From Agarivorans aestuarii (GTDB lineage: Bacteria; Pseudomonadota; Gammaproteobacteria; Enterobacterales; Celerinatantimonadaceae): a stretch of DNA of 64,000 bases. Of the stretch, positions 1 through 64,000 are shown in pieces; position 1 is the first letter of the stretch, and every line of letters begins with the position of its first letter. The notes under the pieces are model-generated. The model worked only from the letters and a program-made list of their open reading frames with translations. It searched no databases and was not told the origin of the DNA. Both the position numbers and the translations under genes were made by a program. The stretch is from contig NZ_AP023033.1 in NCBI RefSeq assembly GCF_019670125.1, positions 2,469,001 to 2,533,000 on the forward strand, read 5' to 3'.

Positions 1-1526
1 ACCACGATAAAGTTTTCAGGATTGCGGTAACCAGGCAAACCCTCTTCATTTATATTTGGCGCGGCTTGCATGTTGTTATTACACATAACCCAGTAAGCGT
101 TCAGCTTGCCGTCTTTAAGCATACGGTTCTGCAATACAGCGTGGTAACCAGGTTTAGGCGGAATGGTTCCTTCTGGTAGCTTCCAAATGTCTTCTGCAAT
201 TTTGCGGTGTTTTGGATTAGCCACTACCATATCAGCTGGCAAGCGATGCGAGAAAGTACCCACTTCACGGGCGGTACCACATGCAGATGGCTGGCCAGTT
301 AGTGAGAATGGGCTGTTGCCAGGCTCTGAGATTTTACCGGTTAACAAGTGAATGTTGTACACCGAGTTGTTTGCCCATACCCCACGAGTATGTTGGTTAA
401 AGCCCATGGTCCAGTACGAAGTGACTTTAACATTTGGATCGGCATAATCTTTCGCTAGCGCTTCCAATTTCTCGGCAGGTACGCCAGAAAGCTTCGCCAC
501 CGCTTCGACATTATAATCTTGCAAAAATTCGCGATATTCGTCGAAACTCATATCGGTCATTTTTCCTGAATCAGGGTTAGCCGCAGCTTTTTGTAATGGA
601 TGCTCTGGACGTAGTCCGTAGCCAATATCTGTTTCACCGCGTTTGAAGTGAGTATGTTTGTTTACAAAGTCCCAATTAACTTTGTCATTCTCGATGATGT
701 AGTGCGCGATGTAGTTAAGAATTGCCAAATCGGTTTGTGGCGTAAACACCATGCCGTTATCAGCTAATTCAAAGCTGCGATGTTCAAAGGTAGACAGTAC
801 GTGAACTTTAACGTGTGGCGCAGACAAGCGGCGATCGGTTAAGCGAGACCACAAAATTGGATGCATTTCAGCCATGTTTGAGCCCCAAAGCACAAACGAA
901 TCTGCAGCTTCAAGGTCATCGTAACAGCCCATAGGCTCATCAATACCGAAGGTGCGCATAAAACCACCAACAGCCGAAGCCATACAGTGACGCGCATTAG
1001 GGTCGATGTTGTTAGTTAAAAAACCGGCTTTATGAAGTTTAGCAGCAGCGTAACCTTCCCAAACGGTCCATTGGCCAGAGCCAAACATACCTACTGAAGT
1101 TGGCCCCTTATCGGCAAGTGCTTTTTTCCACTTCTCAGCCATAATATCGAAGGCTTGATCCCAAGATACTGGAGCAAATTCGCCATTTTTATCAAACTTG
1201 CCGTCTTTCATCCGTAACAAGGGCGTTGTTAAGCGGTCTTTGCCGTACATGATCTTAGAAAGGAAGTAACCCTTAATACAGTTAAGGCCTTTGTTCACTG
1301 GAGATTCTGGGTCACCTTGGGTGGCAACCACTTTGCCGTTTTGAGACCCCACTAATACGCTACAGCCAGTACCACAAAAACGACAAGGAGCTTTATCCCA
1401 TTTCACTTTTGTTTCTTCTGACGAAGTAATTAAGTTGGTGGCACTTGCTGGCAAACTAATACCGGCAACGGTGGCTGCGGCACTTACCGCATTCGCTTTA
1501 ACAAACTGTCGGCGAGTCCATTTCAT
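1..1526 (-). CDS. napA: Periplasmic nitrate reductase catalytic subunit NapA (3' end outside window)
   Basis: Molybdopterin (bis-MGD) and [4Fe-4S] nitrate reductase that reduces nitrate to nitrite in the periplasm. The first 508 codons are visible; the gene continues past the left edge. The N-terminus [13 protein letters not shown] is a twin-arginine (Tat) signal, followed by an [14 protein letters not shown] stretch. The mature N-terminus has the iron-sulphur cysteines in CRFCGTGC and, further on, [12 protein letters not shown]. The segment NARHCMAS carries the expected molybdenum-ligand cysteine. The ATG overlaps the napD stop as ATGA, so the two are translationally coupled. Order napF-napD-napA matches the enteric and Vibrio operons; napB and napC would be expected beyond the window (inference). 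Confidence 0.97.
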
Positions 1527-1783
1527 GATACTTCCTCATTAGCTGGTTCAAATTGGTGAAATACTAGGTTGCTGCTTAGTACTGCTTCCAATTTTCCGAT
1601 GTCTTCTAGGGTGGTGACGATGTTATTGCGTGTCTGACTTTCGATAGAAACAACGATTTTCCCCTCGGGGTTAAAACCGTGTACTTCTAGTCCTTCCAGA
1701 TCGCTAATTTGGTCGATGACTTCTTTAATACGGTCTGGTTGGCACAACACCACCGCACTACTAATATGGTACTCTTCGTTCAT
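1523..1783 (-). CDS. napD: NapD, Tat-signal-binding chaperone for NapA
   Basis: A small cytoplasmic protein of 86 residues, the usual NapD size, with the family opening ([14 protein letters not shown]) and a ferredoxin-like fold pattern. In the family NapD binds the twin-arginine signal of NapA and holds back export until the cofactor is in place. It overlaps napF at its start (ATGA) and napA at its end (ATGA), so napF, napD and napA form a coupled series. Confidence 0.95.
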
Positions 1784-2268
1784 CCAACTTCCTTTATTTC
1801 AATGGCTTGGCTTGGACATACTGAAATACAAGCACCGCAACTGTTGCAGTGCTCAGAATTAATTTTTACCTCTGCTTTTCCCGCTAGTAATGGCTTAATG
1901 CTAATGGCCCTTTGCTCACAGGAATCACTACACGTTCGGCAATAAACACCGTTTTGTGCCAGACACTTAGAGGCATTAACGTCAACAGAATTAGACCAAG
2001 CAGGTTGCTGCTTCGGGTGAAACAAAGACTCGGGGCAAGACGTTGCACAGTCGTAACAAAATGTGCACTCACCTTTGGTGAAATCAACTGCTGGAAAACC
2101 GCCATTACCCTTAACAATAATCTGTTCAGGGCATGCTTTGACGCATTCTCCACATTGCGTACAACCAGACTCTATTGTCTTCTGTAACCAAGGTAGAGAG
2201 TGATGTTGTTTACTGCGAAGCGCTTTGTTAGTACTAAACATACGACGTTTAGACAGGTCTACAGACAT
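1780..2268 (-). CDS. napF: NapF, ferredoxin-type protein of the nap operon
   Basis: A cytoplasmic iron-sulphur protein of 162 residues. Cysteine groups of the form CxxCxxCxxxCP are visible: CTQCGECVKACP, CTFCYDCATSCP and CNSCGACISVCP. NapF interacts with NapA and is thought to help its cofactor maturation in the cytoplasm. It is first in the operon, with ribosome binding site AAGGAAAACTG just before the ATG. The FNR and NarP-type boxes at 2363-2405 lie upstream. The downstream napD start overlaps its stop codon. Confidence 0.94.
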   Translation of the reverse strand: MSVDLSKRRMFSTNKALRSKQHHSLPWLQKTIESGCTQCGECVKACPEQIIVKGNGGFPAVDFTKGECTFCYDCATSCPESLFHPKQQPAWSNSVDVNASKCLAQNGVYCRTCSDSCEQRAISIKPLLAGKAEVKINSEHCNSCGACISVCPSQAIEIKEVG

Positions 2269-2362
2269 CAGTTTTCCTTACGAAATCAGGCTTTAACATT
2301 ACTGGTAAAACCACCCTAAATTTCTTGGGGTTAAGCGTAAATTTTATTAACAATCAAAAACA

Positions 2363-2378
2363 TACCCCTTAAGGGGTG
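2363..2378 (-). promoter_or_regulatory. NarL/NarP 7-2-7 binding site for the nap operon
   Basis: TACCCCT-TA-AGGGGTG is a near-perfect 7-2-7 inverted repeat of the NarL/NarP heptamer (TACYYMT). NarP binds this arrangement, and narQ-narP lie 3 kb away. The site sits about 95 nt upstream of napF and 28 nt (centre to centre) from the FNR box. Confidence 0.8.
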
Positions 2379-2391
2379 TTTGCTCAAATGA

Positions 2392-2405
2392 TTGATTTAG
2401 ATCAA
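2392..2405 (-). promoter_or_regulatory. FNR box for the nap operon
   Basis: TTGAT-TTAG-ATCAA is a perfect match to the FNR consensus TTGAT-N4-ATCAA. It lies upstream of the NarP-type box, the same order as in the E. coli nap promoter, where FNR (anaerobiosis) and NarP (nitrate) act together. On the minus strand TAAAAT at 2346-2341 could be the -10, which would place the FNR centre near -63. Confidence 0.85.
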
Positions 2406-2410
2406 GTATA

Positions 2411-2432
2411 GTGCGTGATTTCTATCACGCAC
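2411..2432 (-). terminator. Hairpin after moaA
   Basis: A perfect 9-bp stem (GTGCGTGAT / ATCACGCAC) with a 4-nt loop begins 7 nt after the moaA stop codon. No long U-run follows, so it is a weak or structure-only terminator. It separates moaA from the nap promoter, whose FNR box begins 6 nt further on. Confidence 0.55.
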
Positions 2433-2438
2433 TAAAAC

Positions 2439-3413
2439 TTATCCGCCTATTGATGCGAGATGTGGAGTAGCGCCGGTATTACCGTCGTGAAGGAAATGAC
2501 TAACTTTTTTAGTTTGTAATGCATCTTCAATACGCTTACTTAATACGTCTATTTGAGATGGGTTTTGCAGTAAGTCGCGGAGCTCTACTCCCTCTTCCCC
2601 AAATAAACACAAATGCAGTTTACCTTGAGAAGAAATGCGTAGGCGATTACAGGTAGCACAAAAATCCTTGGAATAAGGCATGATAAGGCCAATTTTGCCG
2701 GCGTAATCAGGGTGCTGAAAGACTTGAGCAGGCCCAGCGTTATGCGCTCGAATTTGCTGCTCCCAACCTTCGTTGAGTAGCAGTTGTTTAAATCCAGAGC
2801 CAGCAACATGATGTTTGTGGAAATAATCGGGCTGATCACCCATTTGCATTAACTCAATGAAACGGACTTCAACCGGGCGGTCTTTAATCCACTCCAAATA
2901 CTTTCGAAAGTTTTGCTGGGCCATCTGCTTTATGAGCACAGCATTGAGTTTTACCGCAGTAAAGTCTTGCTCTAGTGCTGCATCAATTCCGGCCATCACT
3001 TTAGTGAAAGTTTTGGTACCGGTGATTAACTCAAACTGACGTGGATCTAAACTATCAACACTTACATTTACATGAGTAAGCCCCGCATTACGCCAGCGCT
3101 TAGCGTTATTCGCCAGTTTAAAGCCGTTGGTAGTCATCGCAAGTTGCTGAATGCCGGTAGTATTTGCGCATACTTCCATGATCTCGACTAAATCTTTTCT
3201 TAGGCTTGGTTCTCCGCCGGTAAGACGAATTTTGTTTGTGCCTAATTTAGCGAAGCATTCAGCAAGCTGAGCTATCTCAGATAAATTGAGATTACTATGG
3301 GGCGTTTCGCAATGATAACCATCAGGTAAGCAATAGTTACATTTGAAGTTACATTCGTCGGTAAGCGACAAACGCAAATAGAAAAATTTTCGGGAAAATG
3401 AATCCGATAACAT
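2439..3413 (-). CDS. moaA: GTP 3',8-cyclase MoaA
   Basis: Radical SAM enzyme for the first step of molybdenum cofactor synthesis (GTP to 3',8-cyclo-7,8-dihydro-GTP, with MoaC completing cPMP). It has 324 residues, the usual size. The SAM-cluster cysteines are C21, C25 and C28 (CNFKCNYC), followed by the LTGGEPSLRKD motif. The second cluster lies in CATCNRLRISSQGKLHLC. The C-terminal Gly-Gly needed for activity is present (ASIGG). Ribosome binding site GGAAAGG lies upstream. It stands alone next to nap, whose NapA needs the cofactor; the other moa genes are not in the window. Confidence 0.95.
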   Translation of the reverse strand: MLSDSFSRKFFYLRLSLTDECNFKCNYCLPDGYHCETPHSNLNLSEIAQLAECFAKLGTNKIRLTGGEPSLRKDLVEIMEVCANTTGIQQLAMTTNGFKLANNAKRWRNAGLTHVNVSVDSLDPRQFELITGTKTFTKVMAGIDAALEQDFTAVKLNAVLIKQMAQQNFRKYLEWIKDRPVEVRFIELMQMGDQPDYFHKHHVAGSGFKQLLLNEGWEQQIRAHNAGPAQVFQHPDYAGKIGLIMPYSKDFCATCNRLRISSQGKLHLCLFGEEGVELRDLLQNPSQIDVLSKRIEDALQTKKVSHFLHDGNTGATPHLASIGG

Positions 3414-3427
3414 AAATCAACCTTTCC

Positions 3428-3500
3428 AAATGCGGGAGGCAAAGCCATTTCTGAACTCTACCCTGCTTAGTCGATGCTAAGGGCCTAAACGCCATATCAT
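3428..3500 (-). promoter_or_regulatory. Possible molybdenum-cofactor riboswitch in the moaA leader
   Basis: The moaA leader, read on the minus strand, contains ATGGCTTTGCCTCCCG, which resembles from memory the conserved 3' part of the Moco RNA motif that precedes moaA in many gammaproteobacteria. It lies within an AAATG/CATTT stem, and a CTTAG/CTAAG hairpin lies upstream. I could not fold or score it; the match is by eye and the ends are approximate. Confidence 0.3.
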
Positions 3501-3559
3501 TGTGACTTAGGTCGATTTAGACTTCGGTGATACTTTAATGCTATGCAATAAATCTTAAT

Positions 3560-3589
3560 TTGTTAAGTGCTTTCTTAAACGGTTACACT
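3560..3589 (+). promoter_or_regulatory. Possible narQ promoter
   Basis: TTGTTA and TACACT, 18 nt apart, lie 50 nt before the narQ start. Each hexamer matches the sigma-70 consensus at four of six positions. Only a modest candidate. Confidence 0.3.
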
Positions 3590-3639
3590 TGCTTTGTGAT
3601 ATTAGTTGGATAAGCTTGTTGAATTAAAAGGACTTATTT

Positions 3640-5328
3640 TTGAAACGTTTTTTTGGTAAACGCTCGATTGGCACAGCGGTAATCCGCTTGTTAAGTGTGA
3701 TGATGTTTCTATTTGCCCTAGTGGCGATTGGCTCCTTAACCACATTAGTAAACAGTCTAAATGATGCAGAAGCGATAAATATTGCTGGGTCTTTGCGTAT
3801 GCAGAGTTATCGAATGGCACACGCCTTAAACGTTTACGACAAACAAGTAGAACGAAAAATGCAGCAGTTTGAGACCTCACTAAACAGTGATGCATTAACT
3901 AAGGCTGCAAAACACAACGATGTGATCGCGCAGCGTTACCTCGAAGTAAAACAACGTTGGGTACAGCTTAAACCTTTTGTTATCGAAAAGAACATTGATG
4001 AATTTGACCACGAGATCGTGGGATTTGTCGACCTAATCGACCAATTTGTAGCAGAAACTCAGTATAACTCCGAATCCAAAGTCTTCTCTCTTACCCTGCT
4101 TCAATTAATCGCTTTTGCCATCATTACATTTATCGCTGTTTATACCCTTTGTTACATTCAACGAAATATTTCAAAACCCATTTACCGATTGGTAGAAGCG
4201 GCCAAACAAGTGCAACAGGGTGATTTTAAAATATCAGTCCCAACTACCTATGCCAGTATTGAAATGGAAACCTTGGCCAAGGGCATAATGTCTATGTCGC
4301 AAGACTTAGATCACTCTTACCAAACCCTTGAAAACCAGGTTAAAGCTAAAACCAAAGAACTACGCCGTGCCAACCGCGATTTAAACTTCTTATATAACCT
4401 AGAGCAAACTCTGTTTAACAGTACCCTAAATGAAGAGCATTTAGAGCAGTCGCTAAAGTTACTTTGCGAAACTCTAGGAATAGAGGGTGCCAAACTATAC
4501 ATCGACAAGTTAGACATAGAGGTAGAGTTACAGCACCAAAATGTGCAATTTGAAGAACCAATATCTTTACAACTTAACCAAGAGCAATACGGCTCTTTAC
4601 AGTTGCCAACGGTCCCTCAAGACAGAGCGGCGATTGTTACCAGTTACTGCCGCACCGTGACAAAAGTTCTGCGTTTTGAACAAAGCTTGTTACAAAAACA
4701 AAAATTGTTGCTAATGGAAGAACGCGCCACTATTGCTCGAGAGTTACACGACTCCTTGGCTCAAACCTTATCTTACTTAAAAATTCAAACTAGCTTATTA
4801 CAACGCCAACTTAAGCAAACTCCCTGCGATTGCCAACAAAGCATGGAGATTAGTGAAGAAATACAATCGGTACTAAGTGCGGCATACATCCAACTGAGAG
4901 AGTTACTTTCTACCTTCCGCTTAACCATTAAAAGTGCCCTGTTAGTTGAATCACTACAAGTATTAGTAGAAGAGTTAAACACCCAGAACTCTCAAGTCAT
5001 TGAACTTGAGACAAATATATCAAACGATATGGTTGAAGCTGATAAGCAAATTCACATAATACAAATTGTTCGAGAAGCGATCATAAACGCTTTAAAACAT
5101 GCTGACTGTGATAAAATTTGGGTTAAATGTGTTGGCGACTCTGAGCTTATTTCTGTTGAAGTAGCAGATAACGGCTTACAGGGCGGCAAACTAAAACAAG
5201 TTAACGACCATTACGGACTGCAAATTATGCAAGAACGTGCTCAGCGTTTAGATGGAGATATTCGTTTTGAGCAATCGTTGTCCGGTGGTGTTTCGGTAAA
5301 ACTCACCTTTCCTAGAAAGAGTAATTAA
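3640..5328 (+). CDS. narQ: Nitrate/nitrite sensor histidine kinase NarQ
   Basis: Membrane sensor that phosphorylates NarP in response to nitrate or nitrite. Residues 14-37 form the first membrane helix. The periplasmic P-box follows at about 42-60 and includes GSLRMQSYRMA, the ligand-binding signature of NarX/NarQ. A second helix lies at 151-173, then HAMP (about 174-225), a coiled-coil/GAF-like region, and a HisKA_3 domain with H370 in ARELHDSLAQTL. The HATPase domain ends the protein. The start is TTG, supported by AAGGA 7 nt upstream; no ATG fits. narP follows after 14 nt, so the pair is an operon. Confidence 0.93.
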   Translation: MKRFFGKRSIGTAVIRLLSVMMFLFALVAIGSLTTLVNSLNDAEAINIAGSLRMQSYRMAHALNVYDKQVERKMQQFETSLNSDALTKAAKHNDVIAQRYLEVKQRWVQLKPFVIEKNIDEFDHEIVGFVDLIDQFVAETQYNSESKVFSLTLLQLIAFAIITFIAVYTLCYIQRNISKPIYRLVEAAKQVQQGDFKISVPTTYASIEMETLAKGIMSMSQDLDHSYQTLENQVKAKTKELRRANRDLNFLYNLEQTLFNSTLNEEHLEQSLKLLCETLGIEGAKLYIDKLDIEVELQHQNVQFEEPISLQLNQEQYGSLQLPTVPQDRAAIVTSYCRTVTKVLRFEQSLLQKQKLLLMEERATIARELHDSLAQTLSYLKIQTSLLQRQLKQTPCDCQQSMEISEEIQSVLSAAYIQLRELLSTFRLTIKSALLVESLQVLVEELNTQNSQVIELETNISNDMVEADKQIHIIQIVREAIINALKHADCDKIWVKCVGDSELISVEVADNGLQGGKLKQVNDHYGLQIMQERAQRLDGDIRFEQSLSGGVSVKLTFPRKSN

Positions 5329-5342
5329 GGATCTTGCAAGCT

Positions 5343-5978
5343 ATGAGCGACCCAATCAACATTCTTGTTGTAGATGACCACCCGTTAATGCGTAAAGGCA
5401 TTGTGCAGTTTTTGAGCATCGAACCTGAGTTTAACGTTGTTGCTGAAGCAGGCAGCGGTGCTCTGGCCGTAGAACTTTGCAGCGAGCTAGAACCCGACGT
5501 GGTGCTATTAGACTTGAACATGAAGGGCTTATCAGGCTTAGATACTTTAAAACTGCTTCGTGAAAAACAGGTTAGCTCTACCATCATTATTCTCACCGTG
5601 TCAGATTCAAAGCAAGACGTTATTAATCTAATTAACGCTGGGGCCGACGGCTACTTGCTTAAGGATATGGAACCTGAGCAGTTGCACGAACAACTAAAAC
5701 AAGCTGCAGCCGGTAAACAAGTTTTAAGTGAAGAGCTAATGCCCTTCCTTAGCTGTTTGCACGAAACTGACGAATTTGCCGAGAAACTAGAATCCGTTAC
5801 CAAACGTGAACTACAAACGCTTAACGAGATTGCTAAAGGCGCTAGTAACCGCGAAGTAGCATCAACGCTGAAAATTACCGAAGGAACGGTGAAAGTGCAT
5901 GTGAAAAGTCTATTACGCAAGCTTAATGCAAAATCACGAGTAGAACTCACCGTGATGTATCTTGAGCATATAGCTTAA
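5343..5978 (+). CDS. narP: Nitrate/nitrite response regulator NarP
   Basis: NarL-family response regulator of 211 residues. The receiver domain shows the acidic pair D11-D12, phospho-acceptor D57 (VVLLDLNMKG) and K107. A LuxR/FixJ helix-turn-helix makes up the C-terminal third (LTKRELQTLNEIAKGASNRE onward). ATG at 5343 is preferred to an in-frame TTG at 5334, because the AAGGA at 5327-5331 is only 2 nt from the TTG. NarP is chosen over NarL because the partner is NarQ and the linked target is nap with a 7-2-7 box. Confidence 0.9.
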   Translation: MSDPINILVVDDHPLMRKGIVQFLSIEPEFNVVAEAGSGALAVELCSELEPDVVLLDLNMKGLSGLDTLKLLREKQVSSTIIILTVSDSKQDVINLINAGADGYLLKDMEPEQLHEQLKQAAAGKQVLSEELMPFLSCLHETDEFAEKLESVTKRELQTLNEIAKGASNREVASTLKITEGTVKVHVKSLLRKLNAKSRVELTVMYLEHIA

Positions 5979-5983
5979 TTATT

Positions 5984-6214
5984 ATGATTAACGCGCTACT
6001 TATAAGCGAAGCCGCTTGCCTTTTTTTGGCGATGAGCTTCGCATTAAGGGCGATGTTTTTGCACGCAAAACGCCATCAAGACTGGTTAAACCCTTTAAGA
6101 ATGTTTTTTAAACCGGTTAACCATCTAAACGCTGACGAATATTCTCTGATCAGATGGGCAGTCTACGCCCTAGTAAGCTGCGTAGCTTTAGACGTACTTA
6201 GACACTTGAAATAA
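5984..6214 (+). CDS. Small membrane protein downstream of narP
   Basis: A 76-residue protein, not recognised. It has one hydrophobic helix near the N-terminus (about 3-24) and another near the C-terminus (about 58-71), with a basic segment between. It begins 5 nt after the narP stop, has no clear ribosome binding site of its own, and ends against a strong terminator, so it is probably read and translated along with narQ-narP. Lying inside the operon favours a real gene. Confidence 0.65.
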   Translation: MINALLISEAACLFLAMSFALRAMFLHAKRHQDWLNPLRMFFKPVNHLNADEYSLIRWAVYALVSCVALDVLRHLK

Positions 6215-6240
6215 AAAAAGCGGCTTACGCCGCTTTTTTT
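6213..6240. terminator. Bidirectional terminator between the narQP operon and ygiQ
   Basis: Stem AGCGGC / GCCGCT (6219-6224, 6229-6234) with a TTAC loop, preceded by seven A and followed by seven T. It can serve both converging transcripts. Confidence 0.9.
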
Positions 6241-6241
6241 A

Positions 6242-8380
6242 TTAACGCGTTTGCTTGAACTGTTTGTTAGTAAAACGTGTTGCAGCAAAGTTGCTGTTTT
6301 TCGCCCCTTTGTAACCACGATTACCAGCACCACGACCACCGCGCTTATTATCTGCAGGCACTAAATGATGCAAGCCGCTGCCAATAAGCTTAGTTAAGCC
6401 CATATTGGTTAAGCCTTCTCGAATAATTGGCCAGTTTTTTTCATCATGATAACGCAGTAAGGCTTTATGCAAGCGACGCTGACGGCCCTTCTTGGCTACC
6501 GATACACGCTCGCTAGTATGACTCACCTTATGCAGCGGATTACGCTCGGTGTGATACATAGTTGTAGCGTTAGCAAGCGGTGATGGATAGAAGTTCTGTA
6601 CCTGATCAAGTCGAAATTTGTTCTTCTTCAACCACAATGCCAGTGTCACCATGTCTTCATCTTTAGTGCCAGGATGCGCCGAGATAAAATAAGGGATCAA
6701 GTACTGCTTTTTACCGGCCTCTTTCGAGTATTTATCAAACAGCTCTTTAAACTTATGATAAGTGCCCATACCCGGTTTCATCATCTTAGATAACGGGCCT
6801 TCCTCAGTATGCTCTGGCGCAATTTTTAGGTAGCCACCAACGTGGTGTAACGCGAGTTCCTTAACGTAACGAGGGTCTTCAATGGCAAGGTCGTAACGCA
6901 CACCAGAAGCAATAAGAATCTTTTTGATCCCTTCCACCTTTCGAGCCCTACGATACAGGTCGATAGTTGGTGTATGGTCGGTATCCATGTGATGACAAAT
7001 AGTCGGATAAACACAAGACAAGCGGCGACAAGTTTCTTCGGCTTTTGGGCTTTTACAATTTAGTCGATACATATTGGCCGTTGGGCCACCTAAATCAGAA
7101 ATAACGCCTGTAAATCCAGGAACTTGATCTCTGATCTGCTCGATCTCGTTGATGATGGAATCTTCTGAGCGGCTTTGAATAATTCGCCCTTCGTGCTCGG
7201 TAATTGAACAGAAAGTACAACCACCATAACAACCACGCATGATGTTAATTGAAAACTTAATCATGTCGTAGGCAGGGATCTTAGCTTTGCCGTAACTTGG
7301 GTGCGGCACACGCTGATAAGGCAAACCAAACACGCCATCCATATCTTCAGTGCTTAACGGCAACGCAGGAGGGTTAAGCCAAACAATTCTATCGCCATGG
7401 CGCTGAGCTAATGCTCGGGCACAGCCTGGGTTAGTTTCTAAGTGGAAAATCCGAGAAGCATGGGCGTAAAGCACTTGGTTAACTTTAACTTGCTCAAACG
7501 CCGGCAAATTAATATATACGTTTTCCCAAGGGCGTTTCTTTTCCAATTGCACAACAATCGGTTTAGCTTGCTCGGCTTCTTTGGGGTCAACTGTCTCGGC
7601 CTCTTTACTCGAACAGCTTTCCTCTATTTCGGCATACGGGCTAGGAATAGGGTCAATTTTTCCAGGCTTATCTAGATGGCTTGAATCTAAGCCACTCCAA
7701 CCGGGCAACGCTTCTTTACGAATAATCGCCGTTCCACGAACATCATTTAGTTCGCTAATTGCCTCACCTTGGCTAAGGCGGTGTGCGACTTCGACCAAAG
7801 GACGCTCAGCATTCCCGTAGATAAGCAGCTCTGCTTTTGCATCAAACAGTACCGAGCGACGCACTTTATCAGACCAGTAATCATAGTGGGCAATACGGCG
7901 TAAGCTTGCTTCTATTCCGCCAAGTACCACTGGCACATCTTTGTAGGCTTCTTTACAGCGTTGCGAATATACAATTACGGCGCGATCGGGGCGTTTCCCC
8001 CCTTCATTATTTGGCGTATAAGCATCGTCATGACGTAGCTTTCTGTCTGCCGTGTAGCGGTTGATCATCGAATCCATGTTGCCAGCAGTTACCCCAAAAA
8101 ATAAATTGGGCTTGCCTAGTTTCATAAAGGCATCTTTGCTGGTCCATTCTGGCTGAGCAATAATCCCAACCCTGAAGCCTTTAGCCTCTAACATACGGCC
8201 AATAACTGCCATGCCAAAGCTGGGGTGATCAACGTAAGCGTCACCGGTTACCAAAATAATGTCACAGCTATCCCAACCTAAGGTTTTCATTTCCTTACGT
8301 GACATAGGTAAGAATGGCGCAGCAGCACGCTGACGATTCACGCAAGTTTCAGGTTTAAATAGAGTTGGCGCAGTTTGCAT
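6242..8380 (-). CDS. ygiQ: YgiQ family radical SAM protein
   Basis: A 712-residue protein of the YgiQ family (UPF0313), whose reaction is unknown. The N-terminus has the family opening ([18 protein letters not shown]) and a B12-binding-like domain with [11 protein letters not shown]. The radical SAM cluster is C384, C388 and C391 ([10 protein letters not shown]). A basic, glycine-rich tail (residues 680-712) is probably flexible. Length and motifs are those of the complete protein. It appears monocistronic, with a terminator at 6213-6240. Confidence 0.93.
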
Positions 8381-8545
8381 AAAAATTGGTCTCGTAAAAT
8401 CAAGCGCGACATTATATACGTTATTTTAGTTGCTAGGAAACGGATTAACAGCAAGTTAACAATTACACGCTCTAGCTCTGTCAACTCGCTAGCTAAATGA
8501 TCACAAATAACCTAAAATTTCTTTTAATATTTAGCGAGTTACTTA

Positions 8546-10105
8546 TTGAAGAAGCATATGGAATTGCAGCGGCCTAGCGCTCACCTACTTTTAATATTTT
8601 TTGTCAGCCAACTGCTTTTTGCCTGTGCCCAGCGCCCATCTGACGAGCTAATTCAACAATATAAGCAGCCAAGCTACACCATTAAGCCCGGTGTCGAGTC
8701 CGAAAATCAATTCAAAGTAAATCAAATTACCCAATATCAACCAGGTAAAAATGGCATTGCGGTTCTGTCTGATGGCATAAGTGCCTTCGCCGCTAGAATT
8801 GCATTAATTGAAGAAGCGCAACTAAGCATTGATGCGCAGTATTACATGATTAAAGAAGACATGACGGGAGCCATTTTCCTCGGCAACTTAATTGGGGCTG
8901 CTGACCGAGGAGTACGGGTTCGCCTGCTAATTGACGACATTAATACCTCCAATTACGACGATGTTCTCAAAGCCATGGCCTTGCATGACAATATCGAAGT
9001 AAGGGTCTTCAACCCATTTTACGACCGCACCTTTAGAGCAACAAACATGGTGGGTGACTTTGAACGTTTAAATAGCCGCATGCACAATAAATCGCTAACT
9101 ATCGATGGCCTAATTACCGTAGTAGGCGGACGCAATATTGGCGATGAATACTTTAGCGCTAAAGATGATCTAGAGTTCTCTGACATCGATGCCATTGCCC
9201 TAGGGCCGATAGTCGATGAAGTAAACCAAGCCTTTGATCTCTATTGGAATAACATTCGAAGCTATCCTATTGAATCCTTAAATACCAAGCCAATAGACAT
9301 ACAAGCTCAATATCGCCGTTTAGAACAACAGATTTTTAAAAACAGTGTTAAATCTTTTGTTGTTGCCCATTTGCGTTACGCTAAACTAATTGAAGATAAA
9401 ACCTTTCGCGATTATCTATATTGGTGTGACGGCAGTCTACTAGTTGATCATCCCAATAAAGATGAGGACTTTGCTAGCGATGTATCAACAAATTTAGCCA
9501 GTGTACTTGAGCAGTCAGAGCAAAGTATTTTACTTAGCTCGCCTTATTTTGTGCCCGGCGAAGAAGGTACCTCCGGTTTAATAGAACTTGCCCACAAAGG
9601 CATAGACGTAAGTGTGATTACCAATTCTCTTGCAGCAACCGATGTCGCAGCCGTTCACTCTGGTTACAAAAAGTATCGCAAACGCTTGGTAGAAGGGAAT
9701 GTATTTCTTTATGAAGTAAAACCAGATGCAAAGCAAAAACAACGCTTAGCTTTTTTTGGTAAAGGTGCATCTAGGGCAAGTTTGCATAGCAAAGTTTTTG
9801 TAATTGATGAAGAAAAGCTCTTTATAGGTTCTTTTAATTGGGATCCACGCTCTATCAATCTAAATACCGAGATGGGCTTGTTACTCACCTGCCCCAATTT
9901 AGCATACCTTGTGTTTAACGGGGTGCATGACGAATTGCCATTTAAAAGTTATTTGTTAGAGCTAGATGACAAGCGGCAATTGGAGTGGGTAGAAACATTT
10001 AGGGAGCAAGCTGAAATACGCTACGATAGTGAGCCTAAAGCCAGTGCATGGCGAAAGTTTCAAGCTTGGATAGTTGGTCTTCTACCAATAGAAGACCAAC
10101 TCTAG
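8546..10105 (+). CDS. Phospholipase D / cardiolipin-synthase-like lipoprotein
   Basis: A 519-residue protein with a lipoprotein signal (LLFACAQ, lipid-anchored Cys27) and two complete HKD motifs: H180-K182-D187 (MHNKSLTIDG) and H414-K416-D421 (LHSKVFVIDEE), followed by the IGSFNWDPRS signature. This is the ClsC (YmdC)-like group, which makes cardiolipin or transfers phosphatidyl groups. TTG at 8546 keeps the basic MKKH before the hydrophobic stretch; ATG at 8558 is the alternative. The 3' end encodes a 12-bp hairpin (10073-10100). A second family member lies at 15353-16822. Confidence 0.87.
   Translation: MKKHMELQRPSAHLLLIFFVSQLLFACAQRPSDELIQQYKQPSYTIKPGVESENQFKVNQITQYQPGKNGIAVLSDGISAFAARIALIEEAQLSIDAQYYMIKEDMTGAIFLGNLIGAADRGVRVRLLIDDINTSNYDDVLKAMALHDNIEVRVFNPFYDRTFRATNMVGDFERLNSRMHNKSLTIDGLITVVGGRNIGDEYFSAKDDLEFSDIDAIALGPIVDEVNQAFDLYWNNIRSYPIESLNTKPIDIQAQYRRLEQQIFKNSVKSFVVAHLRYAKLIEDKTFRDYLYWCDGSLLVDHPNKDEDFASDVSTNLASVLEQSEQSILLSSPYFVPGEEGTSGLIELAHKGIDVSVITNSLAATDVAAVHSGYKKYRKRLVEGNVFLYEVKPDAKQKQRLAFFGKGASRASLHSKVFVIDEEKLFIGSFNWDPRSINLNTEMGLLLTCPNLAYLVFNGVHDELPFKSYLLELDDKRQLEWVETFREQAEIRYDSEPKASAWRKFQAWIVGLLPIEDQL
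10073..10100. terminator. Strong hairpin inside the 3' end of the phospholipase gene
   Basis: Perfect 12-bp stem GTTGGTCTTCTA / TAGAAGACCAAC with a CCAA loop. It lies in the last codons of the phospholipase gene, between convergent genes 5 nt apart. It has no U-run on either strand, so it may act as a bidirectional block or 3'-end stabiliser rather than a classical terminator. Confidence 0.55.
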
Positions 10106-10110
10106 CAGGC

Positions 10111-10593
10111 TTAGTGGTGGTGACCACAGCCACCAGCAGCGTGAACATGGCCGTGAGCTAACTCTTCTTCAGTCGCTTTACGAACTTCGGTCACTTCAAT
10201 TGAGAAAGCCAAATCGATTCCGGCTAATGGGTGGTTGCCATCAACAATTACTTCGCCTTCTTCCATACCGATAATAATTACCGATTGCTCACCTTCGTCG
10301 GTAGTAGCGCGAAACTGCATGCCTACTTCCACTTCAACATCACCAAACATAGTCTTTGGCACAGCTTGAACAAGGTTATCGTTACGCTCTCCATAAGCAT
10401 CTTCGGCAGCAATATCTGCATCAAACTTGTCGCCAACCTGCTTGCCAACTAGCGCTTGCTCTAAGCCAGGTACTAACTGACCATGACCAACAATAATTGC
10501 CAAAGGCTCTTTGCCTTCGGAAGTATCAAGTTGTTCGCCATTAGCGGTTACAGTGTATTCAAAAACGGCAACGTCGTCTTTTGCAATGATCAT
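10111..10593 (-). CDS. slyD: FKBP-type peptidyl-prolyl isomerase SlyD
   Basis: Cytoplasmic prolyl isomerase and chaperone. It has 160 residues: the FKBP domain opens the protein (MIIAKDDVAVFEYTVTANGE, GHGQLVPGLEQAL), the insert-in-flap chaperone domain lies at about 70-125, and the end is a short metal-binding tail (HGHVHAAGGCGHHH). The tail is much shorter than in E. coli SlyD but keeps the His/Cys ligands used in nickel delivery. It converges with the phospholipase gene. Confidence 0.93.
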   Translation of the reverse strand: MIIAKDDVAVFEYTVTANGEQLDTSEGKEPLAIIVGHGQLVPGLEQALVGKQVGDKFDADIAAEDAYGERNDNLVQAVPKTMFGDVEVEVGMQFRATTDEGEQSVIIIGMEEGEVIVDGNHPLAGIDLAFSIEVTEVRKATEEELAHGHVHAAGGCGHHH

Positions 10594-10931
10594 TCAAGAT
10601 TCCTTGGTTAAAAATAATGCAGAACTCTGCTAACAGGCCAATTCTAAAGCTTCAGAAACAAAATTACTATCTAGGATTCATTTAACAAAATAGTGCTAAC
10701 TGGCAATTTTCGGCTCTTTGAAACCTTGTAAATGTGTTCAGTTTGATAAGAAACAAGCTATCGGGAATACCCACTAAAGATACGAATTCATGCCACTTAC
10801 CAAACACAGCCATGAAGTTATAGACTCAAGAGCACCCAATCTGAAAAAGCTCTTTGTCTAATGGCGACCACACTCTTTAGTGACTAAAAAAGGGGCTCAC
10901 AGCCCCTTTTTTATAGTTACCGCAACATTTC
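10594..10931. other. Intergenic region between slyD and the MFS carrier gene
   Basis: About 340 nt. It must hold the slyD promoter near 10594-10680 (no convincing hexamers picked out) and the terminator at 10886-10912. I see no gene or repeat in the rest. Confidence 0.6.
10886..10912. terminator. Terminator of the OFA-family MFS gene
   Basis: Stem GGGGCT / AGCCCC with a CAC loop, flanked by six A and six T. It lies 20 nt past the MFS stop codon and is symmetric, so it could act on both strands. Confidence 0.9.
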
Positions 10932-12206
10932 TTAGGCGTGAGCCGTTTGCGCTGCCACATCCATTTCAGCACGCGCGCGTGTCATGTAAGACTTCATCAG
11001 CAAAGACGCTATTAAAGCGATAACAAATACACCAGCAAAAATGTAGAGGGTCATCTCGTAGCTTCCAGTTGTTGTTTTAACATAAGCTGCGATCTGTGGG
11101 CCAGCCAAACCAGCCAGCGCCCAAGCGGTAAGCACGTAGCCATGAATCGCACTCAGCTCCTTAGTACCGAATAAATCTCCAATAAAGGCAGGCAGCGTTG
11201 CAAAGCCACCACCGTAGCAAGTTAGAATGGTGTATAGGACAACCTGGAACAAAATGATGCTGGTAATGTTTGGCAGTAAACAGAAGGCAACAATTTGAAT
11301 TAAGAAGAAAATCATATAGGTATTTGGGCGACCAAGTACATCAGATAGCGAAGCCCAAGAAATTCGACCGAGTCCATTAAACAGCGACATTAGACCAACC
11401 ACACCAGCAGCTTCCGCCGGGCTTAATCCAATGCTCTCTTGAGCCAAGGGAGAGGCCGCGTAAATAACTGCAATGCCGCAGGAAATGTTAATAAACATCA
11501 TCACCCACAAGCCATAAAAGGGACCAGTTTTAACCGCTTCGTTGGCCGTTAGTTGGGTTAAATCCTCTACAACTTTCTTTTCACCTGACTCAACCGCAGC
11601 CTTCATTGCATCTGGCATCCAACCCTGTGGTGGCCGCTCTAAATAAGACGCAGACGCAAACATGATAACTAGATATACAACTCCGGTGATCCACCAAGTG
11701 TAAGCAATACCATTGCCCTCAACAGTAAAGGTTTCAATAATAAAGTTAAACACCGGGCCTGCTACCATAGCGCCAAAGCCAAAGCCCATAATCGCTAAGC
11801 CAGTGGCGAGACCACGCCGATCAGGGAACCACTTAACTAACGTAGATACGGGAGTAATATATCCAATCCCTAAACCTATACCGCCTAGCACACCATAGCC
11901 GAGCCAGATCAAATAAAGGTTTTGAATATAGGCGCCAAAACCCGCAATTAATAAGCCACCGCCGAAAAATGTAGCTGCGAGCATACCGGCTTTGCGCGGA
12001 CCATTCTTCTCAACGAAGTGACCCATAATCGCTGCAGATAAGCCGAGAAAGAAAATCGCAAAACTAAAGGTCCAAGCAATTTCATTGTTGGTCGCTGACT
12101 CCAACAGCTGACCTAGGGGTTTCTTGAATACACTGAACGCGTATACCGAACCGATAGAGGCATGTAGCCCAACGGCAGATGCTGCGATAAGCCAACGGTT
12201 TTTCAT
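10932..12206 (-). CDS. OFA (oxalate/formate antiporter-like) family MFS transporter
   Basis: Inner-membrane carrier of 424 residues with twelve predicted helices. The start MKNRWLIAASAVGLHASIGS, the SVYAFSVFKKPLG segment and the loop WFPDRRGLATGLAIMGFG are typical of the OFA group, which includes oxalate:formate exchangers, lactate transporters and E. coli YhjX (pyruvate-induced). The substrate cannot be decided from sequence; a small carboxylate is likely. Ribosome binding site AAGGAG lies upstream of the ATG. Confidence 0.85.
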   Translation of the reverse strand: MKNRWLIAASAVGLHASIGSVYAFSVFKKPLGQLLESATNNEIAWTFSFAIFFLGLSAAIMGHFVEKNGPRKAGMLAATFFGGGLLIAGFGAYIQNLYLIWLGYGVLGGIGLGIGYITPVSTLVKWFPDRRGLATGLAIMGFGFGAMVAGPVFNFIIETFTVEGNGIAYTWWITGVVYLVIMFASASYLERPPQGWMPDAMKAAVESGEKKVVEDLTQLTANEAVKTGPFYGLWVMMFINISCGIAVIYAASPLAQESIGLSPAEAAGVVGLMSLFNGLGRISWASLSDVLGRPNTYMIFFLIQIVAFCLLPNITSIILFQVVLYTILTCYGGGFATLPAFIGDLFGTKELSAIHGYVLTAWALAGLAGPQIAAYVKTTTGSYEMTLYIFAGVFVIALIASLLMKSYMTRARAEMDVAAQTAHA

Positions 12207-12738
12207 TACCTACTCCTTGTAAGAACATTAAATCCATTTATTGTCCTTATACTGTAGAACGCTAGATCTGAAGAATTTTTGACCTAAATCAGTTCAATTT
12301 ACAGTCAAGTGCTTATTAAAGTCAGCTTAGTGACACAGTTCAAAAAACAGCCCATGACAAATGATAATATTACCAACAAGATCAACCAAACCCCACAGCA
12401 AGAATAAAAACCTTTATTCAACCAAAACCACGAAATAAACACGCGCCACAGTTAGTGGTTAATCATGCGAGTAAATGGCGTAGTTTTCTCTCCTTAATCT
12501 TGGCTAACTATTTGTTCTTTTGATAATTCTATCTAGTCTTCCACTGGGGAGAAAAAGCAGAGTTGGAACTATTTTTATGGTATCTAGACCAAAGCAAACC
12601 GCATTTAACTGGCCTTTATCTGCACCGCCAAATTTTGTAGCCATACAACTAACCAAAGACAACGAATAGTTCTGGCAACTTTTATCTAAGAATAAAAAGA
12701 GTACACTGTAGCCTTTGAAAAATGCTGTTGGTTACTCC
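12207..12738. other. Long divergent intergenic region between the MFS and LysE-type genes
   Basis: About 530 nt, AT-rich, with no convincing gene. It should hold promoters for both neighbours. The only site picked out is the FNR-like box at 12279-12292. An in-frame TTG at 12715 would lengthen the LysE-type gene by eight codons. Confidence 0.5.
12279..12292 (-). promoter_or_regulatory. FNR-like box upstream of the MFS gene
   Basis: TTGAC-CTAA-ATCAG matches eight of ten FNR consensus positions and lies 73 nt upstream of the MFS start codon. Weak evidence on its own. Confidence 0.3.
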
Positions 12739-13359
12739 ATGGATCTGTCTACCCTACTCATCTTTATCCCTACCTTCTTCTTCGTTTCTATTACACCTGG
12801 CATGTGTATGACGCTAGCGATGACCTTAGGCATGACCATTGGGCTGCGCCGCACCTTTTGGATGATGCTAGGTGAAATGATAGGAGTAGGCATAGTTGCG
12901 GTGCTAGCTGTACTTGGTGTTGCTGCAATTATGCTGCGTTACCCAGATGTGTTTACATTGCTAAAATGGCTTGGCGGCAGCTACCTTGGTTACTTAGGGA
13001 TCCAAATGTGGCGCTCTCGCGGAAAGATGGCCATACCCGAAAAAATCGAACAGCAAGCACAAGTTAGCCCTTGGCAATTAGCCACTCAGGGGCTGGTAAC
13101 AGCAATAGCGAATCCTAAAGGTTGGGCCTTTATGATTTCACTGTTACCGCCTTTCATCCAAGCGGACAAAGCCCTTCCCCTGCAACTGAGTATATTGGTG
13201 GGCATAATTCTAATTTCTGAGTTTGTATGTATGACTCTTTATGCAACCGGTGGAAAAACCTTACGGCTATTCTTAAACAAAAGCGGCAATGTACGCTTGT
13301 TAAACCGCATCTCCGGAACGCTCATGATTGGAGTGGGAATTTGGTTAGTATCCACCTAG
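12739..13359 (+). CDS. LysE/RhtB family amino-acid exporter
   Basis: Inner-membrane exporter of 206 residues with about six hydrophobic segments. The N-terminal signature FIPTFFFVSITPGMCMTLAM and the later ANPKGWAFM match the LysE/RhtB superfamily (export of amino acids such as homoserine or leucine). ATG at 12739 gives the usual family start; TTG at 12715 is possible. Neither has a clear ribosome binding site. The stop is 3 nt from the convergent barrel gene, with no terminator between. Substrate unknown. Confidence 0.82.
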   Translation: MDLSTLLIFIPTFFFVSITPGMCMTLAMTLGMTIGLRRTFWMMLGEMIGVGIVAVLAVLGVAAIMLRYPDVFTLLKWLGGSYLGYLGIQMWRSRGKMAIPEKIEQQAQVSPWQLATQGLVTAIANPKGWAFMISLLPPFIQADKALPLQLSILVGIILISEFVCMTLYATGGKTLRLFLNKSGNVRLLNRISGTLMIGVGIWLVST

Positions 13360-13362
13360 GGT

Positions 13363-14553
13363 TTAAAAACCACTCCCTACTTGGAAATACACAGCGCTTT
13401 CGTCGCCGCTGTAGGCAAAATCCATCCCTAGGCGCAGTCCATATCTTCGCGCGATTTGATAACGAAAGCCTGCGCCCACAGACTGTACGCTTTCATTTGT
13501 AGCTAAATCACTTTCCTGTAGAGCTTGTCCAGCACCATAAAAAGCCGAGATCGTCCAACGGTGATCAATCGAGTAAGTAAGTTGCGATTGTATTGTATGA
13601 ATCTCGTCACCTTGATAACGATAGGCGGATACCCCTCGCAAGCCTACATAGGGTCGCGCTGTGGGTGATAAAAACAATTCATCAGAACTGAATAGCTGAT
13701 AATTGCCAGCAAAAGCTAGGTTCCATTTTCGACCTAATGGAAGATACACCTCTCCATCCACATTCAAATTTTGGTAGTCCCAATCGCTGCCCAGTTTTTT
13801 ATCGTAAATCATGTAATCTGCGTTTAGTTTATAACCCCTAGTTGGGTAAAAAATGTTATCTCTGGTGTCGTATTCGGCAATAAAACCTAGACCAGAAGTG
13901 AAAGACTCATCCCCCCACACCTTACCTAACAAACCATTTAGCAACTTATCCGCGTTAGAGTTACCAGTATCGAACGTTACCTTGCTTACACCTACAATTT
14001 GCTTAGCCCCCAACATCAGAGGAGTATCAGCGATACGAAACTGTAGCTTTTGCAGAGCTAAAGCCCCCTCGGTTTTAGTACCAATTTGCATGCTTTTAGT
14101 AAAATCACCTAAAGACAGATCTTTATAAATGTTCAGATTAGCTTTCCCTAAGCCCATTCCGCCGGTATAACGGATTGAATCCTTCATCCATGAATGTCGA
14201 TGCCCGGCAAAAGCAAACCAAGTACCATTCTCGGTGCCTGCTGCTCCCACTAAAGTAATTGCCGAGGGTATCAACTGCGCACCACCATCTAGGGAAGACA
14301 TCGCTAGCTTCTTACGGGCTATTTTTTCTTCTTCGGTTTCATGAAGAAATAGCCCCATAGCACCGCCACCAACGCCAACAGCAGGTTCAGTTATTAGAAT
14401 AGGAATAGGCAAAAAGCCATAGGCATTCTCTGCAAGGTGATGGCCCAAATCAAACTGTCCATCAACTTCGTCAAAATATGAGGCAGTGCTATCGGTTGAA
14501 TAAATGCTAATAGACAAAGCCGACAGCGCCATCGCCGCCCATGTAGTTTTCAT
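13363..14553 (-). CDS. BamA/TamA-like outer membrane barrel protein (surface antigen family)
   Basis: A 396-residue protein with a signal peptide (to about residue 24). The rest is a series of amphipathic beta strands of the bacterial surface antigen (Omp85 barrel) type, for example TRDNIFYPTRGYKLNADYM and YVGLRGVSAYRYQGDE, ending in aromatic FQVGSGF as barrels do. No POTRA domains are visible ahead of the barrel, so this is a stand-alone barrel. It may be a patatin-type or lipid-related outer membrane protein; the function is not known. Confidence 0.78.
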   Translation of the reverse strand: MKTTWAAMALSALSISIYSTDSTASYFDEVDGQFDLGHHLAENAYGFLPIPILITEPAVGVGGGAMGLFLHETEEEKIARKKLAMSSLDGGAQLIPSAITLVGAAGTENGTWFAFAGHRHSWMKDSIRYTGGMGLGKANLNIYKDLSLGDFTKSMQIGTKTEGALALQKLQFRIADTPLMLGAKQIVGVSKVTFDTGNSNADKLLNGLLGKVWGDESFTSGLGFIAEYDTRDNIFYPTRGYKLNADYMIYDKKLGSDWDYQNLNVDGEVYLPLGRKWNLAFAGNYQLFSSDELFLSPTARPYVGLRGVSAYRYQGDEIHTIQSQLTYSIDHRWTISAFYGAGQALQESDLATNESVQSVGAGFRYQIARRYGLRLGMDFAYSGDESAVYFQVGSGF

Positions 14554-14865
14554 TAGTAGCCTTTGTTTAATTACTTAGTTGTTTGTTTAACTCTAAAACT
14601 GACACATTCAGCTTTGGAAGGAATTACGCTACTTTAAACTTACTTTGGCGTAGTGCTAAATCTTGTTTGTAGGACTAAATCCGTCAAAGTTGTATCGATA
14701 TAACTTATTGGATAGGCGCACTTTTTATGCTTAGTTGGAGAAAGTTGCTTCACTCGTTAACATAGTTAAAACGCAATATATGCGAACCAAACAAAAGCAA
14801 TTACACCCTGCGCTACAATATATAAATGTAAGCTCTTTTATGTCGATATTGCTTGTTGACTCATT
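14554..14865. other. Intergenic region between the barrel gene and the SRPBCC gene
   Basis: About 310 nt between divergent starts. No convincing gene, repeat or regulatory box was recognised. Confidence 0.5.
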
Positions 14866-15351
14866 ATGGTGAAGCGAATGCTCAAGGAAACAAAGATTAA
14901 CTGGCCAGATTACTATCATCCTCGAAACGCGCAAATTCATGTTAAAAATGCTGTGCCTAACAAAGTCCCTGCAGAGCGAGTTTGGGCATGTTTGATTAAG
15001 GCGCCGTGTTGGCCAACCTGGAAGAATAAAGCGACCTCTGTGCAGCTGTTAAACGGTAACGGCTTAGAGTTAGAAAAAGGCACGGTCTTTCTTTGGAAAA
15101 CTAAAAAGCTTCAATTTGAATGTACAGTGGTCGAATTTGTGCCTAACAAAAAAATCGCTTGGAAAGGCAAATCTGGCAGTATAGATATGTACCATGCTTG
15201 GAAGTTAGGCTGCCAAGCAGACGGCTGTTCAATTATTACTGAAACAACCCAACGTAATGGAATAAGCTGGCTCACCAAGTTTTTTCTTCCCAAGCAAATT
15301 AATAGCTATCACAAACATTGGCTTGAAGAACTGCAACAACAAGCCCGTTAA
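14866..15351 (+). CDS. SRPBCC (START-like) family protein
   Basis: A 161-residue soluble protein with the helix-grip pattern of polyketide cyclase/dehydrase-like SRPBCC proteins: VPAERVWACLIKAPCWPTWK, a strand-rich middle (FECTVVEFVPNKKIAWKGKS) and a long C-terminal helix. Such proteins bind hydrophobic ligands, but no reaction can be assigned. ATG at 14878 is an alternative start. It converges with the next gene, 1 nt between the stops. Confidence 0.72.
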   Translation: MVKRMLKETKINWPDYYHPRNAQIHVKNAVPNKVPAERVWACLIKAPCWPTWKNKATSVQLLNGNGLELEKGTVFLWKTKKLQFECTVVEFVPNKKIAWKGKSGSIDMYHAWKLGCQADGCSIITETTQRNGISWLTKFFLPKQINSYHKHWLEELQQQAR

Positions 15352-15352
15352 C

Positions 15353-16822
15353 TTAGAGATCGTAAACTAAACCCAGCGAGCGATATATCGCATCGCTTAT
15401 TTTGCTCCCTGACGCCTTAATGCGCTGTTGTTTTCCTTGCAGCCAAATAGTCTCTCCTTTCTCGCTCAATCCAAGTTGCCACAAATGGGTATCGCGATCT
15501 TGGAACAAATAGTCTTCTAACTGTTCTGCAAAGTCTTCTCCGCATAGGTATAAACCAAACTCGAGATTAAGATGATCGGAGCGCGGATCAAAATTAGAGG
15601 ACCCAACATAACTGCACTGCTTATTCACAACCATCGCTTTTACGTGGTAATAATGCTTAGCGTGTCCTTTCTCTTTGTCTGGAGCAAACTCATAGATTTT
15701 AACGTCTTGTTGTAATAACTGTTTACGATAGGGTGAGTAATACGCTCCAACAAACGCTGAATCACTGCCCGTTTTACCAGCAGTAATTGCTGTTACCTCT
15801 GCACCAGATTGCTTGAATCTTTGTATATCACTTTCTCCAACGGCTTTAGGCAATAAATACGGTGTAGATATAACTAGCTGGTCAATCTGCTTATGCTTCT
15901 GCTGCATAGTTTTAGCCAAACGCTCTCGATGATAAGGTTGTTTGTCTTCAAGTTTATTAAGTGAATCAAACAAAGCGGTCGCTTCAACAGAAGTGTATTC
16001 GGGTTCAGCGATAGCTAATACACTGGCCGCAATCGCAGCTAGCTGCAATGGGTATTTGTTGGCAAGCTTGGTAAAACCCGCTAAAAAATTGTCGCGCTCT
16101 TCTGCCCTTGGTTTCCCCACTAAGATCTGAACATCAACCGCACTCTCACTCTGAAACAACTGATTAAAGTTTTTCTCAAAGGCCGCTAACACAGCTCCTT
16201 TTACCAACAAGTCCAAATCGAAAAAGTTTGCTTTTTTACTGTATTCAAAATAACTATCACCGATATTACGTCCACCAGTAATCATTAAATCACCATCCAC
16301 TAGTAGTAGCTTTTCATGTAAGCGATGATTACGTTTGTTTTTATGGATCTGAAAGTCAAACATGCGGCTAAACCAGCCCAGCTGACGCGCTTCAAAAGGA
16401 TTAAAAATGCGTATTTCAATGTTTTGGTGAGCGGCCAATGTTCTTAACCACATATCATTAAATTCAAGTAGGTCATCAAGAACTAACTTTACTTTTACAC
16501 CTCTGTCGGCGGCCATTCTCAGTTCTCTGTATAAGTAGGCACCACTTAGGTCATGGTCCCAAGTAAAATACTCCAGCAATACGTAAGACTTAGCGTTTCG
16601 AACAGCCGCTATGCGATTAGCTAACGCCTCTTTCCCATTTGGTATTAAATAGACTTGAGCAGGCACAGTCTCGGGCTGCCAGTTGCTAGTTAAGTCTTCA
16701 GCTATTGGCGGTGGTGCACTTGAGCACCCCGTTAACATACAAAACAATCCTAGTACCACCAACGACCTAATTTGCCAAAAGTTAGAAACTAGATTGGCTA
16801 CACATTGATTAATAGAGTGCAT
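15353..16822 (-). CDS. Second phospholipase D / cardiolipin-synthase-like lipoprotein
   Basis: A 489-residue PLD-superfamily protein with a lipoprotein signal (CMLTGCSS, Cys33). The first HKD motif is complete (H169-K171-D176 in LHEKLLLVDG). In the second, H393 and K395 are present but the acidic residue is replaced by Asn400 (HVKAMVVNKQ), while YVGSSNFDPRS is kept. It is diverged from the paralogue at 8546-10105. It lies 62 nt downstream of the outer-membrane-type gene on the same strand, with only a weak hairpin between (16863-16876), so it may be read from the promoter at 18644-18698. Confidence 0.83.
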   Translation of the reverse strand: MHSINQCVANLVSNFWQIRSLVVLGLFCMLTGCSSAPPPIAEDLTSNWQPETVPAQVYLIPNGKEALANRIAAVRNAKSYVLLEYFTWDHDLSGAYLYRELRMAADRGVKVKLVLDDLLEFNDMWLRTLAAHQNIEIRIFNPFEARQLGWFSRMFDFQIHKNKRNHRLHEKLLLVDGDLMITGGRNIGDSYFEYSKKANFFDLDLLVKGAVLAAFEKNFNQLFQSESAVDVQILVGKPRAEERDNFLAGFTKLANKYPLQLAAIAASVLAIAEPEYTSVEATALFDSLNKLEDKQPYHRERLAKTMQQKHKQIDQLVISTPYLLPKAVGESDIQRFKQSGAEVTAITAGKTGSDSAFVGAYYSPYRKQLLQQDVKIYEFAPDKEKGHAKHYYHVKAMVVNKQCSYVGSSNFDPRSDHLNLEFGLYLCGEDFAEQLEDYLFQDRDTHLWQLGLSEKGETIWLQGKQQRIKASGSKISDAIYRSLGLVYDL

Positions 16823-16862
16823 AAGGAACCTAAATTTGAACGTGAAGATAGAGAACTTAAAC

Positions 16863-16876
16863 GAGCATCCTTGCTC
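16863..16876 (-). terminator. Weak hairpin between the outer-membrane-type gene and phospholipase gene
   Basis: GAGCA / TGCTC with a 4-nt loop, followed on the minus strand by GTTTAAGTT. Too weak to exclude read-through. Confidence 0.3.
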
Positions 16877-16884
16877 AACAATAC

Positions 16885-18513
16885 TTAGAAACGGTAACCA
16901 ACATTTAAGGTTGCTGCAGTGCGATCTTTACCTATGTTAACAATGCCAGTGATATTGAAGTTTTTGTCTAGCTCTTTATTAAAGCCAATGAGGCCAGCCC
17001 AACGTTGACTGCGAATACCTACGTTATAGTCCATTTCAATACCTTGGAAACGTACAGTACCTGTCATGTAGTCATCGTATCCTTGATATTCAGCACCAAT
17101 AAACACTTGAGCTCGTTGTTGCTGAAACTGGTAACCAAGCATCGGTTGCGCGGTAAAAATACTGCCACCCCAATCATCTGCACCATTCATTTTGGTTTTG
17201 GTCACAGTGCCAGTTAGCGAGGCGAATAAGTTTTTATATCCGATAGACAAGGTGGTGCCTGCACCAAGTAAGTCATATTGAAGGTGAATTGGAACATTAA
17301 AATCACCCGACGGAACGTAAATGTGTTCACCTAAACACTTGTCTCCAACCACCAAACCAATACACTGGTCGATGCCTTTAAAATGGGCTTGTACATCGGC
17401 ATCTACGTTTAGCTTTCCTACCAAGCCAAATACATTCCAAAATGGCAAGATGTAGGCGTCTCCACGAAGGGTAAAGCTCTCGGTATTTACTACCGCATGA
17501 GTTTTTTCTGGGTCAAAGAAAGTTTCTAAAAGTGCTGGGCTTAAACCAAAAACACTAAAGCTGGTAAAATCGAAGTTAGTTTCTTGGCCACGGTAAGCCA
17601 TAGAAAACCCATAAGGTTTTGGCAAGTCGATGCCCTTTCTACGTAACGTATCGCCAAAAAATGGAAGAACATTCTCTAATTTTACGTTTTCTTCACGCAC
17701 TCGAGGATCTGACATCTCTGAAAGTAACTGCTGATCCTTAATAATGGCTCCCGCAGCGTTGTCGTAAAACGCGACCGGTTTGATTTCCATGTCTAATTCG
17801 CAGGCATGGCCTTTACATATACCTGTTGCGTTTACCTCTTTGTGTTTAATAACGTACTCACCGGTATCTAACACTTCCAGTTTAAGTACCTGGCGATACT
17901 TGTTTACTTTTCCTAGATCGTGTTTGAACGGTTGATTATTGGTAATAACCATTTCTTTCACTAAACCGTTTCTTACCGTCATTTTCACTTGCATAAATCG
18001 GAAGAATGCTAAGTCTTGGGGCAAAGCAAACTTTGAATAGTTAAAACTAACCGTCGCACTACCATCGTTATTCTGGTCAACCTGCAAAGAGCTTTTGTCG
18101 TAGGTACTCGCGTATTGGCGCAACTTGTATTCTGTCATCGCCAGCTTCTCGATTTCTTTTAATAAGCCCTTTCTGTGTTTTAGGCTTTCTTCTTTGTAAC
18201 GAATGTTCAGATTCATGCGGCCTTTAAGGTCGGTACTATGGACCAAAAAGTACTCTGTTGTTTCGGTACCATGCTTTCCTGTAAAGCTTTTAGTTACGTG
18301 CTCAACAAAGTGCTCAGTTTGTCCTAGATCACTTAAGGCCAGGCCTGGAAGATGTTCAGGAATATTTAAATCTCGCAACTCGCTAAATTCATTTGCATTC
18401 TCTAAGTTAGAGGTGTCTTCGTGTTCCGCAAATGCGGTTGCAGAAAACATGAAACTAGATAGTAATGCTGCTTTTATCCAAGAGCTTGAAGTTGTGTTGT
18501 AAAGTGTTGTCAT
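16885..18513 (-). CDS. Unknown outer-membrane-type protein with C-terminal barrel
   Basis: A 542-residue protein not recognised by name. A signal peptide (MTTLYNTTSSSWIKAALLSS, cleavage probably after ATAFA) is followed by about 270 residues of mixed, soluble-looking sequence with the cysteine pair CKGHAC. The last 230 residues are alternating beta strands (GTTLSIGYKNLFASLTGT and so on) ending in GYRF, as outer membrane barrels do. It is controlled by the first of five like promoters in this window (18644-18698) and has a leader hairpin at 18607-18631. Role unknown; an outer membrane channel is an inference. Confidence 0.75.
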   Translation of the reverse strand: MTTLYNTTSSSWIKAALLSSFMFSATAFAEHEDTSNLENANEFSELRDLNIPEHLPGLALSDLGQTEHFVEHVTKSFTGKHGTETTEYFLVHSTDLKGRMNLNIRYKEESLKHRKGLLKEIEKLAMTEYKLRQYASTYDKSSLQVDQNNDGSATVSFNYSKFALPQDLAFFRFMQVKMTVRNGLVKEMVITNNQPFKHDLGKVNKYRQVLKLEVLDTGEYVIKHKEVNATGICKGHACELDMEIKPVAFYDNAAGAIIKDQQLLSEMSDPRVREENVKLENVLPFFGDTLRRKGIDLPKPYGFSMAYRGQETNFDFTSFSVFGLSPALLETFFDPEKTHAVVNTESFTLRGDAYILPFWNVFGLVGKLNVDADVQAHFKGIDQCIGLVVGDKCLGEHIYVPSGDFNVPIHLQYDLLGAGTTLSIGYKNLFASLTGTVTKTKMNGADDWGGSIFTAQPMLGYQFQQQRAQVFIGAEYQGYDDYMTGTVRFQGIEMDYNVGIRSQRWAGLIGFNKELDKNFNITGIVNIGKDRTAATLNVGYRF

Positions 18514-18606
18514 TACAGTTCCAAATTGAAAAACTCAAAAGGTTTATCAACGAAACGTATAAGCAAACGTCCCTATCTAACTATTACGTTAGGTCAACGA
18601 ATAAAT

Positions 18607-18631
18607 AGAGCGGGCAACGAATCCCCGCTCT
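18607..18631 (-). promoter_or_regulatory. Leader hairpin of the outer-membrane-type gene
   Basis: Stem AGAGCGGG / CCCGCTCT of 8 bp with a 9-nt loop, just downstream of the inferred transcription start (near 18637). No U-run follows, so it is more likely an mRNA-stabilising or attenuating leader element than a terminator. Confidence 0.4.
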
Positions 18632-18643
18632 GCTGATGGACGT

Positions 18644-18698
18644 AGAATAAAAGAGGTAAGATTAAGGCGTTAATCAGTGATGATGGATCGAATCCTCA
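18644..18698 (-). promoter_or_regulatory. Regulon promoter/operator A (outer-membrane-type gene)
   Basis: Minus-strand -10 TATTCT (18649-18644), box TTAATC (plus strand 18670-18675) and palindrome GGAT-CGA-ATCC (18685-18695) flanked by TGAT and TCA. The spacings 26 nt (-10 to box) and 15 nt (box to palindrome) are the same as at four other sites. The layout is that of a LysR-type promoter: a palindromic recognition site upstream and an activation half-site at the -35. Confidence 0.72.
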
Positions 18699-18998
18699 GT
18701 TTAATTATTAACCTTATCCAATACCTGGCTAACTGAAAAACTTGTAGGTTTTAACAAAAGAGATAACGCCGCATAGGTAACTAGATAAAGACAAGCTCAC
18801 CCAACATCCTTGTTCGGATTAGATACTCAAAAGAGCTTCGATGAAGGCTGCAAAGACAGCACCACAAAAACGCAACCTAATAAGATTAATGCTAGCTAAG
18901 GGCCCTTTGCAGAATAGTGGTAATGAATAGAAGGTTATCGCTATACAACGCGTTTACCAAGAGCAGAAAGTGCATGCCAATTAACAATTGTTTTCGGC

Positions 18999-20006
18999 TC
19001 ACTTGGCCTCAGCCAACATGTTTGTGCTAAAAAATGTATCTACAAAGTGAATAACAAAACGAACGATAATTAAAATTAGGCTCAGGAATAACAGCATCTG
19101 CAATGAGGCATTTATATCAAATACCGGCCTTAAGTGCTGAGCGTTCATCGTTAGCAATACTAGAAACTGGCCGCCAAGGATCCTCATGGGTACTTGATTA
19201 TCCTTTGGAAACAAACGCCAAACGGCAAATGTATTCACAAAGTAAAATGTCCCAAGCTGCCATGCATTGTCTAAAAGTGGTAACACAAACACATACTGAG
19301 TAAGCACAACAAAAGCCCAAACATAGACTAATCCTAATATCTTGTTGAGGTAGTGGTAAGGAAATTCGATAATACTAAGGCCCATAGTCGCAGCAATGAG
19401 TGGAAACATAAATCCACCGGGCATAGGCAGATATATCCATAACATCCAACTTACTAGGGTAACGACAACAAACTTAAGTGCACGTAAACGCCCCTCTGCT
19501 TGGCTAAGAAGGACTTGCTTCGGCAGTGTTTTAGGATCTTTCTCCTCTGGCCACAACAAGCTAAAAACTAGTGAATAAACAACTACTCCTAACAACGTTT
19601 CTTGCACTCTAAGCACTGCGATGTTGAAACTTAGCGATTGGCTTAAACCACTTGCTAACGAGACGATCACTGCCACTATAAACGCCATCTTATAAACATA
19701 AGCGTATTTCGAGCGGGCAGACATATAAGCGGCAGTGCCCCCCAATAAAAGCTCGCTTAACAAAAACAGTTCCCGCTGCTGGCCGAATAAAGCCAATAAT
19801 GCAAACCCCAGCACTACACCACTGGCTGTGCCAATCACTCGCTGTCTTGCCTTATGTAGGGCATGGCTATAACTCTCTGTTGTAGCCATTATTATTACAG
19901 CAATGGCTCCCCAGTATGGTTTCTCCCAACCAAAGCTCAATGCAAGAACAATGGTTAAACTTAGACTAACAGCTACCTTTATAGCTTTTATACTAGCTGC
20001 GTTCAT
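18999..20006 (-). CDS. FUSC-family inner membrane protein (AaeB-like, short form)
   Basis: A 335-residue membrane protein with about ten hydrophobic helices in two clusters, each opening like FUSC/AaeB proteins (AVSLSLTIVLALSFGWEKPYWGAIAVIIM and MLWIYLPMPGGFMFPLIAATMG, partial quotes). AaeB and related aromatic-acid or fusaric-acid exporters are about twice as long because of a large cytoplasmic region that is absent here. It is the last gene of a three-gene set with a DUF1656 protein and an HlyD-family adaptor, overlapping the latter by 14 nt. ATG at 20006 is preferred; GTG at 20012 is possible. Substrate unknown. Confidence 0.83.
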   Translation of the reverse strand: MNAASIKAIKVAVSLSLTIVLALSFGWEKPYWGAIAVIIMATTESYSHALHKARQRVIGTASGVVLGFALLALFGQQRELFLLSELLLGGTAAYMSARSKYAYVYKMAFIVAVIVSLASGLSQSLSFNIAVLRVQETLLGVVVYSLVFSLLWPEEKDPKTLPKQVLLSQAEGRLRALKFVVVTLVSWMLWIYLPMPGGFMFPLIAATMGLSIIEFPYHYLNKILGLVYVWAFVVLTQYVFVLPLLDNAWQLGTFYFVNTFAVWRLFPKDNQVPMRILGGQFLVLLTMNAQHLRPVFDINASLQMLLFLSLILIIVRFVIHFVDTFFSTNMLAEAK

Positions 20007-20874
20007 TAGCACTGACCTGTTTGTTGATCATAACGGAAGCAGTGGTTCCTACTCTTAGTTGTACATTAGCGGGTAACTCTGTCACGGTTATCTTAACTGG
20101 CAAACGCTGAGCAAGGCGTATCCATTCAAAATTTGGATTCACGCTTGGTAACATATGCGTACTAGTTGCGCCATCAGCCTGAGCAATACCATAACCTATG
20201 CTAGTTACTTGGCCTGTTAGCGGAGTATCGGGGTAACTCATTAAGGTTATAAGCGCGAGGTTACCCTTATGCATTTCTTCTATGTCGGTTTCTTTAAAAA
20301 AGCCTTCTATCCAAAAACTGGTTTCATCAATTAAAGCAACAACCGGTTGATTAGCGACTACATGTGCCCCCTCAGCTAAATTGAAGTTGGTAATGTAACC
20401 ATCCTTGCTGGCATACACTTTTGTAAAACTTAGGTTAAGCTCAGCCCCCTTTAGAGCAGCAGACGCAGCCTTAACATTTGCTTGAGCGGATAGAACATCA
20501 TTTTGCAAATTGTTTAATGTGATTACCGGTACCGAGCCTGGAGTGCGTTTTTCTAGGGCGCTCATTCTCTGTTGTTCGTTATTAGCCCTGGCTAAAACTG
20601 CTTTTGCTTGGGCTAAATTTGCATTTGCTTGCTGGCTTGCCGTTAGATAGACGCTATCATCAATTTCAAACAACAACTCACCGCTTCTTACTCGCTGGTT
20701 ATCCGAAATATAAATGGCAACAACCGGCCCAGTAACACGAGGAGTAATCTCTACGATATTGGCTCTCACCAACGCATCACGAGTCCAAGGGTTAGCAAGA
20801 TAATGCTGGTACTTTAATCCTGCCAACGTAGCGGCAACAACCACTAGCAATACAGTTAATATTTTAGTTTTCAT
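19993..20874 (-). CDS. HlyD-family periplasmic adaptor (AaeA/EmrA-like)
   Basis: A 293-residue membrane-fusion protein. One N-terminal anchor helix (about 5-23) is followed by the barrel/lipoyl segment (TPRVTGPVVAIYISDNQRV), a coiled-coil hairpin (about 80-145), and the returning lipoyl half (YASKDGYITNFNLAEGAHV). It would link the FUSC inner membrane protein to the outer membrane. AGGGAA lies 6 nt before the ATG. The HlyD and DUF1656 genes are 17 nt apart, so transcription from promoter B is expected. Confidence 0.88.
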   Translation of the reverse strand: MKTKILTVLLVVVAATLAGLKYQHYLANPWTRDALVRANIVEITPRVTGPVVAIYISDNQRVRSGELLFEIDDSVYLTASQQANANLAQAKAVLARANNEQQRMSALEKRTPGSVPVITLNNLQNDVLSAQANVKAASAALKGAELNLSFTKVYASKDGYITNFNLAEGAHVVANQPVVALIDETSFWIEGFFKETDIEEMHKGNLALITLMSYPDTPLTGQVTSIGYGIAQADGATSTHMLPSVNPNFEWIRLAQRLPVKITVTELPANVQLRVGTTASVMINKQVSANERS

Positions 20875-20891
20875 TTAAATTCCCTAGTGTT

Positions 20892-21110
20892 TTAGGCAGG
20901 AAAAACGTAGCGACTGAGAGCTACCGTGTAAATCACTAATAGTGACAACTCCACGAGCACTGGCGCATATAAGTACTTCCATCCTCCAATACGCCGAATT
21001 AAAGCCATAGTGAAGTTTGCAGCTAAATACGCGACACCAAACGCAATCAGTAGTGGTGGAAAGTAAATCTCTCCAAGCACTATTTCTTTAGGTAAATATT
21101 CTTGAAACAT
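20892..21110 (-). CDS. DUF1656 small membrane protein (AaeX-like)
   Basis: A 72-residue protein with two hydrophobic helices (about 15-36 and 47-68) and the family opening (PKEIVLGEIYFPPLLIAF). AaeX-type proteins always sit before the AaeA-like adaptor and AaeB-like pump; the same order is kept here. The role is not known. Its start codon lies only about 26 nt from the inferred transcription start of promoter B. Confidence 0.85.
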   Translation of the reverse strand: MFQEYLPKEIVLGEIYFPPLLIAFGVAYLAANFTMALIRRIGGWKYLYAPVLVELSLLVIYTVALSRYVFPA

Positions 21111-21142
21111 TGTTTAGTCTTCGTGTTGATGGACTTGCGGAG

Positions 21143-21197
21143 ATTTTAAAACTAGCCACTTTAAAGCGTTAATCGCGAATGAAGGATCACATCCTCA
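21143..21197 (-). promoter_or_regulatory. Regulon promoter/operator B (efflux operon)
   Basis: Minus-strand -10 TAAAAT (21148-21143), box TTAATC (plus strand 21169-21174) and GGAT-CAC-ATCC (21184-21194) flanked by TGAA and TCA. Spacings are identical to sites A, C, D and E. The palindrome lies 6 nt from the stop codon of the serine-hydrolase-like gene, so the efflux promoter is packed against the end of the gene before it. Confidence 0.72.
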
Positions 21198-21199
21198 AA

Positions 21200-22528
21200 C
21201 TAATAAAACTGATTTGCAGCCGCGCGTAAATACTCCATCATCTTTGAAGGGCAGCCCAAAGGTTCAAAAGCTTGGGACGAAAAATACACCGCAACATAAT
21301 CGCGCTTAGTATCGATATACATGCCTTGCCCAAAATAGCCTTGAAGGCAACGCGCCCCATCGCCATAAACCTTGTCAAAATTAAATGCATGCGACGCGCT
21401 GTTTCGCGCTAAGCCAGTTCGTTTTCTCATGTCATGCATAAGCTTGGCAGGCAATACCAGGGTATTGGTAATAGTTGGCCAACTAGGACAAAGTAACATT
21501 CCTACGCGAGCTGCATCTTCTATCGAAGACAATATAAAGTCATGACTTAAAGCGGTACCATCTGGCGCTAAGGTCACCACCATCGGCGCCTCTGCTTTAA
21601 TATTTCCCCAAATTCTGTTTTCAAAAATTTGTGTCCAAGGCAGCTGTTCAATTTCTTCGGCTATATAAGCTAAAACGGCTCGTGTTATAGGGCCAACCCC
21701 TTGTTCACTGGCAGCTGCCCCCCCTCTTTCTCTTTTAATTTGTTTTACAATGTCGAGCCAGTTTTCTTGATAACCGGTGTATGCATTTGGCCGGCCAAAT
21801 TGAGCCGCTAAGAAACGAGACATATAGGAATTTGGGTCAAACATTGTCTGTTGAGTAGGAGTAATGTTTAAACCACTCGTACCATTAATCGCTTGACGAA
21901 TGCTCACCCTGTCCCACTCGGTATTGCGAAACTCCGGAAGGTATACGCTTATAGATCTATCTATATCAATCTTCCCTTCATCAATAAACTGAGCAAACAC
22001 CATACTAATTGCTAAACTCGACAGCCCCATCCATACATGGTTTTGCTCGGCTTTCATTCCTGGATAGAGCTCGAATACCACCTGACCTGCCTGAACAATA
22101 ATTAAGCCTTGCACTCGGCTTTCCGGTAAAGAAACATAGTCGTTTAAACTACAAGTTTGGTTTTTACCTATTACCTCGCCAATTAATGGGTTAATCGACC
22201 GATCAAGTCGATGGTTAGATTCCGCTGGATTCACTAACGAGGACGGCAAAAAACGATTTAAATACGAGTTATAAATAAGTGCATCGTTGCCCCCCATAAC
22301 AAATTGATTAGGGCTAAAGTTTTTGTGCGCATGACGAATTTGCTCAAGTGAAAATCCCTGCAAGCTAGCAGATACAGGTAACAAAGGTTCTGCACCTTGA
22401 TTAAGTATTTGCGCATACTTCTGTTCAATGTACCGAGCATCCGGTTGTTCAGCGATACGGATCGACGCTGCCACTGCGCCAACGTTTGCCATTAAGGTGC
22501 CACGGGCAAGGCTCTGTTTAGTTTTCAT
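21200..22528 (-). CDS. Beta-lactamase-fold protein lacking the SxxK nucleophile (probable pseudoenzyme)
   Basis: A 442-residue protein of the class C beta-lactamase/serine hydrolase superfamily. The family pattern is plain around residues 140-215 (GLIIVQAGQVVFELYPGM, IDEGKIDIDRSISVYLPEF, then a ...TSGL segment). Where active members have W-x-S-V-S-K, this one has W166-M-G168-L-S-S171: Ser becomes Gly and Lys becomes Ser. The later Tyr-x-Asn motif is also not recognisable. The reading frame is intact and the gene has its own regulated promoter (C), so it is probably a functional non-catalytic protein. No signal peptide is obvious. Confidence 0.78.
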   Translation of the reverse strand: MKTKQSLARGTLMANVGAVAASIRIAEQPDARYIEQKYAQILNQGAEPLLPVSASLQGFSLEQIRHAHKNFSPNQFVMGGNDALIYNSYLNRFLPSSLVNPAESNHRLDRSINPLIGEVIGKNQTCSLNDYVSLPESRVQGLIIVQAGQVVFELYPGMKAEQNHVWMGLSSLAISMVFAQFIDEGKIDIDRSISVYLPEFRNTEWDRVSIRQAINGTSGLNITPTQQTMFDPNSYMSRFLAAQFGRPNAYTGYQENWLDIVKQIKRERGGAAASEQGVGPITRAVLAYIAEEIEQLPWTQIFENRIWGNIKAEAPMVVTLAPDGTALSHDFILSSIEDAARVGMLLCPSWPTITNTLVLPAKLMHDMRKRTGLARNSASHAFNFDKVYGDGARCLQGYFGQGMYIDTKRDYVAVYFSSQAFEPLGCPSKMMEYLRAAANQFY

Positions 22529-22570
22529 GGGATAGCTCTTTAAAACGATAAGGTGTTTATATTGCTACCT

Positions 22571-22622
22571 AGAATAGTGCTATGCTTTGCTCAGTGATAA
22601 TCGGACTTGAAGGATCAAATCC
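22571..22622 (-). promoter_or_regulatory. Regulon promoter/operator C (serine-hydrolase-like gene; LysR autoregulatory site)
   Basis: Minus-strand -10 TATTCT (22576-22571), box ATAATC (plus strand 22597-22602, one mismatch to TTAATC) and GGAT-CAA-ATCC (22612-22622). Spacings match the other sites. The palindrome ends 2 nt before the ATG of the divergent LysR gene, and its TTGAAGGAT segment also supplies that gene's ribosome binding site, so bound regulator should block its own expression. Confidence 0.75.
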
Positions 22623-22624
22623 AC

Positions 22625-23524
22625 ATGCATTTTAGTCTGGAACAGCTTGCAGCATTTGTAGCGGTTTATGAAAAGGGCTCATTTAGTGAAGCAGCGGTTA
22701 AACTAAACAAACACAGAACCACCATTGGCCAAGTGATAACCAATCTAGAAGACCAGCTGGCAGTAGAACTGTTTGAGCGAATTGGCAGAAGCGCTAAACC
22801 CACTAGTGAAGGGCAACTTTTATATAGCTACGCCAAGGTAACAATAGAGCAAGCTAAATCCTTTAACAAAATGGCACTTAGCCTGTCTTATGGGCAATTA
22901 GAGTGCCTAAATATTGCCTATACAAGTCTAATTCCCAGTGATGTGTTGGTTAGTATTCGCCAGCTTTTATTAGAAAAATACCCCGCTATGAAGGTTAACT
23001 TTCTAATTAAAACCAAGGAAGAGGTTAAAGCAGGGATCGAAGATGATTCAATACAACTGGGCTTTGTAAATGTAGATCAACGCACCCCTATCACGAGTTT
23101 CGATATTACTTTCCTTTGTTACCTTACTTTCGGTCTTTACACAGCTAAAAATAGCCCTCTGGCAGAGTTACCAAACGACCAAATATTTGGTGCTTTGAAA
23201 ACCAGTAAACAGCTGATACTAAAAGCTTATTTAGATGATGAGATCTCTCAAAAAATTTTATTGTCATCTAATTACGAAGTTATCGAAGATTTCTCGCTAT
23301 TGCTTAGCTTAGTTCAGCAAGGTGTAGGATGGTCATTATTGCCAAGGGTCACAATTGAAGACCTGGGCGATTTATTACAACTACAAAAGCTTAACTTGAA
23401 CGAAGTGAGAGATGATTTTCAGTTTCCCATTGCGCTTTGGGCACCGCGCTCTAAAGCGATAATGGAAATAAAGAAAGATGTAGAATCACTGGTTGTTGCG
23501 TACATTAACCAACGAAGAGCTTAA
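22625..23524 (+). CDS. LysR-family regulator, proposed controller of the five-site regulon
   Basis: A 299-residue LysR-type regulator. The N-terminal helix-turn-helix is clear (LEQLAAFVAVYEKGSFSEAA ... LNKHRTTIGQVITNLEDQL), followed by a substrate-binding domain. ATG at 22625 gives the usual family start; an in-frame TTG at 22607 would lie inside the operator. GAAGGA 10 nt upstream serves as ribosome binding site and is part of the operator palindrome. It is divergent from the serine-hydrolase-like gene, the classical LysR arrangement. Its effector is unknown; aspartate or an acid-stress signal is a guess from the targets. Confidence 0.87.
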   Translation: MHFSLEQLAAFVAVYEKGSFSEAAVKLNKHRTTIGQVITNLEDQLAVELFERIGRSAKPTSEGQLLYSYAKVTIEQAKSFNKMALSLSYGQLECLNIAYTSLIPSDVLVSIRQLLLEKYPAMKVNFLIKTKEEVKAGIEDDSIQLGFVNVDQRTPITSFDITFLCYLTFGLYTAKNSPLAELPNDQIFGALKTSKQLILKAYLDDEISQKILLSSNYEVIEDFSLLLSLVQQGVGWSLLPRVTIEDLGDLLQLQKLNLNEVRDDFQFPIALWAPRSKAIMEIKKDVESLVVAYINQRRA

Positions 23525-23603
23525 TAACGAGAACAAGTTATCAGGTGACAAGGGCGAAACAAGATGAACTTGTCTTCGCCTCATATTAACTAAGCGAGCA
23601 CTA

Positions 23604-24776
23604 TTAGGGTAACTCTGTGTGCCACTGTTGCTGGTTAATTGCTTTCGTAAAACCGTAATTATAAAGCGCCAACATATAGTCTTCATCAAACATTTTTTTA
23701 CCCTTTTTCTTCTCAGTAAAGTTTGCAGTAACGTAGGTGAATTTGGTGTTAAAGTTATGCTTTTCACTAAAATATAAGATTCGATATAGATCACCACGAT
23801 TTTGATTTAGGGTTAAGCTTTGAACGCTACGCCCAAGCAACTCTACACCTCTGTCCTTCAAATGTTGATAAGGTAGATCTAGTCTGCCATTACGCACCAC
23901 ATATATATTTGGTGAGCTATCAATGCCTAATGCCTGGGCTATGTTGTTGTAATCAAACCCGGCTGGGTCGGCAAACATTTGTGCACTAAGACCGCCATCT
24001 ACATGCATCTCTTCTAAGCTTTCGCCACTAGCGTTTACTTCAATAAACTGCGGAGGAAAAATGCCGGGTATAGATGAGCTAGCACTTAGCACTTGATGAA
24101 TCAGCTGATCCTTATTGGGATGATCACTTGCCGCAATTTGACCTAAGTTCCAAACAACTTGTCTACCAGAATCAAAATGCGTTGTGCCTATAAACAAGCG
24201 CTTACCACTGTTATGTGTAGCAGCAATTTTAGCGATCATTTGCTCATCAAACGTTGCAGCAATAAACTCGTTTAAGCCTTGCCCATTACTAACCCCATCT
24301 TTAAATAAGGCATTTAAATAATTGCGCTTCGACAAAATGCGCTTATCGCTAATACCTAACATGATGTTTTTCATAGTGACAATGTCGTCGCCACCTACAA
24401 AGACAAATGGCGCAATAAGAGCGCCAGCACTTACACCTGTGACCACAGCAAAATCAGGTAAGTTGCCGCTTTCATACATCCCATTAATAATGCCAGCACC
24501 ATAGGCACCGTTTGCTCCCCCGCCAGATAAGGCAAGAATATTTAGCGAACTGGATGAGGTACGTAATACTGTAGTATGAGTGTCTTTGTTATATAGGAAA
24601 TTTGGTGCCTCATTGCCCCAAAAGCGCAACGGTTCACTCAATGATTGCTCGGCTATTAACGCTACTTGTTGATAGTTCTTTTCGGTTACGCGTTTGTCTA
24701 GCTCATGATGCGAACTACAAGCACTTAATACTAACGTAGCCAAAACAATCTGCACTAAGGTTTTTGTATTAAACAT
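23604..24776 (-). CDS. Patatin-like phospholipase lipoprotein
   Basis: A 390-residue patatin-family protein with a lipoprotein signal (LVLSACSS, Cys20). The oxyanion glycines lie in LSGGGANGAYGAG, the nucleophile is S116 in GVSAG, and the catalytic Asp is D260 in VDGG, so the Ser-Asp dyad is complete. It would act on lipids from the periplasmic side of the envelope. ATG at 24776 is chosen because GAGG lies 8 nt upstream; an earlier in-frame start would put a non-signal segment ahead of the lipobox. It follows pdxY by 10 nt, so the two share a transcript. Confidence 0.85.
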   Translation of the reverse strand: MFNTKTLVQIVLATLVLSACSSHHELDKRVTEKNYQQVALIAEQSLSEPLRFWGNEAPNFLYNKDTHTTVLRTSSSSLNILALSGGGANGAYGAGIINGMYESGNLPDFAVVTGVSAGALIAPFVFVGGDDIVTMKNIMLGISDKRILSKRNYLNALFKDGVSNGQGLNEFIAATFDEQMIAKIAATHNSGKRLFIGTTHFDSGRQVVWNLGQIAASDHPNKDQLIHQVLSASSSIPGIFPPQFIEVNASGESLEEMHVDGGLSAQMFADPAGFDYNNIAQALGIDSSPNIYVVRNGRLDLPYQHLKDRGVELLGRSVQSLTLNQNRGDLYRILYFSEKHNFNTKFTYVTANFTEKKKGKKMFDEDYMLALYNYGFTKAINQQQWHTELP

Positions 24777-24786
24777 CGTCTCTACC

Positions 24787-25644
24787 TCAAGCCACTTTAG
24801 AAGCAGCAAAGCTGTGGCGAGGCTCGCTTAGCTGATCTTGTGCAAAAACAGTTTGCAGCTCCCACTCACCACATTGCCGAGTAGCCTCTAATACACCAAA
24901 ACTCGCGTTGTTAGCATGCTCTAAAGCCATAATGGGTGGCCAACCTTTCAATAAACCTCCGGTAAATAGCGCCGAAATCAGATCGCCCACGCCCACAGGG
25001 GCTTTATCAAACTCTAAATTAGGGCGTTTAACCAAATAGCAGCCACTTGAATCAGCCATCATCATGCAAAACTGCTGCTTTGATAAACTATGTAGATGTT
25101 TAACCAACACCACCTTTGGCCCTTTAGTTAAAGCCATCTGGCACGCCGCGATAGCTTCATCTAAGTTAGTTATTTCCATCCCTACAAAGCGGCTTAATTC
25201 AAATTGATTAGGCACTATCACATCTGCTTTTGGCATAAGATATTCAACCAAATACTCGCTAATACCTTCTGCTAAAATACAGCCTTTATCAGGGTCACCC
25301 ATAACAGGATCGCAAACGTATATCGCCCTTGGATTAACTTGTTTAACCATGTCTACGGCGGCAATTAATGAGGTTGCCTGAGCTGCATCGCCCAAATAAC
25401 CAGATACAATAGCTTGGCATTGCTGTAACTGCCCTATTGCATCAATTCCCTTCACTAAATCAGAGATGGCATCTGCCGGAAAGCATTGGCCAGTCCACCC
25501 TTGAGCATATTGCGTATGATTAGAAAACTGCACCGTATGAACGGGCCAAACTTCAAAACCCATACGTTGCAGTGGAAACACCGCCGAGCTGTTTCCAGCA
25601 TGGCCATAAACAACATGTGATTGAACAGAAATAATGCCTTTCAT
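24787..25644 (-). CDS. pdxY: Pyridoxal kinase PdxY
   Basis: Ribokinase-family enzyme that phosphorylates pyridoxal to pyridoxal 5'-phosphate. Its 285 residues match E. coli PdxY closely in motif order: [50 protein letters not shown] and the ATP/anion-hole motif [10 protein letters not shown]. It lies 62 nt downstream of aspD, whose product needs PLP, and upstream of the patatin gene. A palindrome in the gap may lower but need not stop read-through. Confidence 0.92.
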
Positions 25645-25675
25645 GATGCGACTTCTCTACTTGATTAAATAAGTA

Positions 25676-25695
25676 GAGGCGCGATATCGCGCCTC
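25676..25695. terminator. Perfect 20-nt palindrome between aspD and pdxY
   Basis: Two 10-nt arms, GAGGCGCGAT and ATCGCGCCTC, form an 8-bp GC-rich hairpin with an ATAT loop 11 nt after the aspD stop. On the minus strand the following bases are TACTTATTTAATC, so the U-run is poor; partial termination or an RNA stabilising element separating aspD from pdxY levels is likely. Confidence 0.55.
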
Positions 25696-25706
25696 GTTAG
25701 CAGGGC

Positions 25707-27293
25707 TTATTGCGCTTTAAATTCAGCGTAATGCTCGTCTAGTACTTTGCGAGTTTCACGACCAATTAACTCGTACTCATGATGAGTTAGGTTAGCCAAT
25801 GAAACACGTACAGAAGCGTGCACAGTGTCGAAGCCTTTACCTGGAAGTAAAATTACTCCGGTAGACTGGGCTAAACGGAAGAGGAAGTATTGGCCTTTAC
25901 CACTTTCTTTAAACCAGCGAACAAATTCGTCGCCATAAAGCTTGCCACCAATAGTGTCTAGCTCTAGCAATGTGTAGTAATCAACACGGTCTTTATCTTC
26001 TTCAACAGCTACACCCATTGCGCCGTATAAAGTTTGGTAACGCTCGCGGATAATGCGCTTACAAGCCGCTTTGTAGTTGTCTTCCATATCCATTAAACAA
26101 GTTAATGAAAATAGCGCCATCTGTACTTGTTGAGGCAAGGCTAAACCTGCAGTGTGGTTAAGAGCTACTGCACGGCTGTCAGCTACGATACGGTCAATAA
26201 ATTTAATATCACGTGGAGTGGGCGTTAGCGTTTTGTAACGATCATCTAGAGCGAGTTGGTGCTGCTCTGGTAGTGCGCGCATCGCATCGTCAAATACATT
26301 TGATTCGTGAATACCGATAGTGCCTAAGCGCCAGCCAGTTGCACCAAAGTATTTAGAGAATGAGTATACACACAAGGTGTTGTAAGGCAGTGTTGCGAAT
26401 AACGATACAAAGTCATCAGCAAATGTGCCGTATACGTCATCTGTAATAATAAACAGATCTTTACGTTGGCTATTAACAAAGTTAGATAGCAAGGTTAGCG
26501 TTTCATCAGACATTTTAACTGATGCAGGGTTAGCTGGGTTAACTACACAAAGCAATTTAATGTCGGTATCGGCTAACTTGTTAATCTCAGACTCAGGAAG
26601 CTGCCAGGTAGTTTCATCTAGGCGTAGCTCAACAATTTCAAGTTCGTATTCAGCAAGCTCTGGAATCTCTAAGTAAGGGGTGAAAATAGGTGTGATAAGC
26701 GCAACTTTGTCACCTTTTTTCAATAAACCATTATTAAACATTGTGGCGAAGGTGTAAGTCATTGATGCAGTACCACCTTCTGTGGCAAACAAATCAAAGT
26801 TGGTGGTCATTGGCATCGCGCCGTACATTTCTTCGCCAATGTATTGCTTAACTACTTTTTCAATGTTTCTTAGCATGCGAGAAGGTACTGGGTAGTTACA
26901 ACCCAAGAACGCCAATACTAGCTCGTTAAGAAAATCGTGTTTTTCAATGCCTAAGCGATCTTTAGCGTAGCTTAGTGCTTTTTGAATAAACTGAACGCCC
27001 TCTTTATCACCATATTGTTTTGCAAAGGTATCAAAACGCTCAACAATGCCTTCTCCATTTGGAATGCCACCAAAACCCCCATCTAGGTAAGCGTAGTTAC
27101 GCTCTGCTTCTTCTACAGAGAAGTCACCTAAACGCAAAAATGCTTTACGTGGAAGAGTTGCTAAAAAGTTTGGGTTACCACGGCCTGCATCTAGCAATGC
27201 ACGATCTGGAACGGTGTTAGCAAGATCGATCAATTTGTCTTTTAATTCAAATGGGCTTAAGTCTGCAAATTGAGAGAAATCGATGTTTAACAT
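25707..27293 (-). CDS. aspD: Aspartate 4-decarboxylase / aspartate aminotransferase AspD
   Basis: PLP-dependent enzyme converting L-aspartate to L-alanine and CO2, consuming one cytoplasmic proton. It has 528 residues, the usual AspD size (longer than plain aminotransferases). The PLP-binding lysine is K314 in YSFSKYFGATGWRLG; the cofactor-site segments VNPANPAS and TDDVYGTF are present. With AspT it forms the aspartate-alanine cycle known from Tetragenococcus, which builds proton-motive force and resists acid. Expressed from promoter D; AGAAGG lies 11 nt before the ATG. Confidence 0.94.
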   Translation of the reverse strand: MLNIDFSQFADLSPFELKDKLIDLANTVPDRALLDAGRGNPNFLATLPRKAFLRLGDFSVEEAERNYAYLDGGFGGIPNGEGIVERFDTFAKQYGDKEGVQFIQKALSYAKDRLGIEKHDFLNELVLAFLGCNYPVPSRMLRNIEKVVKQYIGEEMYGAMPMTTNFDLFATEGGTASMTYTFATMFNNGLLKKGDKVALITPIFTPYLEIPELAEYELEIVELRLDETTWQLPESEINKLADTDIKLLCVVNPANPASVKMSDETLTLLSNFVNSQRKDLFIITDDVYGTFADDFVSLFATLPYNTLCVYSFSKYFGATGWRLGTIGIHESNVFDDAMRALPEQHQLALDDRYKTLTPTPRDIKFIDRIVADSRAVALNHTAGLALPQQVQMALFSLTCLMDMEDNYKAACKRIIRERYQTLYGAMGVAVEEDKDRVDYYTLLELDTIGGKLYGDEFVRWFKESGKGQYFLFRLAQSTGVILLPGKGFDTVHASVRVSLANLTHHEYELIGRETRKVLDEHYAEFKAQ

Positions 27294-27360
27294 GTTTTAT
27301 ATACCTTCTGATTAAGTGTTTACTTTTCGTCCGCTAGGCAACTGCCTTGGCGATGGAGGT

Positions 27361-27416
27361 ATATTAAGTAACAGAGAAAAATCGAGTTAATCGCCTATGA
27401 AGGATCAGGTCCATCA
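27361..27416 (-). promoter_or_regulatory. Regulon promoter/operator D (aspD)
   Basis: Minus-strand -10 TAATAT (27366-27361), box TTAATC (plus strand 27387-27392) and GGAT-CAG-GTCC (27402-27412, one mismatch in the right arm) flanked by TGAA and ATCA. Spacings 26 and 15 nt are the same as at the other four sites. Confidence 0.75.
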
Positions 27417-27678
27417 ACACTACAAAACTAGGTTTATTCTAGTCTGTAAGCTCTAAATAAGCTTAAACATTAGATAGCTAAAACATTGATTAAATTAGCA
27501 TTTAAAACAAAAGGGGAAAGACGAACGCCTTCTGGATAAGTGCTTGGCTATTAGGCGCTAAACCGCACCTGGTTAGTCGCTGGTAACTTTATATTAGAAT
27601 CACACAAGCATTGTTTTCAGCCCAAAAAACTAACCGCCAATGCAAGCACTGCATAATGATTAGCGGCTAAAACGCAAA

Positions 27679-27708
27679 AGCAGCAAGCTCCGTGAGAAAC
27701 TTGCTGCT
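27679..27708 (-). terminator. Terminator of aspT
   Basis: Stem AGCAGCAAG / CTTGCTGCT of 9 bp with a 12-nt loop; on the minus strand it is followed by TTTTGCGTTTTA. It lies 80 nt past the aspT stop and separates aspT from aspD, which therefore needs its own promoter. Confidence 0.75.
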
Positions 27709-27787
27709 GGGTTATTTATTAAGGGCAGTCTACTTGCCGCATCAAAGAGGCAAACATGAGTGAGCCCCTTTAATTAGCGTTAGCTTA

Positions 27788-29494
27788 TTAGCCAACGTTA
27801 GTAGTAATTATCCCGATGATGATTGGGCCCCACAATGTAAGCAATACGTTTGCAATTGCGTAGGTAACCGTGAACGAGAATACTGGAGTCGCGTTGCCTG
27901 CTTTTTCTAACAAGGCGGCAAATGCTGGGTTAGCACTTCTACCACCGGCTATAGCACCTAGCGCCTCAATAGGGTTTCTTACTCGCAATACATAATAAGA
28001 GAAGAAGAAAGCCACAATTTGCGGAATTAAGGTAACACCTACACCTAGCATAAGTAAGGTTAAGCCGTGCTCACGGATGGCGTCAATTGCTTGAGGACCA
28101 GCCTGTAGGCCAACAATGCCCACGAACACTGCCAAACCAAAGTCGCGAATAAAGTTTGATGCACCCATTGGGAAGGAAGCAACTTTAGGGTTTTTACTGC
28201 GTAACCAGCCAACCATTAGACCCGAAATCAAACAGCCTGCGCCAGAACCAATAGTTACGGGAATCCCAGCAATTTTGAAGTTGATTAAACCAATAAGTAA
28301 ACCAACAACCATACCAAGACCAAACAATACAAAGTCTGTCACATAAGCTGAACCTAAACGTTGGCCAATATTATTTGCAACACGGTTTAAGTCTGCCGCT
28401 TTACCGGTAATTTGCACAATATCGTGTTTTTTAATGACTAGATCAGCATTGACCGCTAAGCTAGTTCCGCCACGATTTACATCAGTGATGTATACGCCAC
28501 GAGTTAACGACTTTTGCGCTAGTTGTTTTATTTGTCCAAGAGTTTTACCGATTAGCTTAGAGTTAGTAGCAATAAGTTGGCGATTTTCTTCAACTAATTC
28601 TACCGAACTAGGAATATCAATTTCTTCACCTAACAAGCTTGCCTGTTGCTTAACTGCAGAGCGTCGACCTGTCACTACTACTACATCATTCTCTCTAAAA
28701 GTGACCTCATTTGAAGCTAGCGCCTCACCTTCGCGTTGCACTAACTCGATTGCTGTATCAATCAAGCTATCGTTAGCTTGGGCGATGGTTTTATGTAATA
28801 GCGCGCTATTACCATCGATACGATAAGCACGTGAGTCTAAGGCTGTAATTGCGTTAAATTCACCATCAGATAACTCGGTTTTACCATCGTTTTGTTTCTC
28901 GGCAAGTTCAATAGCTTCTTTACGAATGTCCCACTTCATCAGTGTTGGGATAATCCATGTCACCATCAAAATTGGACCAAGCGAACCAAAGATATAAGTT
29001 ACCGCATAACCTACAGCCACGTTAGTTTGCATTAAGGCTTTGGCTTCTTCAGTAATACCACCTAATTTGCCAATGGCATCGCCAGCGGTACCAATAATGG
29101 CAGATTGGGTTAAACCACCAGCTGCTAAACCAGCTGCAGTTCCGCGGTCAAGATCAAACATCCAAGCAGCACCTAACACCACAAATAAACCAACGCTTGT
29201 CATAACAACGGCTGACAAAATAACGTTAACGGTTTTGCGGTTTAACGCGCCAAAGAACTGAGGACCACCTTGAAAACCAACAGCATAAATAAACAATGCA
29301 AAGAAAATGCTTTTAACACCAGGGTCAATATCAACACCAAGTTGACCAACGACTACACCCATTAATAAGGTACCGGCGACGCCGCCTAGTACAAACCGAC
29401 CAATGGTGATCTTACCTATCAAATAGCCAAGTGCCAAAGTGATGAACAAAGCAATATACGGAGAGCTTTGGATTAATTGTTGGGCGATGCTCAT
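27788..29494 (-). CDS. aspT: Aspartate:alanine antiporter AspT
   Basis: Inner-membrane exchanger of the AAEx family that imports aspartate and exports alanine, electrogenic in the known cases. Its 568 residues form two membrane halves separated by a large cytoplasmic region (about 190-375) with two TrkA-C-like (RCK_C) segments. Membrane signatures include GFQGGPQFFGALN and the repeated AGGLTQSAIIGTAGDA / AGGRSANPAFAAL. GGGAGGTG lies 5 nt before the ATG. The start codon overlaps the stop of a 29-codon small gene (ATGA). Promoter E lies 126-181 nt upstream. Confidence 0.94.
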   Translation of the reverse strand: MSIAQQLIQSSPYIALFITLALGYLIGKITIGRFVLGGVAGTLLMGVVVGQLGVDIDPGVKSIFFALFIYAVGFQGGPQFFGALNRKTVNVILSAVVMTSVGLFVVLGAAWMFDLDRGTAAGLAAGGLTQSAIIGTAGDAIGKLGGITEEAKALMQTNVAVGYAVTYIFGSLGPILMVTWIIPTLMKWDIRKEAIELAEKQNDGKTELSDGEFNAITALDSRAYRIDGNSALLHKTIAQANDSLIDTAIELVQREGEALASNEVTFRENDVVVVTGRRSAVKQQASLLGEEIDIPSSVELVEENRQLIATNSKLIGKTLGQIKQLAQKSLTRGVYITDVNRGGTSLAVNADLVIKKHDIVQITGKAADLNRVANNIGQRLGSAYVTDFVLFGLGMVVGLLIGLINFKIAGIPVTIGSGAGCLISGLMVGWLRSKNPKVASFPMGASNFIRDFGLAVFVGIVGLQAGPQAIDAIREHGLTLLMLGVGVTLIPQIVAFFFSYYVLRVRNPIEALGAIAGGRSANPAFAALLEKAGNATPVFSFTVTYAIANVLLTLWGPIIIGIITTNVG

Positions 29495-29580
29495 AGCGCA
29501 CCTCCCGTGTTTTTACTTAAACAAGCAAGTGTTGCAGATACGCAAACTTGCTGTCCAAATTGAATTAATAATTGAAACAT
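29491..29580 (-). CDS. 29-residue small protein or leader peptide overlapping aspT
   Basis: An ATG with a strong ribosome binding site (AGAGGTAGGT directly upstream) opens a 29-codon frame, MFQLLIQFGQQ ... KNTGGAL, whose TGA overlaps the aspT ATG as ATGA. It is the first reading frame on the transcript expected from promoter E (start near 29613). The arrangement means either a small hydrophobic protein made with AspT or a leader peptide that couples translation to aspT. The last codons contain the aspT ribosome binding site GGGAGG. No named family is recognised. Confidence 0.62.
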   Translation of the reverse strand: MFQLLIQFGQQVCVSATLACLSKNTGGAL

Positions 29581-29619
29581 ACCTACCTCTAGTTGATATC
29601 GCCCTGTTGCGATGCAGGC

Positions 29620-29675
29620 ATATTAATCAAGAGGATTTGACAGCGTTACTCACCATTGATGGATCGAATCCATCA
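29620..29675 (-). promoter_or_regulatory. Regulon promoter/operator E (aspT)
   Basis: Minus-strand -10 TAATAT (29625-29620), box TTACTC (plus strand 29646-29651, one mismatch) and a perfect palindrome TGATGGAT-CGA-ATCCATCA (29657-29675), the best of the five. Spacings 26 and 15 nt again. Confidence 0.78.
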
Positions 29676-29802
29676 TGAACTTTCTAAGGCGCTGTCTGCT
29701 TACTCTGCGGCCTTAAGTTAAGCGGGCAGCAAAGGGGTTACAGATTGAAATAACCAATATAAGCAAGGCAAGTAATGTTGGTAATTTATTTCAGAAAAGA
29801 AA

Positions 29803-29824
29803 AAAGACGCCCTTGGACGTCTTT
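29803..29824 (-). terminator. Terminator of tRNA-Ser
   Basis: Stem AAAGACG / CGTCTTT with an 8-nt loop, followed on the minus strand by TTTC and more pyrimidines, 11 nt past the tRNA 3' end. Confidence 0.75.
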
Positions 29825-29835
29825 GAACTTGAAGA

Positions 29836-29923
29836 TGGCGGTGACGGAGAGATTCGAACTCTCGAAGGGTTGCCCCTTACACACTTTCCAGGCGTGCTCC
29901 TTCAGCCACTCGGACACGTCACC
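29836..29923 (-). tRNA. tRNA-Ser (anticodon GGA)
   Basis: An 88-nt gene on the minus strand. The acceptor stem GGTGACG pairs with CGTCACC, followed by G and an encoded CCA (plus strand 29836-29838). The anticodon loop reads CTGGAAA with anticodon GGA (serine UCC/UCU codons). A long variable arm typical of tRNA-Ser and the GTTCGAATC T-loop are present. Confidence 0.96.
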
Positions 29924-29961
29924 TTTTTTTGATTTATTGCGCTTAGCAATAATGAGGCGCT

Positions 29962-29990
29962 AGATTACGGATCACTTATGTTTGGGTCAA
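29962..29990 (-). promoter_or_regulatory. tRNA-Ser promoter
   Basis: Minus-strand TTGACC (29990-29985) and TAATCT (29967-29962) with a 17-nt spacer, followed by a GC-rich AGCGCC discriminator as in stringently controlled stable-RNA promoters. The start would lie about 30 nt before the tRNA. Confidence 0.65.
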
Positions 29991-30051
29991 TAACTTTTTA
30001 GCCAAATACTGGCAACTGCCGAGTTCTTAAACAATTTTTGCTGACTCAAAC

Positions 30052-30077
30052 AAAAAAAGAAGCCGAAGCTTCTTTTT
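30052..30077 (-). terminator. Terminator of glk
   Basis: Stem AAAAAGAAGC / GCTTCTTTTT with a CGAA loop, 20 nt past the glk stop. Confidence 0.85.
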
Positions 30078-30096
30078 CATTAAACAGCTATTAGAC

Positions 30097-31062
30097 CTAG
30101 ATACGGTAGCCGTTACTTTGACGTAAGTAAGCAGCCGCACCCTGCAAGCCTGGTTGTTCTTCAGTAATGATGTAAACAGGCACTTTAGCCACAAAATCTA
30201 CAAAGCGACCTTTATCTTCAAAACGCTTGCGGAAATCACTGTTATTGAAGAAATCCATAAAGCGAGTAATGATGCCACCGGCAATATATACGCCGCCAAA
30301 GGTAGACATGTTAAGCGCTAGGTTACCACCAAACGAGCCTAAAGCACGGCAAAATACTTCCATTGCTTCAACACAAACTGGGCAGCTGCCGTCAAGTCCA
30401 CGAGACGTTACATCTGAAGGTTCAAAGCTTTCTGCGGTTTTACCGTGCATGTCCATTAAGCCTTCGTAAATGTTTACTAAGCCAGGGCCTGACAACAAAC
30501 GCTCTGCCGACACATGACCTAAACGTTTTTGTAAGAAGGCCAATACATGGGCTTCTTTTTCGTCGTTAGCGGCAAACTCTACATGGCCGCCCTCGCCCGG
30601 AATACATACATACTCGCTGTCGTGATGGATTAAGTGAGCGACACCTAAACCAGTTCCTGGGCCGTATACCGCAATTGGCGCGCCTGTTTTAGCTTCGCCA
30701 CCGCCAACTTGAATCTTTTGCTCGTCGGTCAACGTTGGGATAGACATCGCGATGCCAGTATAATCGTTAATTACATGGAAACCTTCGAAGCCTAATTGTT
30801 CTTGTACTTCTTTCTTAGAGAATGCCCAGCTGTGATTGGTCATTGCGATCCAATCTTTATCAGTAGGACATGCAATGGCGACACAAGCTTGGGTTACAGT
30901 TTCTTGTTGTTCTTTTAGGTACAGGGAAATAACATCAGCGATGCTTGGGTAGTCAGCACATAAATACTTTTTTAAACGCCCTATTTCACCTGTTTTAAGT
31001 TCAACTAGAGCTAAACGAATATTTGTACCACCTACGTCGGCGATTAAACCAAAACCGGCCAT
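30097..31062 (-). CDS. glk: Glucokinase
   Basis: Phosphorylates glucose to glucose 6-phosphate with ATP in the cytoplasm. From the chosen ATG at 31062 it has 321 residues, the length of E. coli Glk. The phosphate-binding motif GLIADVGGTNIRLALVE opens the protein. Sugar-site segments VINDYTGIAMSIP, GPGTGLGVAHL and GEGGHVEFA follow. AAGGA lies 7 nt before this ATG; earlier in-frame starts would add a non-family extension. It is divergent from hexR, which controls glk in relatives such as Shewanella. Confidence 0.94.
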   Translation of the reverse strand: MAGFGLIADVGGTNIRLALVELKTGEIGRLKKYLCADYPSIADVISLYLKEQQETVTQACVAIACPTDKDWIAMTNHSWAFSKKEVQEQLGFEGFHVINDYTGIAMSIPTLTDEQKIQVGGGEAKTGAPIAVYGPGTGLGVAHLIHHDSEYVCIPGEGGHVEFAANDEKEAHVLAFLQKRLGHVSAERLLSGPGLVNIYEGLMDMHGKTAESFEPSDVTSRGLDGSCPVCVEAMEVFCRALGSFGGNLALNMSTFGGVYIAGGIITRFMDFFNNSDFRKRFEDKGRFVDFVAKVPVYIITEEQPGLQGAAAYLRQSNGYRI

Positions 31063-31188
31063 TTTGTTTTCCTTCATACCAAGTTCAAAAAATAGAAAAA
31101 TATTATTACGCATCCTAACAAACTGTGATTAAGATGGCTGTACTATATTTATGTCGTCGAATTTTACCGCTTTTGTTCTAGAATTTCG

Positions 31189-31203
31189 TTAGTAAATTAC
31201 TAA
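31189..31203. repeat. Perfect 15-nt palindrome in the glk-hexR region
   Basis: TTAGTAA-A-TTACTAA. It does not fit the HexR consensus at its outer positions. It lies 127 nt from the glk start and may be an operator of an unidentified regulator. Confidence 0.35.
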
Positions 31204-31304
31204 TTGCTTACTCATTTTCAAAGATATTAGACCTAGCTCAAACTATAAAATCCCTCCCTGGTCTATGATTGCACATAATTCAGCTTGTTTTACTAAAGTG
31301 TCTG

Positions 31305-31325
31305 TGTAATTGTATGACATATAAT
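31305..31325 (+). promoter_or_regulatory. HexR-like box with adjacent -10 element of hexR
   Basis: TGTAATTGTATGACA (31305-31319) matches the HexR consensus TGTARTNNNAYTACA at all but one defined position. TATAAT directly follows (31320-31325), so bound HexR would cover the -10/-35 spacer. This suggests autoregulation and perhaps control of glk. Confidence 0.6.
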
Positions 31326-31390
31326 TTTGTTGAAAAAATATTACATTTGACAACGTCGACATAACAAATGCGCTAAAAATAACGGATATT

Positions 31391-32239
31391 ATGAATACGC
31401 TTGAAAAAATAACTAAAAATTTAGAAAACTTCAGCAAATCAGAACGTAAGGTTGCTGAGGTTATTATCGCCTCCCCTCAAACGGCGATTCATTCAAGTAT
31501 TGCTGCATTAGCAAAACTGGCTGACGTAAGTGAACCGACAGTAAACCGCTTTTGTCGGCGCTTAGACACCAAAGGTTTCCCAGACTTTAAATTACACTTA
31601 GCGCAAAGCTTAGCCAACGGCACGCCCTACGTTAACCGCCATGTTGACGAAGAAGATGGCCCAGAAGCCTATACTTCTAAGATTTTTGAATCCTCTATGG
31701 CGAGCTTAGAAGCAGCAAAAAACAGTTTAGACCCTAATGCGGTAAACCGCGCTGTAGATTTATTGACCCAAGCCAAGAAAATCTCTTTCTTTGGTTTAGG
31801 TGCTTCAGCTTCGGTTGCTCAAGATGCCTTAAACAAGTTCTTCCGCTTTAATGTGCCAGTGAGTTACTTTGACGATGTAGTAATGATGCGCATGAGTTGT
31901 ATTGTGGCTACCGAAGAAGATGTGATCATTTTGATTTCACATACCGGCCGCACTAAAGCAATGATTGATATTGCAGTGCTAGCTCAACAAAACGATTCAA
32001 CGGTGATTGGTATTACCAGTAAAGACTCTCCGCTAGCTAAGGAATGTAACTTAGTATTGTCGATGGACGTGCCAGAGGATACCGACGTATATATGCCAAT
32101 GGCCTCTCGAATTGCACAAATGGCATTGATTGACGTACTAGCTACCGGCTTTACCCTACGCCGAGGCGAGAAGTTCCGCGAGAATCTACGTAAAGTTAAA
32201 CAAAGCCTTAAAGACTCGCGTACCGATAAGGCACTGTAA
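31391..32239 (+). CDS. hexR: HexR, RpiR-family regulator of central carbon metabolism
   Basis: A 282-residue regulator. The N-terminal RpiR helix-turn-helix domain (about 1-77, with IAALAKLADVSEPTVNRFCR) is followed by a SIS sugar-phosphate domain (about 125-260, SFFGLGASASVAQDA and LISHTGRTKAMID). HexR senses 2-keto-3-deoxy-6-phosphogluconate and controls glucose and gluconeogenic genes. The position next to glk supports the name. Confidence 0.93.
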   Translation: MNTLEKITKNLENFSKSERKVAEVIIASPQTAIHSSIAALAKLADVSEPTVNRFCRRLDTKGFPDFKLHLAQSLANGTPYVNRHVDEEDGPEAYTSKIFESSMASLEAAKNSLDPNAVNRAVDLLTQAKKISFFGLGASASVAQDALNKFFRFNVPVSYFDDVVMMRMSCIVATEEDVIILISHTGRTKAMIDIAVLAQQNDSTVIGITSKDSPLAKECNLVLSMDVPEDTDVYMPMASRIAQMALIDVLATGFTLRRGEKFRENLRKVKQSLKDSRTDKAL

Positions 32240-32250
32240 CAACAATCTTC

Positions 32251-32275
32251 AAAGCCAGCGAACGCTGGCTTTTTT
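32251..32275 (+). terminator. Terminator of hexR
   Basis: Stem AAAGCCAG / CTGGCTTT around a CGAACG loop, followed by more T. Confidence 0.88.
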
Positions 32276-32390
32276 ATTGCACTCTCCCACTATTATTTAC
32301 CCCTTCTTCAGTCCACCAACAAAACTCTAGTGTTGCACTATCGCTATTTCTAGGTGTGTAGCATCTAACTTAGGGCCAATAACGGGCAAT

Positions 32391-32418
32391 AAAAAAGGAT
32401 GCCTTAAGCATCCTTTTT
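32391..32418 (-). terminator. Terminator of fadE
   Basis: Stem AAAAAGGATGC / GCATCCTTTTT with a 5-nt loop, 17 nt past the fadE stop. Confidence 0.88.
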
Positions 32419-32435
32419 ACTAAGTAAGTGAGTGA

Positions 32436-34760
32436 CTAAGCGACGTTCACTTCAGATTCTATTGGAGCATTTTTTGCTTCTAATACCCCAGGTTCAAAGT
32501 GGTCAACTTGAATAGCTTGGTAACGCAACTTATCTGCTTCTAGCAAGTTACTTGCTTCTTCTTTAGAAAGAATGTCTTGCGCTAGAGCTAGGTCTACAAT
32601 CCCATCTAAGGCAACTTTACGCGGTAACTGGCCTGCTTTTTGCGCCTTAGCAATTTTGCGCTCTAATGGACGAACCTTATACATAGCTAAGAATGCTTGC
32701 TCAATAATCGCTACTGCGTCACCTTCGCCGCCAGTGGTTACACACAAGTGGCTTAAGCGTTCGCGTGCAGCTCCTGGCGTCATCATGGTTTCACAAATCT
32801 GATGACTTACTTTATCTTCTGCTAACTTAAAGCGGTTTCCAAATGGGAACACTACGGTTTTTAGCACACGGGCAACAACGCGGTTTGAGAAGTTTTGGAA
32901 GAAGCCTTCAAAGGCAATACCGATTTCATGCAGGTTACGCTCTACCGCCCATTTAACAAAGGGTAAGTCTTCAGCTGGTCGGCCTTGGTCTTCATAGTGC
33001 TTCAAGGTGGCAGAAGCTAAGTAAAGATTACTTAACACATCACCTAAACGCGCTGAGATACGCTCTTTACGTTTAAGATCACCACCTAGAATTAGCATCG
33101 ACATATCGGCACAAAGAGCTAATCCACGGCTCATGCGGGTTAACTGACGATAGTAAACTGCAGTGTCACCAGATACTGGGCTAGAGTTAAACGCCGCACC
33201 AGTTAAACCTTGGAACAAACTGCCCGCAAAGTTACCTACGCCAAAACCAATATGCTTAATTAGTAAGCTATCAAATTCGGCTAAACCTGCCTCTTCGTCT
33301 GGGTTGGCTGCTGCTTGTAGCTCTTTGAGTACATATGGGTGACAACGAGTTGCGCCTTGACCAAAGATCATCAGGTTACGGGTTAGAATATTTGCCCCTT
33401 CTACCGTAATAGCTACTGGTACGCCGTTGTAGGCGTGGCCTAGATAGTTCATGGCACCAAGCTGAATTGCTCGACCAGAGTGAATATCCATGGCGTCATC
33501 TAACACCGTACGCGCCATTTCCGTCATATGGTATTTTGCAATAGCTGTAACGATGGCTGGGCTTTGGTCTAAATCTAAAGCGCCTGCAGTTAAACGACGA
33601 GCCGCTTCTAGCTGGTAAGTCATGCCACCTATTCGAGCAAGCGCCTCTTCGACCCCTTCAAAACGACCAATTGATAAGCCAAATTGCTTACGAACGTATG
33701 CATATGCGCTGGTTGTACGCGAGCTCATATGGCCCACAGCGGTGCCTAGAGCTGGCAATGAAATACCTCGACCAGCTGATAAACACTCAACTAACATACG
33801 CCAGCCTTTACCTGCGTAATCAGCACCACCAATAATCCAATCTAGAGGAATAAATACATCTTCACCAAAGGTTGGACCATTCATAAAGGCTAAACCAAGC
33901 GGGAAGTGGCGATCGCCAGTGCGCACACCTGGATGGTCTGTTGGGATTAGGGCACAAGTAATGCCTAATTCTTCTTGCTCGCCCAGCAAACCTTCTGGAT
34001 CGTAAAGCTTAAAGGCTAAACCCAATACCGTAGCTACAGGAGCTAAGGTAATGTAGCGTTTGTTCCAGTTTAAGCGAATACCAACCACTTCTTCGCCGTT
34101 AAACTCACCTTTACAAATAATGCCTTTATCTGGAATAGCACCAGCATCTGAACCCGCTTCTGGGCCAGTTAAGGCAAAACATGGCACATGTGTACCGTCT
34201 GCCAAGCCTGGTAACCAGTGATCTTTTTGCTCTTGGGTACCATAGTGAAGCAGTAGCTCACCTGGCCCTAAAGAGTTCGGAACCATCACAGTTACCGCTG
34301 CAGATAAGCTGCGGGTTGCAATAGTACTTACAATGGTGGAGTTAGCGATGGCCGAGAATTCTCTACCGCCATAGGCTTTAGGGATAATAAGTGCAAAAAA
34401 GCCTTCTGCTTTTAAGTAATCCCATACTTGTTTAGGAAGGTCACGTTGATTTTGCACAATATCAAAATCATCAAGCATGTCTAATAGCGTAGCAACTTGA
34501 ACATCCATAAAGGCTTGCTCGTCTTCGCTTAAGGTAGCTTTTGGGTAACTGTGAAGTTTATTCCAATCTGGCTTACCACCAAATAGCTCACCGTCCCACC
34601 AAACTGAACCAGCTTCCATTGCCTCTTTCTCGGTTTGAGACAGGGGCGGAAGAATTTTCTTAAACACTCTAAAAGCAGGTCGCGTTACCAGCTTTTTGCG
34701 CGTATCGGGTATGCATAACAGCACCACCGCCGCGGTCACTAACATCAACAAAATAGTCAT
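32436..34760 (-). CDS. fadE: Acyl-CoA dehydrogenase FadE
   Basis: First enzyme of fatty acid beta-oxidation, making trans-2-enoyl-CoA with FAD. It has 774 residues, the long gammaproteobacterial FadE form with an N-terminal hydrophobic helix (about 2-20) and a C-terminal DUF1974 extension. FAD/substrate segments include CFALTGPEAGSDAGAIPD and a later AITVEGANILTRNLMIFGQG. ATG at 34760 is preferred (AAGGAA 6 nt upstream); an in-frame TTG lies two codons earlier. It follows a TetR regulator gene by 40 nt on the same strand. Confidence 0.94.
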   Translation of the reverse strand: MTILLMLVTAAVVLLCIPDTRKKLVTRPAFRVFKKILPPLSQTEKEAMEAGSVWWDGELFGGKPDWNKLHSYPKATLSEDEQAFMDVQVATLLDMLDDFDIVQNQRDLPKQVWDYLKAEGFFALIIPKAYGGREFSAIANSTIVSTIATRSLSAAVTVMVPNSLGPGELLLHYGTQEQKDHWLPGLADGTHVPCFALTGPEAGSDAGAIPDKGIICKGEFNGEEVVGIRLNWNKRYITLAPVATVLGLAFKLYDPEGLLGEQEELGITCALIPTDHPGVRTGDRHFPLGLAFMNGPTFGEDVFIPLDWIIGGADYAGKGWRMLVECLSAGRGISLPALGTAVGHMSSRTTSAYAYVRKQFGLSIGRFEGVEEALARIGGMTYQLEAARRLTAGALDLDQSPAIVTAIAKYHMTEMARTVLDDAMDIHSGRAIQLGAMNYLGHAYNGVPVAITVEGANILTRNLMIFGQGATRCHPYVLKELQAAANPDEEAGLAEFDSLLIKHIGFGVGNFAGSLFQGLTGAAFNSSPVSGDTAVYYRQLTRMSRGLALCADMSMLILGGDLKRKERISARLGDVLSNLYLASATLKHYEDQGRPAEDLPFVKWAVERNLHEIGIAFEGFFQNFSNRVVARVLKTVVFPFGNRFKLAEDKVSHQICETMMTPGAARERLSHLCVTTGGEGDAVAIIEQAFLAMYKVRPLERKIAKAQKAGQLPRKVALDGIVDLALAQDILSKEEASNLLEADKLRYQAIQVDHFEPGVLEAKNAPIESEVNVA

Positions 34761-34800
34761 GGTCAATTCCTTATTTCACGTACTTTATAGTTTTTATTGT

Positions 34801-35427
34801 TTAAGTTGGCGCACCCACACCGGCTGCCAAATAGGGGATCACTTTTCTGATCAATCCTTCGGTATTTAAATCTTCATTAAAGTCGGCACTGGCAATATCT
34901 TTAAGAGCAGTGCTAGATGCCATGGTGAACACCACTGTTCCTAAGGTGAAGTGCAAGCGCCAAAATATATCGCTGTCTGATAACTCGGGATAAGCCAATC
35001 TCACCGCATCTTGAAAACGGCTGAGCACCTCTCCAAAGTGATGAGTAATAAATTTACGCAGGTGCCCTTGACTATCGGTATATCCTCGTCCTAATAATAG
35101 TAGGAACATCGCAGTACCGTGTTTCTTCACTTGGTTCATTTCAAGCAAAGGGTCAATAAACGAAGAGAACACTTGGTCGAGGTTAGGCGGTGTGTCGCCT
35201 TCGATGTGTTCCAACATCGCTTTGTCTACTAAAGGCATGAACTGCTCTAGGTAGCGCATAAGAACAGCTTGGATAAGTTCCTTCTTGGAACCAAAGTGGT
35301 AATTTACCGAGGCAAGATTAACCTCAGCATGAGAAGTAATTAACCTCAACGAGGTATCGGCAAATCCTCGTTCAGCGAATAAACGTTCAGCTGCATCGAG
35401 GATCTTACTTTTAGTTCCTTGTCTCAC
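34801..35427 (-). CDS. TetR-family regulator next to fadE (PsrA-like)
   Basis: A 208-residue TetR regulator. The DNA-binding domain is clear (SKILDAAERLFAERGFADTS, then NLASVNYHFGSKKELIQAV); the C-terminal domain is of the fatty-acid-responsive kind (GTAMFLLLLGRGYTD). Being co-directional and 40 nt upstream of fadE, it probably regulates beta-oxidation in response to acyl-CoA or free fatty acid, as PsrA does. The exact family member was not confirmed. Confidence 0.83.
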   Translation of the reverse strand: MRQGTKSKILDAAERLFAERGFADTSLRLITSHAEVNLASVNYHFGSKKELIQAVLMRYLEQFMPLVDKAMLEHIEGDTPPNLDQVFSSFIDPLLEMNQVKKHGTAMFLLLLGRGYTDSQGHLRKFITHHFGEVLSRFQDAVRLAYPELSDSDIFWRLHFTLGTVVFTMASSTALKDIASADFNEDLNTEGLIRKVIPYLAAGVGAPT

Positions 35428-35445
35428 TATGACACCTTAAAAATA

Positions 35446-35457
35446 AAACACCTGTTT
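35446..35457. promoter_or_regulatory. Possible operator upstream of the TetR gene
   Basis: AAACA-CC-TGTTT inverted repeat, 19 nt upstream of the TetR start codon, the usual place for an autoregulatory site. Short and unverified. Confidence 0.3.
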
Positions 35458-35633
35458 AAAATCTACGTTTAAGGCCTTCAGATGTCAATCATTCGCTAGG
35501 CATAATTTGCGGGTGAAACTAAAAACGAGAACTGAACTCGGATTTTTTTAAGAAAAAAAAGAAGATTTTTGAAACTTTCTCGAAATCGCCGGGTCTTAAT
35601 CTATGCCACTGCAATTAAATACTTAAATTGAAC

Positions 35634-35665
35634 GCCCAGCGCCCCCTGTAGCTGGGCTTTTTTTT
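35634..35665 (+). terminator. Plus-strand terminator without an obvious upstream gene
   Basis: Stem GCCCAGC / GCTGGGC (35634-35640, 35651-35657) with a 10-nt loop, followed by eight T on the plus strand. The converging lipoprotein gene (minus strand) would see the A-run first and no U-run after. No plus-strand gene lies upstream within 240 nt. Confidence 0.7.
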
Positions 35666-35674
35666 GCCTGCGAT

Positions 35675-36277
35675 TTACGACGCGTCTTTCACATTCAAAT
35701 AAGCAAATACGCGATTCACTGCGTACTCTACCCCTTCTGGCTTAATGGCTATTTGGCGGCGCCCCATTTCATCAGTTTCTACTTGGGCAAAGGCTTGCAG
35801 GCTTACTTGCCACATTTTGTAATTAGACTGCGCGGTATACAAACTCATCATTAAGGTGGCACGTTGAAAGTCTTGGTTGCCGTCATCAGCCAAGCCAGGC
35901 GATACCCCAAACAAGGTCATCAATTGGTCATCACTCAATTTTTGACTGGTGGGCAAAGCAAAGGCCATCCAGTAATCGCAGCTATCGTCGGCTTGAGATA
36001 AGTAGTGAATACCTAAGTCTTCAAACTTTTTTTCAAAGGCTTTATGAAACGCATCATAAGCTTGCACATCTGAGCGTTGTGGGTTTCGCAAGGATTCTTC
36101 TAATAGCGGATGACCGCAAACTGTTTGTTGTTTAAACACTGTAAATCCAGGCTCTGCACTCACAATAATGGTATCGCGATATTGTTGTTCTTTGCGCTGA
36201 GTTTGCTCTTCTTCAAAAACTGTTGTGCAGGCGCTAGCCAATAGTGTCAAGGCACTAGCCAAGATAACTTGTTTCAT
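35675..36277 (-). CDS. DUF4136-like lipoprotein
   Basis: A 200-residue lipoprotein: signal and lipobox LLASACTT (Cys17) followed by about 180 residues resembling DUF4136 envelope lipoproteins (a small mixed domain with a SLYTAQSNYKMWQVSLQAF segment near the C-terminus). No enzymatic motif is seen. The role is unknown. Confidence 0.72.
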   Translation of the reverse strand: MKQVILASALTLLASACTTVFEEEQTQRKEQQYRDTIIVSAEPGFTVFKQQTVCGHPLLEESLRNPQRSDVQAYDAFHKAFEKKFEDLGIHYLSQADDSCDYWMAFALPTSQKLSDDQLMTLFGVSPGLADDGNQDFQRATLMMSLYTAQSNYKMWQVSLQAFAQVETDEMGRRQIAIKPEGVEYAVNRVFAYLNVKDAS

Positions 36278-36775
36278 AAATTAAACCTGTTTAAACAATG
36301 TATTAATATGATTAACCAATTAGTATGAAAAAGCACGTAATTGTAACAAGTCCTTTCTAGACAAGTTTTCAAAGAACAAGTTTCCCAGTTCAGCTATTAC
36401 TCTACTTTTTTAGCACTGTTTAAAACGCCTAGTGGTAATCCCATTGCTCTAAACAGCAAAAAAGTACCAGCATTTTCTTAAAACACATTAAGCCTCACTT
36501 GTTCGAGCAAGCATTTACATTTCGCCAACATACAACTTCACTAAAAAAATCAAAAAAATAAACAACTTTTTTAAAGCTAACAAAATCAAGGCTGAAGCCG
36601 CGCCATGCCTAGCACTAACAAAAAGCCACTTAATATAAAATTGTAAAAACCTTTGCTCTATTGTTGATATTTTTTCACAACTTGCGAAATTTTTTCTTTA
36701 GTAATGCGGTTTCCTTAGCTACAACTAAGTGAACAAGTTGTACTTAACACGACACAATTTGATAAAGGAAATATT
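36278..36775. other. Long leader region of the bufferin operon
   Basis: About 500 nt, very AT-rich. It contains an inverted repeat at 36720-36742 and should hold the promoter of the bufA-like gene. No gene is seen. Confidence 0.5.
36720..36742. promoter_or_regulatory. Inverted repeat upstream of the bufferin precursor gene
   Basis: TACAACT and AGTTGTA form a 7-bp inverted repeat with a 9-nt spacer, 34 nt before the precursor ATG. It could be an operator or a leader hairpin; not matched to a known regulator. Confidence 0.4.
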
Positions 36776-37030
36776 ATGAAAGGTTCAAACATTGCAATCG
36801 CTACAGCAGTAACTGGTTTAATCGCATTGGGTACTCTTACCGCCACTCCAGCTGTTGCTGCAGGTAAAGAGAAATGTTACGGCGTAGCCAAAGCGGGCAA
36901 GAATGACTGTGCTACCAAAAATAGCTCATGTGCCGGCACAGCGACAGCTGACAACCAATCAGACGCTTTTATTGTATTACCAAAAGGCTTATGTGACAAA
37001 CTAGCTGGTGGTAGCAAACAATCTAGCTAA
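36776..37030 (+). CDS. Bufferin-type RiPP precursor (DUF2282, BufA1-like)
   Basis: An 84-residue exported peptide with a signal peptide ending in PAVAA (about residue 29) and four cysteines, C34, C45, C52 and C73, in the family spacing (EKCYGVAKAGKNDC ... SCAG ... KGLC). Peptides of this family are modified on cysteine by the MNIO enzyme encoded next door, giving copper-binding bufferins that protect against metal stress (established for related systems). AAAGGAAAT lies before the ATG. It heads the four-gene set to 39154. Confidence 0.88.
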   Translation: MKGSNIAIATAVTGLIALGTLTATPAVAAGKEKCYGVAKAGKNDCATKNSSCAGTATADNQSDAFIVLPKGLCDKLAGGSKQSS

Positions 37031-37100
37031 TTTGTAACTGCCGAACCAGCTAAACTTGGTTCGGCAGCCTCCCTACTCCCTCGCTTAAACGAACACCACT

Positions 37101-37943
37101 ATGACAAAAAAACAATACGGGCTTGGTTTGCGCTCAGCTTATGCAGAACAGTTGCTAAACAAACACCAGCAATTGGATTGGCTAGAGATACACGCTGAGA
37201 ACTACTTCAACCCACACTCATACGATTATCATCTACTTAAACAAATCGCTGAGCACAGCCCAATTAGTGTGCACGGGGTTGGTTTGTCGCTAGGGTCCTT
37301 TGATGCATTAAGCAAAACACATTTAGAGAAACTAAAAGCATTAATTGATGATGTTAATCCTTTTATCGTCTCTGAGCATTTAAGTTGGAGCAGCATTAAC
37401 GGCCGCTTTTACAACGACCTACTGCCCTTACCTTACACTGAAGAATGCTTAAAAGTTTTTATCGAACACGTTAACCAAGCACAAGATTTTTTGGAGCGAC
37501 AACTGCTTATCGAAAATCCTTCGGCGTATTTGGCCTATCATGAAAGCCACATTCATGAGCCAGAGTTTTTGAACCGATTAGTTGAAGCCACTGGCTGCGG
37601 TTTGCTGTTAGACATTAACAATGTTTATGTCAGCGGACATAACCTAGGTTGGGATAACCAAGAATACTTAGAGACACTAAATTTGGATGCTGTAAAAGAA
37701 ATCCACTTAGCCGGTTATACCGAGAAGCAACTCGACAATAAAACGGTGCTAATTGACAGCCACAACCAAAAGGTGAGCGAGCCAGTTTGGCAGTTGTATA
37801 GAAAATTCCAACAGTATTATGCCAACAACATCCCCACTCTTATTGAATGGGACAGTGACTTTCCTAGCTTAGACGTGCTGGTAGAAGAAGTCTTGCAAGC
37901 CAAACACATCGACTTAGAAACAAGCGAGGTGAGCTGTGCTTAA
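37101..37943 (+). CDS. MNIO (DUF692) enzyme, BufB-like
   Basis: A 280-residue TIM-barrel enzyme of the multinuclear non-haem iron oxidase family. Typical segments are GLGLRSAYAEQLL, WLEIHAENYF, SVHGVGLSLGS, SEHLSWSS, LLIENPSAYL, GLLLDINNVYVSGHN, IHLAGYTE and LIEWDSDFPS, which carry the His, Asp, Asn and Glu metal ligands. It oxidises cysteines of the precursor. The stop overlaps the next gene by 8 nt, as expected for partners acting as a complex. Confidence 0.92.
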   Translation: MTKKQYGLGLRSAYAEQLLNKHQQLDWLEIHAENYFNPHSYDYHLLKQIAEHSPISVHGVGLSLGSFDALSKTHLEKLKALIDDVNPFIVSEHLSWSSINGRFYNDLLPLPYTEECLKVFIEHVNQAQDFLERQLLIENPSAYLAYHESHIHEPEFLNRLVEATGCGLLLDINNVYVSGHNLGWDNQEYLETLNLDAVKEIHLAGYTEKQLDNKTVLIDSHNQKVSEPVWQLYRKFQQYYANNIPTLIEWDSDFPSLDVLVEEVLQAKHIDLETSEVSCA

Positions 37944-38715
37944 ACAATTGCAACAGGAGTTCTCAGACTCGTTAGATCAAACGAATACGAATGTGGAAGC
38001 ACGTTTGGCCAGCAACGCGCTTAGCCCTGACGAGTCAATGCAAATCTACCAAAACAATTACCTAATAAGCTTAAGCGAGGCCTTAAGCGCCACTTACCCC
38101 ACTGTGCAGAAGTTGGTAGGTGAAGACTATTTTAAGTTTGCCGCCAGAAGTTTCATTTTGCAGCATGGTCATAATCAAGGTGATCTTAACTTGTTTGGTC
38201 ATGGCTTTAATCAATTTGTGCAGCAACAAGATGCCTTAGCTCAACTGCCTTATTTGGCAGATATCGCTCAGCTAGATTGGCAAATTGAACAAACCGCTGG
38301 TCAAGCCATGCCAAGCCACTATTTCACTGTAGAAACTCTACAATCGATACCTCCAGAGCAACTGGGTGATGTAGTACTGCATTTGGCCTCACATCAGTCT
38401 TTGTTAGCCAGCCAATACCCGGTTTTTTCTATCTACCAAATGGTTCAAGCAAACCAAGTTGAAGCGATCGAGTTAGATGAACAAGATTTTGTACTATTTA
38501 CTAAGCAAGCTGATTTTGAAGTTCAGCTAGAGCAAATATCCCCGCTTAGTCATGCATTTCTGAATCATTGCCATCAATTACGTCCATTAGGTGAGCTGCC
38601 TCAACACTGTTTGGCTGAATTAGAATCCCTCCTTGGCGAATCTATTCAATTACAACGTTTATCCCATTTTAGTTTTGCATCAGAGAGAGGAGAATTCCAT
38701 GATGCCACTTTATAA
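37936..38715 (+). CDS. DUF2063 partner protein, BufC-like
   Basis: A 259-residue protein with the DUF2063 N-terminal domain (SMQIYQNNYLISLSEALSATYP, partial quote, and LVGEDYFKFAARSFI), which recruits the precursor to the MNIO enzyme in related systems. The start is GTG with GAGGTGAG just upstream, inside the end of the MNIO gene. The C-terminal half is less conserved. It overlaps the DoxX gene by 17 nt. Confidence 0.9.
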   Translation: MLKQLQQEFSDSLDQTNTNVEARLASNALSPDESMQIYQNNYLISLSEALSATYPTVQKLVGEDYFKFAARSFILQHGHNQGDLNLFGHGFNQFVQQQDALAQLPYLADIAQLDWQIEQTAGQAMPSHYFTVETLQSIPPEQLGDVVLHLASHQSLLASQYPVFSIYQMVQANQVEAIELDEQDFVLFTKQADFEVQLEQISPLSHAFLNHCHQLRPLGELPQHCLAELESLLGESIQLQRLSHFSFASERGEFHDATL

Positions 38716-39154
38716 TATCTACCTAAAAGCCGTAGAGATGATGCAGTTTCTGCTTATCCCTCTATTACTCACGTTTACTCGAATATGGGTAGCCATTGTA
38801 TTTTTCCGCTCAGGTTATTTAAAACTTACCAGCTGGGATTCAACGCTTTATCTATTTGAACTTGAGTACCAAGTGCCAATTTTGCCTTGGGAGTTAGCAG
38901 CCTATCTAGGAACTGCAGCCGAGCTAATTTTGCCGGTATTTCTGGTACTTGGCTTGTTTACCCGTATTTTTGCTTTGAAGTTGTTCTTGTTTAATATCAT
39001 CGCTGTAGTGTCTTACCCAGTGCTTTGGCCCGGTGGTTTTTACGACCACCAGCTATGGGGTTTAATGATACTAATTAATGTGATTTGGGGAGCGGGCCCA
39101 TTTTCTGCCGATTACCTGTTAAACAAAAAAATGGCACAAAAAAAAGCGGCCTAA
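38699..39154 (+). CDS. DoxX family membrane protein of the bufferin operon
   Basis: A 151-residue membrane protein with four helices and the DoxX signature (RIWVAIVFFRSGYLKLTSWD, ELAAYLGTAAELILPVFLVLGL in part). DoxX proteins often end bufferin operons; the role is not settled, though a redox or membrane function is usual to suppose. Start at ATG 38699 (or 38702) is fixed by GAGAGGAG upstream, inside the DUF2063 gene. The stop codon lies in the loop of a hairpin. Confidence 0.87.
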   Translation: MMPLYNIYLKAVEMMQFLLIPLLLTFTRIWVAIVFFRSGYLKLTSWDSTLYLFELEYQVPILPWELAAYLGTAAELILPVFLVLGLFTRIFALKLFLFNIIAVVSYPVLWPGGFYDHQLWGLMILINVIWGAGPFSADYLLNKKMAQKKAA

Positions 39155-39162
39155 GCCGCTTT
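39143..39162 (+). terminator. Hairpin at the end of the bufferin operon
   Basis: Stem AAAGCGGC / GCCGCTTT with a CTAA loop that contains the DoxX stop codon. Only a short T-run follows. Confidence 0.6.
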
Positions 39163-39168
39163 CATTAA

Positions 39169-39217
39169 GGTCTGTTGATCTTTCGAGCTGATTATTGCAG
39201 CGATAAATCAACAGACC
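39169..39217. repeat. Long hairpin between the bufferin operon and fumarase gene
   Basis: GGTCTGTTGAT / ATCAACAGACC, an 11-bp perfect stem that extends by TAAG/CTTA with one bulge, enclosing a 27-nt loop that can itself pair (GCTG/CAGC). No U-run on either strand. It lies 20 nt past the fumarase stop, so it may stabilise or end that transcript. Confidence 0.6.
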
Positions 39218-39236
39218 CTTAGCAAAACCAAATATA

Positions 39237-40763
39237 TTACTTGCTTAGTTTTGCATCTAGTTCTTCAATTTTAGCCTTCCAAATTGCTGGTCCCTGCTGG
39301 TGAGCAGAGTTACCGTCGGCATCAACTGCTACAGTAACCGGCATATCCTCTACTTCAAACTCATAGATAGCTTCCATACCTAAATCTTCGAAAGCCACTA
39401 CTTTGGCATTCTTAATCGCTTTAGATACTAAGTAAGCAGCACCGCCTACCGCCATTAAATAAACCGACTGATGTTTGGCAATAGAATCCACCGTTGCAGG
39501 GCCACGTTCCGCTTTACCAATCATGCCCATCAAACCCGTTTCTTCGAGCATCATGTCTGTGAACTTGTCCATACGAGTAGACGTTGTGGGCCCCGCTGGA
39601 CCAACTGCTTCATCTCGTACCGCATCTACCGGACCTACGTAGTAAATAAAGCGGCCATTAAAATCGACGCCATTAGGGAATGCTTTGCCTTGCTCCAAGT
39701 ATTCTTTAATACGCTTGTGCGCAGCATCACGACCAGTAAGGATTTTGCCGTTAAGCAATACCGTTTCACCCATTTTCCAGGTGGCTACTTCTTCTTTGGT
39801 CACCTTGTTTACATCTACACGGCGAACATTATCGCCAACATCCCAGGTAATCTCTGGCCAGTCTTCTAATTTTGGTGGGGTAAGCACTGCAGGGCCACTA
39901 CCATCTAAATGGAAGTGTGCGTGGCGGGTTGCCGCACAGTTCGGGATCATCACTACTGGTTTAGACGCAGCATGGGTTGGGCAAGACTTAACTTTTACAT
40001 CAAGTACCGTTGTTAGGCCACCTAAACCTTGAGCGCCTATGCCTAGTTTATTAATGCCGTCCATCAACTCTAAACGTAGTTCTTCGTCGGAATTTTCTGC
40101 GCCTTTAGCTATGAGGTCTTGAATATCAACCGGATCCATTAGCGATTCTTTGGCCATTACTGCAGCTTTTTCGGCGGTGCCGCCAATACCAATGCCAACC
40201 ATTCCTGGTGGGCACCAACCAGCACCCATGGTAGGCAAGGTTTTTAATACCCACTCGGCTACAGAGTCTGATGGGTTAAGCATCACCATCTTCGATTTGT
40301 TTTCACTGCCGCCGCCTTTAGCAGCAACCATGATTTCTACTTTGTCACCAGCCACTAGGTCAATATGAACAACCGCAGGCGTATTATCTTTAGTATTTTT
40401 ACGCGCACCATTTGGGTCGGCAACAATAGAAGCACGTAAAGGGTTATCTGGATTGGTATAAGCGCGACGAACCCCTTCATCGACCATTTCTTGAACCGTG
40501 AGATCACTGTCCCATTGAACATTCATCCCTACTTTTACAAACGCAGTGATAATGCCGGTATCCTGACAGATAGGACGCAAACCTTGGGCACACATGCGAG
40601 AGTTAATTAAGATTTGGGCGATGGCATCTTTGGCTGCAATGCTTTGCTCTTTTTCGTAGGCTTCGGCCATTGCAGTAACAAAATCGATGGGATGGTAGTA
40701 AGAAATGAATTGCAGCGATTCTGCGACACTGTCAATAAAGTCCTGTTTACGGATGATGGTCAT
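39237..40763 (-). CDS. Fumarate hydratase class I
   Basis: Iron-sulphur fumarase of the TCA cycle (fumarate and malate interconversion). It has 508 residues with both the N-terminal Fe-S domain and the C-terminal domain fused, as in E. coli FumA/FumB. Cluster-cysteine contexts are visible in RPICQDTG, GAGWCPPGMVG and PNCAATRH. The swivelling C-terminal domain contains YYVGPVDAVRDEAVGPAGPT. Oxygen-sensitive in the family. It is divergent from pabB. Confidence 0.92.
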   Translation of the reverse strand: MTIIRKQDFIDSVAESLQFISYYHPIDFVTAMAEAYEKEQSIAAKDAIAQILINSRMCAQGLRPICQDTGIITAFVKVGMNVQWDSDLTVQEMVDEGVRRAYTNPDNPLRASIVADPNGARKNTKDNTPAVVHIDLVAGDKVEIMVAAKGGGSENKSKMVMLNPSDSVAEWVLKTLPTMGAGWCPPGMVGIGIGGTAEKAAVMAKESLMDPVDIQDLIAKGAENSDEELRLELMDGINKLGIGAQGLGGLTTVLDVKVKSCPTHAASKPVVMIPNCAATRHAHFHLDGSGPAVLTPPKLEDWPEITWDVGDNVRRVDVNKVTKEEVATWKMGETVLLNGKILTGRDAAHKRIKEYLEQGKAFPNGVDFNGRFIYYVGPVDAVRDEAVGPAGPTTSTRMDKFTDMMLEETGLMGMIGKAERGPATVDSIAKHQSVYLMAVGGAAYLVSKAIKNAKVVAFEDLGMEAIYEFEVEDMPVTVAVDADGNSAHQQGPAIWKAKIEELDAKLSK

Positions 40764-40969
40764 AAAGTCTCCACGTTTCCTTATTATTGCCTTTAATTAT
40801 CAACAGCTTTTATAGTGGCTGTTTAATCGGCTGTTAGGGTTGTTGTCGTTATCCTTCAGCGCCTATGATACCCTTGCGTCACAAAGCCTGCTATAACCTA
40901 AAGCTAAGTTTTTACAATTTATCTACATCTTCAATTCTGAATAGTGAATGGTCACGCAAAACTACCTAT

Positions 40970-42340
40970 ATGATTGTTAGTAAAACTTTTTCTATTTCTC
41001 CAGTACAACTCTTCGAGCGACTAGCACAGCAAGACTGGTGTTGTTTTTTACAATCGGCTGCCGACTCTCACGAGAATAACCAGTTTGATATTTTAGTCGC
41101 CGATCCCATTGCCACTGTTAGTTACAGCGAGCAAACGGCAGATGTAACCGTGGGCGAAGAACATTACCACAGCCAACAGGCACCTTTTGAATTACTCGAG
41201 TCACTGCGCGCACAACTTTTCCCAAACGCTCAAGGCAACACTTCACACTTTCCCTTTGAAGGTGGCGCGCTGGGCCTGTGGTCTTACGACTTAGGCAGAA
41301 GCCTTGAAGTATTGCCCGAAGAATTAAGTAGGGATTTAAACACCCCAGATATGGCAGTAGGCTTTTACGACTGGGCGCTAATTTATGACCACCACAGCAA
41401 GCAGACAACGCTTATTCAATGGCATCAGATAGGCGAAGAAGCAGCTGGGCTAGAACAATTAGAACAACGAGTGCTTTGGCTGACTATACAAAGCACTCAA
41501 CAAATCGAAGCGTTTAAACTTACCAGTGAATGGCAAAGTAACATGAGCCAAGCAAGCTACACTGAGAAGTTTAAGCAAGTTCAAGAATACTTGCTCAGCG
41601 GAGATTGCTATCAAATCAATCTCGCTCAACGCTTTGAGGCAAGCTATCAGGGTAACGAAGCCGAGGCTTATCAGCGTTTGATCGCAGCAAACCAAGCCCC
41701 CTTTTCTGCTTTTATGCGCTTACCAAGCAGCTGTATACTTAGCGTATCACCGGAGCGTTTCATTAGCCTTAAGCAAGGTGAGATTGAAACTAAGCCGATT
41801 AAAGGCACTCGCCCAAGAAGCAGCGATGAACACATAGATCAGCAATTAGCTAACGAGCTACTTAAGGCTGAAAAAGACCAAGCCGAAAACTTGATGATTG
41901 TAGACTTGCTGCGCAATGACATTGGCAGAGTAGCCAGTCCGGGCACGGTTGAGGTGCCTAAGTTATTTGCTATCGAGTCTTTCCCAGCCGTACACCACTT
42001 GGTGAGCACAATTCGAGCAAGCTTAGCTCCGCAATATTCTGCTGAGCAACTGTTGGCAGCGTGTTTCCCAGGAGGCTCAATCACTGGCGCCCCCAAAATA
42101 CGAGCAATGCAAATTATTGAAGAGCTTGAAGAGAGCCGTCGCAGCGCTTATTGTGGAGCTATAGGCTATATCTCGAGTAACGGCGATATGGATACCAACA
42201 TCACCATTCGCACCCTTGTTTGTGAAGATCAAAAAATTTACAGCTGGGCAGGTGGCGGTGTGGTCACAGATTCCAAAGTAGCTGCAGAATACCAAGAAAC
42301 TTTTGACAAACTCAGCCGCATTTTACCTGTTCTTGAATAA
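40970..42340 (+). CDS. pabB: Aminodeoxychorismate synthase component I PabB
   Basis: Converts chorismate with ammonia (from PabA) to 4-amino-4-deoxychorismate for folate synthesis. From ATG 40970 it has 456 residues, close to E. coli PabB (453). Chorismate-binding motifs are present: QINLAQRFEA, FSAFMRL, SVSPERFISL, IKGTRPR and MIVDLLRNDIGRVA, then GGSITGAPKIRAM. A longer upstream extension is open but has no family similarity. No strong ribosome binding site is seen at the ATG. nudL follows by 20 nt. Confidence 0.92.
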   Translation: MIVSKTFSISPVQLFERLAQQDWCCFLQSAADSHENNQFDILVADPIATVSYSEQTADVTVGEEHYHSQQAPFELLESLRAQLFPNAQGNTSHFPFEGGALGLWSYDLGRSLEVLPEELSRDLNTPDMAVGFYDWALIYDHHSKQTTLIQWHQIGEEAAGLEQLEQRVLWLTIQSTQQIEAFKLTSEWQSNMSQASYTEKFKQVQEYLLSGDCYQINLAQRFEASYQGNEAEAYQRLIAANQAPFSAFMRLPSSCILSVSPERFISLKQGEIETKPIKGTRPRSSDEHIDQQLANELLKAEKDQAENLMIVDLLRNDIGRVASPGTVEVPKLFAIESFPAVHHLVSTIRASLAPQYSAEQLLAACFPGGSITGAPKIRAMQIIEELEESRRSAYCGAIGYISSNGDMDTNITIRTLVCEDQKIYSWAGGGVVTDSKVAAEYQETFDKLSRILPVLE

Positions 42341-42360
42341 TACTTCGTAGGAGGAAAAGT

Positions 42361-42933
42361 TTGCCCAACAAAGAAACCACGCATTACTTGCAACGCTTTC
42401 TCCTGCAACTCGCTAAACATGACTCACCTCGCACCGCAAAACATGCCGCTGCTGTGCTACTGCCAATCATCGCAAAGCCCGGTGAAGCAGAACAAATTGT
42501 GCTCACCCAACGCAGTGCTCATCTGCGTCATCACCCATCTCAAATTAGCTTACCCGGCGGTAAACATGACCCAGAAGATATTGACCTAAGCCATACAGCT
42601 TTAAGAGAAACTTATGAAGAAATTGGCATTCACCCCAGCGTTTTTACCATACATGGGCAATTACCCAAGCAAACTACGGTAAGTAACTTTTCGGTACGGC
42701 CGTTTATCGCTACCACCAGCGACTCGCTGTCATTTAAACTCAACTATGATGAAGTTGCCCAAGTGATGGTATTGCCACTGCTGCCTTTTTTGCAGCTAGA
42801 TAATTACCATGCTTATCAGTTCAAACGCAGAGGAAAACTCGAAGAAGTCTACTTTATAGAAGTAGAAAAACATGTAATATGGGGAGCCACCGCTAAAATA
42901 TTGCGTGATTTCGCTTCTCATTGTTGCAGATAA
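42361..42933 (+). CDS. nudL: NUDIX CoA pyrophosphatase (NudL-like)
   Basis: Predicted CoA/acyl-CoA diphosphatase. A 190-residue protein with the CoA-type signature (VLTQRSAHLRHHPSQISLPG) and a NUDIX box ending ALRETYEEIGI. The starting codon is TTG, supported by an excellent ribosome binding site (GTAGGAGG, 6 nt spacing). As in E. coli, it follows pabB, and sdaA comes after, the conserved pabB-nudL-sdaA order. Confidence 0.9.
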   Translation: MPNKETTHYLQRFLLQLAKHDSPRTAKHAAAVLLPIIAKPGEAEQIVLTQRSAHLRHHPSQISLPGGKHDPEDIDLSHTALRETYEEIGIHPSVFTIHGQLPKQTTVSNFSVRPFIATTSDSLSFKLNYDEVAQVMVLPLLPFLQLDNYHAYQFKRRGKLEEVYFIEVEKHVIWGATAKILRDFASHCCR

Positions 42934-42998
42934 CTAAATATACTTATAATCTCAGAATTAACAACTTAGTGGCTTTCACGCTTTAGCTAGGAATAAAA

Positions 42999-44357
42999 AT
43001 GGTAAGTATATTTGACCTATTCTCAATAGGTATCGGGCCTTCCAGCTCTCACACCGTAGGACCGATGAAAGCAGCTAAGCTTTTTGCCGAGCGTTTAGAC
43101 AACAATGCTGAGCTCAATCGGGTTGATCATATTAAAGTGGAATTATTCGGTTCTCTGGGCGCTACGGGTAAAGGCCACGGCACCGGAAAGGCTGTGATAC
43201 TGGGCTTGTTGGGAGAGTCGCCCGAGTCGGTAGACGTTGATAGCGTTGATCAAATGCTGCTAAAAGTAGAGCAAACTCAAGAGCTGGCTTTACTGGCAAA
43301 AAAAACCGTTAACTTCCCAAAGACTGGTGCCATTGTATTTCATCGTCGCAAACAACTGCCAGTTCATAGTAACGCTTTAAGCTTCCATGCACATTTAGAT
43401 AACGGCAAGTGTATCTCTGCCACTTATTACTCAATTGGCGGCGGTTACATTATTGAAGACGGCCAAACTAACGAAACAGTAAGCCACAATTACCCCTACC
43501 CCTTTGAAAACGCCGAAAGCTTATTACAGCGCTGTAAAGAAAGTGGAAAAAGTATTGCCGCTGTGGTGTCGGCCAATGAACAAGTGCATTGTTCTACTCG
43601 CACTATTAGCCAATACACCCAACAAATTTGGCAGACAATGCAAGCCTGTGTAAGCCGTGGCATAAGTGAAGAAGGTATTTTACCCGGCGGCTTAAAACTG
43701 GCTAGGCGCGCGCCTACTTTGAAGCGACAGTTATCTTCCCAAAGTAACCTCAGCTCTGACCCACTAAATGTTATGGATTGGGTAAACCTGTATGCACTTG
43801 CCGTTAGCGAAGAAAATGCCGGCGGTGGTCGTGTAGTAACCGCGCCAACTAACGGCGCAGCCGGAATTATTCCAGCTGTATTGCACTACTACCATCACCA
43901 CGTGCAGGCGCTTGACCAAGATTCAATTAATCAATTCTTTCTCACCGCTACTGCAATTGGTTCTTTATATAAAACCAACGCGTCAATTTCTGGCGCCGAA
44001 GTAGGCTGCCAAGGAGAGGTAGGCGTAGCCTGTTCTATGGCTGCTGCGGGTTTGGTTGCGGTATTTGGTGGCAATCCTGAGCAAATTGAGAACGCCGCTG
44101 AAATTGGCATTGAACACAACCTTGGCTTAACTTGCGATCCTATCGGTGGTTTAGTTCAAGTCCCCTGCATTGAGCGCAATGCCATGGGCGCACTCAAGGC
44201 GATTAACGCCGCGCGACTAGCGCTTAGAGGCAGTGGTGAGCATAAAGTATCCTTAGACAAGGCAATCAAAACCATGTGGGAAACAGGCTGCGATATGAAA
44301 AGTAAATATAAAGAAACCGCCCGCGGTGGCTTAGCAGTAAACATTATCGAATGTTAA
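42999..44357 (+). CDS. sdaA: L-serine ammonia-lyase (iron-sulphur type) SdaA
   Basis: Deaminates L-serine to pyruvate and ammonia with a [4Fe-4S] cluster. It has 452 residues with the beta domain first (MVSIFDLFSIGIGPSSSHTVGP) and the alpha domain after (GGGRVVTAPTNGAAGIIPAV, GCQGEVGVACSMAAAG, GLTCDPIGGLVQVPCIERN). The cluster cysteines lie in these last segments. It is third in the conserved pabB-nudL-sdaA order and ends before a GC-rich hairpin. Confidence 0.94.
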   Translation: MVSIFDLFSIGIGPSSSHTVGPMKAAKLFAERLDNNAELNRVDHIKVELFGSLGATGKGHGTGKAVILGLLGESPESVDVDSVDQMLLKVEQTQELALLAKKTVNFPKTGAIVFHRRKQLPVHSNALSFHAHLDNGKCISATYYSIGGGYIIEDGQTNETVSHNYPYPFENAESLLQRCKESGKSIAAVVSANEQVHCSTRTISQYTQQIWQTMQACVSRGISEEGILPGGLKLARRAPTLKRQLSSQSNLSSDPLNVMDWVNLYALAVSEENAGGGRVVTAPTNGAAGIIPAVLHYYHHHVQALDQDSINQFFLTATAIGSLYKTNASISGAEVGCQGEVGVACSMAAAGLVAVFGGNPEQIENAAEIGIEHNLGLTCDPIGGLVQVPCIERNAMGALKAINAARLALRGSGEHKVSLDKAIKTMWETGCDMKSKYKETARGGLAVNIIEC

Positions 44358-44461
44358 ACGATTGCTAAGTGTAAATGTGCGGTTACTAGAGCTATCTCTT
44401 TGTTTTAGTAATAGTTAAGTGCAATTCTCTTTAAATGCCTATAACATTTAAACAACATTAA

Positions 44462-44482
44462 CGGCCTGCAACACGCAGGCCG
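44462..44482 (+). terminator. Hairpin after sdaA
   Basis: Stem CGGCCTGC / GCAGGCCG with an AACAC loop, 105 nt past the sdaA stop and 29 nt before the next start. The following bases are not U-rich, so it may be a weak terminator or a leader element of the next gene. Confidence 0.45.
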
Positions 44483-44511
44483 ATTGCATTCTTACAAATG
44501 GATTTGAAACT

Positions 44512-46623
44512 ATGCTAAAACAGCTCCTCTCTGGGCTACTTTTGCTCGTCTTAAAACTCGTCTTGCTGCCATTTAAACTACTGATTAAAGCGACTAGCCG
44601 TTTGCTTAATTGGATATGGGGTTTAATCAAAGCAGTTTGGCAAGTTTGGTTAGCACTAGGTCCTCGTTGGTTACGTTACTCCTTCCTTGGAATAGCCCTG
44701 CTCACCGCCGGCTATCTAGGCTTAAAATCCTTCCTTAAGCCAAACTTAACCATCGAAACCGTCAATCAAGTCCACTACCTCAATAAGGGCTGGACAGACG
44801 AACAGCGCGAGCGCTTTTATTTCACGCCTCAAGGTACCGAGCTGCTTGGCTTAGAATACGACTGGTTTATTAATCTCGAACTACCACTTTCTAAAGATTT
44901 ATTAACTAGCCCCGACAACATGCGCGGCTGGGGTTTTATCGTAACCCCAGGCCAGCAAGCTAGCACCTTAAATCCTGGCAATCTGCCAGTAGGTTTGGGC
45001 CGACACATTAACCCTAAGTCGGGTAAAGAACGCTTAGATTTAACTTGTGCAATGTGTCACACCGGCGAGCTTCACTACCAAGGCAATGCACTGCGCATTG
45101 ATGGCGGCCAAGCGGTACAAAGTATATCTAACGCAAAACGTGGCGAGTTCATTACTACGTTGGCAGCCTCAGTAGTCGCCACCTTGGTGAATCCAAGTAA
45201 GTGGAGCCGATTTGCTGACCGCGTAGCAGGTCAAGATCCTGCTAAACGTAAAGAACTGCGCAAACAGATTTGGGGCTTTCTAGGCAATATTAAGCAGTTT
45301 GTATCCGGTGCGGGTGCGCCCAAATACTATCCTGTTGAAGAGGGCCGAGGCCGTACCGATGCAGTTGGCCGTATCGCCAATGTAGTATTTGGATACGATC
45401 TTGACGAGCCAGCTAACTACCGCGTTGCCGATGCACCGGTAAGTTATCCCTTCCTGTGGGATATTTGGCGTTTCGACTGGGTGCAATATACCGGGTTTAC
45501 TAACCAAGCAATGGCTCGAAATGTAGGTGAAAGCTTGGGAGTACTTGCGCCAATTAAGTTAGTGAATGAAGACGGTAAATTATTAACAACTGAGGAGTTT
45601 GGCGAGTCAGTCATCGACTTAGCTGGCATGCATTGTGTTGAAGGCACTTTGCGCTCGCTGGAGCCCCCTCGTTGGCCAGAAGCAATTTTAGGTGAGATAA
45701 ACTTACCACTTGCTACCCAAGGTAAAGATTTATTCCTAGACCAATGCCAAGCCTGTCATGGTCCACATCAAGTTAAACCTTATCAATGGAAAGTAGCCAG
45801 TAAAGCTGGTGAAAACCCAGACAATCAAATTGATGTTAACTGGCAATGGGATATGGATGGCGACATCAGCTTTGTGGGTCAACAAGCGGTACGTGAAGAT
45901 TGGCGCGAAGTGATTTGGGCAATGCCTTGGGTTAAAACCTCGGTGATTGGCACCGACCCAACCGCAGCAGACAACTTTATGGATCACCGTTACGACGGTA
46001 GTAAAATTATCCCAGGCTCAGCCCCAGTAAACGCAGGTGATGGTTTGCAAATTCTGCTAAACCGTTTGGTGCCTAAGCTTTATCAAGATAACAATATCGA
46101 CAAAGCCTTAATCGCTGATTACGATGGTTTAAATGTACCTTTTAGAATCGCCAATATGCGCGCTTATAAACCACGTCCACTGCATGGCGTTTGGGCGACA
46201 CCGCCATTTTTACACAATGGTTCTGTACCAAACTTGTATGCGCTGCTGTCGCCACTACGTGAACGTCCTAAACAGTTTTATGTTGGTAACCGTGAGTACA
46301 ATCCAGAGCGCTTAGGTTTTATTACCGAGCAGCGCCCTGGCAGCTTTAAACACGACACCAGCATTAAAGGTAATGGTAACCAAGGTCACCTATTTACCGA
46401 TGTAGATATGCCGGGTCGAATTGGCCGTTTACTCAGTGTAGAAGAACGCGCAGCCCTGCTCGAGTACCTAAAAGTAATGGGCAATCCAGAGTTTACTAAA
46501 AAACTTGGCGGCGACCCGTTGGATTGGTCTCAATATACTCAAGCGCCGCAGTTTGGCTCTGAGCAGCAAGCCTGTTTAGATAGCTTTGATACCGCTAAAC
46601 GTAATCCAGCAAAGGTGCACTAA
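44512..46623 (+). CDS. RoxA-like di-haem cytochrome c protein
   Basis: A 703-residue exported protein anchored by N-terminal hydrophobic segments (about 5-25 and 57-72). Two c-type haem motifs are seen: C179-C182-H183 (CAMCH) and C412-C415-H416 (CQACH), with a third-of-length spacing as in the rubber oxygenase RoxA and related di-haem dioxygenases (about 680 residues). It may be a lipid or terpenoid dioxygenase or a peroxidase; I cannot decide. The next gene, 1 nt after its stop, encodes a catalase-related protein, so both probably act on one pathway. Confidence 0.8.
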   Translation: MLKQLLSGLLLLVLKLVLLPFKLLIKATSRLLNWIWGLIKAVWQVWLALGPRWLRYSFLGIALLTAGYLGLKSFLKPNLTIETVNQVHYLNKGWTDEQRERFYFTPQGTELLGLEYDWFINLELPLSKDLLTSPDNMRGWGFIVTPGQQASTLNPGNLPVGLGRHINPKSGKERLDLTCAMCHTGELHYQGNALRIDGGQAVQSISNAKRGEFITTLAASVVATLVNPSKWSRFADRVAGQDPAKRKELRKQIWGFLGNIKQFVSGAGAPKYYPVEEGRGRTDAVGRIANVVFGYDLDEPANYRVADAPVSYPFLWDIWRFDWVQYTGFTNQAMARNVGESLGVLAPIKLVNEDGKLLTTEEFGESVIDLAGMHCVEGTLRSLEPPRWPEAILGEINLPLATQGKDLFLDQCQACHGPHQVKPYQWKVASKAGENPDNQIDVNWQWDMDGDISFVGQQAVREDWREVIWAMPWVKTSVIGTDPTAADNFMDHRYDGSKIIPGSAPVNAGDGLQILLNRLVPKLYQDNNIDKALIADYDGLNVPFRIANMRAYKPRPLHGVWATPPFLHNGSVPNLYALLSPLRERPKQFYVGNREYNPERLGFITEQRPGSFKHDTSIKGNGNQGHLFTDVDMPGRIGRLLSVEERAALLEYLKVMGNPEFTKKLGGDPLDWSQYTQAPQFGSEQQACLDSFDTAKRNPAKVH

Positions 46624-46624
46624 G

Positions 46625-47857
46625 ATGAAAAACGTACTGATTAAATCACCTTTAGTCGCTTGCTTGTTTGGTTTAAGCATAAACGCCGCTAATGCCAACG
46701 ACTTGTATAAGGAAATGGGCATCACTAAGCCCGAGCAAGAAGCGATTATGTCGGCGATAAACTCAGCTCGAGAAATTTCCAAGCGTGCTGAACAATATAA
46801 TGGTTTACCCTATCGCCGTGATGCACACGCCAAAGCAACCGGCTGTGCTCGCGCTACCTTTTCGGTAAACCCCGGTATACCTGAGCGCTTTAAAGCTGGA
46901 TTGTTTGCTCAAGATAATCACCAGTACCAAGCGTGGATCCGTTTCTCAAACGGTGACATGTTGGTACAGGCTGATAGCAAGGGTGATGCTCGAGGCATGG
47001 CGGTTAAAGTGATGAATGTGCCAGGTAAAGCCATAGCGCCAGAGTTAGGCGAAAGTCATAACCAAGATTTTATTATGACCAATACCCCCGCCTTCTTTAA
47101 TCGCAATATATTCGATTACGCAGACGACATGACCTATCTGGCTAAATTTCAGCGTACCAAGTGGTTCATTAGTTTATTCCCACCGAGGCTGCACCCGAAA
47201 CAGTTCTACCGGGCGATTCAAACTGTATCCTCAGTTATTGATACGCCTCTAGAAGCGCAATATTTTTCAATGCTGCCTTACCGCTTAGGTCATAACACCA
47301 TTAAGTTTTCCACCAAGCCTTGTGCTGGAATGACTTTTCCTAAAAACGTTGATAAATCAAACCCCGACTACTTAAGTACCCAACTAGAGACTCAGTTGGC
47401 AAATGGTGGTGCTTGTTTTGAATTTATGGTGCAAGAAAAGCTTCCGGGCTATTACATGCCGGTAGATGACGCAACAGCGATTTGGTCAGAAAAGGCCTCA
47501 CCGTTTATCACCATTGCCACCATTAATATTCCACCGCAACATTTGTACAGCGAACAGCAGCAACAGTTTTGTGAAAACATCTCTATGAACCCTTGGCGCG
47601 CAGTGGAGGGCTGGGAGCCGATAAGCAGTTTAAATAAAGCCCGACGAGTGGTTTATCAAGCGGTTTCTAAATACCGTCATCAGCAAAACAAAGCTGCCAC
47701 TCCAGAGCCTAACTCTTGGTGCTTAGCTGAAGACGGTGAAAGCTGCGATCCTCAGCAAGGTTTGGTAGTAAGCAAACCAACCTGGCCTCTGCCTCGCTGT
47801 TTTGACCGATATGCCGAACCGATTGATGGCGAAAGCTTAAACAGCAACTGTAAGTAA
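46625..47857 (+). CDS. Catalase-related haem protein, exported
   Basis: A 410-residue protein with a signal peptide (to about ANAN, residue 25). The catalase-fold segments are RRDAHAKATGCARATFSV (distal-side His68), IRFSNGD, KGDARGMAVKVM and NQDFIMTNTPAFF, which match the small catalase-related (SrpA-like) group. The proximal Tyr region is YFSMLPYRLG. It is in an operon with the di-haem cytochrome (stop and ATG 1 nt apart; AAGGTG in the end of the previous gene). Catalase-fold enzymes in this group use peroxides of lipids as well as H2O2. Extra cysteines near the end (CDPQQG, CFDRYAEP) are unusual. Confidence 0.82.
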   Translation: MKNVLIKSPLVACLFGLSINAANANDLYKEMGITKPEQEAIMSAINSAREISKRAEQYNGLPYRRDAHAKATGCARATFSVNPGIPERFKAGLFAQDNHQYQAWIRFSNGDMLVQADSKGDARGMAVKVMNVPGKAIAPELGESHNQDFIMTNTPAFFNRNIFDYADDMTYLAKFQRTKWFISLFPPRLHPKQFYRAIQTVSSVIDTPLEAQYFSMLPYRLGHNTIKFSTKPCAGMTFPKNVDKSNPDYLSTQLETQLANGGACFEFMVQEKLPGYYMPVDDATAIWSEKASPFITIATINIPPQHLYSEQQQQFCENISMNPWRAVEGWEPISSLNKARRVVYQAVSKYRHQQNKAATPEPNSWCLAEDGESCDPQQGLVVSKPTWPLPRCFDRYAEPIDGESLNSNCK

Positions 47858-47863
47858 CACTAT

Positions 47864-47889
47864 AAAAACCACGCTAAGCGTGGTTTTTT
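47864..47889. terminator. Bidirectional terminator between the catalase-related and DUF1835 genes
   Basis: Stem AAAAACCACGC / GCGTGGTTTTT with a TAA loop, placed between convergent genes. Confidence 0.9.
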
Positions 47890-47908
47890 ATTGCCGCTCT
47901 TTACCTAG

Positions 47909-49021
47909 CTATTGCTGCATCACTATCTGGCCTTGCTTGAGGTCCCAGCACCAGTAATTATCTTGGCTAATGTTAACTCCACCTCGCCAAAAACCTAACT
48001 GAGAAGAAAGCTCTTTTACTATTGCGCCCTCAAGCGCCTTAAGCCCAGCATCGGTGATAGTGTAACTAGCATCCATGCTCCAGTGTTTGTCATCCTTGTT
48101 GTCAATTTTTACACAAGGAGGAGTTAACTGAGACAAACAGTAAAGCTCTTTGCTTAACCACGCATCCCCAAGAAAAGGCGCATCTTCTAAGGTTTGCAAG
48201 TTTACAAACAGTCGCCCTAGTTTTATCTCAGAGTTTCCCATAATTTGTTGATAACGCTGATCCGCAACGAACTCTTCTTCATCCTGATATTTAGCTTGCT
48301 GACGAAGATTACTCTGCAAAATAGGCAACTCTTGCATTGGTTTAGCCAAAGACTCAAGAATGTGCAATTGCGTAAGGCTTAGCCCCTTACCTAGCCAAGG
48401 GTACTCCTGAGCAAAACGCATTAAAGCATTCGCCATAAATGGTAGTGCAGTTAAAGGTTTGGAAAGTAGCTGATTGAGTTGTTCTGGTGTATTAGCCGCG
48501 ATGGCCTGCCACACGGTTTTGCCTAAGTCGAGTTGCTCAATACTAAGCCTTTTGCGTTGCGGGTATAAAGCCTCTAGTTGGCTAATCGAAAGGTTTCCTA
48601 GGCCATGGAAATAGTCAAGCTCGGGATGCTCACCAATACAAATTATTCGAAATTGCTTGGTAAGTTCGGGATGTTTGGCTAAATGAAATAAACATTCAGC
48701 CAACTGCAATTGATCGTAGAGATCGTGTTCAAACCACAACACAATCTCTTTATATTGGCTTAGCTTATCTAAAACAGCTTGGCGCTGAACAAAATCATCC
48801 AAGATCTGCTGTTCACTAATATCCATTGCAGGCAAAGGGCTGGGCAAACTTATTGTTTCATGAATGAAACTAGCTCGAGCTTTTAGATAAGCTTGCCCTT
48901 CTGCAGCTACAATTGGCCCGTCATGCAATACGTCTCGCCAACACAGTATCTCACCTTGGACAATACTTGATTGCTTAAGCATCTCTCCCACGCTATCGCC
49001 GTTGGTAATGTGTAATTGCAT
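47909..49021 (-). CDS. DUF1835 domain-containing protein
   Basis: A 370-residue cytoplasmic protein. The N-terminal DUF1835 domain is recognisable (LHITNGDSVGEMLKQ, CWRDVLHDGP, VLWFEHDLYDQLQLAE); the remainder matches the DUF3658-type C-terminal part often found with it (VDASYTITDAGLKALEG-like winged-helix region near residues 310-330). Biochemical role unknown. It is separated from the channel operon by about 60 nt. Confidence 0.78.
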   Translation of the reverse strand: MQLHITNGDSVGEMLKQSSIVQGEILCWRDVLHDGPIVAAEGQAYLKARASFIHETISLPSPLPAMDISEQQILDDFVQRQAVLDKLSQYKEIVLWFEHDLYDQLQLAECLFHLAKHPELTKQFRIICIGEHPELDYFHGLGNLSISQLEALYPQRKRLSIEQLDLGKTVWQAIAANTPEQLNQLLSKPLTALPFMANALMRFAQEYPWLGKGLSLTQLHILESLAKPMQELPILQSNLRQQAKYQDEEEFVADQRYQQIMGNSEIKLGRLFVNLQTLEDAPFLGDAWLSKELYCLSQLTPPCVKIDNKDDKHWSMDASYTITDAGLKALEGAIVKELSSQLGFWRGGVNISQDNYWCWDLKQGQIVMQQ

Positions 49022-49082
49022 CGACTGTTCCCTCGTTGAGTTTGCCCCAGCTTAACAAACTTCTATAAGGGAACAAACGCCA

Positions 49083-51923
49083 CTAAGCATCATTAAGTAA
49101 CGGGGTTTCCAACTCTGGTTCTATTACCTCAAGCTCCTGCTTAATCTCAGCATCCAAGCGCCAGATAGCCTGCCAAACTAAATCAGTAGTTGTAGCGGTA
49201 TCATCTACCCCATGCACCAGCTTAATTTGATAGTCCACGTTATCAGAACCTATGCTATCTACATCGATATAAACCCGATTAACCGCTTCAATGGCCATAA
49301 GTGCAGCTTCTAAGCGCGGGATCACCTGTAATGGCTCTAGCTGCTTATTCACAGAGGCAGAAAAGCCCCCGGTAACAATTTGGCCACTGCTGCTTACATT
49401 GTTTAAGTTAGCGTTTGCTAGAGTATTGTTGGGGATGGAATACAAAGTATTATCGGCAGTTTTTACCTTGGTGGTACGCCAGTTCATATCGATTACTTCA
49501 CCAACAATCGGCCCACCATAGCTACTTAAGCTAATCCAATCGCCAAGTTTAAAGGGCTTTTCTAAGCTAATGGCAATGCCCGAGAAAATGTTCACAAGGT
49601 TTGATTGCAAGGCTAAGCCCAGGATCATTGCCACTAAGCCAGACGTTGCTAACAGGCTGGTTAGCTCTCGTTGGTATACAAAAGACAGAATCGCAAATAT
49701 CGCTCCAATGTATGCCAAGCCGCGGGTTAAGTGGCGCATAATTCGTGGAACTTGCCGGCCGCTGCGTTTTTCTATGGGGTCCCAAAGTATTACATCAATT
49801 AATAAAGCTAATGTTGAAGCAAACAGTAGCCACCACAATACGTCGAAACAATTGCTGGCATACAGTTGATTAGTATTTGGATAGGCTTGCGCTAACCAAT
49901 CTAAAAACAAAGGCTCAGCAGAAGCTATAAATAAGGCATATAAAAATTTGTTGCCTAGTCCGTAAGCTCTAGATAGCTGCCCGAGTAGCTTAAAGTCCAA
50001 TACCAAAGCATATAGCAACCAAGCAAGTACACTGCTATAAAAGATAATCTGCTGCCACTGCGCAGGAATACGCCCTCTTAGACTTAGTACATTTTCTTGC
50101 ACCGGCGTTAGAGAATTAAACCGAGAGAACTCAACAGCTTGTCTGTCTGAATGTAAATACTTGGGATCGCCTAGGCTGCGCTTGCGCAAAGTGTCTTGAA
50201 ACGACAAAGTGCTACCTTGACGCCACTGGCTCGTATCAAACTGCACTTTATGCTGATTAGCTTGGTTTTTATGTAAGCTGGTTTGGCCGAGCCCAACAAT
50301 ATCTGATACATAAATCAGCTCACTTCTGGGCAGTGTTTTATGCCTAAAACTTACGCCCAGTTGATATTCACCAAAAGCTGCTCTACCGGGTTTTGCATCT
50401 GCTAAAAAGGTGCCCTCTACCTGATAAAGCTGATAAGTGCTTTGGCTAGTAAAATTTGACTCTATTGGTTCCTGTAAACTTAAATCACCCACCGAGTTTA
50501 AAAACACGATGTCTTCTGCTTTTACCCCAGGGGTGCTTCTAAACCAAAGGTTAAACTTGGCTTTAAAGGTCATATCTAGAGTGGAGAATTCACTAATGTT
50601 TTGCATTTCAATACCGGTATACACCACATCGGTACGACGCATTAGATTATCATCGCTAACATCTTGTAGTTGGATCGGTGCTGAAACAAAGGCTCCGCCA
50701 CTAAACAAGCCTACTTGCATAGGACGTAATACGTTACCTTGCGAATCAAAATACATAGAGTGGGTTAAACCCTGAACAGCATTATTGGGGGAATTAAAAC
50801 TAGCTAAATGGTTTTTAACAGCCGCCCTTTGGCTAGCAACATTAAGTTGGCTAAACTCATCAGCCCCACCTACCTCGCCGCTTGCTGCATCTATCGCAGC
50901 TGATACGATAGTTGCTGCATCATAATAGGCCGCTGAAACGCCACTGGGTTCATAAGCAAAGCCTTTATAAAAGCTTTGATAAAACAGTTGAGTTGATTCA
51001 CTGGCTACATCAAACAAGATAGGACTAACCGCGAACACCCCATTGGTGTAATAACCAGACACTTCTCGCTCTTGGCTTCGATGTTTAAAACGCTCAGGAA
51101 AGCTTTGTTTACCAATAGATGAACTGCCAATAAACAGCCAGTTTGGGTGTTGCTGCTTCAGATGGCTAACCAGTGTTTCGCCTTCAACATCGTGCACTGC
51201 TAAGAATACCGCTCCAGTGTGGCCAAAATCACTAATTTCTTTGCTTATTTGCTCTGCTTGTTTAGCGATGTCTTTCTTTAAATCCACCCCTAAACTCAAT
51301 GATTGAATCGCTAATACTTCAGCTCGGTTAAGAAAAGAATCAGCTAATGACTCTCCAAATTTATCTTGGCTATAGATTAATACCGCTTTGCCTTTAGCCA
51401 AGCTCGCAACGTAGTCAGCAACAAACTTACCTTGTAGTTGGTTATCTGGAATAACCCTAAATGCCCAGTCATTATTCTGTGTGATCTCGGTTGCGGTGGC
51501 TGAGCCACCAACCATTGGTAAGCCTGCACGTTGATAAATACTGGCGGCCTTGATTGAGGTAGCCGATGCTCGGTGCCCTAATACGGCAACTACATTGTTA
51601 GTTGCAGCTAACTGCTTCGCAATTAGCTGTGCTTTGCTTTTGTCATTAGCATCATCGTATTGCTGAACAACAATGGCTACTTGATTATCTTGGCGTTGGC
51701 TATTATGTAAATCAGCGTAAAGTTGTGCGCCGTGAACCATTGATAGTCCTTTATCAGCTTCTTTACCCGACATTGGCCCAACCACAGCCAGTATTAAACT
51801 ATTTGTTCCACTGTCGTTTATCCACCGCTGCAAGTGCTCAAAACTGGTTACTAAGGCGCTTGCGACAACACATAAACAAGCAAGCGCAAGTATGCGTCTA
51901 CGTAAATTCCATTTAATGGCCAA
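49083..51923 (-). CDS. Three-part fusion: periplasmic binding protein, ligand-channel-like domain, MscS channel
   Basis: A 946-residue membrane protein. After an N-terminal helix (about 11-27), residues 43-412 form a type I periplasmic binding protein of the branched-chain amino-acid receptor kind (LILAVVGPMSGKEADKG, VVAVLGHRASATSIKAA, VIPDNQLQGKFVADYV). Residues 420-560 are strand-rich and resemble the extracellular domain of pentameric ligand-gated channels (VVYTGIEMQNISEFSTLDMT, FGEYQLGVSFRH). About four membrane helices follow, then the MscS pore and beta domain at 757-850 (GLALQSNLVNIFSGIAISLE; PFKLGDWI). The start is TTG with AAGGAA 7 nt before. It is last in a four-gene operon. Confidence 0.85.
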   Translation of the reverse strand: MAIKWNLRRRILALACLCVVASALVTSFEHLQRWINDSGTNSLILAVVGPMSGKEADKGLSMVHGAQLYADLHNSQRQDNQVAIVVQQYDDANDKSKAQLIAKQLAATNNVVAVLGHRASATSIKAASIYQRAGLPMVGGSATATEITQNNDWAFRVIPDNQLQGKFVADYVASLAKGKAVLIYSQDKFGESLADSFLNRAEVLAIQSLSLGVDLKKDIAKQAEQISKEISDFGHTGAVFLAVHDVEGETLVSHLKQQHPNWLFIGSSSIGKQSFPERFKHRSQEREVSGYYTNGVFAVSPILFDVASESTQLFYQSFYKGFAYEPSGVSAAYYDAATIVSAAIDAASGEVGGADEFSQLNVASQRAAVKNHLASFNSPNNAVQGLTHSMYFDSQGNVLRPMQVGLFSGGAFVSAPIQLQDVSDDNLMRRTDVVYTGIEMQNISEFSTLDMTFKAKFNLWFRSTPGVKAEDIVFLNSVGDLSLQEPIESNFTSQSTYQLYQVEGTFLADAKPGRAAFGEYQLGVSFRHKTLPRSELIYVSDIVGLGQTSLHKNQANQHKVQFDTSQWRQGSTLSFQDTLRKRSLGDPKYLHSDRQAVEFSRFNSLTPVQENVLSLRGRIPAQWQQIIFYSSVLAWLLYALVLDFKLLGQLSRAYGLGNKFLYALFIASAEPLFLDWLAQAYPNTNQLYASNCFDVLWWLLFASTLALLIDVILWDPIEKRSGRQVPRIMRHLTRGLAYIGAIFAILSFVYQRELTSLLATSGLVAMILGLALQSNLVNIFSGIAISLEKPFKLGDWISLSSYGGPIVGEVIDMNWRTTKVKTADNTLYSIPNNTLANANLNNVSSSGQIVTGGFSASVNKQLEPLQVIPRLEAALMAIEAVNRVYIDVDSIGSDNVDYQIKLVHGVDDTATTTDLVWQAIWRLDAEIKQELEVIEPELETPLLNDA

Positions 51924-51943
51924 AACAGTCTTCCTTAACGGTT

Positions 51944-52981
51944 TTATTCAAAATAGTTATTGGTGGCGCGGGCAAAAGCTTCTAATACTTTTGGCACGCG
52001 AATATCGCGATTTTCTAAAGCTTGATGGCGCAGAGCTACCACGTATTGTTTCGATATCGCCACCGGCATCTGTGACAAACTCGTGGGATCTTCGACTAAG
52101 CGAATAGCTCGCTCGAAAGCTATCTCTCCCTGCTCAAAGGGTGAGGCGCCAATTGATAACATCACTCCGTCTTCAGAGTTAAACGCATTAATGCCAACAA
52201 TCGCCAAAGTTGAATTTGCTTCAGTCCATTGCGCCACTTCTTCGGCAGAGACAAAGCTTTCGCTATCTTCACTAAATAGTTTACGGTAGCCGCCAACTAG
52301 CAAAAATTGGTACTGACCGTTAAGCCTATTAACTTCTTGCTTCCATTGCTCAAAGCTTTTAACCCCAACGTGCCCCTGGTAATCGAGTGGTGCCCACTCT
52401 TGCCTAGCTAGGTAATCAGCATCTAGCTTGGCCGAGGTAGAACTATCGGAGAGATAAACAACACTCCCTTTCAGGCTACCAAGTCGAGGCTGACTTTCTA
52501 CCAACAATCTTAGTACTTCTATAATTGCCGACACTGATTTACGTTCGAGTATGCCGGTCACATTATCGGCATCCTGATAACCATAGGCTTCAAGCTCAGC
52601 ATTTACCCCGGCAAAAACAATCTGAATCGCTTCGTTGCCAATATAGTCGGTGGCAACTAAGCGCTGTGCATCGTCATCAATAACCAACAACACATTGGGT
52701 TGGTAACTATCAACCACCCGTTTAGCAACTGTAGCTGCACGTTTTTTGGCAGCTTCGCTAGACTGATTTTTGGTATTCATATAGTGATAACGAATATCAA
52801 TATTCATGTGGGAGCGCTTGGCTCTATCTATGCCTTGGTTAACTGTCCGGGTCCATGCATAGTCAGTTTCGTAGCTATGCAGAATCAGAATTCTCGGCCT
52901 TGAGGCCCCCTCCACCACTATCACGCCGATAGTGGCAACTAAAAAGCTCAACATAATGACGCTTAACAATAACTTTTTCAT
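51944..52981 (-). CDS. Periplasmic ABC-type substrate-binding protein
   Basis: A 345-residue exported protein with a signal peptide (MKKLLLSVIMLSFLVATIG) and the ABC_sub_bind pattern (ILILHSYETDYAWTRTVNQG, VVDSYQPNVLLVIDDDAQR, IVFAGVNAE). No ABC ATPase or permease is nearby, so it probably serves a sensory or channel role rather than classical uptake. The ATG shares a base with the stop of the gene before it (TAATG), and the fusion channel starts 20 nt after its end. Confidence 0.85.
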   Translation of the reverse strand: MKKLLLSVIMLSFLVATIGVIVVEGASRPRILILHSYETDYAWTRTVNQGIDRAKRSHMNIDIRYHYMNTKNQSSEAAKKRAATVAKRVVDSYQPNVLLVIDDDAQRLVATDYIGNEAIQIVFAGVNAELEAYGYQDADNVTGILERKSVSAIIEVLRLLVESQPRLGSLKGSVVYLSDSSTSAKLDADYLARQEWAPLDYQGHVGVKSFEQWKQEVNRLNGQYQFLLVGGYRKLFSEDSESFVSAEEVAQWTEANSTLAIVGINAFNSEDGVMLSIGASPFEQGEIAFERAIRLVEDPTSLSQMPVAISKQYVVALRHQALENRDIRVPKVLEAFARATNNYFE

Positions 52982-54828
52982 TAGATAAGCCCCATGCTTT
53001 GCCAATAAGGAATGCTGATATAAACCGCTACTAGTTTGAACAGGTATATCAGTACATTCATTTTCATCAACTTAGCTTCATCGTTACTCACAATGCCGGT
53101 GGTTAAGCTCAAAAACTGCATGTAATAAGAGGCCTGAAATGGCCAAAAGAAGCTTTCTGAAAGGAACAGGATTAGGAAACCAATCACCCAAGGGTTCACC
53201 CCCACTTCTATGGAAGCCGGGATAAGCAAGGTGGCTAGAATGATCACCGTTGCATTAATCGGCAATATTAAACGAATAAGGCTCACAATCACCGCTAACA
53301 ACACCACAAACAGCGGCAAGCTTTGTTGCATGTAAGCAGCCAGCCAATAGATTTTTCCTGTAAGCCAAGTATCTAGCTCTACTTGATGGATAATATCGAC
53401 CACACCAATCAAAGAGCCTAGGAATACTAAAAAGCTCCAATCAATTTTGGTTCTAAACTGGTTGGGATCCAAAAAGCCAAACATCATTAAATAAAACAGA
53501 ATAGCTAAGGCAACCCAAGCAACTTCGATACGGTGGATATTGGCAAATAGCAGGGCCGATATAAGCACTATTAGGCCTAGTATTGACGACCATTCGGCCG
53601 GGTTTAGCGACCCGAGGGTTTTAAGTTGCTGTAAACTTGTGGTTTTTGGCAGCTTTAAACTTTGTTTATTGCGATAAACCCAACACAGAGAAACTGCGTA
53701 CAACGCTAATAACACCATGCCACACACTAATGCGGCAAGTAGCCAATCTAGCCATTGAAAATACTGTTGCACTTGCTGTGGCAACATACCAAGAACGATA
53801 AAGTTAACCGACTTACTACTAACAAATATTGGCGACAGTAAGCTTGCGCCAAATAGTAGACTCGCCTTTAACCTAGGGCCTTCTTGCTCACGCGCTTCTT
53901 TACTTGCACCACTCAACAAATCTTTTAAGAACGGCGCTACAATGGTTACCCTACCATTAACGGTAGGTACAACCGGTGTAAGCAGTGCGCCAACACTAAA
54001 GAAGCTGATGTTGTACCAAATTTTGGAAGCTGGACCAATTAACAATAGATGCAACAACATCCGATAGCTTAAACCCGATGAGCGGATTACTGCGCTCAAA
54101 CCAAGTATGCTCAAAGCCATAAAAAAGCTGTTGCTCGAGAAGCCAGAAAAAGCCGACTCGCTGGTGGTTATCCCTAACAATACTGCGCTTAATACCGCAA
54201 ATAACCCGGGCACATAGTCTGGGAGCAAGCGAAAGATCCACATCACCGAACAAATACCAAGAATTGAGGCAAAGTAGATTGCATCTTGATGCAGTGGTTG
54301 CTGGCTAAGTATTAAACCCCAATAAATCATTAAAGGAGTGATTATCGCAAACAACCAGCCAATGATCTGGCGATAGCCTACTTCAACCTCGCGTTTAGGG
54401 CTTAAATCGACTTCAATATGCGTTTGTCCAGCCAGGCGAGAATGGAAACTGTCGAGCAGTGACTGTTTGAAACTGCTGTAAGCTTCAAGAGTAACAATCG
54501 CTTCTAGCGGTAATACCACCAGCTCGGCGCTCTCCACCACTTCAATATCGTAGATATAACTGCGCATACCGAGTGCCGACTCTTCACCAAAAAAACCACT
54601 GATAGGCCCTTTAATCTGATCTTTATTGGTGGTTTGCAACTCACCTTCCAGCAAGTAGTAAAGATTGTTAGCGTCTTCACCCGAGCGACAAACAACCTCA
54701 CCAGGCGCTAGCTTTACAACAGAAATATTTGCCAATAACCTCGCTAAATCTTCTTTCTGGCAGCCCGAAAAAGCAGGATTACTTTTTAAAAACTGACTTA
54801 AAACTTGTAGCTTTTCCGGCATAATCAT
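52981..54828 (-). CDS. Cyclic-nucleotide-binding domain fused to a DASS/SLC13-type permease
   Basis: A 615-residue protein. Residues 15-130 form a cyclic-nucleotide-monophosphate binding fold (APGEVVCRSGEDANNLYYLL, then FFGEESALGMRSYIYDIEVV with the phosphate-cassette G-E and R). From about 155 to the end is a polytopic permease of the divalent anion:sodium symporter/ArsB-like kind (GLFAVLSAVLLGITTSESAF, VPTVNGRVTIVAP). No usual motif residues prove the substrate. ATG at 54828 overlaps the previous stop as ATGA; a TTG two codons earlier is possible. Confidence 0.8.
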   Translation of the reverse strand: MIMPEKLQVLSQFLKSNPAFSGCQKEDLARLLANISVVKLAPGEVVCRSGEDANNLYYLLEGELQTTNKDQIKGPISGFFGEESALGMRSYIYDIEVVESAELVVLPLEAIVTLEAYSSFKQSLLDSFHSRLAGQTHIEVDLSPKREVEVGYRQIIGWLFAIITPLMIYWGLILSQQPLHQDAIYFASILGICSVMWIFRLLPDYVPGLFAVLSAVLLGITTSESAFSGFSSNSFFMALSILGLSAVIRSSGLSYRMLLHLLLIGPASKIWYNISFFSVGALLTPVVPTVNGRVTIVAPFLKDLLSGASKEAREQEGPRLKASLLFGASLLSPIFVSSKSVNFIVLGMLPQQVQQYFQWLDWLLAALVCGMVLLALYAVSLCWVYRNKQSLKLPKTTSLQQLKTLGSLNPAEWSSILGLIVLISALLFANIHRIEVAWVALAILFYLMMFGFLDPNQFRTKIDWSFLVFLGSLIGVVDIIHQVELDTWLTGKIYWLAAYMQQSLPLFVVLLAVIVSLIRLILPINATVIILATLLIPASIEVGVNPWVIGFLILFLSESFFWPFQASYYMQFLSLTTGIVSNDEAKLMKMNVLIYLFKLVAVYISIPYWQSMGLI

Positions 54829-55571
54829 CGGCAATACTGCTCCGTTGGGATAACAGCATGTACCTGATACTCTGCCCCCGGCGCAATAATGTATTCACTA
54901 GCGCCTTGTTTAGATTGAAGGTTTCCCCAATCGTAGGTGTAACCTAAGCCTGTCCATGGAACACCTGCAGACTCTCGAAAACTCTTGAAGTATAAAGCTT
55001 GATAGAAGCCCGGATAATCGTTAATCCCCTTCACCTCATTGGCTATTTGGCTGGCATCTAGCTTACAACTCTGGTCGTCAATTTCAGGGTCGACACAAGG
55101 CCTAAATAGATCTTCTGGCGCAACATACAACTCTACAAAAGCATCGTAATTCCAGCTTGGGTCTAAACCTAGGTATTGTTTTAAACGCAACTCAAGATTG
55201 TTTTGAGAAACGGTTTTATTATCAGACAGGTACTGACTGCAAAACTGCTGAAGTTGCGGAGCAAGGCTCACCCATATGGGATAATTTGGATTGGTAGAAC
55301 TATGGGTATTCGGCAAGATAAATTTGTCAATGGCACCCTGGCTTTTCCACGTGAGTACCAACAACTTGTCGCCTTGTTGATTCCATTGCAGTAGTTCGTT
55401 GTTAGCATTTACGGCAAACAAATCAGTGCTAACATCCTGCTCTTGAGGAAAAGCTGCATGTTTAACTGCCTGCTGGTAAGCGGATTCAGTTTGGCTAAGC
55501 TGCTGGCTACAACCGGCAATCATGTATACAGGCAAAACATAGCCAAATACGCGGTAAGTGAATTGATTCAA
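54825..55571 (-). CDS. Lipoprotein of unknown function heading the channel operon
   Basis: A 248-residue lipoprotein with lipobox VYMIAGCSQ (Cys21) and four further cysteines (QFCSQYL, RPCVDP, QSCKL, EQYCR) that could form disulphides. No family recognised. The start is TTG, supported by AGGA 6 nt upstream; no ATG is available before the lipobox. Its TGA overlaps the ATG of the permease fusion, so its product probably works with the proteins encoded after it. Confidence 0.75.
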   Translation of the reverse strand: MNQFTYRVFGYVLPVYMIAGCSQQLSQTESAYQQAVKHAAFPQEQDVSTDLFAVNANNELLQWNQQGDKLLVLTWKSQGAIDKFILPNTHSSTNPNYPIWVSLAPQLQQFCSQYLSDNKTVSQNNLELRLKQYLGLDPSWNYDAFVELYVAPEDLFRPCVDPEIDDQSCKLDASQIANEVKGINDYPGFYQALYFKSFRESAGVPWTGLGYTYDWGNLQSKQGASEYIIAPGAEYQVHAVIPTEQYCR

Positions 55572-55914
55572 TTTGTGTCCTTACTTAAAAACGGCAAATC
55601 CTTTGCCTTATAACTAAAAGAAAGAGTGCGCTTAAAGAGGCTCTTGTAGCTCTTGAATATTGCTATATAGTTGTTAACAGCAACGGTTTAGGTTTGGTAA
55701 GTTAGCACTGCTAATATGAATATCACAAACACAGATAAATTACTGCTTTGACGCTACATTTTGCTTAACAATCGCTGTATAAAGATGTGAACAGCAAAAA
55801 CAAAAATTAGCACATTGTTAACATTTCATCATATCGACATCCAACTGGTTATACCATTGCGATATAAAAAACTAAGCACGCGATAAATTGGCTAACAACA
55901 AAGAGGCTGGGAAA
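55572..55914. other. Intergenic region before the GFA-family gene
   Basis: About 340 nt of AT-rich sequence between divergent genes. It must hold the promoter of the channel operon. No gene or clear operator was recognised. Confidence 0.5.
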
Positions 55915-56319
55915 ATGACGATCATTAAGGGCAGTTGTTTATGCAACAAGGTTCAATTTGAGGCCGAGGACAAGTTTCAGCAGTTTCACCTTTGCCATTG
56001 CAACCAATGTAAAAAAATGTCGGGCAGCGCGCATGTATCAAATTTGTTCATCAAACCTGAGCATTTTAATTGGTTAGCAGGTGAAGAGTTAGTTAGCCGA
56101 TACGATGTACCAGAACGAAGTATTTCTAATGCTTTTTGTCGGCAATGTGGTAGTGCCGCGCCCTATTTGTCGAGCACTAAAAAATGGGTAATTGTGCCTG
56201 CCGGCGCCTTAAACAGCAGCCCAAGTTTAAAGCCACAAGATCATATATTCACAAAAGAAACAGCCGAATGGTACCGAGATATCGACAAACTAAAACAGTA
56301 TCCCGGCTTTCCGGATTAA
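55915..56319 (+). CDS. GFA-family (glutathione-dependent formaldehyde-activating-like) zinc protein
   Basis: A 134-residue protein with the GFA zinc-ligand cysteines C8, C10, C27, C29, C32, C75 and C78 (GSCLCNKVQF, LCHCNQCKK, FCRQCGSAA). The family is named for one member; most have no proven reaction. ATG at 55915 gives the family start; an in-frame TTG nine codons earlier is less likely. It converges with the diguanylate cyclase gene, ends overlapping by 4 nt. Confidence 0.83.
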   Translation: MTIIKGSCLCNKVQFEAEDKFQQFHLCHCNQCKKMSGSAHVSNLFIKPEHFNWLAGEELVSRYDVPERSISNAFCRQCGSAAPYLSSTKKWVIVPAGALNSSPSLKPQDHIFTKETAEWYRDIDKLKQYPGFPD

Positions 56320-58147
56320 GCTACATTAGCCACAACAGCTTTATTACGTCCACTGTCTTTGGCTTCGTATAATGCTTGATCGGCTAAACTCATCAGCTGC
56401 TCTATATTTTCTTCTGTCTGCATTAAGGCAATACCAATACTGGTGGTAAATCGGATTTGTACCACACCGGTATTCACAAAAATACCTTCAACTGCAGAAC
56501 GTAAACGCTCTGCGGTATGTTTTGCAGTTTCCAAGTCCGCATATAAGGCTAAGCCAAATTCTTCGCCGCCAAGCGTCCTAACACGTCACCGTCGCGAATC
56601 TCGTCCTCAAGGGTAACAGCGAACTTCTTCAAAGCTTTATCACCTGCAGCATGACCATAGCTATCGTTAATTTTCTTAAAGTGGTCGATATCAAACATCA
56701 AGATGGTCATTGGATGAGAGCGATTTCGACAACTGTCGAACATAGCCTCTGCCTTCGCCATAAAACTACGTCGATTGTTTATTCCAGTAAGAGGGTCAGT
56801 TCGGGCTTCTTTTTCAGCTTCTGATTTAGCAAGCTCTAATGCATGAGTTCGCTCTGAAACCAGAATTTCTAGTTCTTGTTTGGCGCGCTCAAGTTGGCTA
56901 CGGTAGCGCAACTCTGCTTGCTCTTTTAAGCGGCGCAGTCTAAACAAGTGAATACCCATAGCGACCATAATCACCATCATCTCACTGTATGAGGCAACCA
57001 CCGGCCAGTAATAAGTTACAAAGGTATGCTCTACTAAACCTAAGTCACGCAATGCTTGGCTAAACAAACCTATAATTAACACTGTCCAACCTAAGGTGTA
57101 AACGGCTGACTCTCGGGAACCTTGGTACCAGCGAATCAAACTGGCTATCGCTAACACGGGATAAAGCAACAAGGCGATAGTAATTAAAACCACTGAAAAT
57201 ACGGTTTCTCTGGTTAACGCCGCAACAGCAAGTAAGGCTGCATTTAAGATCATGAAGCGCAAAACATAATCTAAGCGGGGCGTATTCACTTTGGTTTGTA
57301 AGAAAATACGGGCAAAGATTACCCCGGTCATTATCGACATAGCCCCGGTTAAAGACATGTAACTCCAATGGAAGTCTTCACGAATAAAGAACATATGGGT
57401 GAAACCTAATATGGTTGGCCAAGTGGCTAACTTAGTAGCCGCATAGACAAAATAGGCGTAATAGGTTTTATCATTGGTAGCAATCCCTGTTACTAAGGAG
57501 ATGATCGACATTAGGGCCAGACCGCCCACTAAAAAGGCGATGCTGCCTAGTTCGATGCTCTGCACATAGTGCATTTTGTCGGGCTGCCAAATCCTTAAAT
57601 CTGGAAACACAAAGCCCTTTTCGTCGGAGCCAAAGCGAAAGTAAAATTGATGGGTTTCACCCGCCGCTATCTCTACTGGCACGACAAATCGTTGGTGACT
57701 CACTAAGCGCTCTGAAAAAGAATTATTTAAGGCGAGGTCGGCAATTTCTAGAAAACTAGGATCGTTGGTATTGCGTTGATAAGCATTTAAATAGATGAGT
57801 TGATGGTCGACGTATTCTAGATTTAGGGTAATTGGTTTATCGCTATCATTGTGCAGATAAAATACGCTCCAAAAAGCTCCCGGTTGTAACCCAGTTGAGC
57901 CTTTACTTGGTAACTTGGAGAACTTATCTAAACGATAGGCAGCGATAGCATCAGCCAGATCAGCCTTGCCTTCTAAATCGTGCCATACCTGAAAATGTTC
58001 ACCCAGCCTTAAACCATCTTCTAAACCATTTACGTGCAACGCACTTAAGCTCTCAGCTTGAGCAACCGAGATGGTACAAACAGAAAACAAAACCAAGGCC
58101 AAAGCGAGTTGAGTTTTGCCTAAACAGCGTAAAAAATAACTAATCAT
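56316..58147 (-). pseudogene. 7TMR-DISM diguanylate cyclase interrupted by a one-base deletion in GGEEF
   Basis: The intact design is: signal peptide (MISYFLRCLGKTQLALALVL), a 7TMR-DISM extracellular domain, seven membrane helices, a coiled coil (EQAELRYRSQLERAKQELEI), then GGDEF. Around 56567-56572 the sequence reads ...GDVLGRLAAKNLA-stop; adding one G there restores GRLGGEEFGLALYADLETAK and joins the last 80 codons (to 56316). The missing base is in the catalytic motif itself. Either the gene is broken or this is a sequencing/assembly error. Start at ATG 58147 gives the signal peptide; earlier TTG is less likely. Confidence 0.85.
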
Positions 58148-58440
58148 GATGGTTTTACGTAGGCCGCCTTTCCTTGCGATATCGGAGTCGTTTTTACTTC
58201 TAATGTTCGTACAGCCCTGTAACAAAACATTAACCTCTTAGTTAGAAGCTTAAAGATAATCGCTAAGGAAGTCTACGAATCAGCTTCTAATTAGCGAATT
58301 ATCATCAAGTTGAGTACTAATTGTTACAATTTATCTGGCATTGCTAAGCAACAGCACTACTAACTAAATTCACACCAGAAGGGCTAGTAAATTACAATTA
58401 TAGTTAACTTTGTTAACAATGAAGGAGGGAGCAGCAAACT

Positions 58441-58462
58441 AAAAAAGCAGCCAGATGGCTGC
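58441..58462 (-). terminator. Terminator of cysB
   Basis: Stem GCAGCC / GGCTGC with an AGAT loop; six U follow on the minus strand. Confidence 0.85.
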
Positions 58463-58475
58463 CTTGGGAGGGAAA

Positions 58476-59489
<1,014 letters not shown>

Positions 59490-59600
59490 CTATAGCGCTA
59501 ACTATCCTGTTAGCGAGTTCTTATTACATTTTTTCATAAGTATATAATCAATGATAGAGATAATGAAACGTCTTTATCGTAGATATTTACTAAGCGCCGA

Positions 59601-62099
59601 TCAGTTCAAATTTCTTACCAACTGTGCAGAGTTTTGTTTTAACAAACGCAGAGTTGCCCCAGCGCCCATCAAGGCAACCAGTAAAGTACCAAGCAATGGC
59701 CCAAGCAGCCATAAACCGATATTGATAGACGCGCTAATATCGAAAACAAAGACCTGCAGCAAAACTAAAATGGTTTGCGCTGCACTGGCCGCGATAAAGC
59801 CGGCTAAAAAGCCCAATATTACAAACTCGTAAATAACTGCATTGCGCAGTAGCTTTGCGCTAGCGCCTAAAGTTCTCAGTATCACCGTTTGCCGTCTACG
59901 TTCTTCCAAAGAGCTTTGTACTTGTGCATACAACACTAGACTGCTGGCCAACAACACCACGATTAATACTAACCTCAACGCCAAAGCTACTTGATCAACC
60001 ACCTGCGACAGTTGCTCAATCAAGGCTTTCACGTTAATCAGCACCAAGGTAGGAAAGCTGGCCATTGTTTGCGCCATCCAAGCAGCTTTATCCTCAGGCA
60101 AATTAAAGGAAGTTAAATAGCCGGTTGGGAAATCTTGCAAAATATCTGGGCTGAGTAATACGTAAAAGTTAGGCTGCATAGTATTCCAATCAATACTACG
60201 TAAACTTGTTACCGTAACTTCAAATCGACTGGCGCCAATCATAAATTCAAGGGTGTCGTTAAGCTTAATGTCTAATCTTTCGGCAAACTCTTCGTCTACC
60301 GATGCCTCACCCTTACTATTAGCAGTAAGCCACTCTCCGGCCACCAACTCATTTCGATAAGGTAGCTCTAATACACTGCTTAAATTTAGCTCGCGACCCG
60401 CACCTCTGCGCCGAGAAGATGTTTTCTCCGAATACTCCCCTTCTCGCTCTTGGCTAACGGCTTCTTGGTTAATCGCCACCAAGCGACCACGTAACATAGG
60501 AAACATGGTGGTAAGCTCAAGCTGTTCATCAGTAAAACGTGCAGCTAACTCAGGCTTTTGCTGCTCAGAAATATTGTACATAAAGTGGTTAGGCGCGCCT
60601 TCTGGCAGTTGTTGTTGCCATTCGCTAATTAAATCCTGCTGAATAACCCATACAACTAAGGCCAGCTTAATTGCTACGGTAAAACCAATCAGCTGAACCC
60701 GATTCTGTTTAGCACGCTTGTACAGAGATGAAATGGCGATTTTTAAACTAAGGCTTTTAAGTTTCTCGGCTTGTTTTTTACTGCCCCACAGCAGCAGTTG
60801 GCTTACTACTAGCAAAACAGCTACAGCCGCTAAACCCACACCTAGCAAAATAACGCTTAGTGTTAGTGAGCCGCTATATAGAAGCAACAAAGCAAATACG
60901 CTAACTAACATCCATAATGCTATCCACACTGGGTTAACCACCGCATCATCGCTGTTACGACGAATAACACGCATCGGCGCGATATTAAATAGTTGAGCTA
61001 AAGTAGGTAGCGTAAAGGCGATTCCGCAAATCAGGCCGCTGCCTGCGGCCATCAAATAAGGCGCTGCCCCAGCACTTGGCAGGTCAATATTAAGTAGTTG
61101 TTCCACGTAGTGACTAACCGGCCATTGCACAAACATGGCAACCAAAATACCAATAACAATAGACACCAGCACAACTGTAAACAAATGCCCCAAATAAATG
61201 GTGCGGATCTGCGGTTTACTGGCGCCAAGCACCTTGAACATTGCCACAGTGTCGTAGTGACGCTGGCAATAAAGTCTACTGGCAACAGCGATTGCCGCAC
61301 TAGCCAGCAATATGCCAATCAATCCTGCTAGCAACAAAAACTGTTGCGCCCGCTCTAAAGCGCCCGCTAAGGGAGAATTACCACTGCGCACGGTGACCAA
61401 GCGCTGGTTATCTGCAAGTTTTGGCTTCACCCAGCGTTCCAGTGCGTCTAACTGATTTTTCTCTCCAGCAAACATGTAGCGATAGCCTAAACGACTGCCC
61501 GGCTGCACCACTTCTGTTGTTTCTACATCATCAATATGAATAATCACCCGAGGAGCTGTCATAAACACACTAAAGGGGGCATCAGGCTCGGTCACAATGC
61601 GTCCGGTAACCTTGAACTCTGCTTCACCGATTTCAATTAAATCGCCAATATCAATATCTAGCTGATAGAACAAACGCTCTGCTATCCAAGCCTCTCCTTG
61701 CGGAATGCCTTTAGCGGATTCTGCGGTTATCCCTGTTTTATCAGGGCTTATTCTAAGAGCGCCTTTAAGCGGATAGTCTTGCGACACCGATTTAACACTA
61801 GCCAGTACCAGGTTTTCGTTGCCATACACCATTGAAGGAAATAACAACTGCTCGGCATAGGCAAGTTGTAAGGACTCAGCTTGAGCCGCTAAAGGCAAAT
61901 CAACCGGATGGGCACTGCGCACTACACGGTCAGCGGCAATAAAATCGCCACTTTTATTAAAAATGGCCTGCTCCATGCGATCGGTAATGCTGGTAAATAA
62001 CCACACCGAACTTACCGCCAACACAATAGCAGCGGAAATAATGGTTAACTCACCACGCTTTAGCTCAGCCTTGAATAAACGCCAAATTAAACTCTTCAT
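59601..62099 (-). CDS. ybbP: YbbP-like ABC transporter permease (FtsX family)
   Basis: An 832-residue permease with an N-terminal helix (SAAIVLAVSSVWLFT), a MacB-like periplasmic domain, and FtsX domains near 260-400 and 705-815, ten helices in all. Length and order agree with E. coli YbbP, part of the YbbAP exporter of unclear substrate. It begins 10 nt after the ATPase gene ybbA. No 3' partner is seen beyond it. Confidence 0.9.
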   Translation of the reverse strand: MKSLIWRLFKAELKRGELTIISAAIVLAVSSVWLFTSITDRMEQAIFNKSGDFIAADRVVRSAHPVDLPLAAQAESLQLAYAEQLLFPSMVYGNENLVLASVKSVSQDYPLKGALRISPDKTGITAESAKGIPQGEAWIAERLFYQLDIDIGDLIEIGEAEFKVTGRIVTEPDAPFSVFMTAPRVIIHIDDVETTEVVQPGSRLGYRYMFAGEKNQLDALERWVKPKLADNQRLVTVRSGNSPLAGALERAQQFLLLAGLIGILLASAAIAVASRLYCQRHYDTVAMFKVLGASKPQIRTIYLGHLFTVVLVSIVIGILVAMFVQWPVSHYVEQLLNIDLPSAGAAPYLMAAGSGLICGIAFTLPTLAQLFNIAPMRVIRRNSDDAVVNPVWIALWMLVSVFALLLLYSGSLTLSVILLGVGLAAVAVLLVVSQLLLWGSKKQAEKLKSLSLKIAISSLYKRAKQNRVQLIGFTVAIKLALVVWVIQQDLISEWQQQLPEGAPNHFMYNISEQQKPELAARFTDEQLELTTMFPMLRGRLVAINQEAVSQEREGEYSEKTSSRRRGAGRELNLSSVLELPYRNELVAGEWLTANSKGEASVDEEFAERLDIKLNDTLEFMIGASRFEVTVTSLRSIDWNTMQPNFYVLLSPDILQDFPTGYLTSFNLPEDKAAWMAQTMASFPTLVLINVKALIEQLSQVVDQVALALRLVLIVVLLASSLVLYAQVQSSLEERRRQTVILRTLGASAKLLRNAVIYEFVILGFLAGFIAASAAQTILVLLQVFVFDISASINIGLWLLGPLLGTLLVALMGAGATLRLLKQNSAQLVRNLN

Positions 62100-62109
62100 C
62101 CTTGGCTCC

Positions 62110-62808
62110 TTAAGACTGAATGATGCGACCAGCTTGCAATGTAATTTGCCTTAAACAGCGCGCGGCCAATTTTTGTTCATGAGTCACCAATACCAAGGTT
62201 GTGCCCGATTGTTGGTTAAGTTCAAATAATAAATCTTCAATAATTTGGCCGTTGTTGTTGTCGAGGTTTGCCGATGGTTCATCAGCAAACAGCACCTTAG
62301 GCTGACAGATAAATGCTCGGGCTATAGCTACACGCTGTTGCTCGCCGCCTGAGAGTTGATTTGGATAGTGGTTGTGTCGCTCGGCTAAACCAACTTTAGC
62401 TAGCCATTCTTCAGCCAGTTCCTTAGCGTTGGGCAAACCTTTGAGTTCGGCGGGTAACATGACATTTTCTAAAGCACTTAAGGCGGGTACAAGTAAAAAC
62501 TGTTGAAAAATAAAACCTACATTATCTCGTCGTAAACTCGCACGCTGTTCTTCGTCTAGCTCTGCGAGGTTCTTCGAGCAAAGCTCCACGCTGCCCTCAC
62601 TGGCGCTATCTAAGCCCGCGAGAATACTTAACAAAGTGGTTTTGCCTGAACCAGAAGCTCCCACTATCGCCAAGGATTCACCCTCTTGCACACTTAGGTG
62701 AATATCATTCAGCAAATCCAAATGTCCACCGGGAGTGACAACATGATGATTGAGTCCGAGGGCGTTTATGATTATGTTAGTCGCTGAATCTGAAATGGCT
62801 GTTGGCAT
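62110..62808 (-). CDS. ybbA: YbbA-like ABC transporter ATPase
   Basis: A 232-residue ATPase of the LolD/MacB kind. Walker A GASGSGKTT, Q-loop FIFQQF, signature LSGGEQQRVAIARA, Walker B VLFADEP and the switch His in VLVTHE are all present. ATG at 62808 fits the family start; TTG at 62823 would leave only 2 nt between it and tesA. In either case the tesA and ybbA promoters must overlap the other's reading frame. The ybbA/tesA divergent order is the same as in E. coli. Confidence 0.92.
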   Translation of the reverse strand: MPTAISDSATNIIINALGLNHHVVTPGGHLDLLNDIHLSVQEGESLAIVGASGSGKTTLLSILAGLDSASEGSVELCSKNLAELDEEQRASLRRDNVGFIFQQFLLVPALSALENVMLPAELKGLPNAKELAEEWLAKVGLAERHNHYPNQLSGGEQQRVAIARAFICQPKVLFADEPSANLDNNNGQIIEDLLFELNQQSGTTLVLVTHEQKLAARCLRQITLQAGRIIQS

Positions 62809-62825
62809 AAAGTAGGTGCTCAAAA

Positions 62826-63470
62826 ATGATGGTTAGACACAAAAATAAAGTTTTAACGCTATTTACACTATCTGTTTTACTCTTTTTTACATTGAGTTCA
62901 AAGGCTTTTGCTAATACCAAATCTATTCTCATTCTTGGAGATAGCCTAAGTGCCGGCTATGGCATGCCAATCGAACAAGCTTGGGTTTCTTTAACCCAGC
63001 AATACTACAACGAAACCGAACAGGCTATCGATCTCATTAATGCCAGTATAAGTGGTGAAACAACAGCCGGAGGTTTAAGGCGATTACCTTTGTTGATTCA
63101 AGAACATAAGATTGACTGGCTATTGATTGAGCTAGGCGGTAACGACGGCTTACAAGGCCACCCTACTTCCAATATCGAGAATAATCTAAATGCGATTATT
63201 GCCTTGGCTAAACAAAGCGACATTAAAATCGCCTTAATGCAAATTCGCATTCCACCGAATTACGGAAAACGCTACCGCCAAGCTTTTGAAGGTTTATACC
63301 CCAAAATTGCTGAACAACAACAAGTTAGCTATTTACCCTTCTTTATAGAAGACATAGCGACCAATTCATCATTAATGCAAAACGATGGAATACATCCAAA
63401 CCAACAGGCACAGCCGCTTATTAGTCAGAAAATGAGAGAACAACTAAAAGAATTGATTAAGGCAGGCTAA
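62826..63470 (+). CDS. tesA: TesA, periplasmic acyl-CoA thioesterase I / lysophospholipase
   Basis: A 214-residue SGNH hydrolase with a signal peptide (hydrophobic residues 9-27, cleavage after AFA near residue 29). Catalytic blocks: ILGDSLSAGYG (Ser), ISGETTAGG, ELGGNDGLQG (Asn), and DGIHPN (Asp and His). It matches TesA/ApeA in length and layout. It is divergent from ybbA and its stop overlaps the zapC stop by 3 nt. Confidence 0.93.
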   Translation: MMVRHKNKVLTLFTLSVLLFFTLSSKAFANTKSILILGDSLSAGYGMPIEQAWVSLTQQYYNETEQAIDLINASISGETTAGGLRRLPLLIQEHKIDWLLIELGGNDGLQGHPTSNIENNLNAIIALAKQSDIKIALMQIRIPPNYGKRYRQAFEGLYPKIAEQQQVSYLPFFIEDIATNSSLMQNDGIHPNQQAQPLISQKMREQLKELIKAG

Positions 63471-64000
63471 CCGGTTTGAGCAAAGCCATTAGAGTTGTGT
63501 AGCAGCTGTGATAGCGGAATTACCCTATCTTGCATCACTTTAATGGCTTCAAATTGACTAAGAGACTTGCGCTCATCTAGCTTCAGGCCACCTTCAATCG
63601 CCATCAAGGTATAGGTCTGTTCGCTCATCTCAACAATGACACAACGCGCTTGACCACTTTCGGTTTGCAACACCGCCAGTTCGCCAATTTGTAACGGCGC
63701 TTGCTGTATACTAACTCTGGTATTAAAAAACCAACTTTGCGGCATTAAAGGCTTTAAAAACTGGGCAGAGGCAACAGCGTTTAAACAAATCTGCACCTTA
63801 ATAGGATCGGACCAATTAAAGGGCTCTAGCTGCTCGAGGAATTGATAATAGAGCTGAGTGTGCTCGGTAGTGAACGGGCCGTCTTCTTGAGCATGTTGAA
63901 CACAACGCTTTTTACATAACTTAGACACAAACAACATATTCTCGCCTAACTCCAGAGTCATTACTTCCTTGTTAGTATCAAATACCCAGTGCCATTGTTT
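63467..64000 (-). CDS. zapC: Cell division protein ZapC (start outside window)
   Basis: FtsZ-ring-associated protein that stabilises FtsZ bundles. The frame stays open to the right edge, so the N-terminus is cut off; the visible start of translation includes WHWVFDTNKEVMTLELGENM, which matches the ZapC N-terminal region. Later motifs NAVASAQFLKPLMPQSWFF and KVMQDRVIPL also match. A methionine at 63961 lies inside the protein and is not the start. About 177 residues are visible. Confidence 0.88.
   Translation of the reverse strand, partial: KQWHWVFDTNKEVMTLELGENMLFVSKLCKKRCVQHAQEDGPFTTEHTQLYYQFLEQLEPFNWSDPIKVQICLNAVASAQFLKPLMPQSWFFNTRVSIQQAPLQIGELAVLQTESGQARCVIVEMSEQTYTLMAIEGGLKLDERKSLSQFEAIKVMQDRVIPLSQLLHNSNGFAQTG

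What the first reader, a model, noticed from the sequence alone, without database searches (positions are those of the whole stretch)
18644..29675. Five promoters with identical geometry define a LysR regulon around aspartate decarboxylation
Reading both strands, five intergenic sites share one layout. On the plus strand: a box (TTAATC at A, B and D; ATAATC at C; TTACTC at E), then GGAT-N3-ATCC exactly 15 nt later (18685, 21184, 22612, 27402, 29661), with a minus-strand -10 hexamer exactly 26 nt before the box (TATTCT, TAAAAT, TATTCT, TAATAT, TAATAT). I predicted the -10 at one site and then found it at the other four. All fire leftwards: outer-membrane-type gene, AaeX/HlyD/FUSC operon, serine-hydrolase-like gene, aspD, aspT. 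A LysR gene lies divergent at the middle site. Known: LysR proteins use a palindromic recognition site plus an activation site at the -35. Inference: one regulator ties acid/pmf metabolism (AspD-AspT) to efflux, phospholipase and outer membrane change.
Basis: partly seen in the sequence, partly recalled or inferred. Interest (0 to 1): 0.88.

Follow-up and report, generated by a model that had tools for sequence, protein, structure and literature searches.

The report
A LysR-run acid-defence regulon
One regulator protein of marine bacteria appears to switch on, through a rigidly spaced promoter code, a set of genes that consume acid, pump out chemicals and remodel the cell envelope, and the same code recurs in Vibrio, Shewanella and other relatives.

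Summary
The five sites have the stated geometry to the base; one flaw: site D reads GGAT-N3-GTCC. Genome-wide the dyad+box pattern (up to 3 mismatches) occurs six times, reversed control none: the five sites plus one 2.1 Mb away before an Asp/Glu racemase. A matrix trained only on the window's genus finds 143 sites in 80 loci of other genera (Vibrio, Shewanella, Neiella and others); 137 lie outside ORFs of 100 aa or more; shuffled loci give 0-1. With the -10 left out of the search, TANNNT sits at the predicted position in 119 of 150 non-redundant sites, next best offset 11. Among 295 genomes of the order the motif is in 18 of 22 with this LysR family and 2 of 273 without. AspT-AspD loci have the site in 8 of 8 fetched from LysR+ genomes and 0 of 14 of a diverged AspT-AspD type. 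In a sister species GadB with an AspT-family transporter replaces AspD-AspT under the same code. Best reading: an LTTR activator of a modular decarboxylation, efflux and envelope regulon, probably answering acid or weak acids. Binding, activation and signal are inferred.

The parts
18644..18699 (-). Site A: dyad GGATTCGATCC + GATTAA box + -10 TATTCT; fires at the outer-membrane-barrel gene and PLD-like gene
   Evidence: conserved in G001, G004; lower-scoring forms before the orthologue in G002 (35.1) and G006 (23.8)
21143..21198 (-). Site B: GGATGTGATCC + GATTAA + -10 TAAAAT; fires at the DUF1656/HlyD/FUSC efflux operon
   Evidence: present before the same operon in G001-G004
22571..22626 (-). 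Site C: GGATTTGATCC + GATTAT + -10 TATTCT; fires at the serine-hydrolase gene; dyad lies on the Shine-Dalgarno/start of the divergent LysR gene (likely autoregulatory, inference)
   Evidence: G001, G003, G004; lower score (26.1) in G002
27361..27416 (-). Site D: GGACCTGATCC (one base off the strict dyad) + GATTAA + -10 TAATAT; fires at aspD-pdxY-patatin
   Evidence: a site stands before each of the four aspD copies found in the genus genomes searched
29620..29675 (-). Site E: perfect 19-bp palindrome TGATGGATTCGATCCATCA + GAGTAA + -10 TAATAT; fires at aspT
   Evidence: before aspT in G002 and G004 and in other families
22625..23524 (+). LysR-type regulator, proposed to bind sites A-E
   Evidence: Pfam HTH_1 and LysR_substrate; family co-occurs with the motif
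16885..18513 (-). Outer-membrane protein: C-terminal beta-barrel, N-terminal periplasmic domain (from the model); no Pfam/NCBIfam family
   Evidence: model mean pLDDT 75, pTM 0.46, 14 strand elements in residues 301-541; only generic barrel matches in the rows seen
15353..16822 (-). PLD/cardiolipin-synthase-like protein, downstream in the same direction
   Evidence: Pfam PLDc_2
20892..21110 (-). DUF1656 (AaeX-like) small membrane protein
19993..20874 (-). HlyD/AaeA-like periplasmic adaptor
   Evidence: below the AaeA equivalog cut-off
18999..20012 (-). FUSC-family membrane protein, 337 aa against 648 positions of the AaeB model
21200..22528 (-). Beta-lactamase-fold serine hydrolase
   Evidence: Pfam PF00144
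25707..27293 (-). AspD, aspartate 4-decarboxylase
   Evidence: TIGR03801 719.7 bits, cut-off 435.1
24787..25644 (-). PdxY pyridoxal kinase (PLP is the cofactor of AspD; recalled)
   Evidence: NF004398 367.2 bits, cut-off 292
23604..24773 (-). Patatin-like phospholipase, lipoprotein by its N-terminus
   Evidence: Pfam PF01734; lipobox read by eye
27788..29494 (-). AspT, aspartate:alanine antiporter
   Evidence: TIGR03802 664.9 bits, cut-off 546.95

Best explanation
The LysR protein at 22625-23524 is the activator of a regulon. A tetramer holds the 19-bp dyad (consensus TGNWGGRT-N3-ATCCWWCA, centred about -53 from the expected start) and reaches the half-site-like GATTA box over the -35 region (about -38 to -34); when its effector is present it recruits RNA polymerase to the -10 that lies 20 nt beyond GATTAA. 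Genes so controlled remove protons by amino-acid decarboxylation (AspD+AspT, with PdxY for PLP and an Asp/Glu racemase for substrate; GadB in a sister species), export organic acids or other toxic compounds (DUF1656-HlyD-FUSC) and change envelope lipids and outer-membrane proteins. The most likely signal is cytoplasmic acidification or a membrane-permeant weak acid. Shown from sequence: sites, geometry, conservation, co-occurrence, target list. Inferred: binding by this LysR (about 0.92), activation rather than repression (about 0.8), acid/weak-acid signal (about 0.6).
For: Six genome hits vs 0 control. All 24 genus sites keep TANNNT at one place (counted by eye; some are near-duplicates; found without the -10). 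143 sites in 80 loci of other genera vs 0-1 in each of five dinucleotide shuffles and 0-4 with ten column-permuted matrices; 137 of 143 outside ORFs of 100 aa or more although 80.6% of the bases are inside. With the -10 left out, TANNNT at the predicted offset in 119 of 150 sites, other offsets at most 11. Motif in 18 of 22 LysR+ (E 1e-70) and 2 of 273 other genomes, Fisher 5e-23; inside five families 18 of 22 vs 0 of 63, product of p 6e-13. AspT-family genes near this LysR 21 of 21; AspT-AspD loci 8 of 8 from LysR+ genomes vs 0 of 14 of the diverged type. Sites persist where the target is on another contig or about 1 Mb from LysR (G222, G079, G192; G212). GadB under the motif in G001 and Aliivibrio L072. 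Racemase gene in 3 of 8 genomes searched, the AspD+ ones, a site before a copy in each.
Against: No binding or expression data. 13 of 74 non-outgroup LysR loci have no site above threshold, and 4 of 22 LysR+ genomes lack the strict motif (G003 and G007 have it under the pattern, G119 and G286 were not looked at further). Sites are before only 7 of 19 patatin, 6 of 22 PdxY, 7 of 23 Omp85-like, 1 of 4 serine-hydrolase and 1 of 15 amidohydrolase genes (some are inner operon genes). Several species hold two or three LysR paralogues, so which paralogue binds which site is open there, and site-bearing LysR rows are not one clade (8 changes on the tree, shuffled 15.6). The centred T-N11-A 'LysR box' is met in 1 of 5 window sites. 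Many other targets (esterases, peptidases, amidohydrolases, Omp85) are not obviously acid genes.
Confidence: 0.7

Rival explanations
1. Same regulon and regulator, but the signal is a lipophilic or aromatic organic acid (or another membrane toxicant) rather than pH: the efflux operon is the core and the decarboxylases are secondary pmf/pH repair.
For: The DUF1656-HlyD-FUSC operon is the commonest site-bearing target (30 AaeX + 6 HlyD of 143 sites; 34 of 42 HlyD operons); esterases, amidohydrolases and envelope genes are frequent targets; weak relatives of the LysR include AceR and BenM.
Against: Decarboxylases of two and perhaps three families, and two sodium/proton exchangers with low-scoring sites, under the same motif fit pH stress more directly.
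Confidence: 0.25
2. Aspartate/glutamate catabolic or energy regulon: the effector is the amino acid and AspD-AspT serves pmf generation.
For: AspT is electrogenic (start of the abstract of PMC9508256); racemase co-inherited with AspD and site-bearing.
Against: Genomes without AspD keep the LysR and sites at efflux, serine-hydrolase or outer-membrane genes (G003, G006, G007).
Confidence: 0.1
3. The dyad is bound by another protein (another LTTR or unrelated factor) and LysR is a bystander.
For: The first look listed 63 candidate relatives in this genome (39 scored); a 43% paralogue exists at 4.67 Mb.
Against: Co-occurrence within families; G001, G003 and G004 have one detected family member and the sites; the genus member without a detected LysR (G005) has only two 3-mismatch hits, both inside ORFs of my mechanical gene map; own paralogue lies in a five-row clade of which four rows have no sites.
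Confidence: 0.06
4. The sites are repeats spread by duplication or mobile elements, not regulatory.
For: Five similar elements clustered in 11 kb.
Against: Only the functional columns are conserved, spacers diverge, and the -10 is fixed in 119 of 150 non-redundant sites.
Confidence: 0.01

Closest known systems
LysR-type transcriptional regulator (LTTR) activation scheme (recalled: recognition site plus activation site at the -35)
   Same: HTH_1 + LysR_substrate protein, divergent neighbour gene, dyad upstream of a second site over the -35
   Different: Dyad centre near -53 and spacing to the -10 kept to the base in 119 of 150 sites; at the centred T-N11-A positions A is commoner first and T commoner last; several unlinked operons
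Escherichia coli acid fitness island and GadE/GadX regulon (recalled)
   Same: Decarboxylase/antiporter, efflux pump and envelope genes under one acid control
   Different: Regulator is an LTTR, not LuxR/AraC type; decarboxylase is AspD (or GadB); efflux is FUSC type
AspD-AspT of Tetragenococcus (PMC9508256, start of the abstract only)
   Same: Window proteins pass TIGR03801 and TIGR03802 cut-offs
   Different: Here part of a wider regulon with PdxY, racemase and site-bearing promoters
AaeXAB/AaeR of E. coli (recalled; NCBIfam models)
   Same: DUF1656-HlyD-FUSC order near a LysR gene
   Different: AaeA, AaeB and AaeR equivalog cut-offs not reached; FUSC half-length
AceR (NF052373; Acinetobacter efflux regulator, recalled)
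   Same: Best NCBIfam match of the LysR (100.6 bits); its DNA-binding domain is among the PDB relatives
   Different: Far under the equivalog cut-off of 500

Membership tests
LysR-type regulator (LTTR) | N-terminal LysR HTH and C-terminal LysR substrate domain | tested here: met
   PF00126 61 bits (cut-off 26.6), PF03466 37.7 bits (cut-off 28)
LysR-type regulator (LTTR) | Dyad target with a second site reaching the -35 of target promoters | tested here: met
   Dyad + GATTA + -10 at fixed spacing; that LysR occupies it is not shown
LysR-type regulator (LTTR) | T-N11-A motif centred on the dyad | tested here: not met
   Only site E of the five has T and A at the centred positions (sequences); in the 150 sites, columns counted separately, the first is A in 97 and T in 45, the last T in 81 and A in 50. 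Other registers were not tested
LysR-type regulator (LTTR) | Binds its sites and responds to an effector | not testable with these tools
   needs gel shift, DAP-seq, expression
AspD-AspT system | AspD over TIGR03801 cut-off | tested here: met
   719.7 vs 435.1 bits
AspD-AspT system | AspT over TIGR03802 cut-off | tested here: met
   664.9 vs 546.95 bits
AaeXAB efflux | AaeA and AaeB equivalog cut-offs | tested here: not met
   AaeA 173.8 vs 400; AaeB 29 vs 870: AaeXAB-like only
AaeR or AceR regulator | Equivalog cut-off | tested here: not met
   AaeR 52.4 vs 425; AceR 100.6 vs 500
Glutamate decarboxylase acid system (sister species G001) | GadB over TIGR01788 cut-off | tested here: met
   547.7 vs 380.4
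Glutamate decarboxylase acid system (sister species G001) | Partner is a known glutamate/GABA antiporter | tested here: inconclusive
   Partner is AspT-family (TIGR03802 362.9 vs cut-off 546.95); substrate unknown
E. coli acid fitness island | Same regulators (GadE/GadX/GadW) | not tested
   analogy in content only, recalled

The most novel reading that the evidence does not exclude
An undescribed LTTR is a master acid/weak-acid stress regulator of marine Gammaproteobacteria (Vibrio, Shewanella, Ferrimonas, Neiella, the window's genus), running an island whose decarboxylase-antiporter cassette is swapped between species (AspD, GadB, perhaps an ornithine/lysine/arginine decarboxylase) while the promoter code is kept.
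Probability: 0.55. Interest if true: 0.75.

Novelty: new member of a known kind. Interest (0 to 1): 0.62.

Why it matters
It names a regulator and a readable promoter code for a set of genes that carry generic annotations in many marine genomes. It gives a direct, cheap test of how marine bacteria outside the enterics organise acid, weak-acid or membrane stress, and a natural experiment in which the same regulator and promoter keep their place while the metabolic cassette behind them is exchanged.

Tried and rejected
One search used a pattern with one N too many and found none of the five sites; replaced. Strict GGATNNNATCC (18 places) or the dyad alone (33 places vs 19 control) is not specific. 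The place at 14172 was rejected: inside an Omp85-type gene, no box or -10. The own paralogue LysR (4.67 Mb, beside an AcrB-type pump) was considered as regulator: it lies in a five-row clade, four rows without sites. The AspD loci alone were an unfair control (flanks of 1.5 kb), so longer stretches were fetched. The outer-membrane protein model (pTM 0.46) gave only generic barrels (TM by query length at most 0.24 in the 50 rows seen): no function from it. Ten paper searches (listings seen) and passages of two regulon papers showed no description of this regulon; the library is open-access only.
Full report
WHAT IS THERE. Read on the minus strand, the five sites are close to TGAxGGAT-N3-ATCCxTCA, five bases, GATTAAC, then a -10 twenty bases after GATTAA (sequences). 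Site E is a perfect 19-bp palindrome. Site D departs by one base (GGATCAGGTCC). The genes are: an outer-membrane barrel protein with no named family and a PLD-like protein; a DUF1656-HlyD-FUSC efflux operon; a beta-lactamase-fold serine hydrolase; aspD-pdxY-patatin; aspT; and, divergent at the middle site, a LysR gene. The middle dyad overlaps the Shine-Dalgarno of the LysR gene (read by eye), as expected for autoregulation (inference).

IS IT MORE THAN CHANCE. The dyad alone is not specific: 18 strict places, or 33 with up to 3 mismatches against 19 for the reversed control. Dyad plus box, up to 3 mismatches, has six places in the 4.69 Mb genome and its reversed control none. Five are sites A-E; the sixth (G000:C1:392210) stands before an Asp/Glu racemase gene (TIGR00035 158 bits for the long frame in L045, 163 bits for the G004 orthologue in L056; cut-off 93), has a -10 TAAGCT at the same place, and is kept in G004.

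SISTER SPECIES. Of six other genomes of the genus, five have the LysR and one (G005) has none at E 1e-30 (of its 63 first-look candidates 39 were scored). Sites are kept with their genes in G001-G004 and partly in G006, where only the outer-membrane gene has a clear one. G005 has two 3-mismatch hits, both inside ORFs of my mechanical map. AspD occurs in 3 of 13 genomes searched, each of which has the LysR, in four copies, each with a site before aspD and before aspT. In G001, whose LysR is 100% identical, aspD-aspT is replaced by glutamate decarboxylase (548 bits, cut-off 380), an AspT-family transporter and a 216-aa protein; GadB has a site of lower score (3 mismatches), and PdxY-patatin, left without aspD, has one of its own. 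In G003 an orphan site beside glk is followed by an ISAs1 transposase where relatives have aspT. The racemase gene exists in 3 of 8 genomes searched, which are the AspD+ ones, and each has a site before a copy (scores 30.5, 30.5, 22.4), although in the window's genome it is 2.1 Mb away; G002 also holds a shorter second copy without a site.

OTHER FAMILIES. A profile of the LysR found 80 loci in named genomes (103 candidates confirmed, the best 80 kept), mostly Vibrio and Shewanella, also Photobacterium, Aliivibrio, Ferrimonas, Paraferrimonas, Neiella, Psychromonas and Alginatibacterium, plus distant ones in Zobellella, Oceanisphaera and Thaumasiovibrio. The same genes recur around it. A 57-column matrix made only from 24 sites of the window's genus scores at least 10 upstream of AspT-family genes in 21 of 21 (some only 26-33% identical to AspT), AaeX 29 of 40, the outer-membrane gene 18 of 22, HlyD 23 of 46, patatin 7 of 19, Omp85-like 7 of 23, PdxY 6 of 22, AspD 2 of 14, serine hydrolase 1 of 4, amidohydrolase 1 of 15, GadB 1 of 1, ThrE 0 of 2, FUSC 0 of 40, PLD-like 0 of 10; 35 of 927 other genes also score, and 0 of 1287 block-shuffled regions. 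FUSC, AspD, PdxY and others are often inner genes of an operon. Counting operons, 34 of 42 HlyD operons have a site. In all there are 143 sites, near-copies of close species included; 6 lie inside ORFs of 100 aa or more though 80.6% of the bases do; five dinucleotide shuffles of all loci give 0, 1, 0, 1, 1 and ten column-permuted matrices 0-4. 61 of 80 loci have a site; the six loci of the most distant LysR proteins (E 8e-30 or worse) have none, and 13 of the other 74 have none.

THE -10 TEST. Searching with the first 32 columns only, so that the -10 plays no part, gives 174 hits, 150 after removing near-copies; TANNNT stands at the predicted offset in 119, at any other of the 33 offsets tried in at most 11. 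This is the strongest single evidence that these are promoters with one geometry. Column preferences suggest a CA start 7 nt past the -10, which would put the dyad centre near -53 and GATTA near -38 to -34 (inference).

WHICH PROTEIN. The strict motif was written, so its presence in LysR+ genomes is partly built in; the test is its absence elsewhere. In 295 genomes of the order it is in 20, and the LysR family at E 1e-70 or better is in 22, 18 in common; 2 of 273 without the LysR have it (G174, G285; Fisher 5e-23; the reversed control hit 1 genome). At the search's own cut of 1e-40 27 genomes have a LysR; the five I left out (32-36% identity, E about 1e-44 to 1e-47) have no motif, which would make it 18 of 27 vs 2 of 268. 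Related genomes are not independent, so I split by family: f6 6/6 vs 0/15, f11 2/2 vs 0/21, f20 2/2 vs 0/5, f21 3/5 vs 0/17, f1 5/7 vs 0/5. Of 38 motif places in LysR+ genomes 29 lie within 20 kb of a LysR and 9 do not. Sites also stand before AspT where AspT-AspD is on another contig than LysR (G222, G079, G192) or about 1 Mb away (G212). Control from the target side: AspD is in 32 of 295 genomes, 13 with and 19 without the LysR. Long stretches were fetched for 22 AspT-AspD loci. 12 of 12 from genomes without the LysR, plus G267 (also without it) and a second, 47%-type AspD copy in G276, have no site of 8 or more, while 8 of 8 fetched from LysR+ genomes (82-85% type) have one directly before AspT. 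G276 holds both types and only the one in the LysR island has the site. The two types differ in ancestry, so this control speaks for the lineage as well as for the regulator. The window's LysR sits in an 8-row clade whose rows all have sites (support 100/97); the own paralogue, beside an AcrB-type pump, sits in a five-row clade with sites at one row; over the whole tree sites and no-sites need 8 changes (shuffled mean 15.6), so paralogues differ.

HOW IT WORKS. The anatomy fits an LTTR activator: dyad as main site, half-site-like GATTA box over a poor -35, fixed -10. The targets across families include proton-consuming decarboxylases (AspD, GadB; an ornithine/lysine/arginine decarboxylase in Vibrio L102 with a weak site of 10.7), AspT-family transporters, two sodium/proton exchangers (L122, L131; scores 13.5 and 12.7), the FUSC efflux operon, and envelope proteins: patatin, Omp85 proteins, the barrel protein, and a protein of about 690 aa in a 12-locus BLAST cluster, of which the one member scanned is a carboxylesterase. 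That resembles the content of an acid-fitness island (recalled), and I commit to acid or weak-acid stress as the signal at about 0.6. PdxY and racemase fit as cofactor and substrate supply for AspD (inference).

WHAT IS NOT SHOWN. Binding, direction of control and effector. The NCBIfam names AaeA, AaeB, AaeR and AceR are not reached, so the efflux operon is AaeXAB-like only and the LysR is not AaeR. The outer-membrane protein has a barrel fold in a moderate model and nothing more specific.

ORGANISM.

LITERATURE. Ten searches listed no paper that by title or abstract start describes this regulon. Of PMC3223726 and PMC5343134 I saw passages only: they do not show it. Of PMC9508256 I saw the start of the abstract. 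Most subscription papers are not in the library.

Noticed in passing
L047:13062-17156 (G001) with site 17276: Glutamate decarboxylase + AspT-family transporter + 216-aa protein replace aspD-aspT in a sister species under the same promoter code.
   Followed up: yes
L045:9207 (G000:C1:392210-392236): Sixth site of the genome, before an Asp/Glu racemase found among eight genomes only in the three AspD+ ones.
   Followed up: yes
L052:10808-12992 (G003): Orphan promoter site followed by an ISAs1 transposase where aspT stands in relatives: a natural loss of the cassette.
   Followed up: partly
window 18607-18631: Perfect 8-bp inverted repeat AGAGCGGG/CCCGCTCT in the leader just past the site A -10 (read by eye).
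   Followed up: no
window 14172-14182: A further GGAT-N3-ATCC inside an Omp85-type gene, without box or -10; taken as chance.
   Followed up: yes
L046:8331-15259 (G000:C1:4.67 Mb): A 43% paralogue of the LysR beside an AcrB-type pump; no site of 12 or more next to it.
   Followed up: partly
L072:12487-14577 and 11 further loci: A protein of about 690 aa (carboxylesterase in the one member scanned) recurs under the motif in Vibrio, Aliivibrio and Shewanella; role unknown.
   Followed up: partly
L184:8858, 9456, 9736 (G192): Three sites of the motif in a row, with no same-strand gene of more than 150 aa listed directly after them; could be small genes or relics.
   Followed up: no
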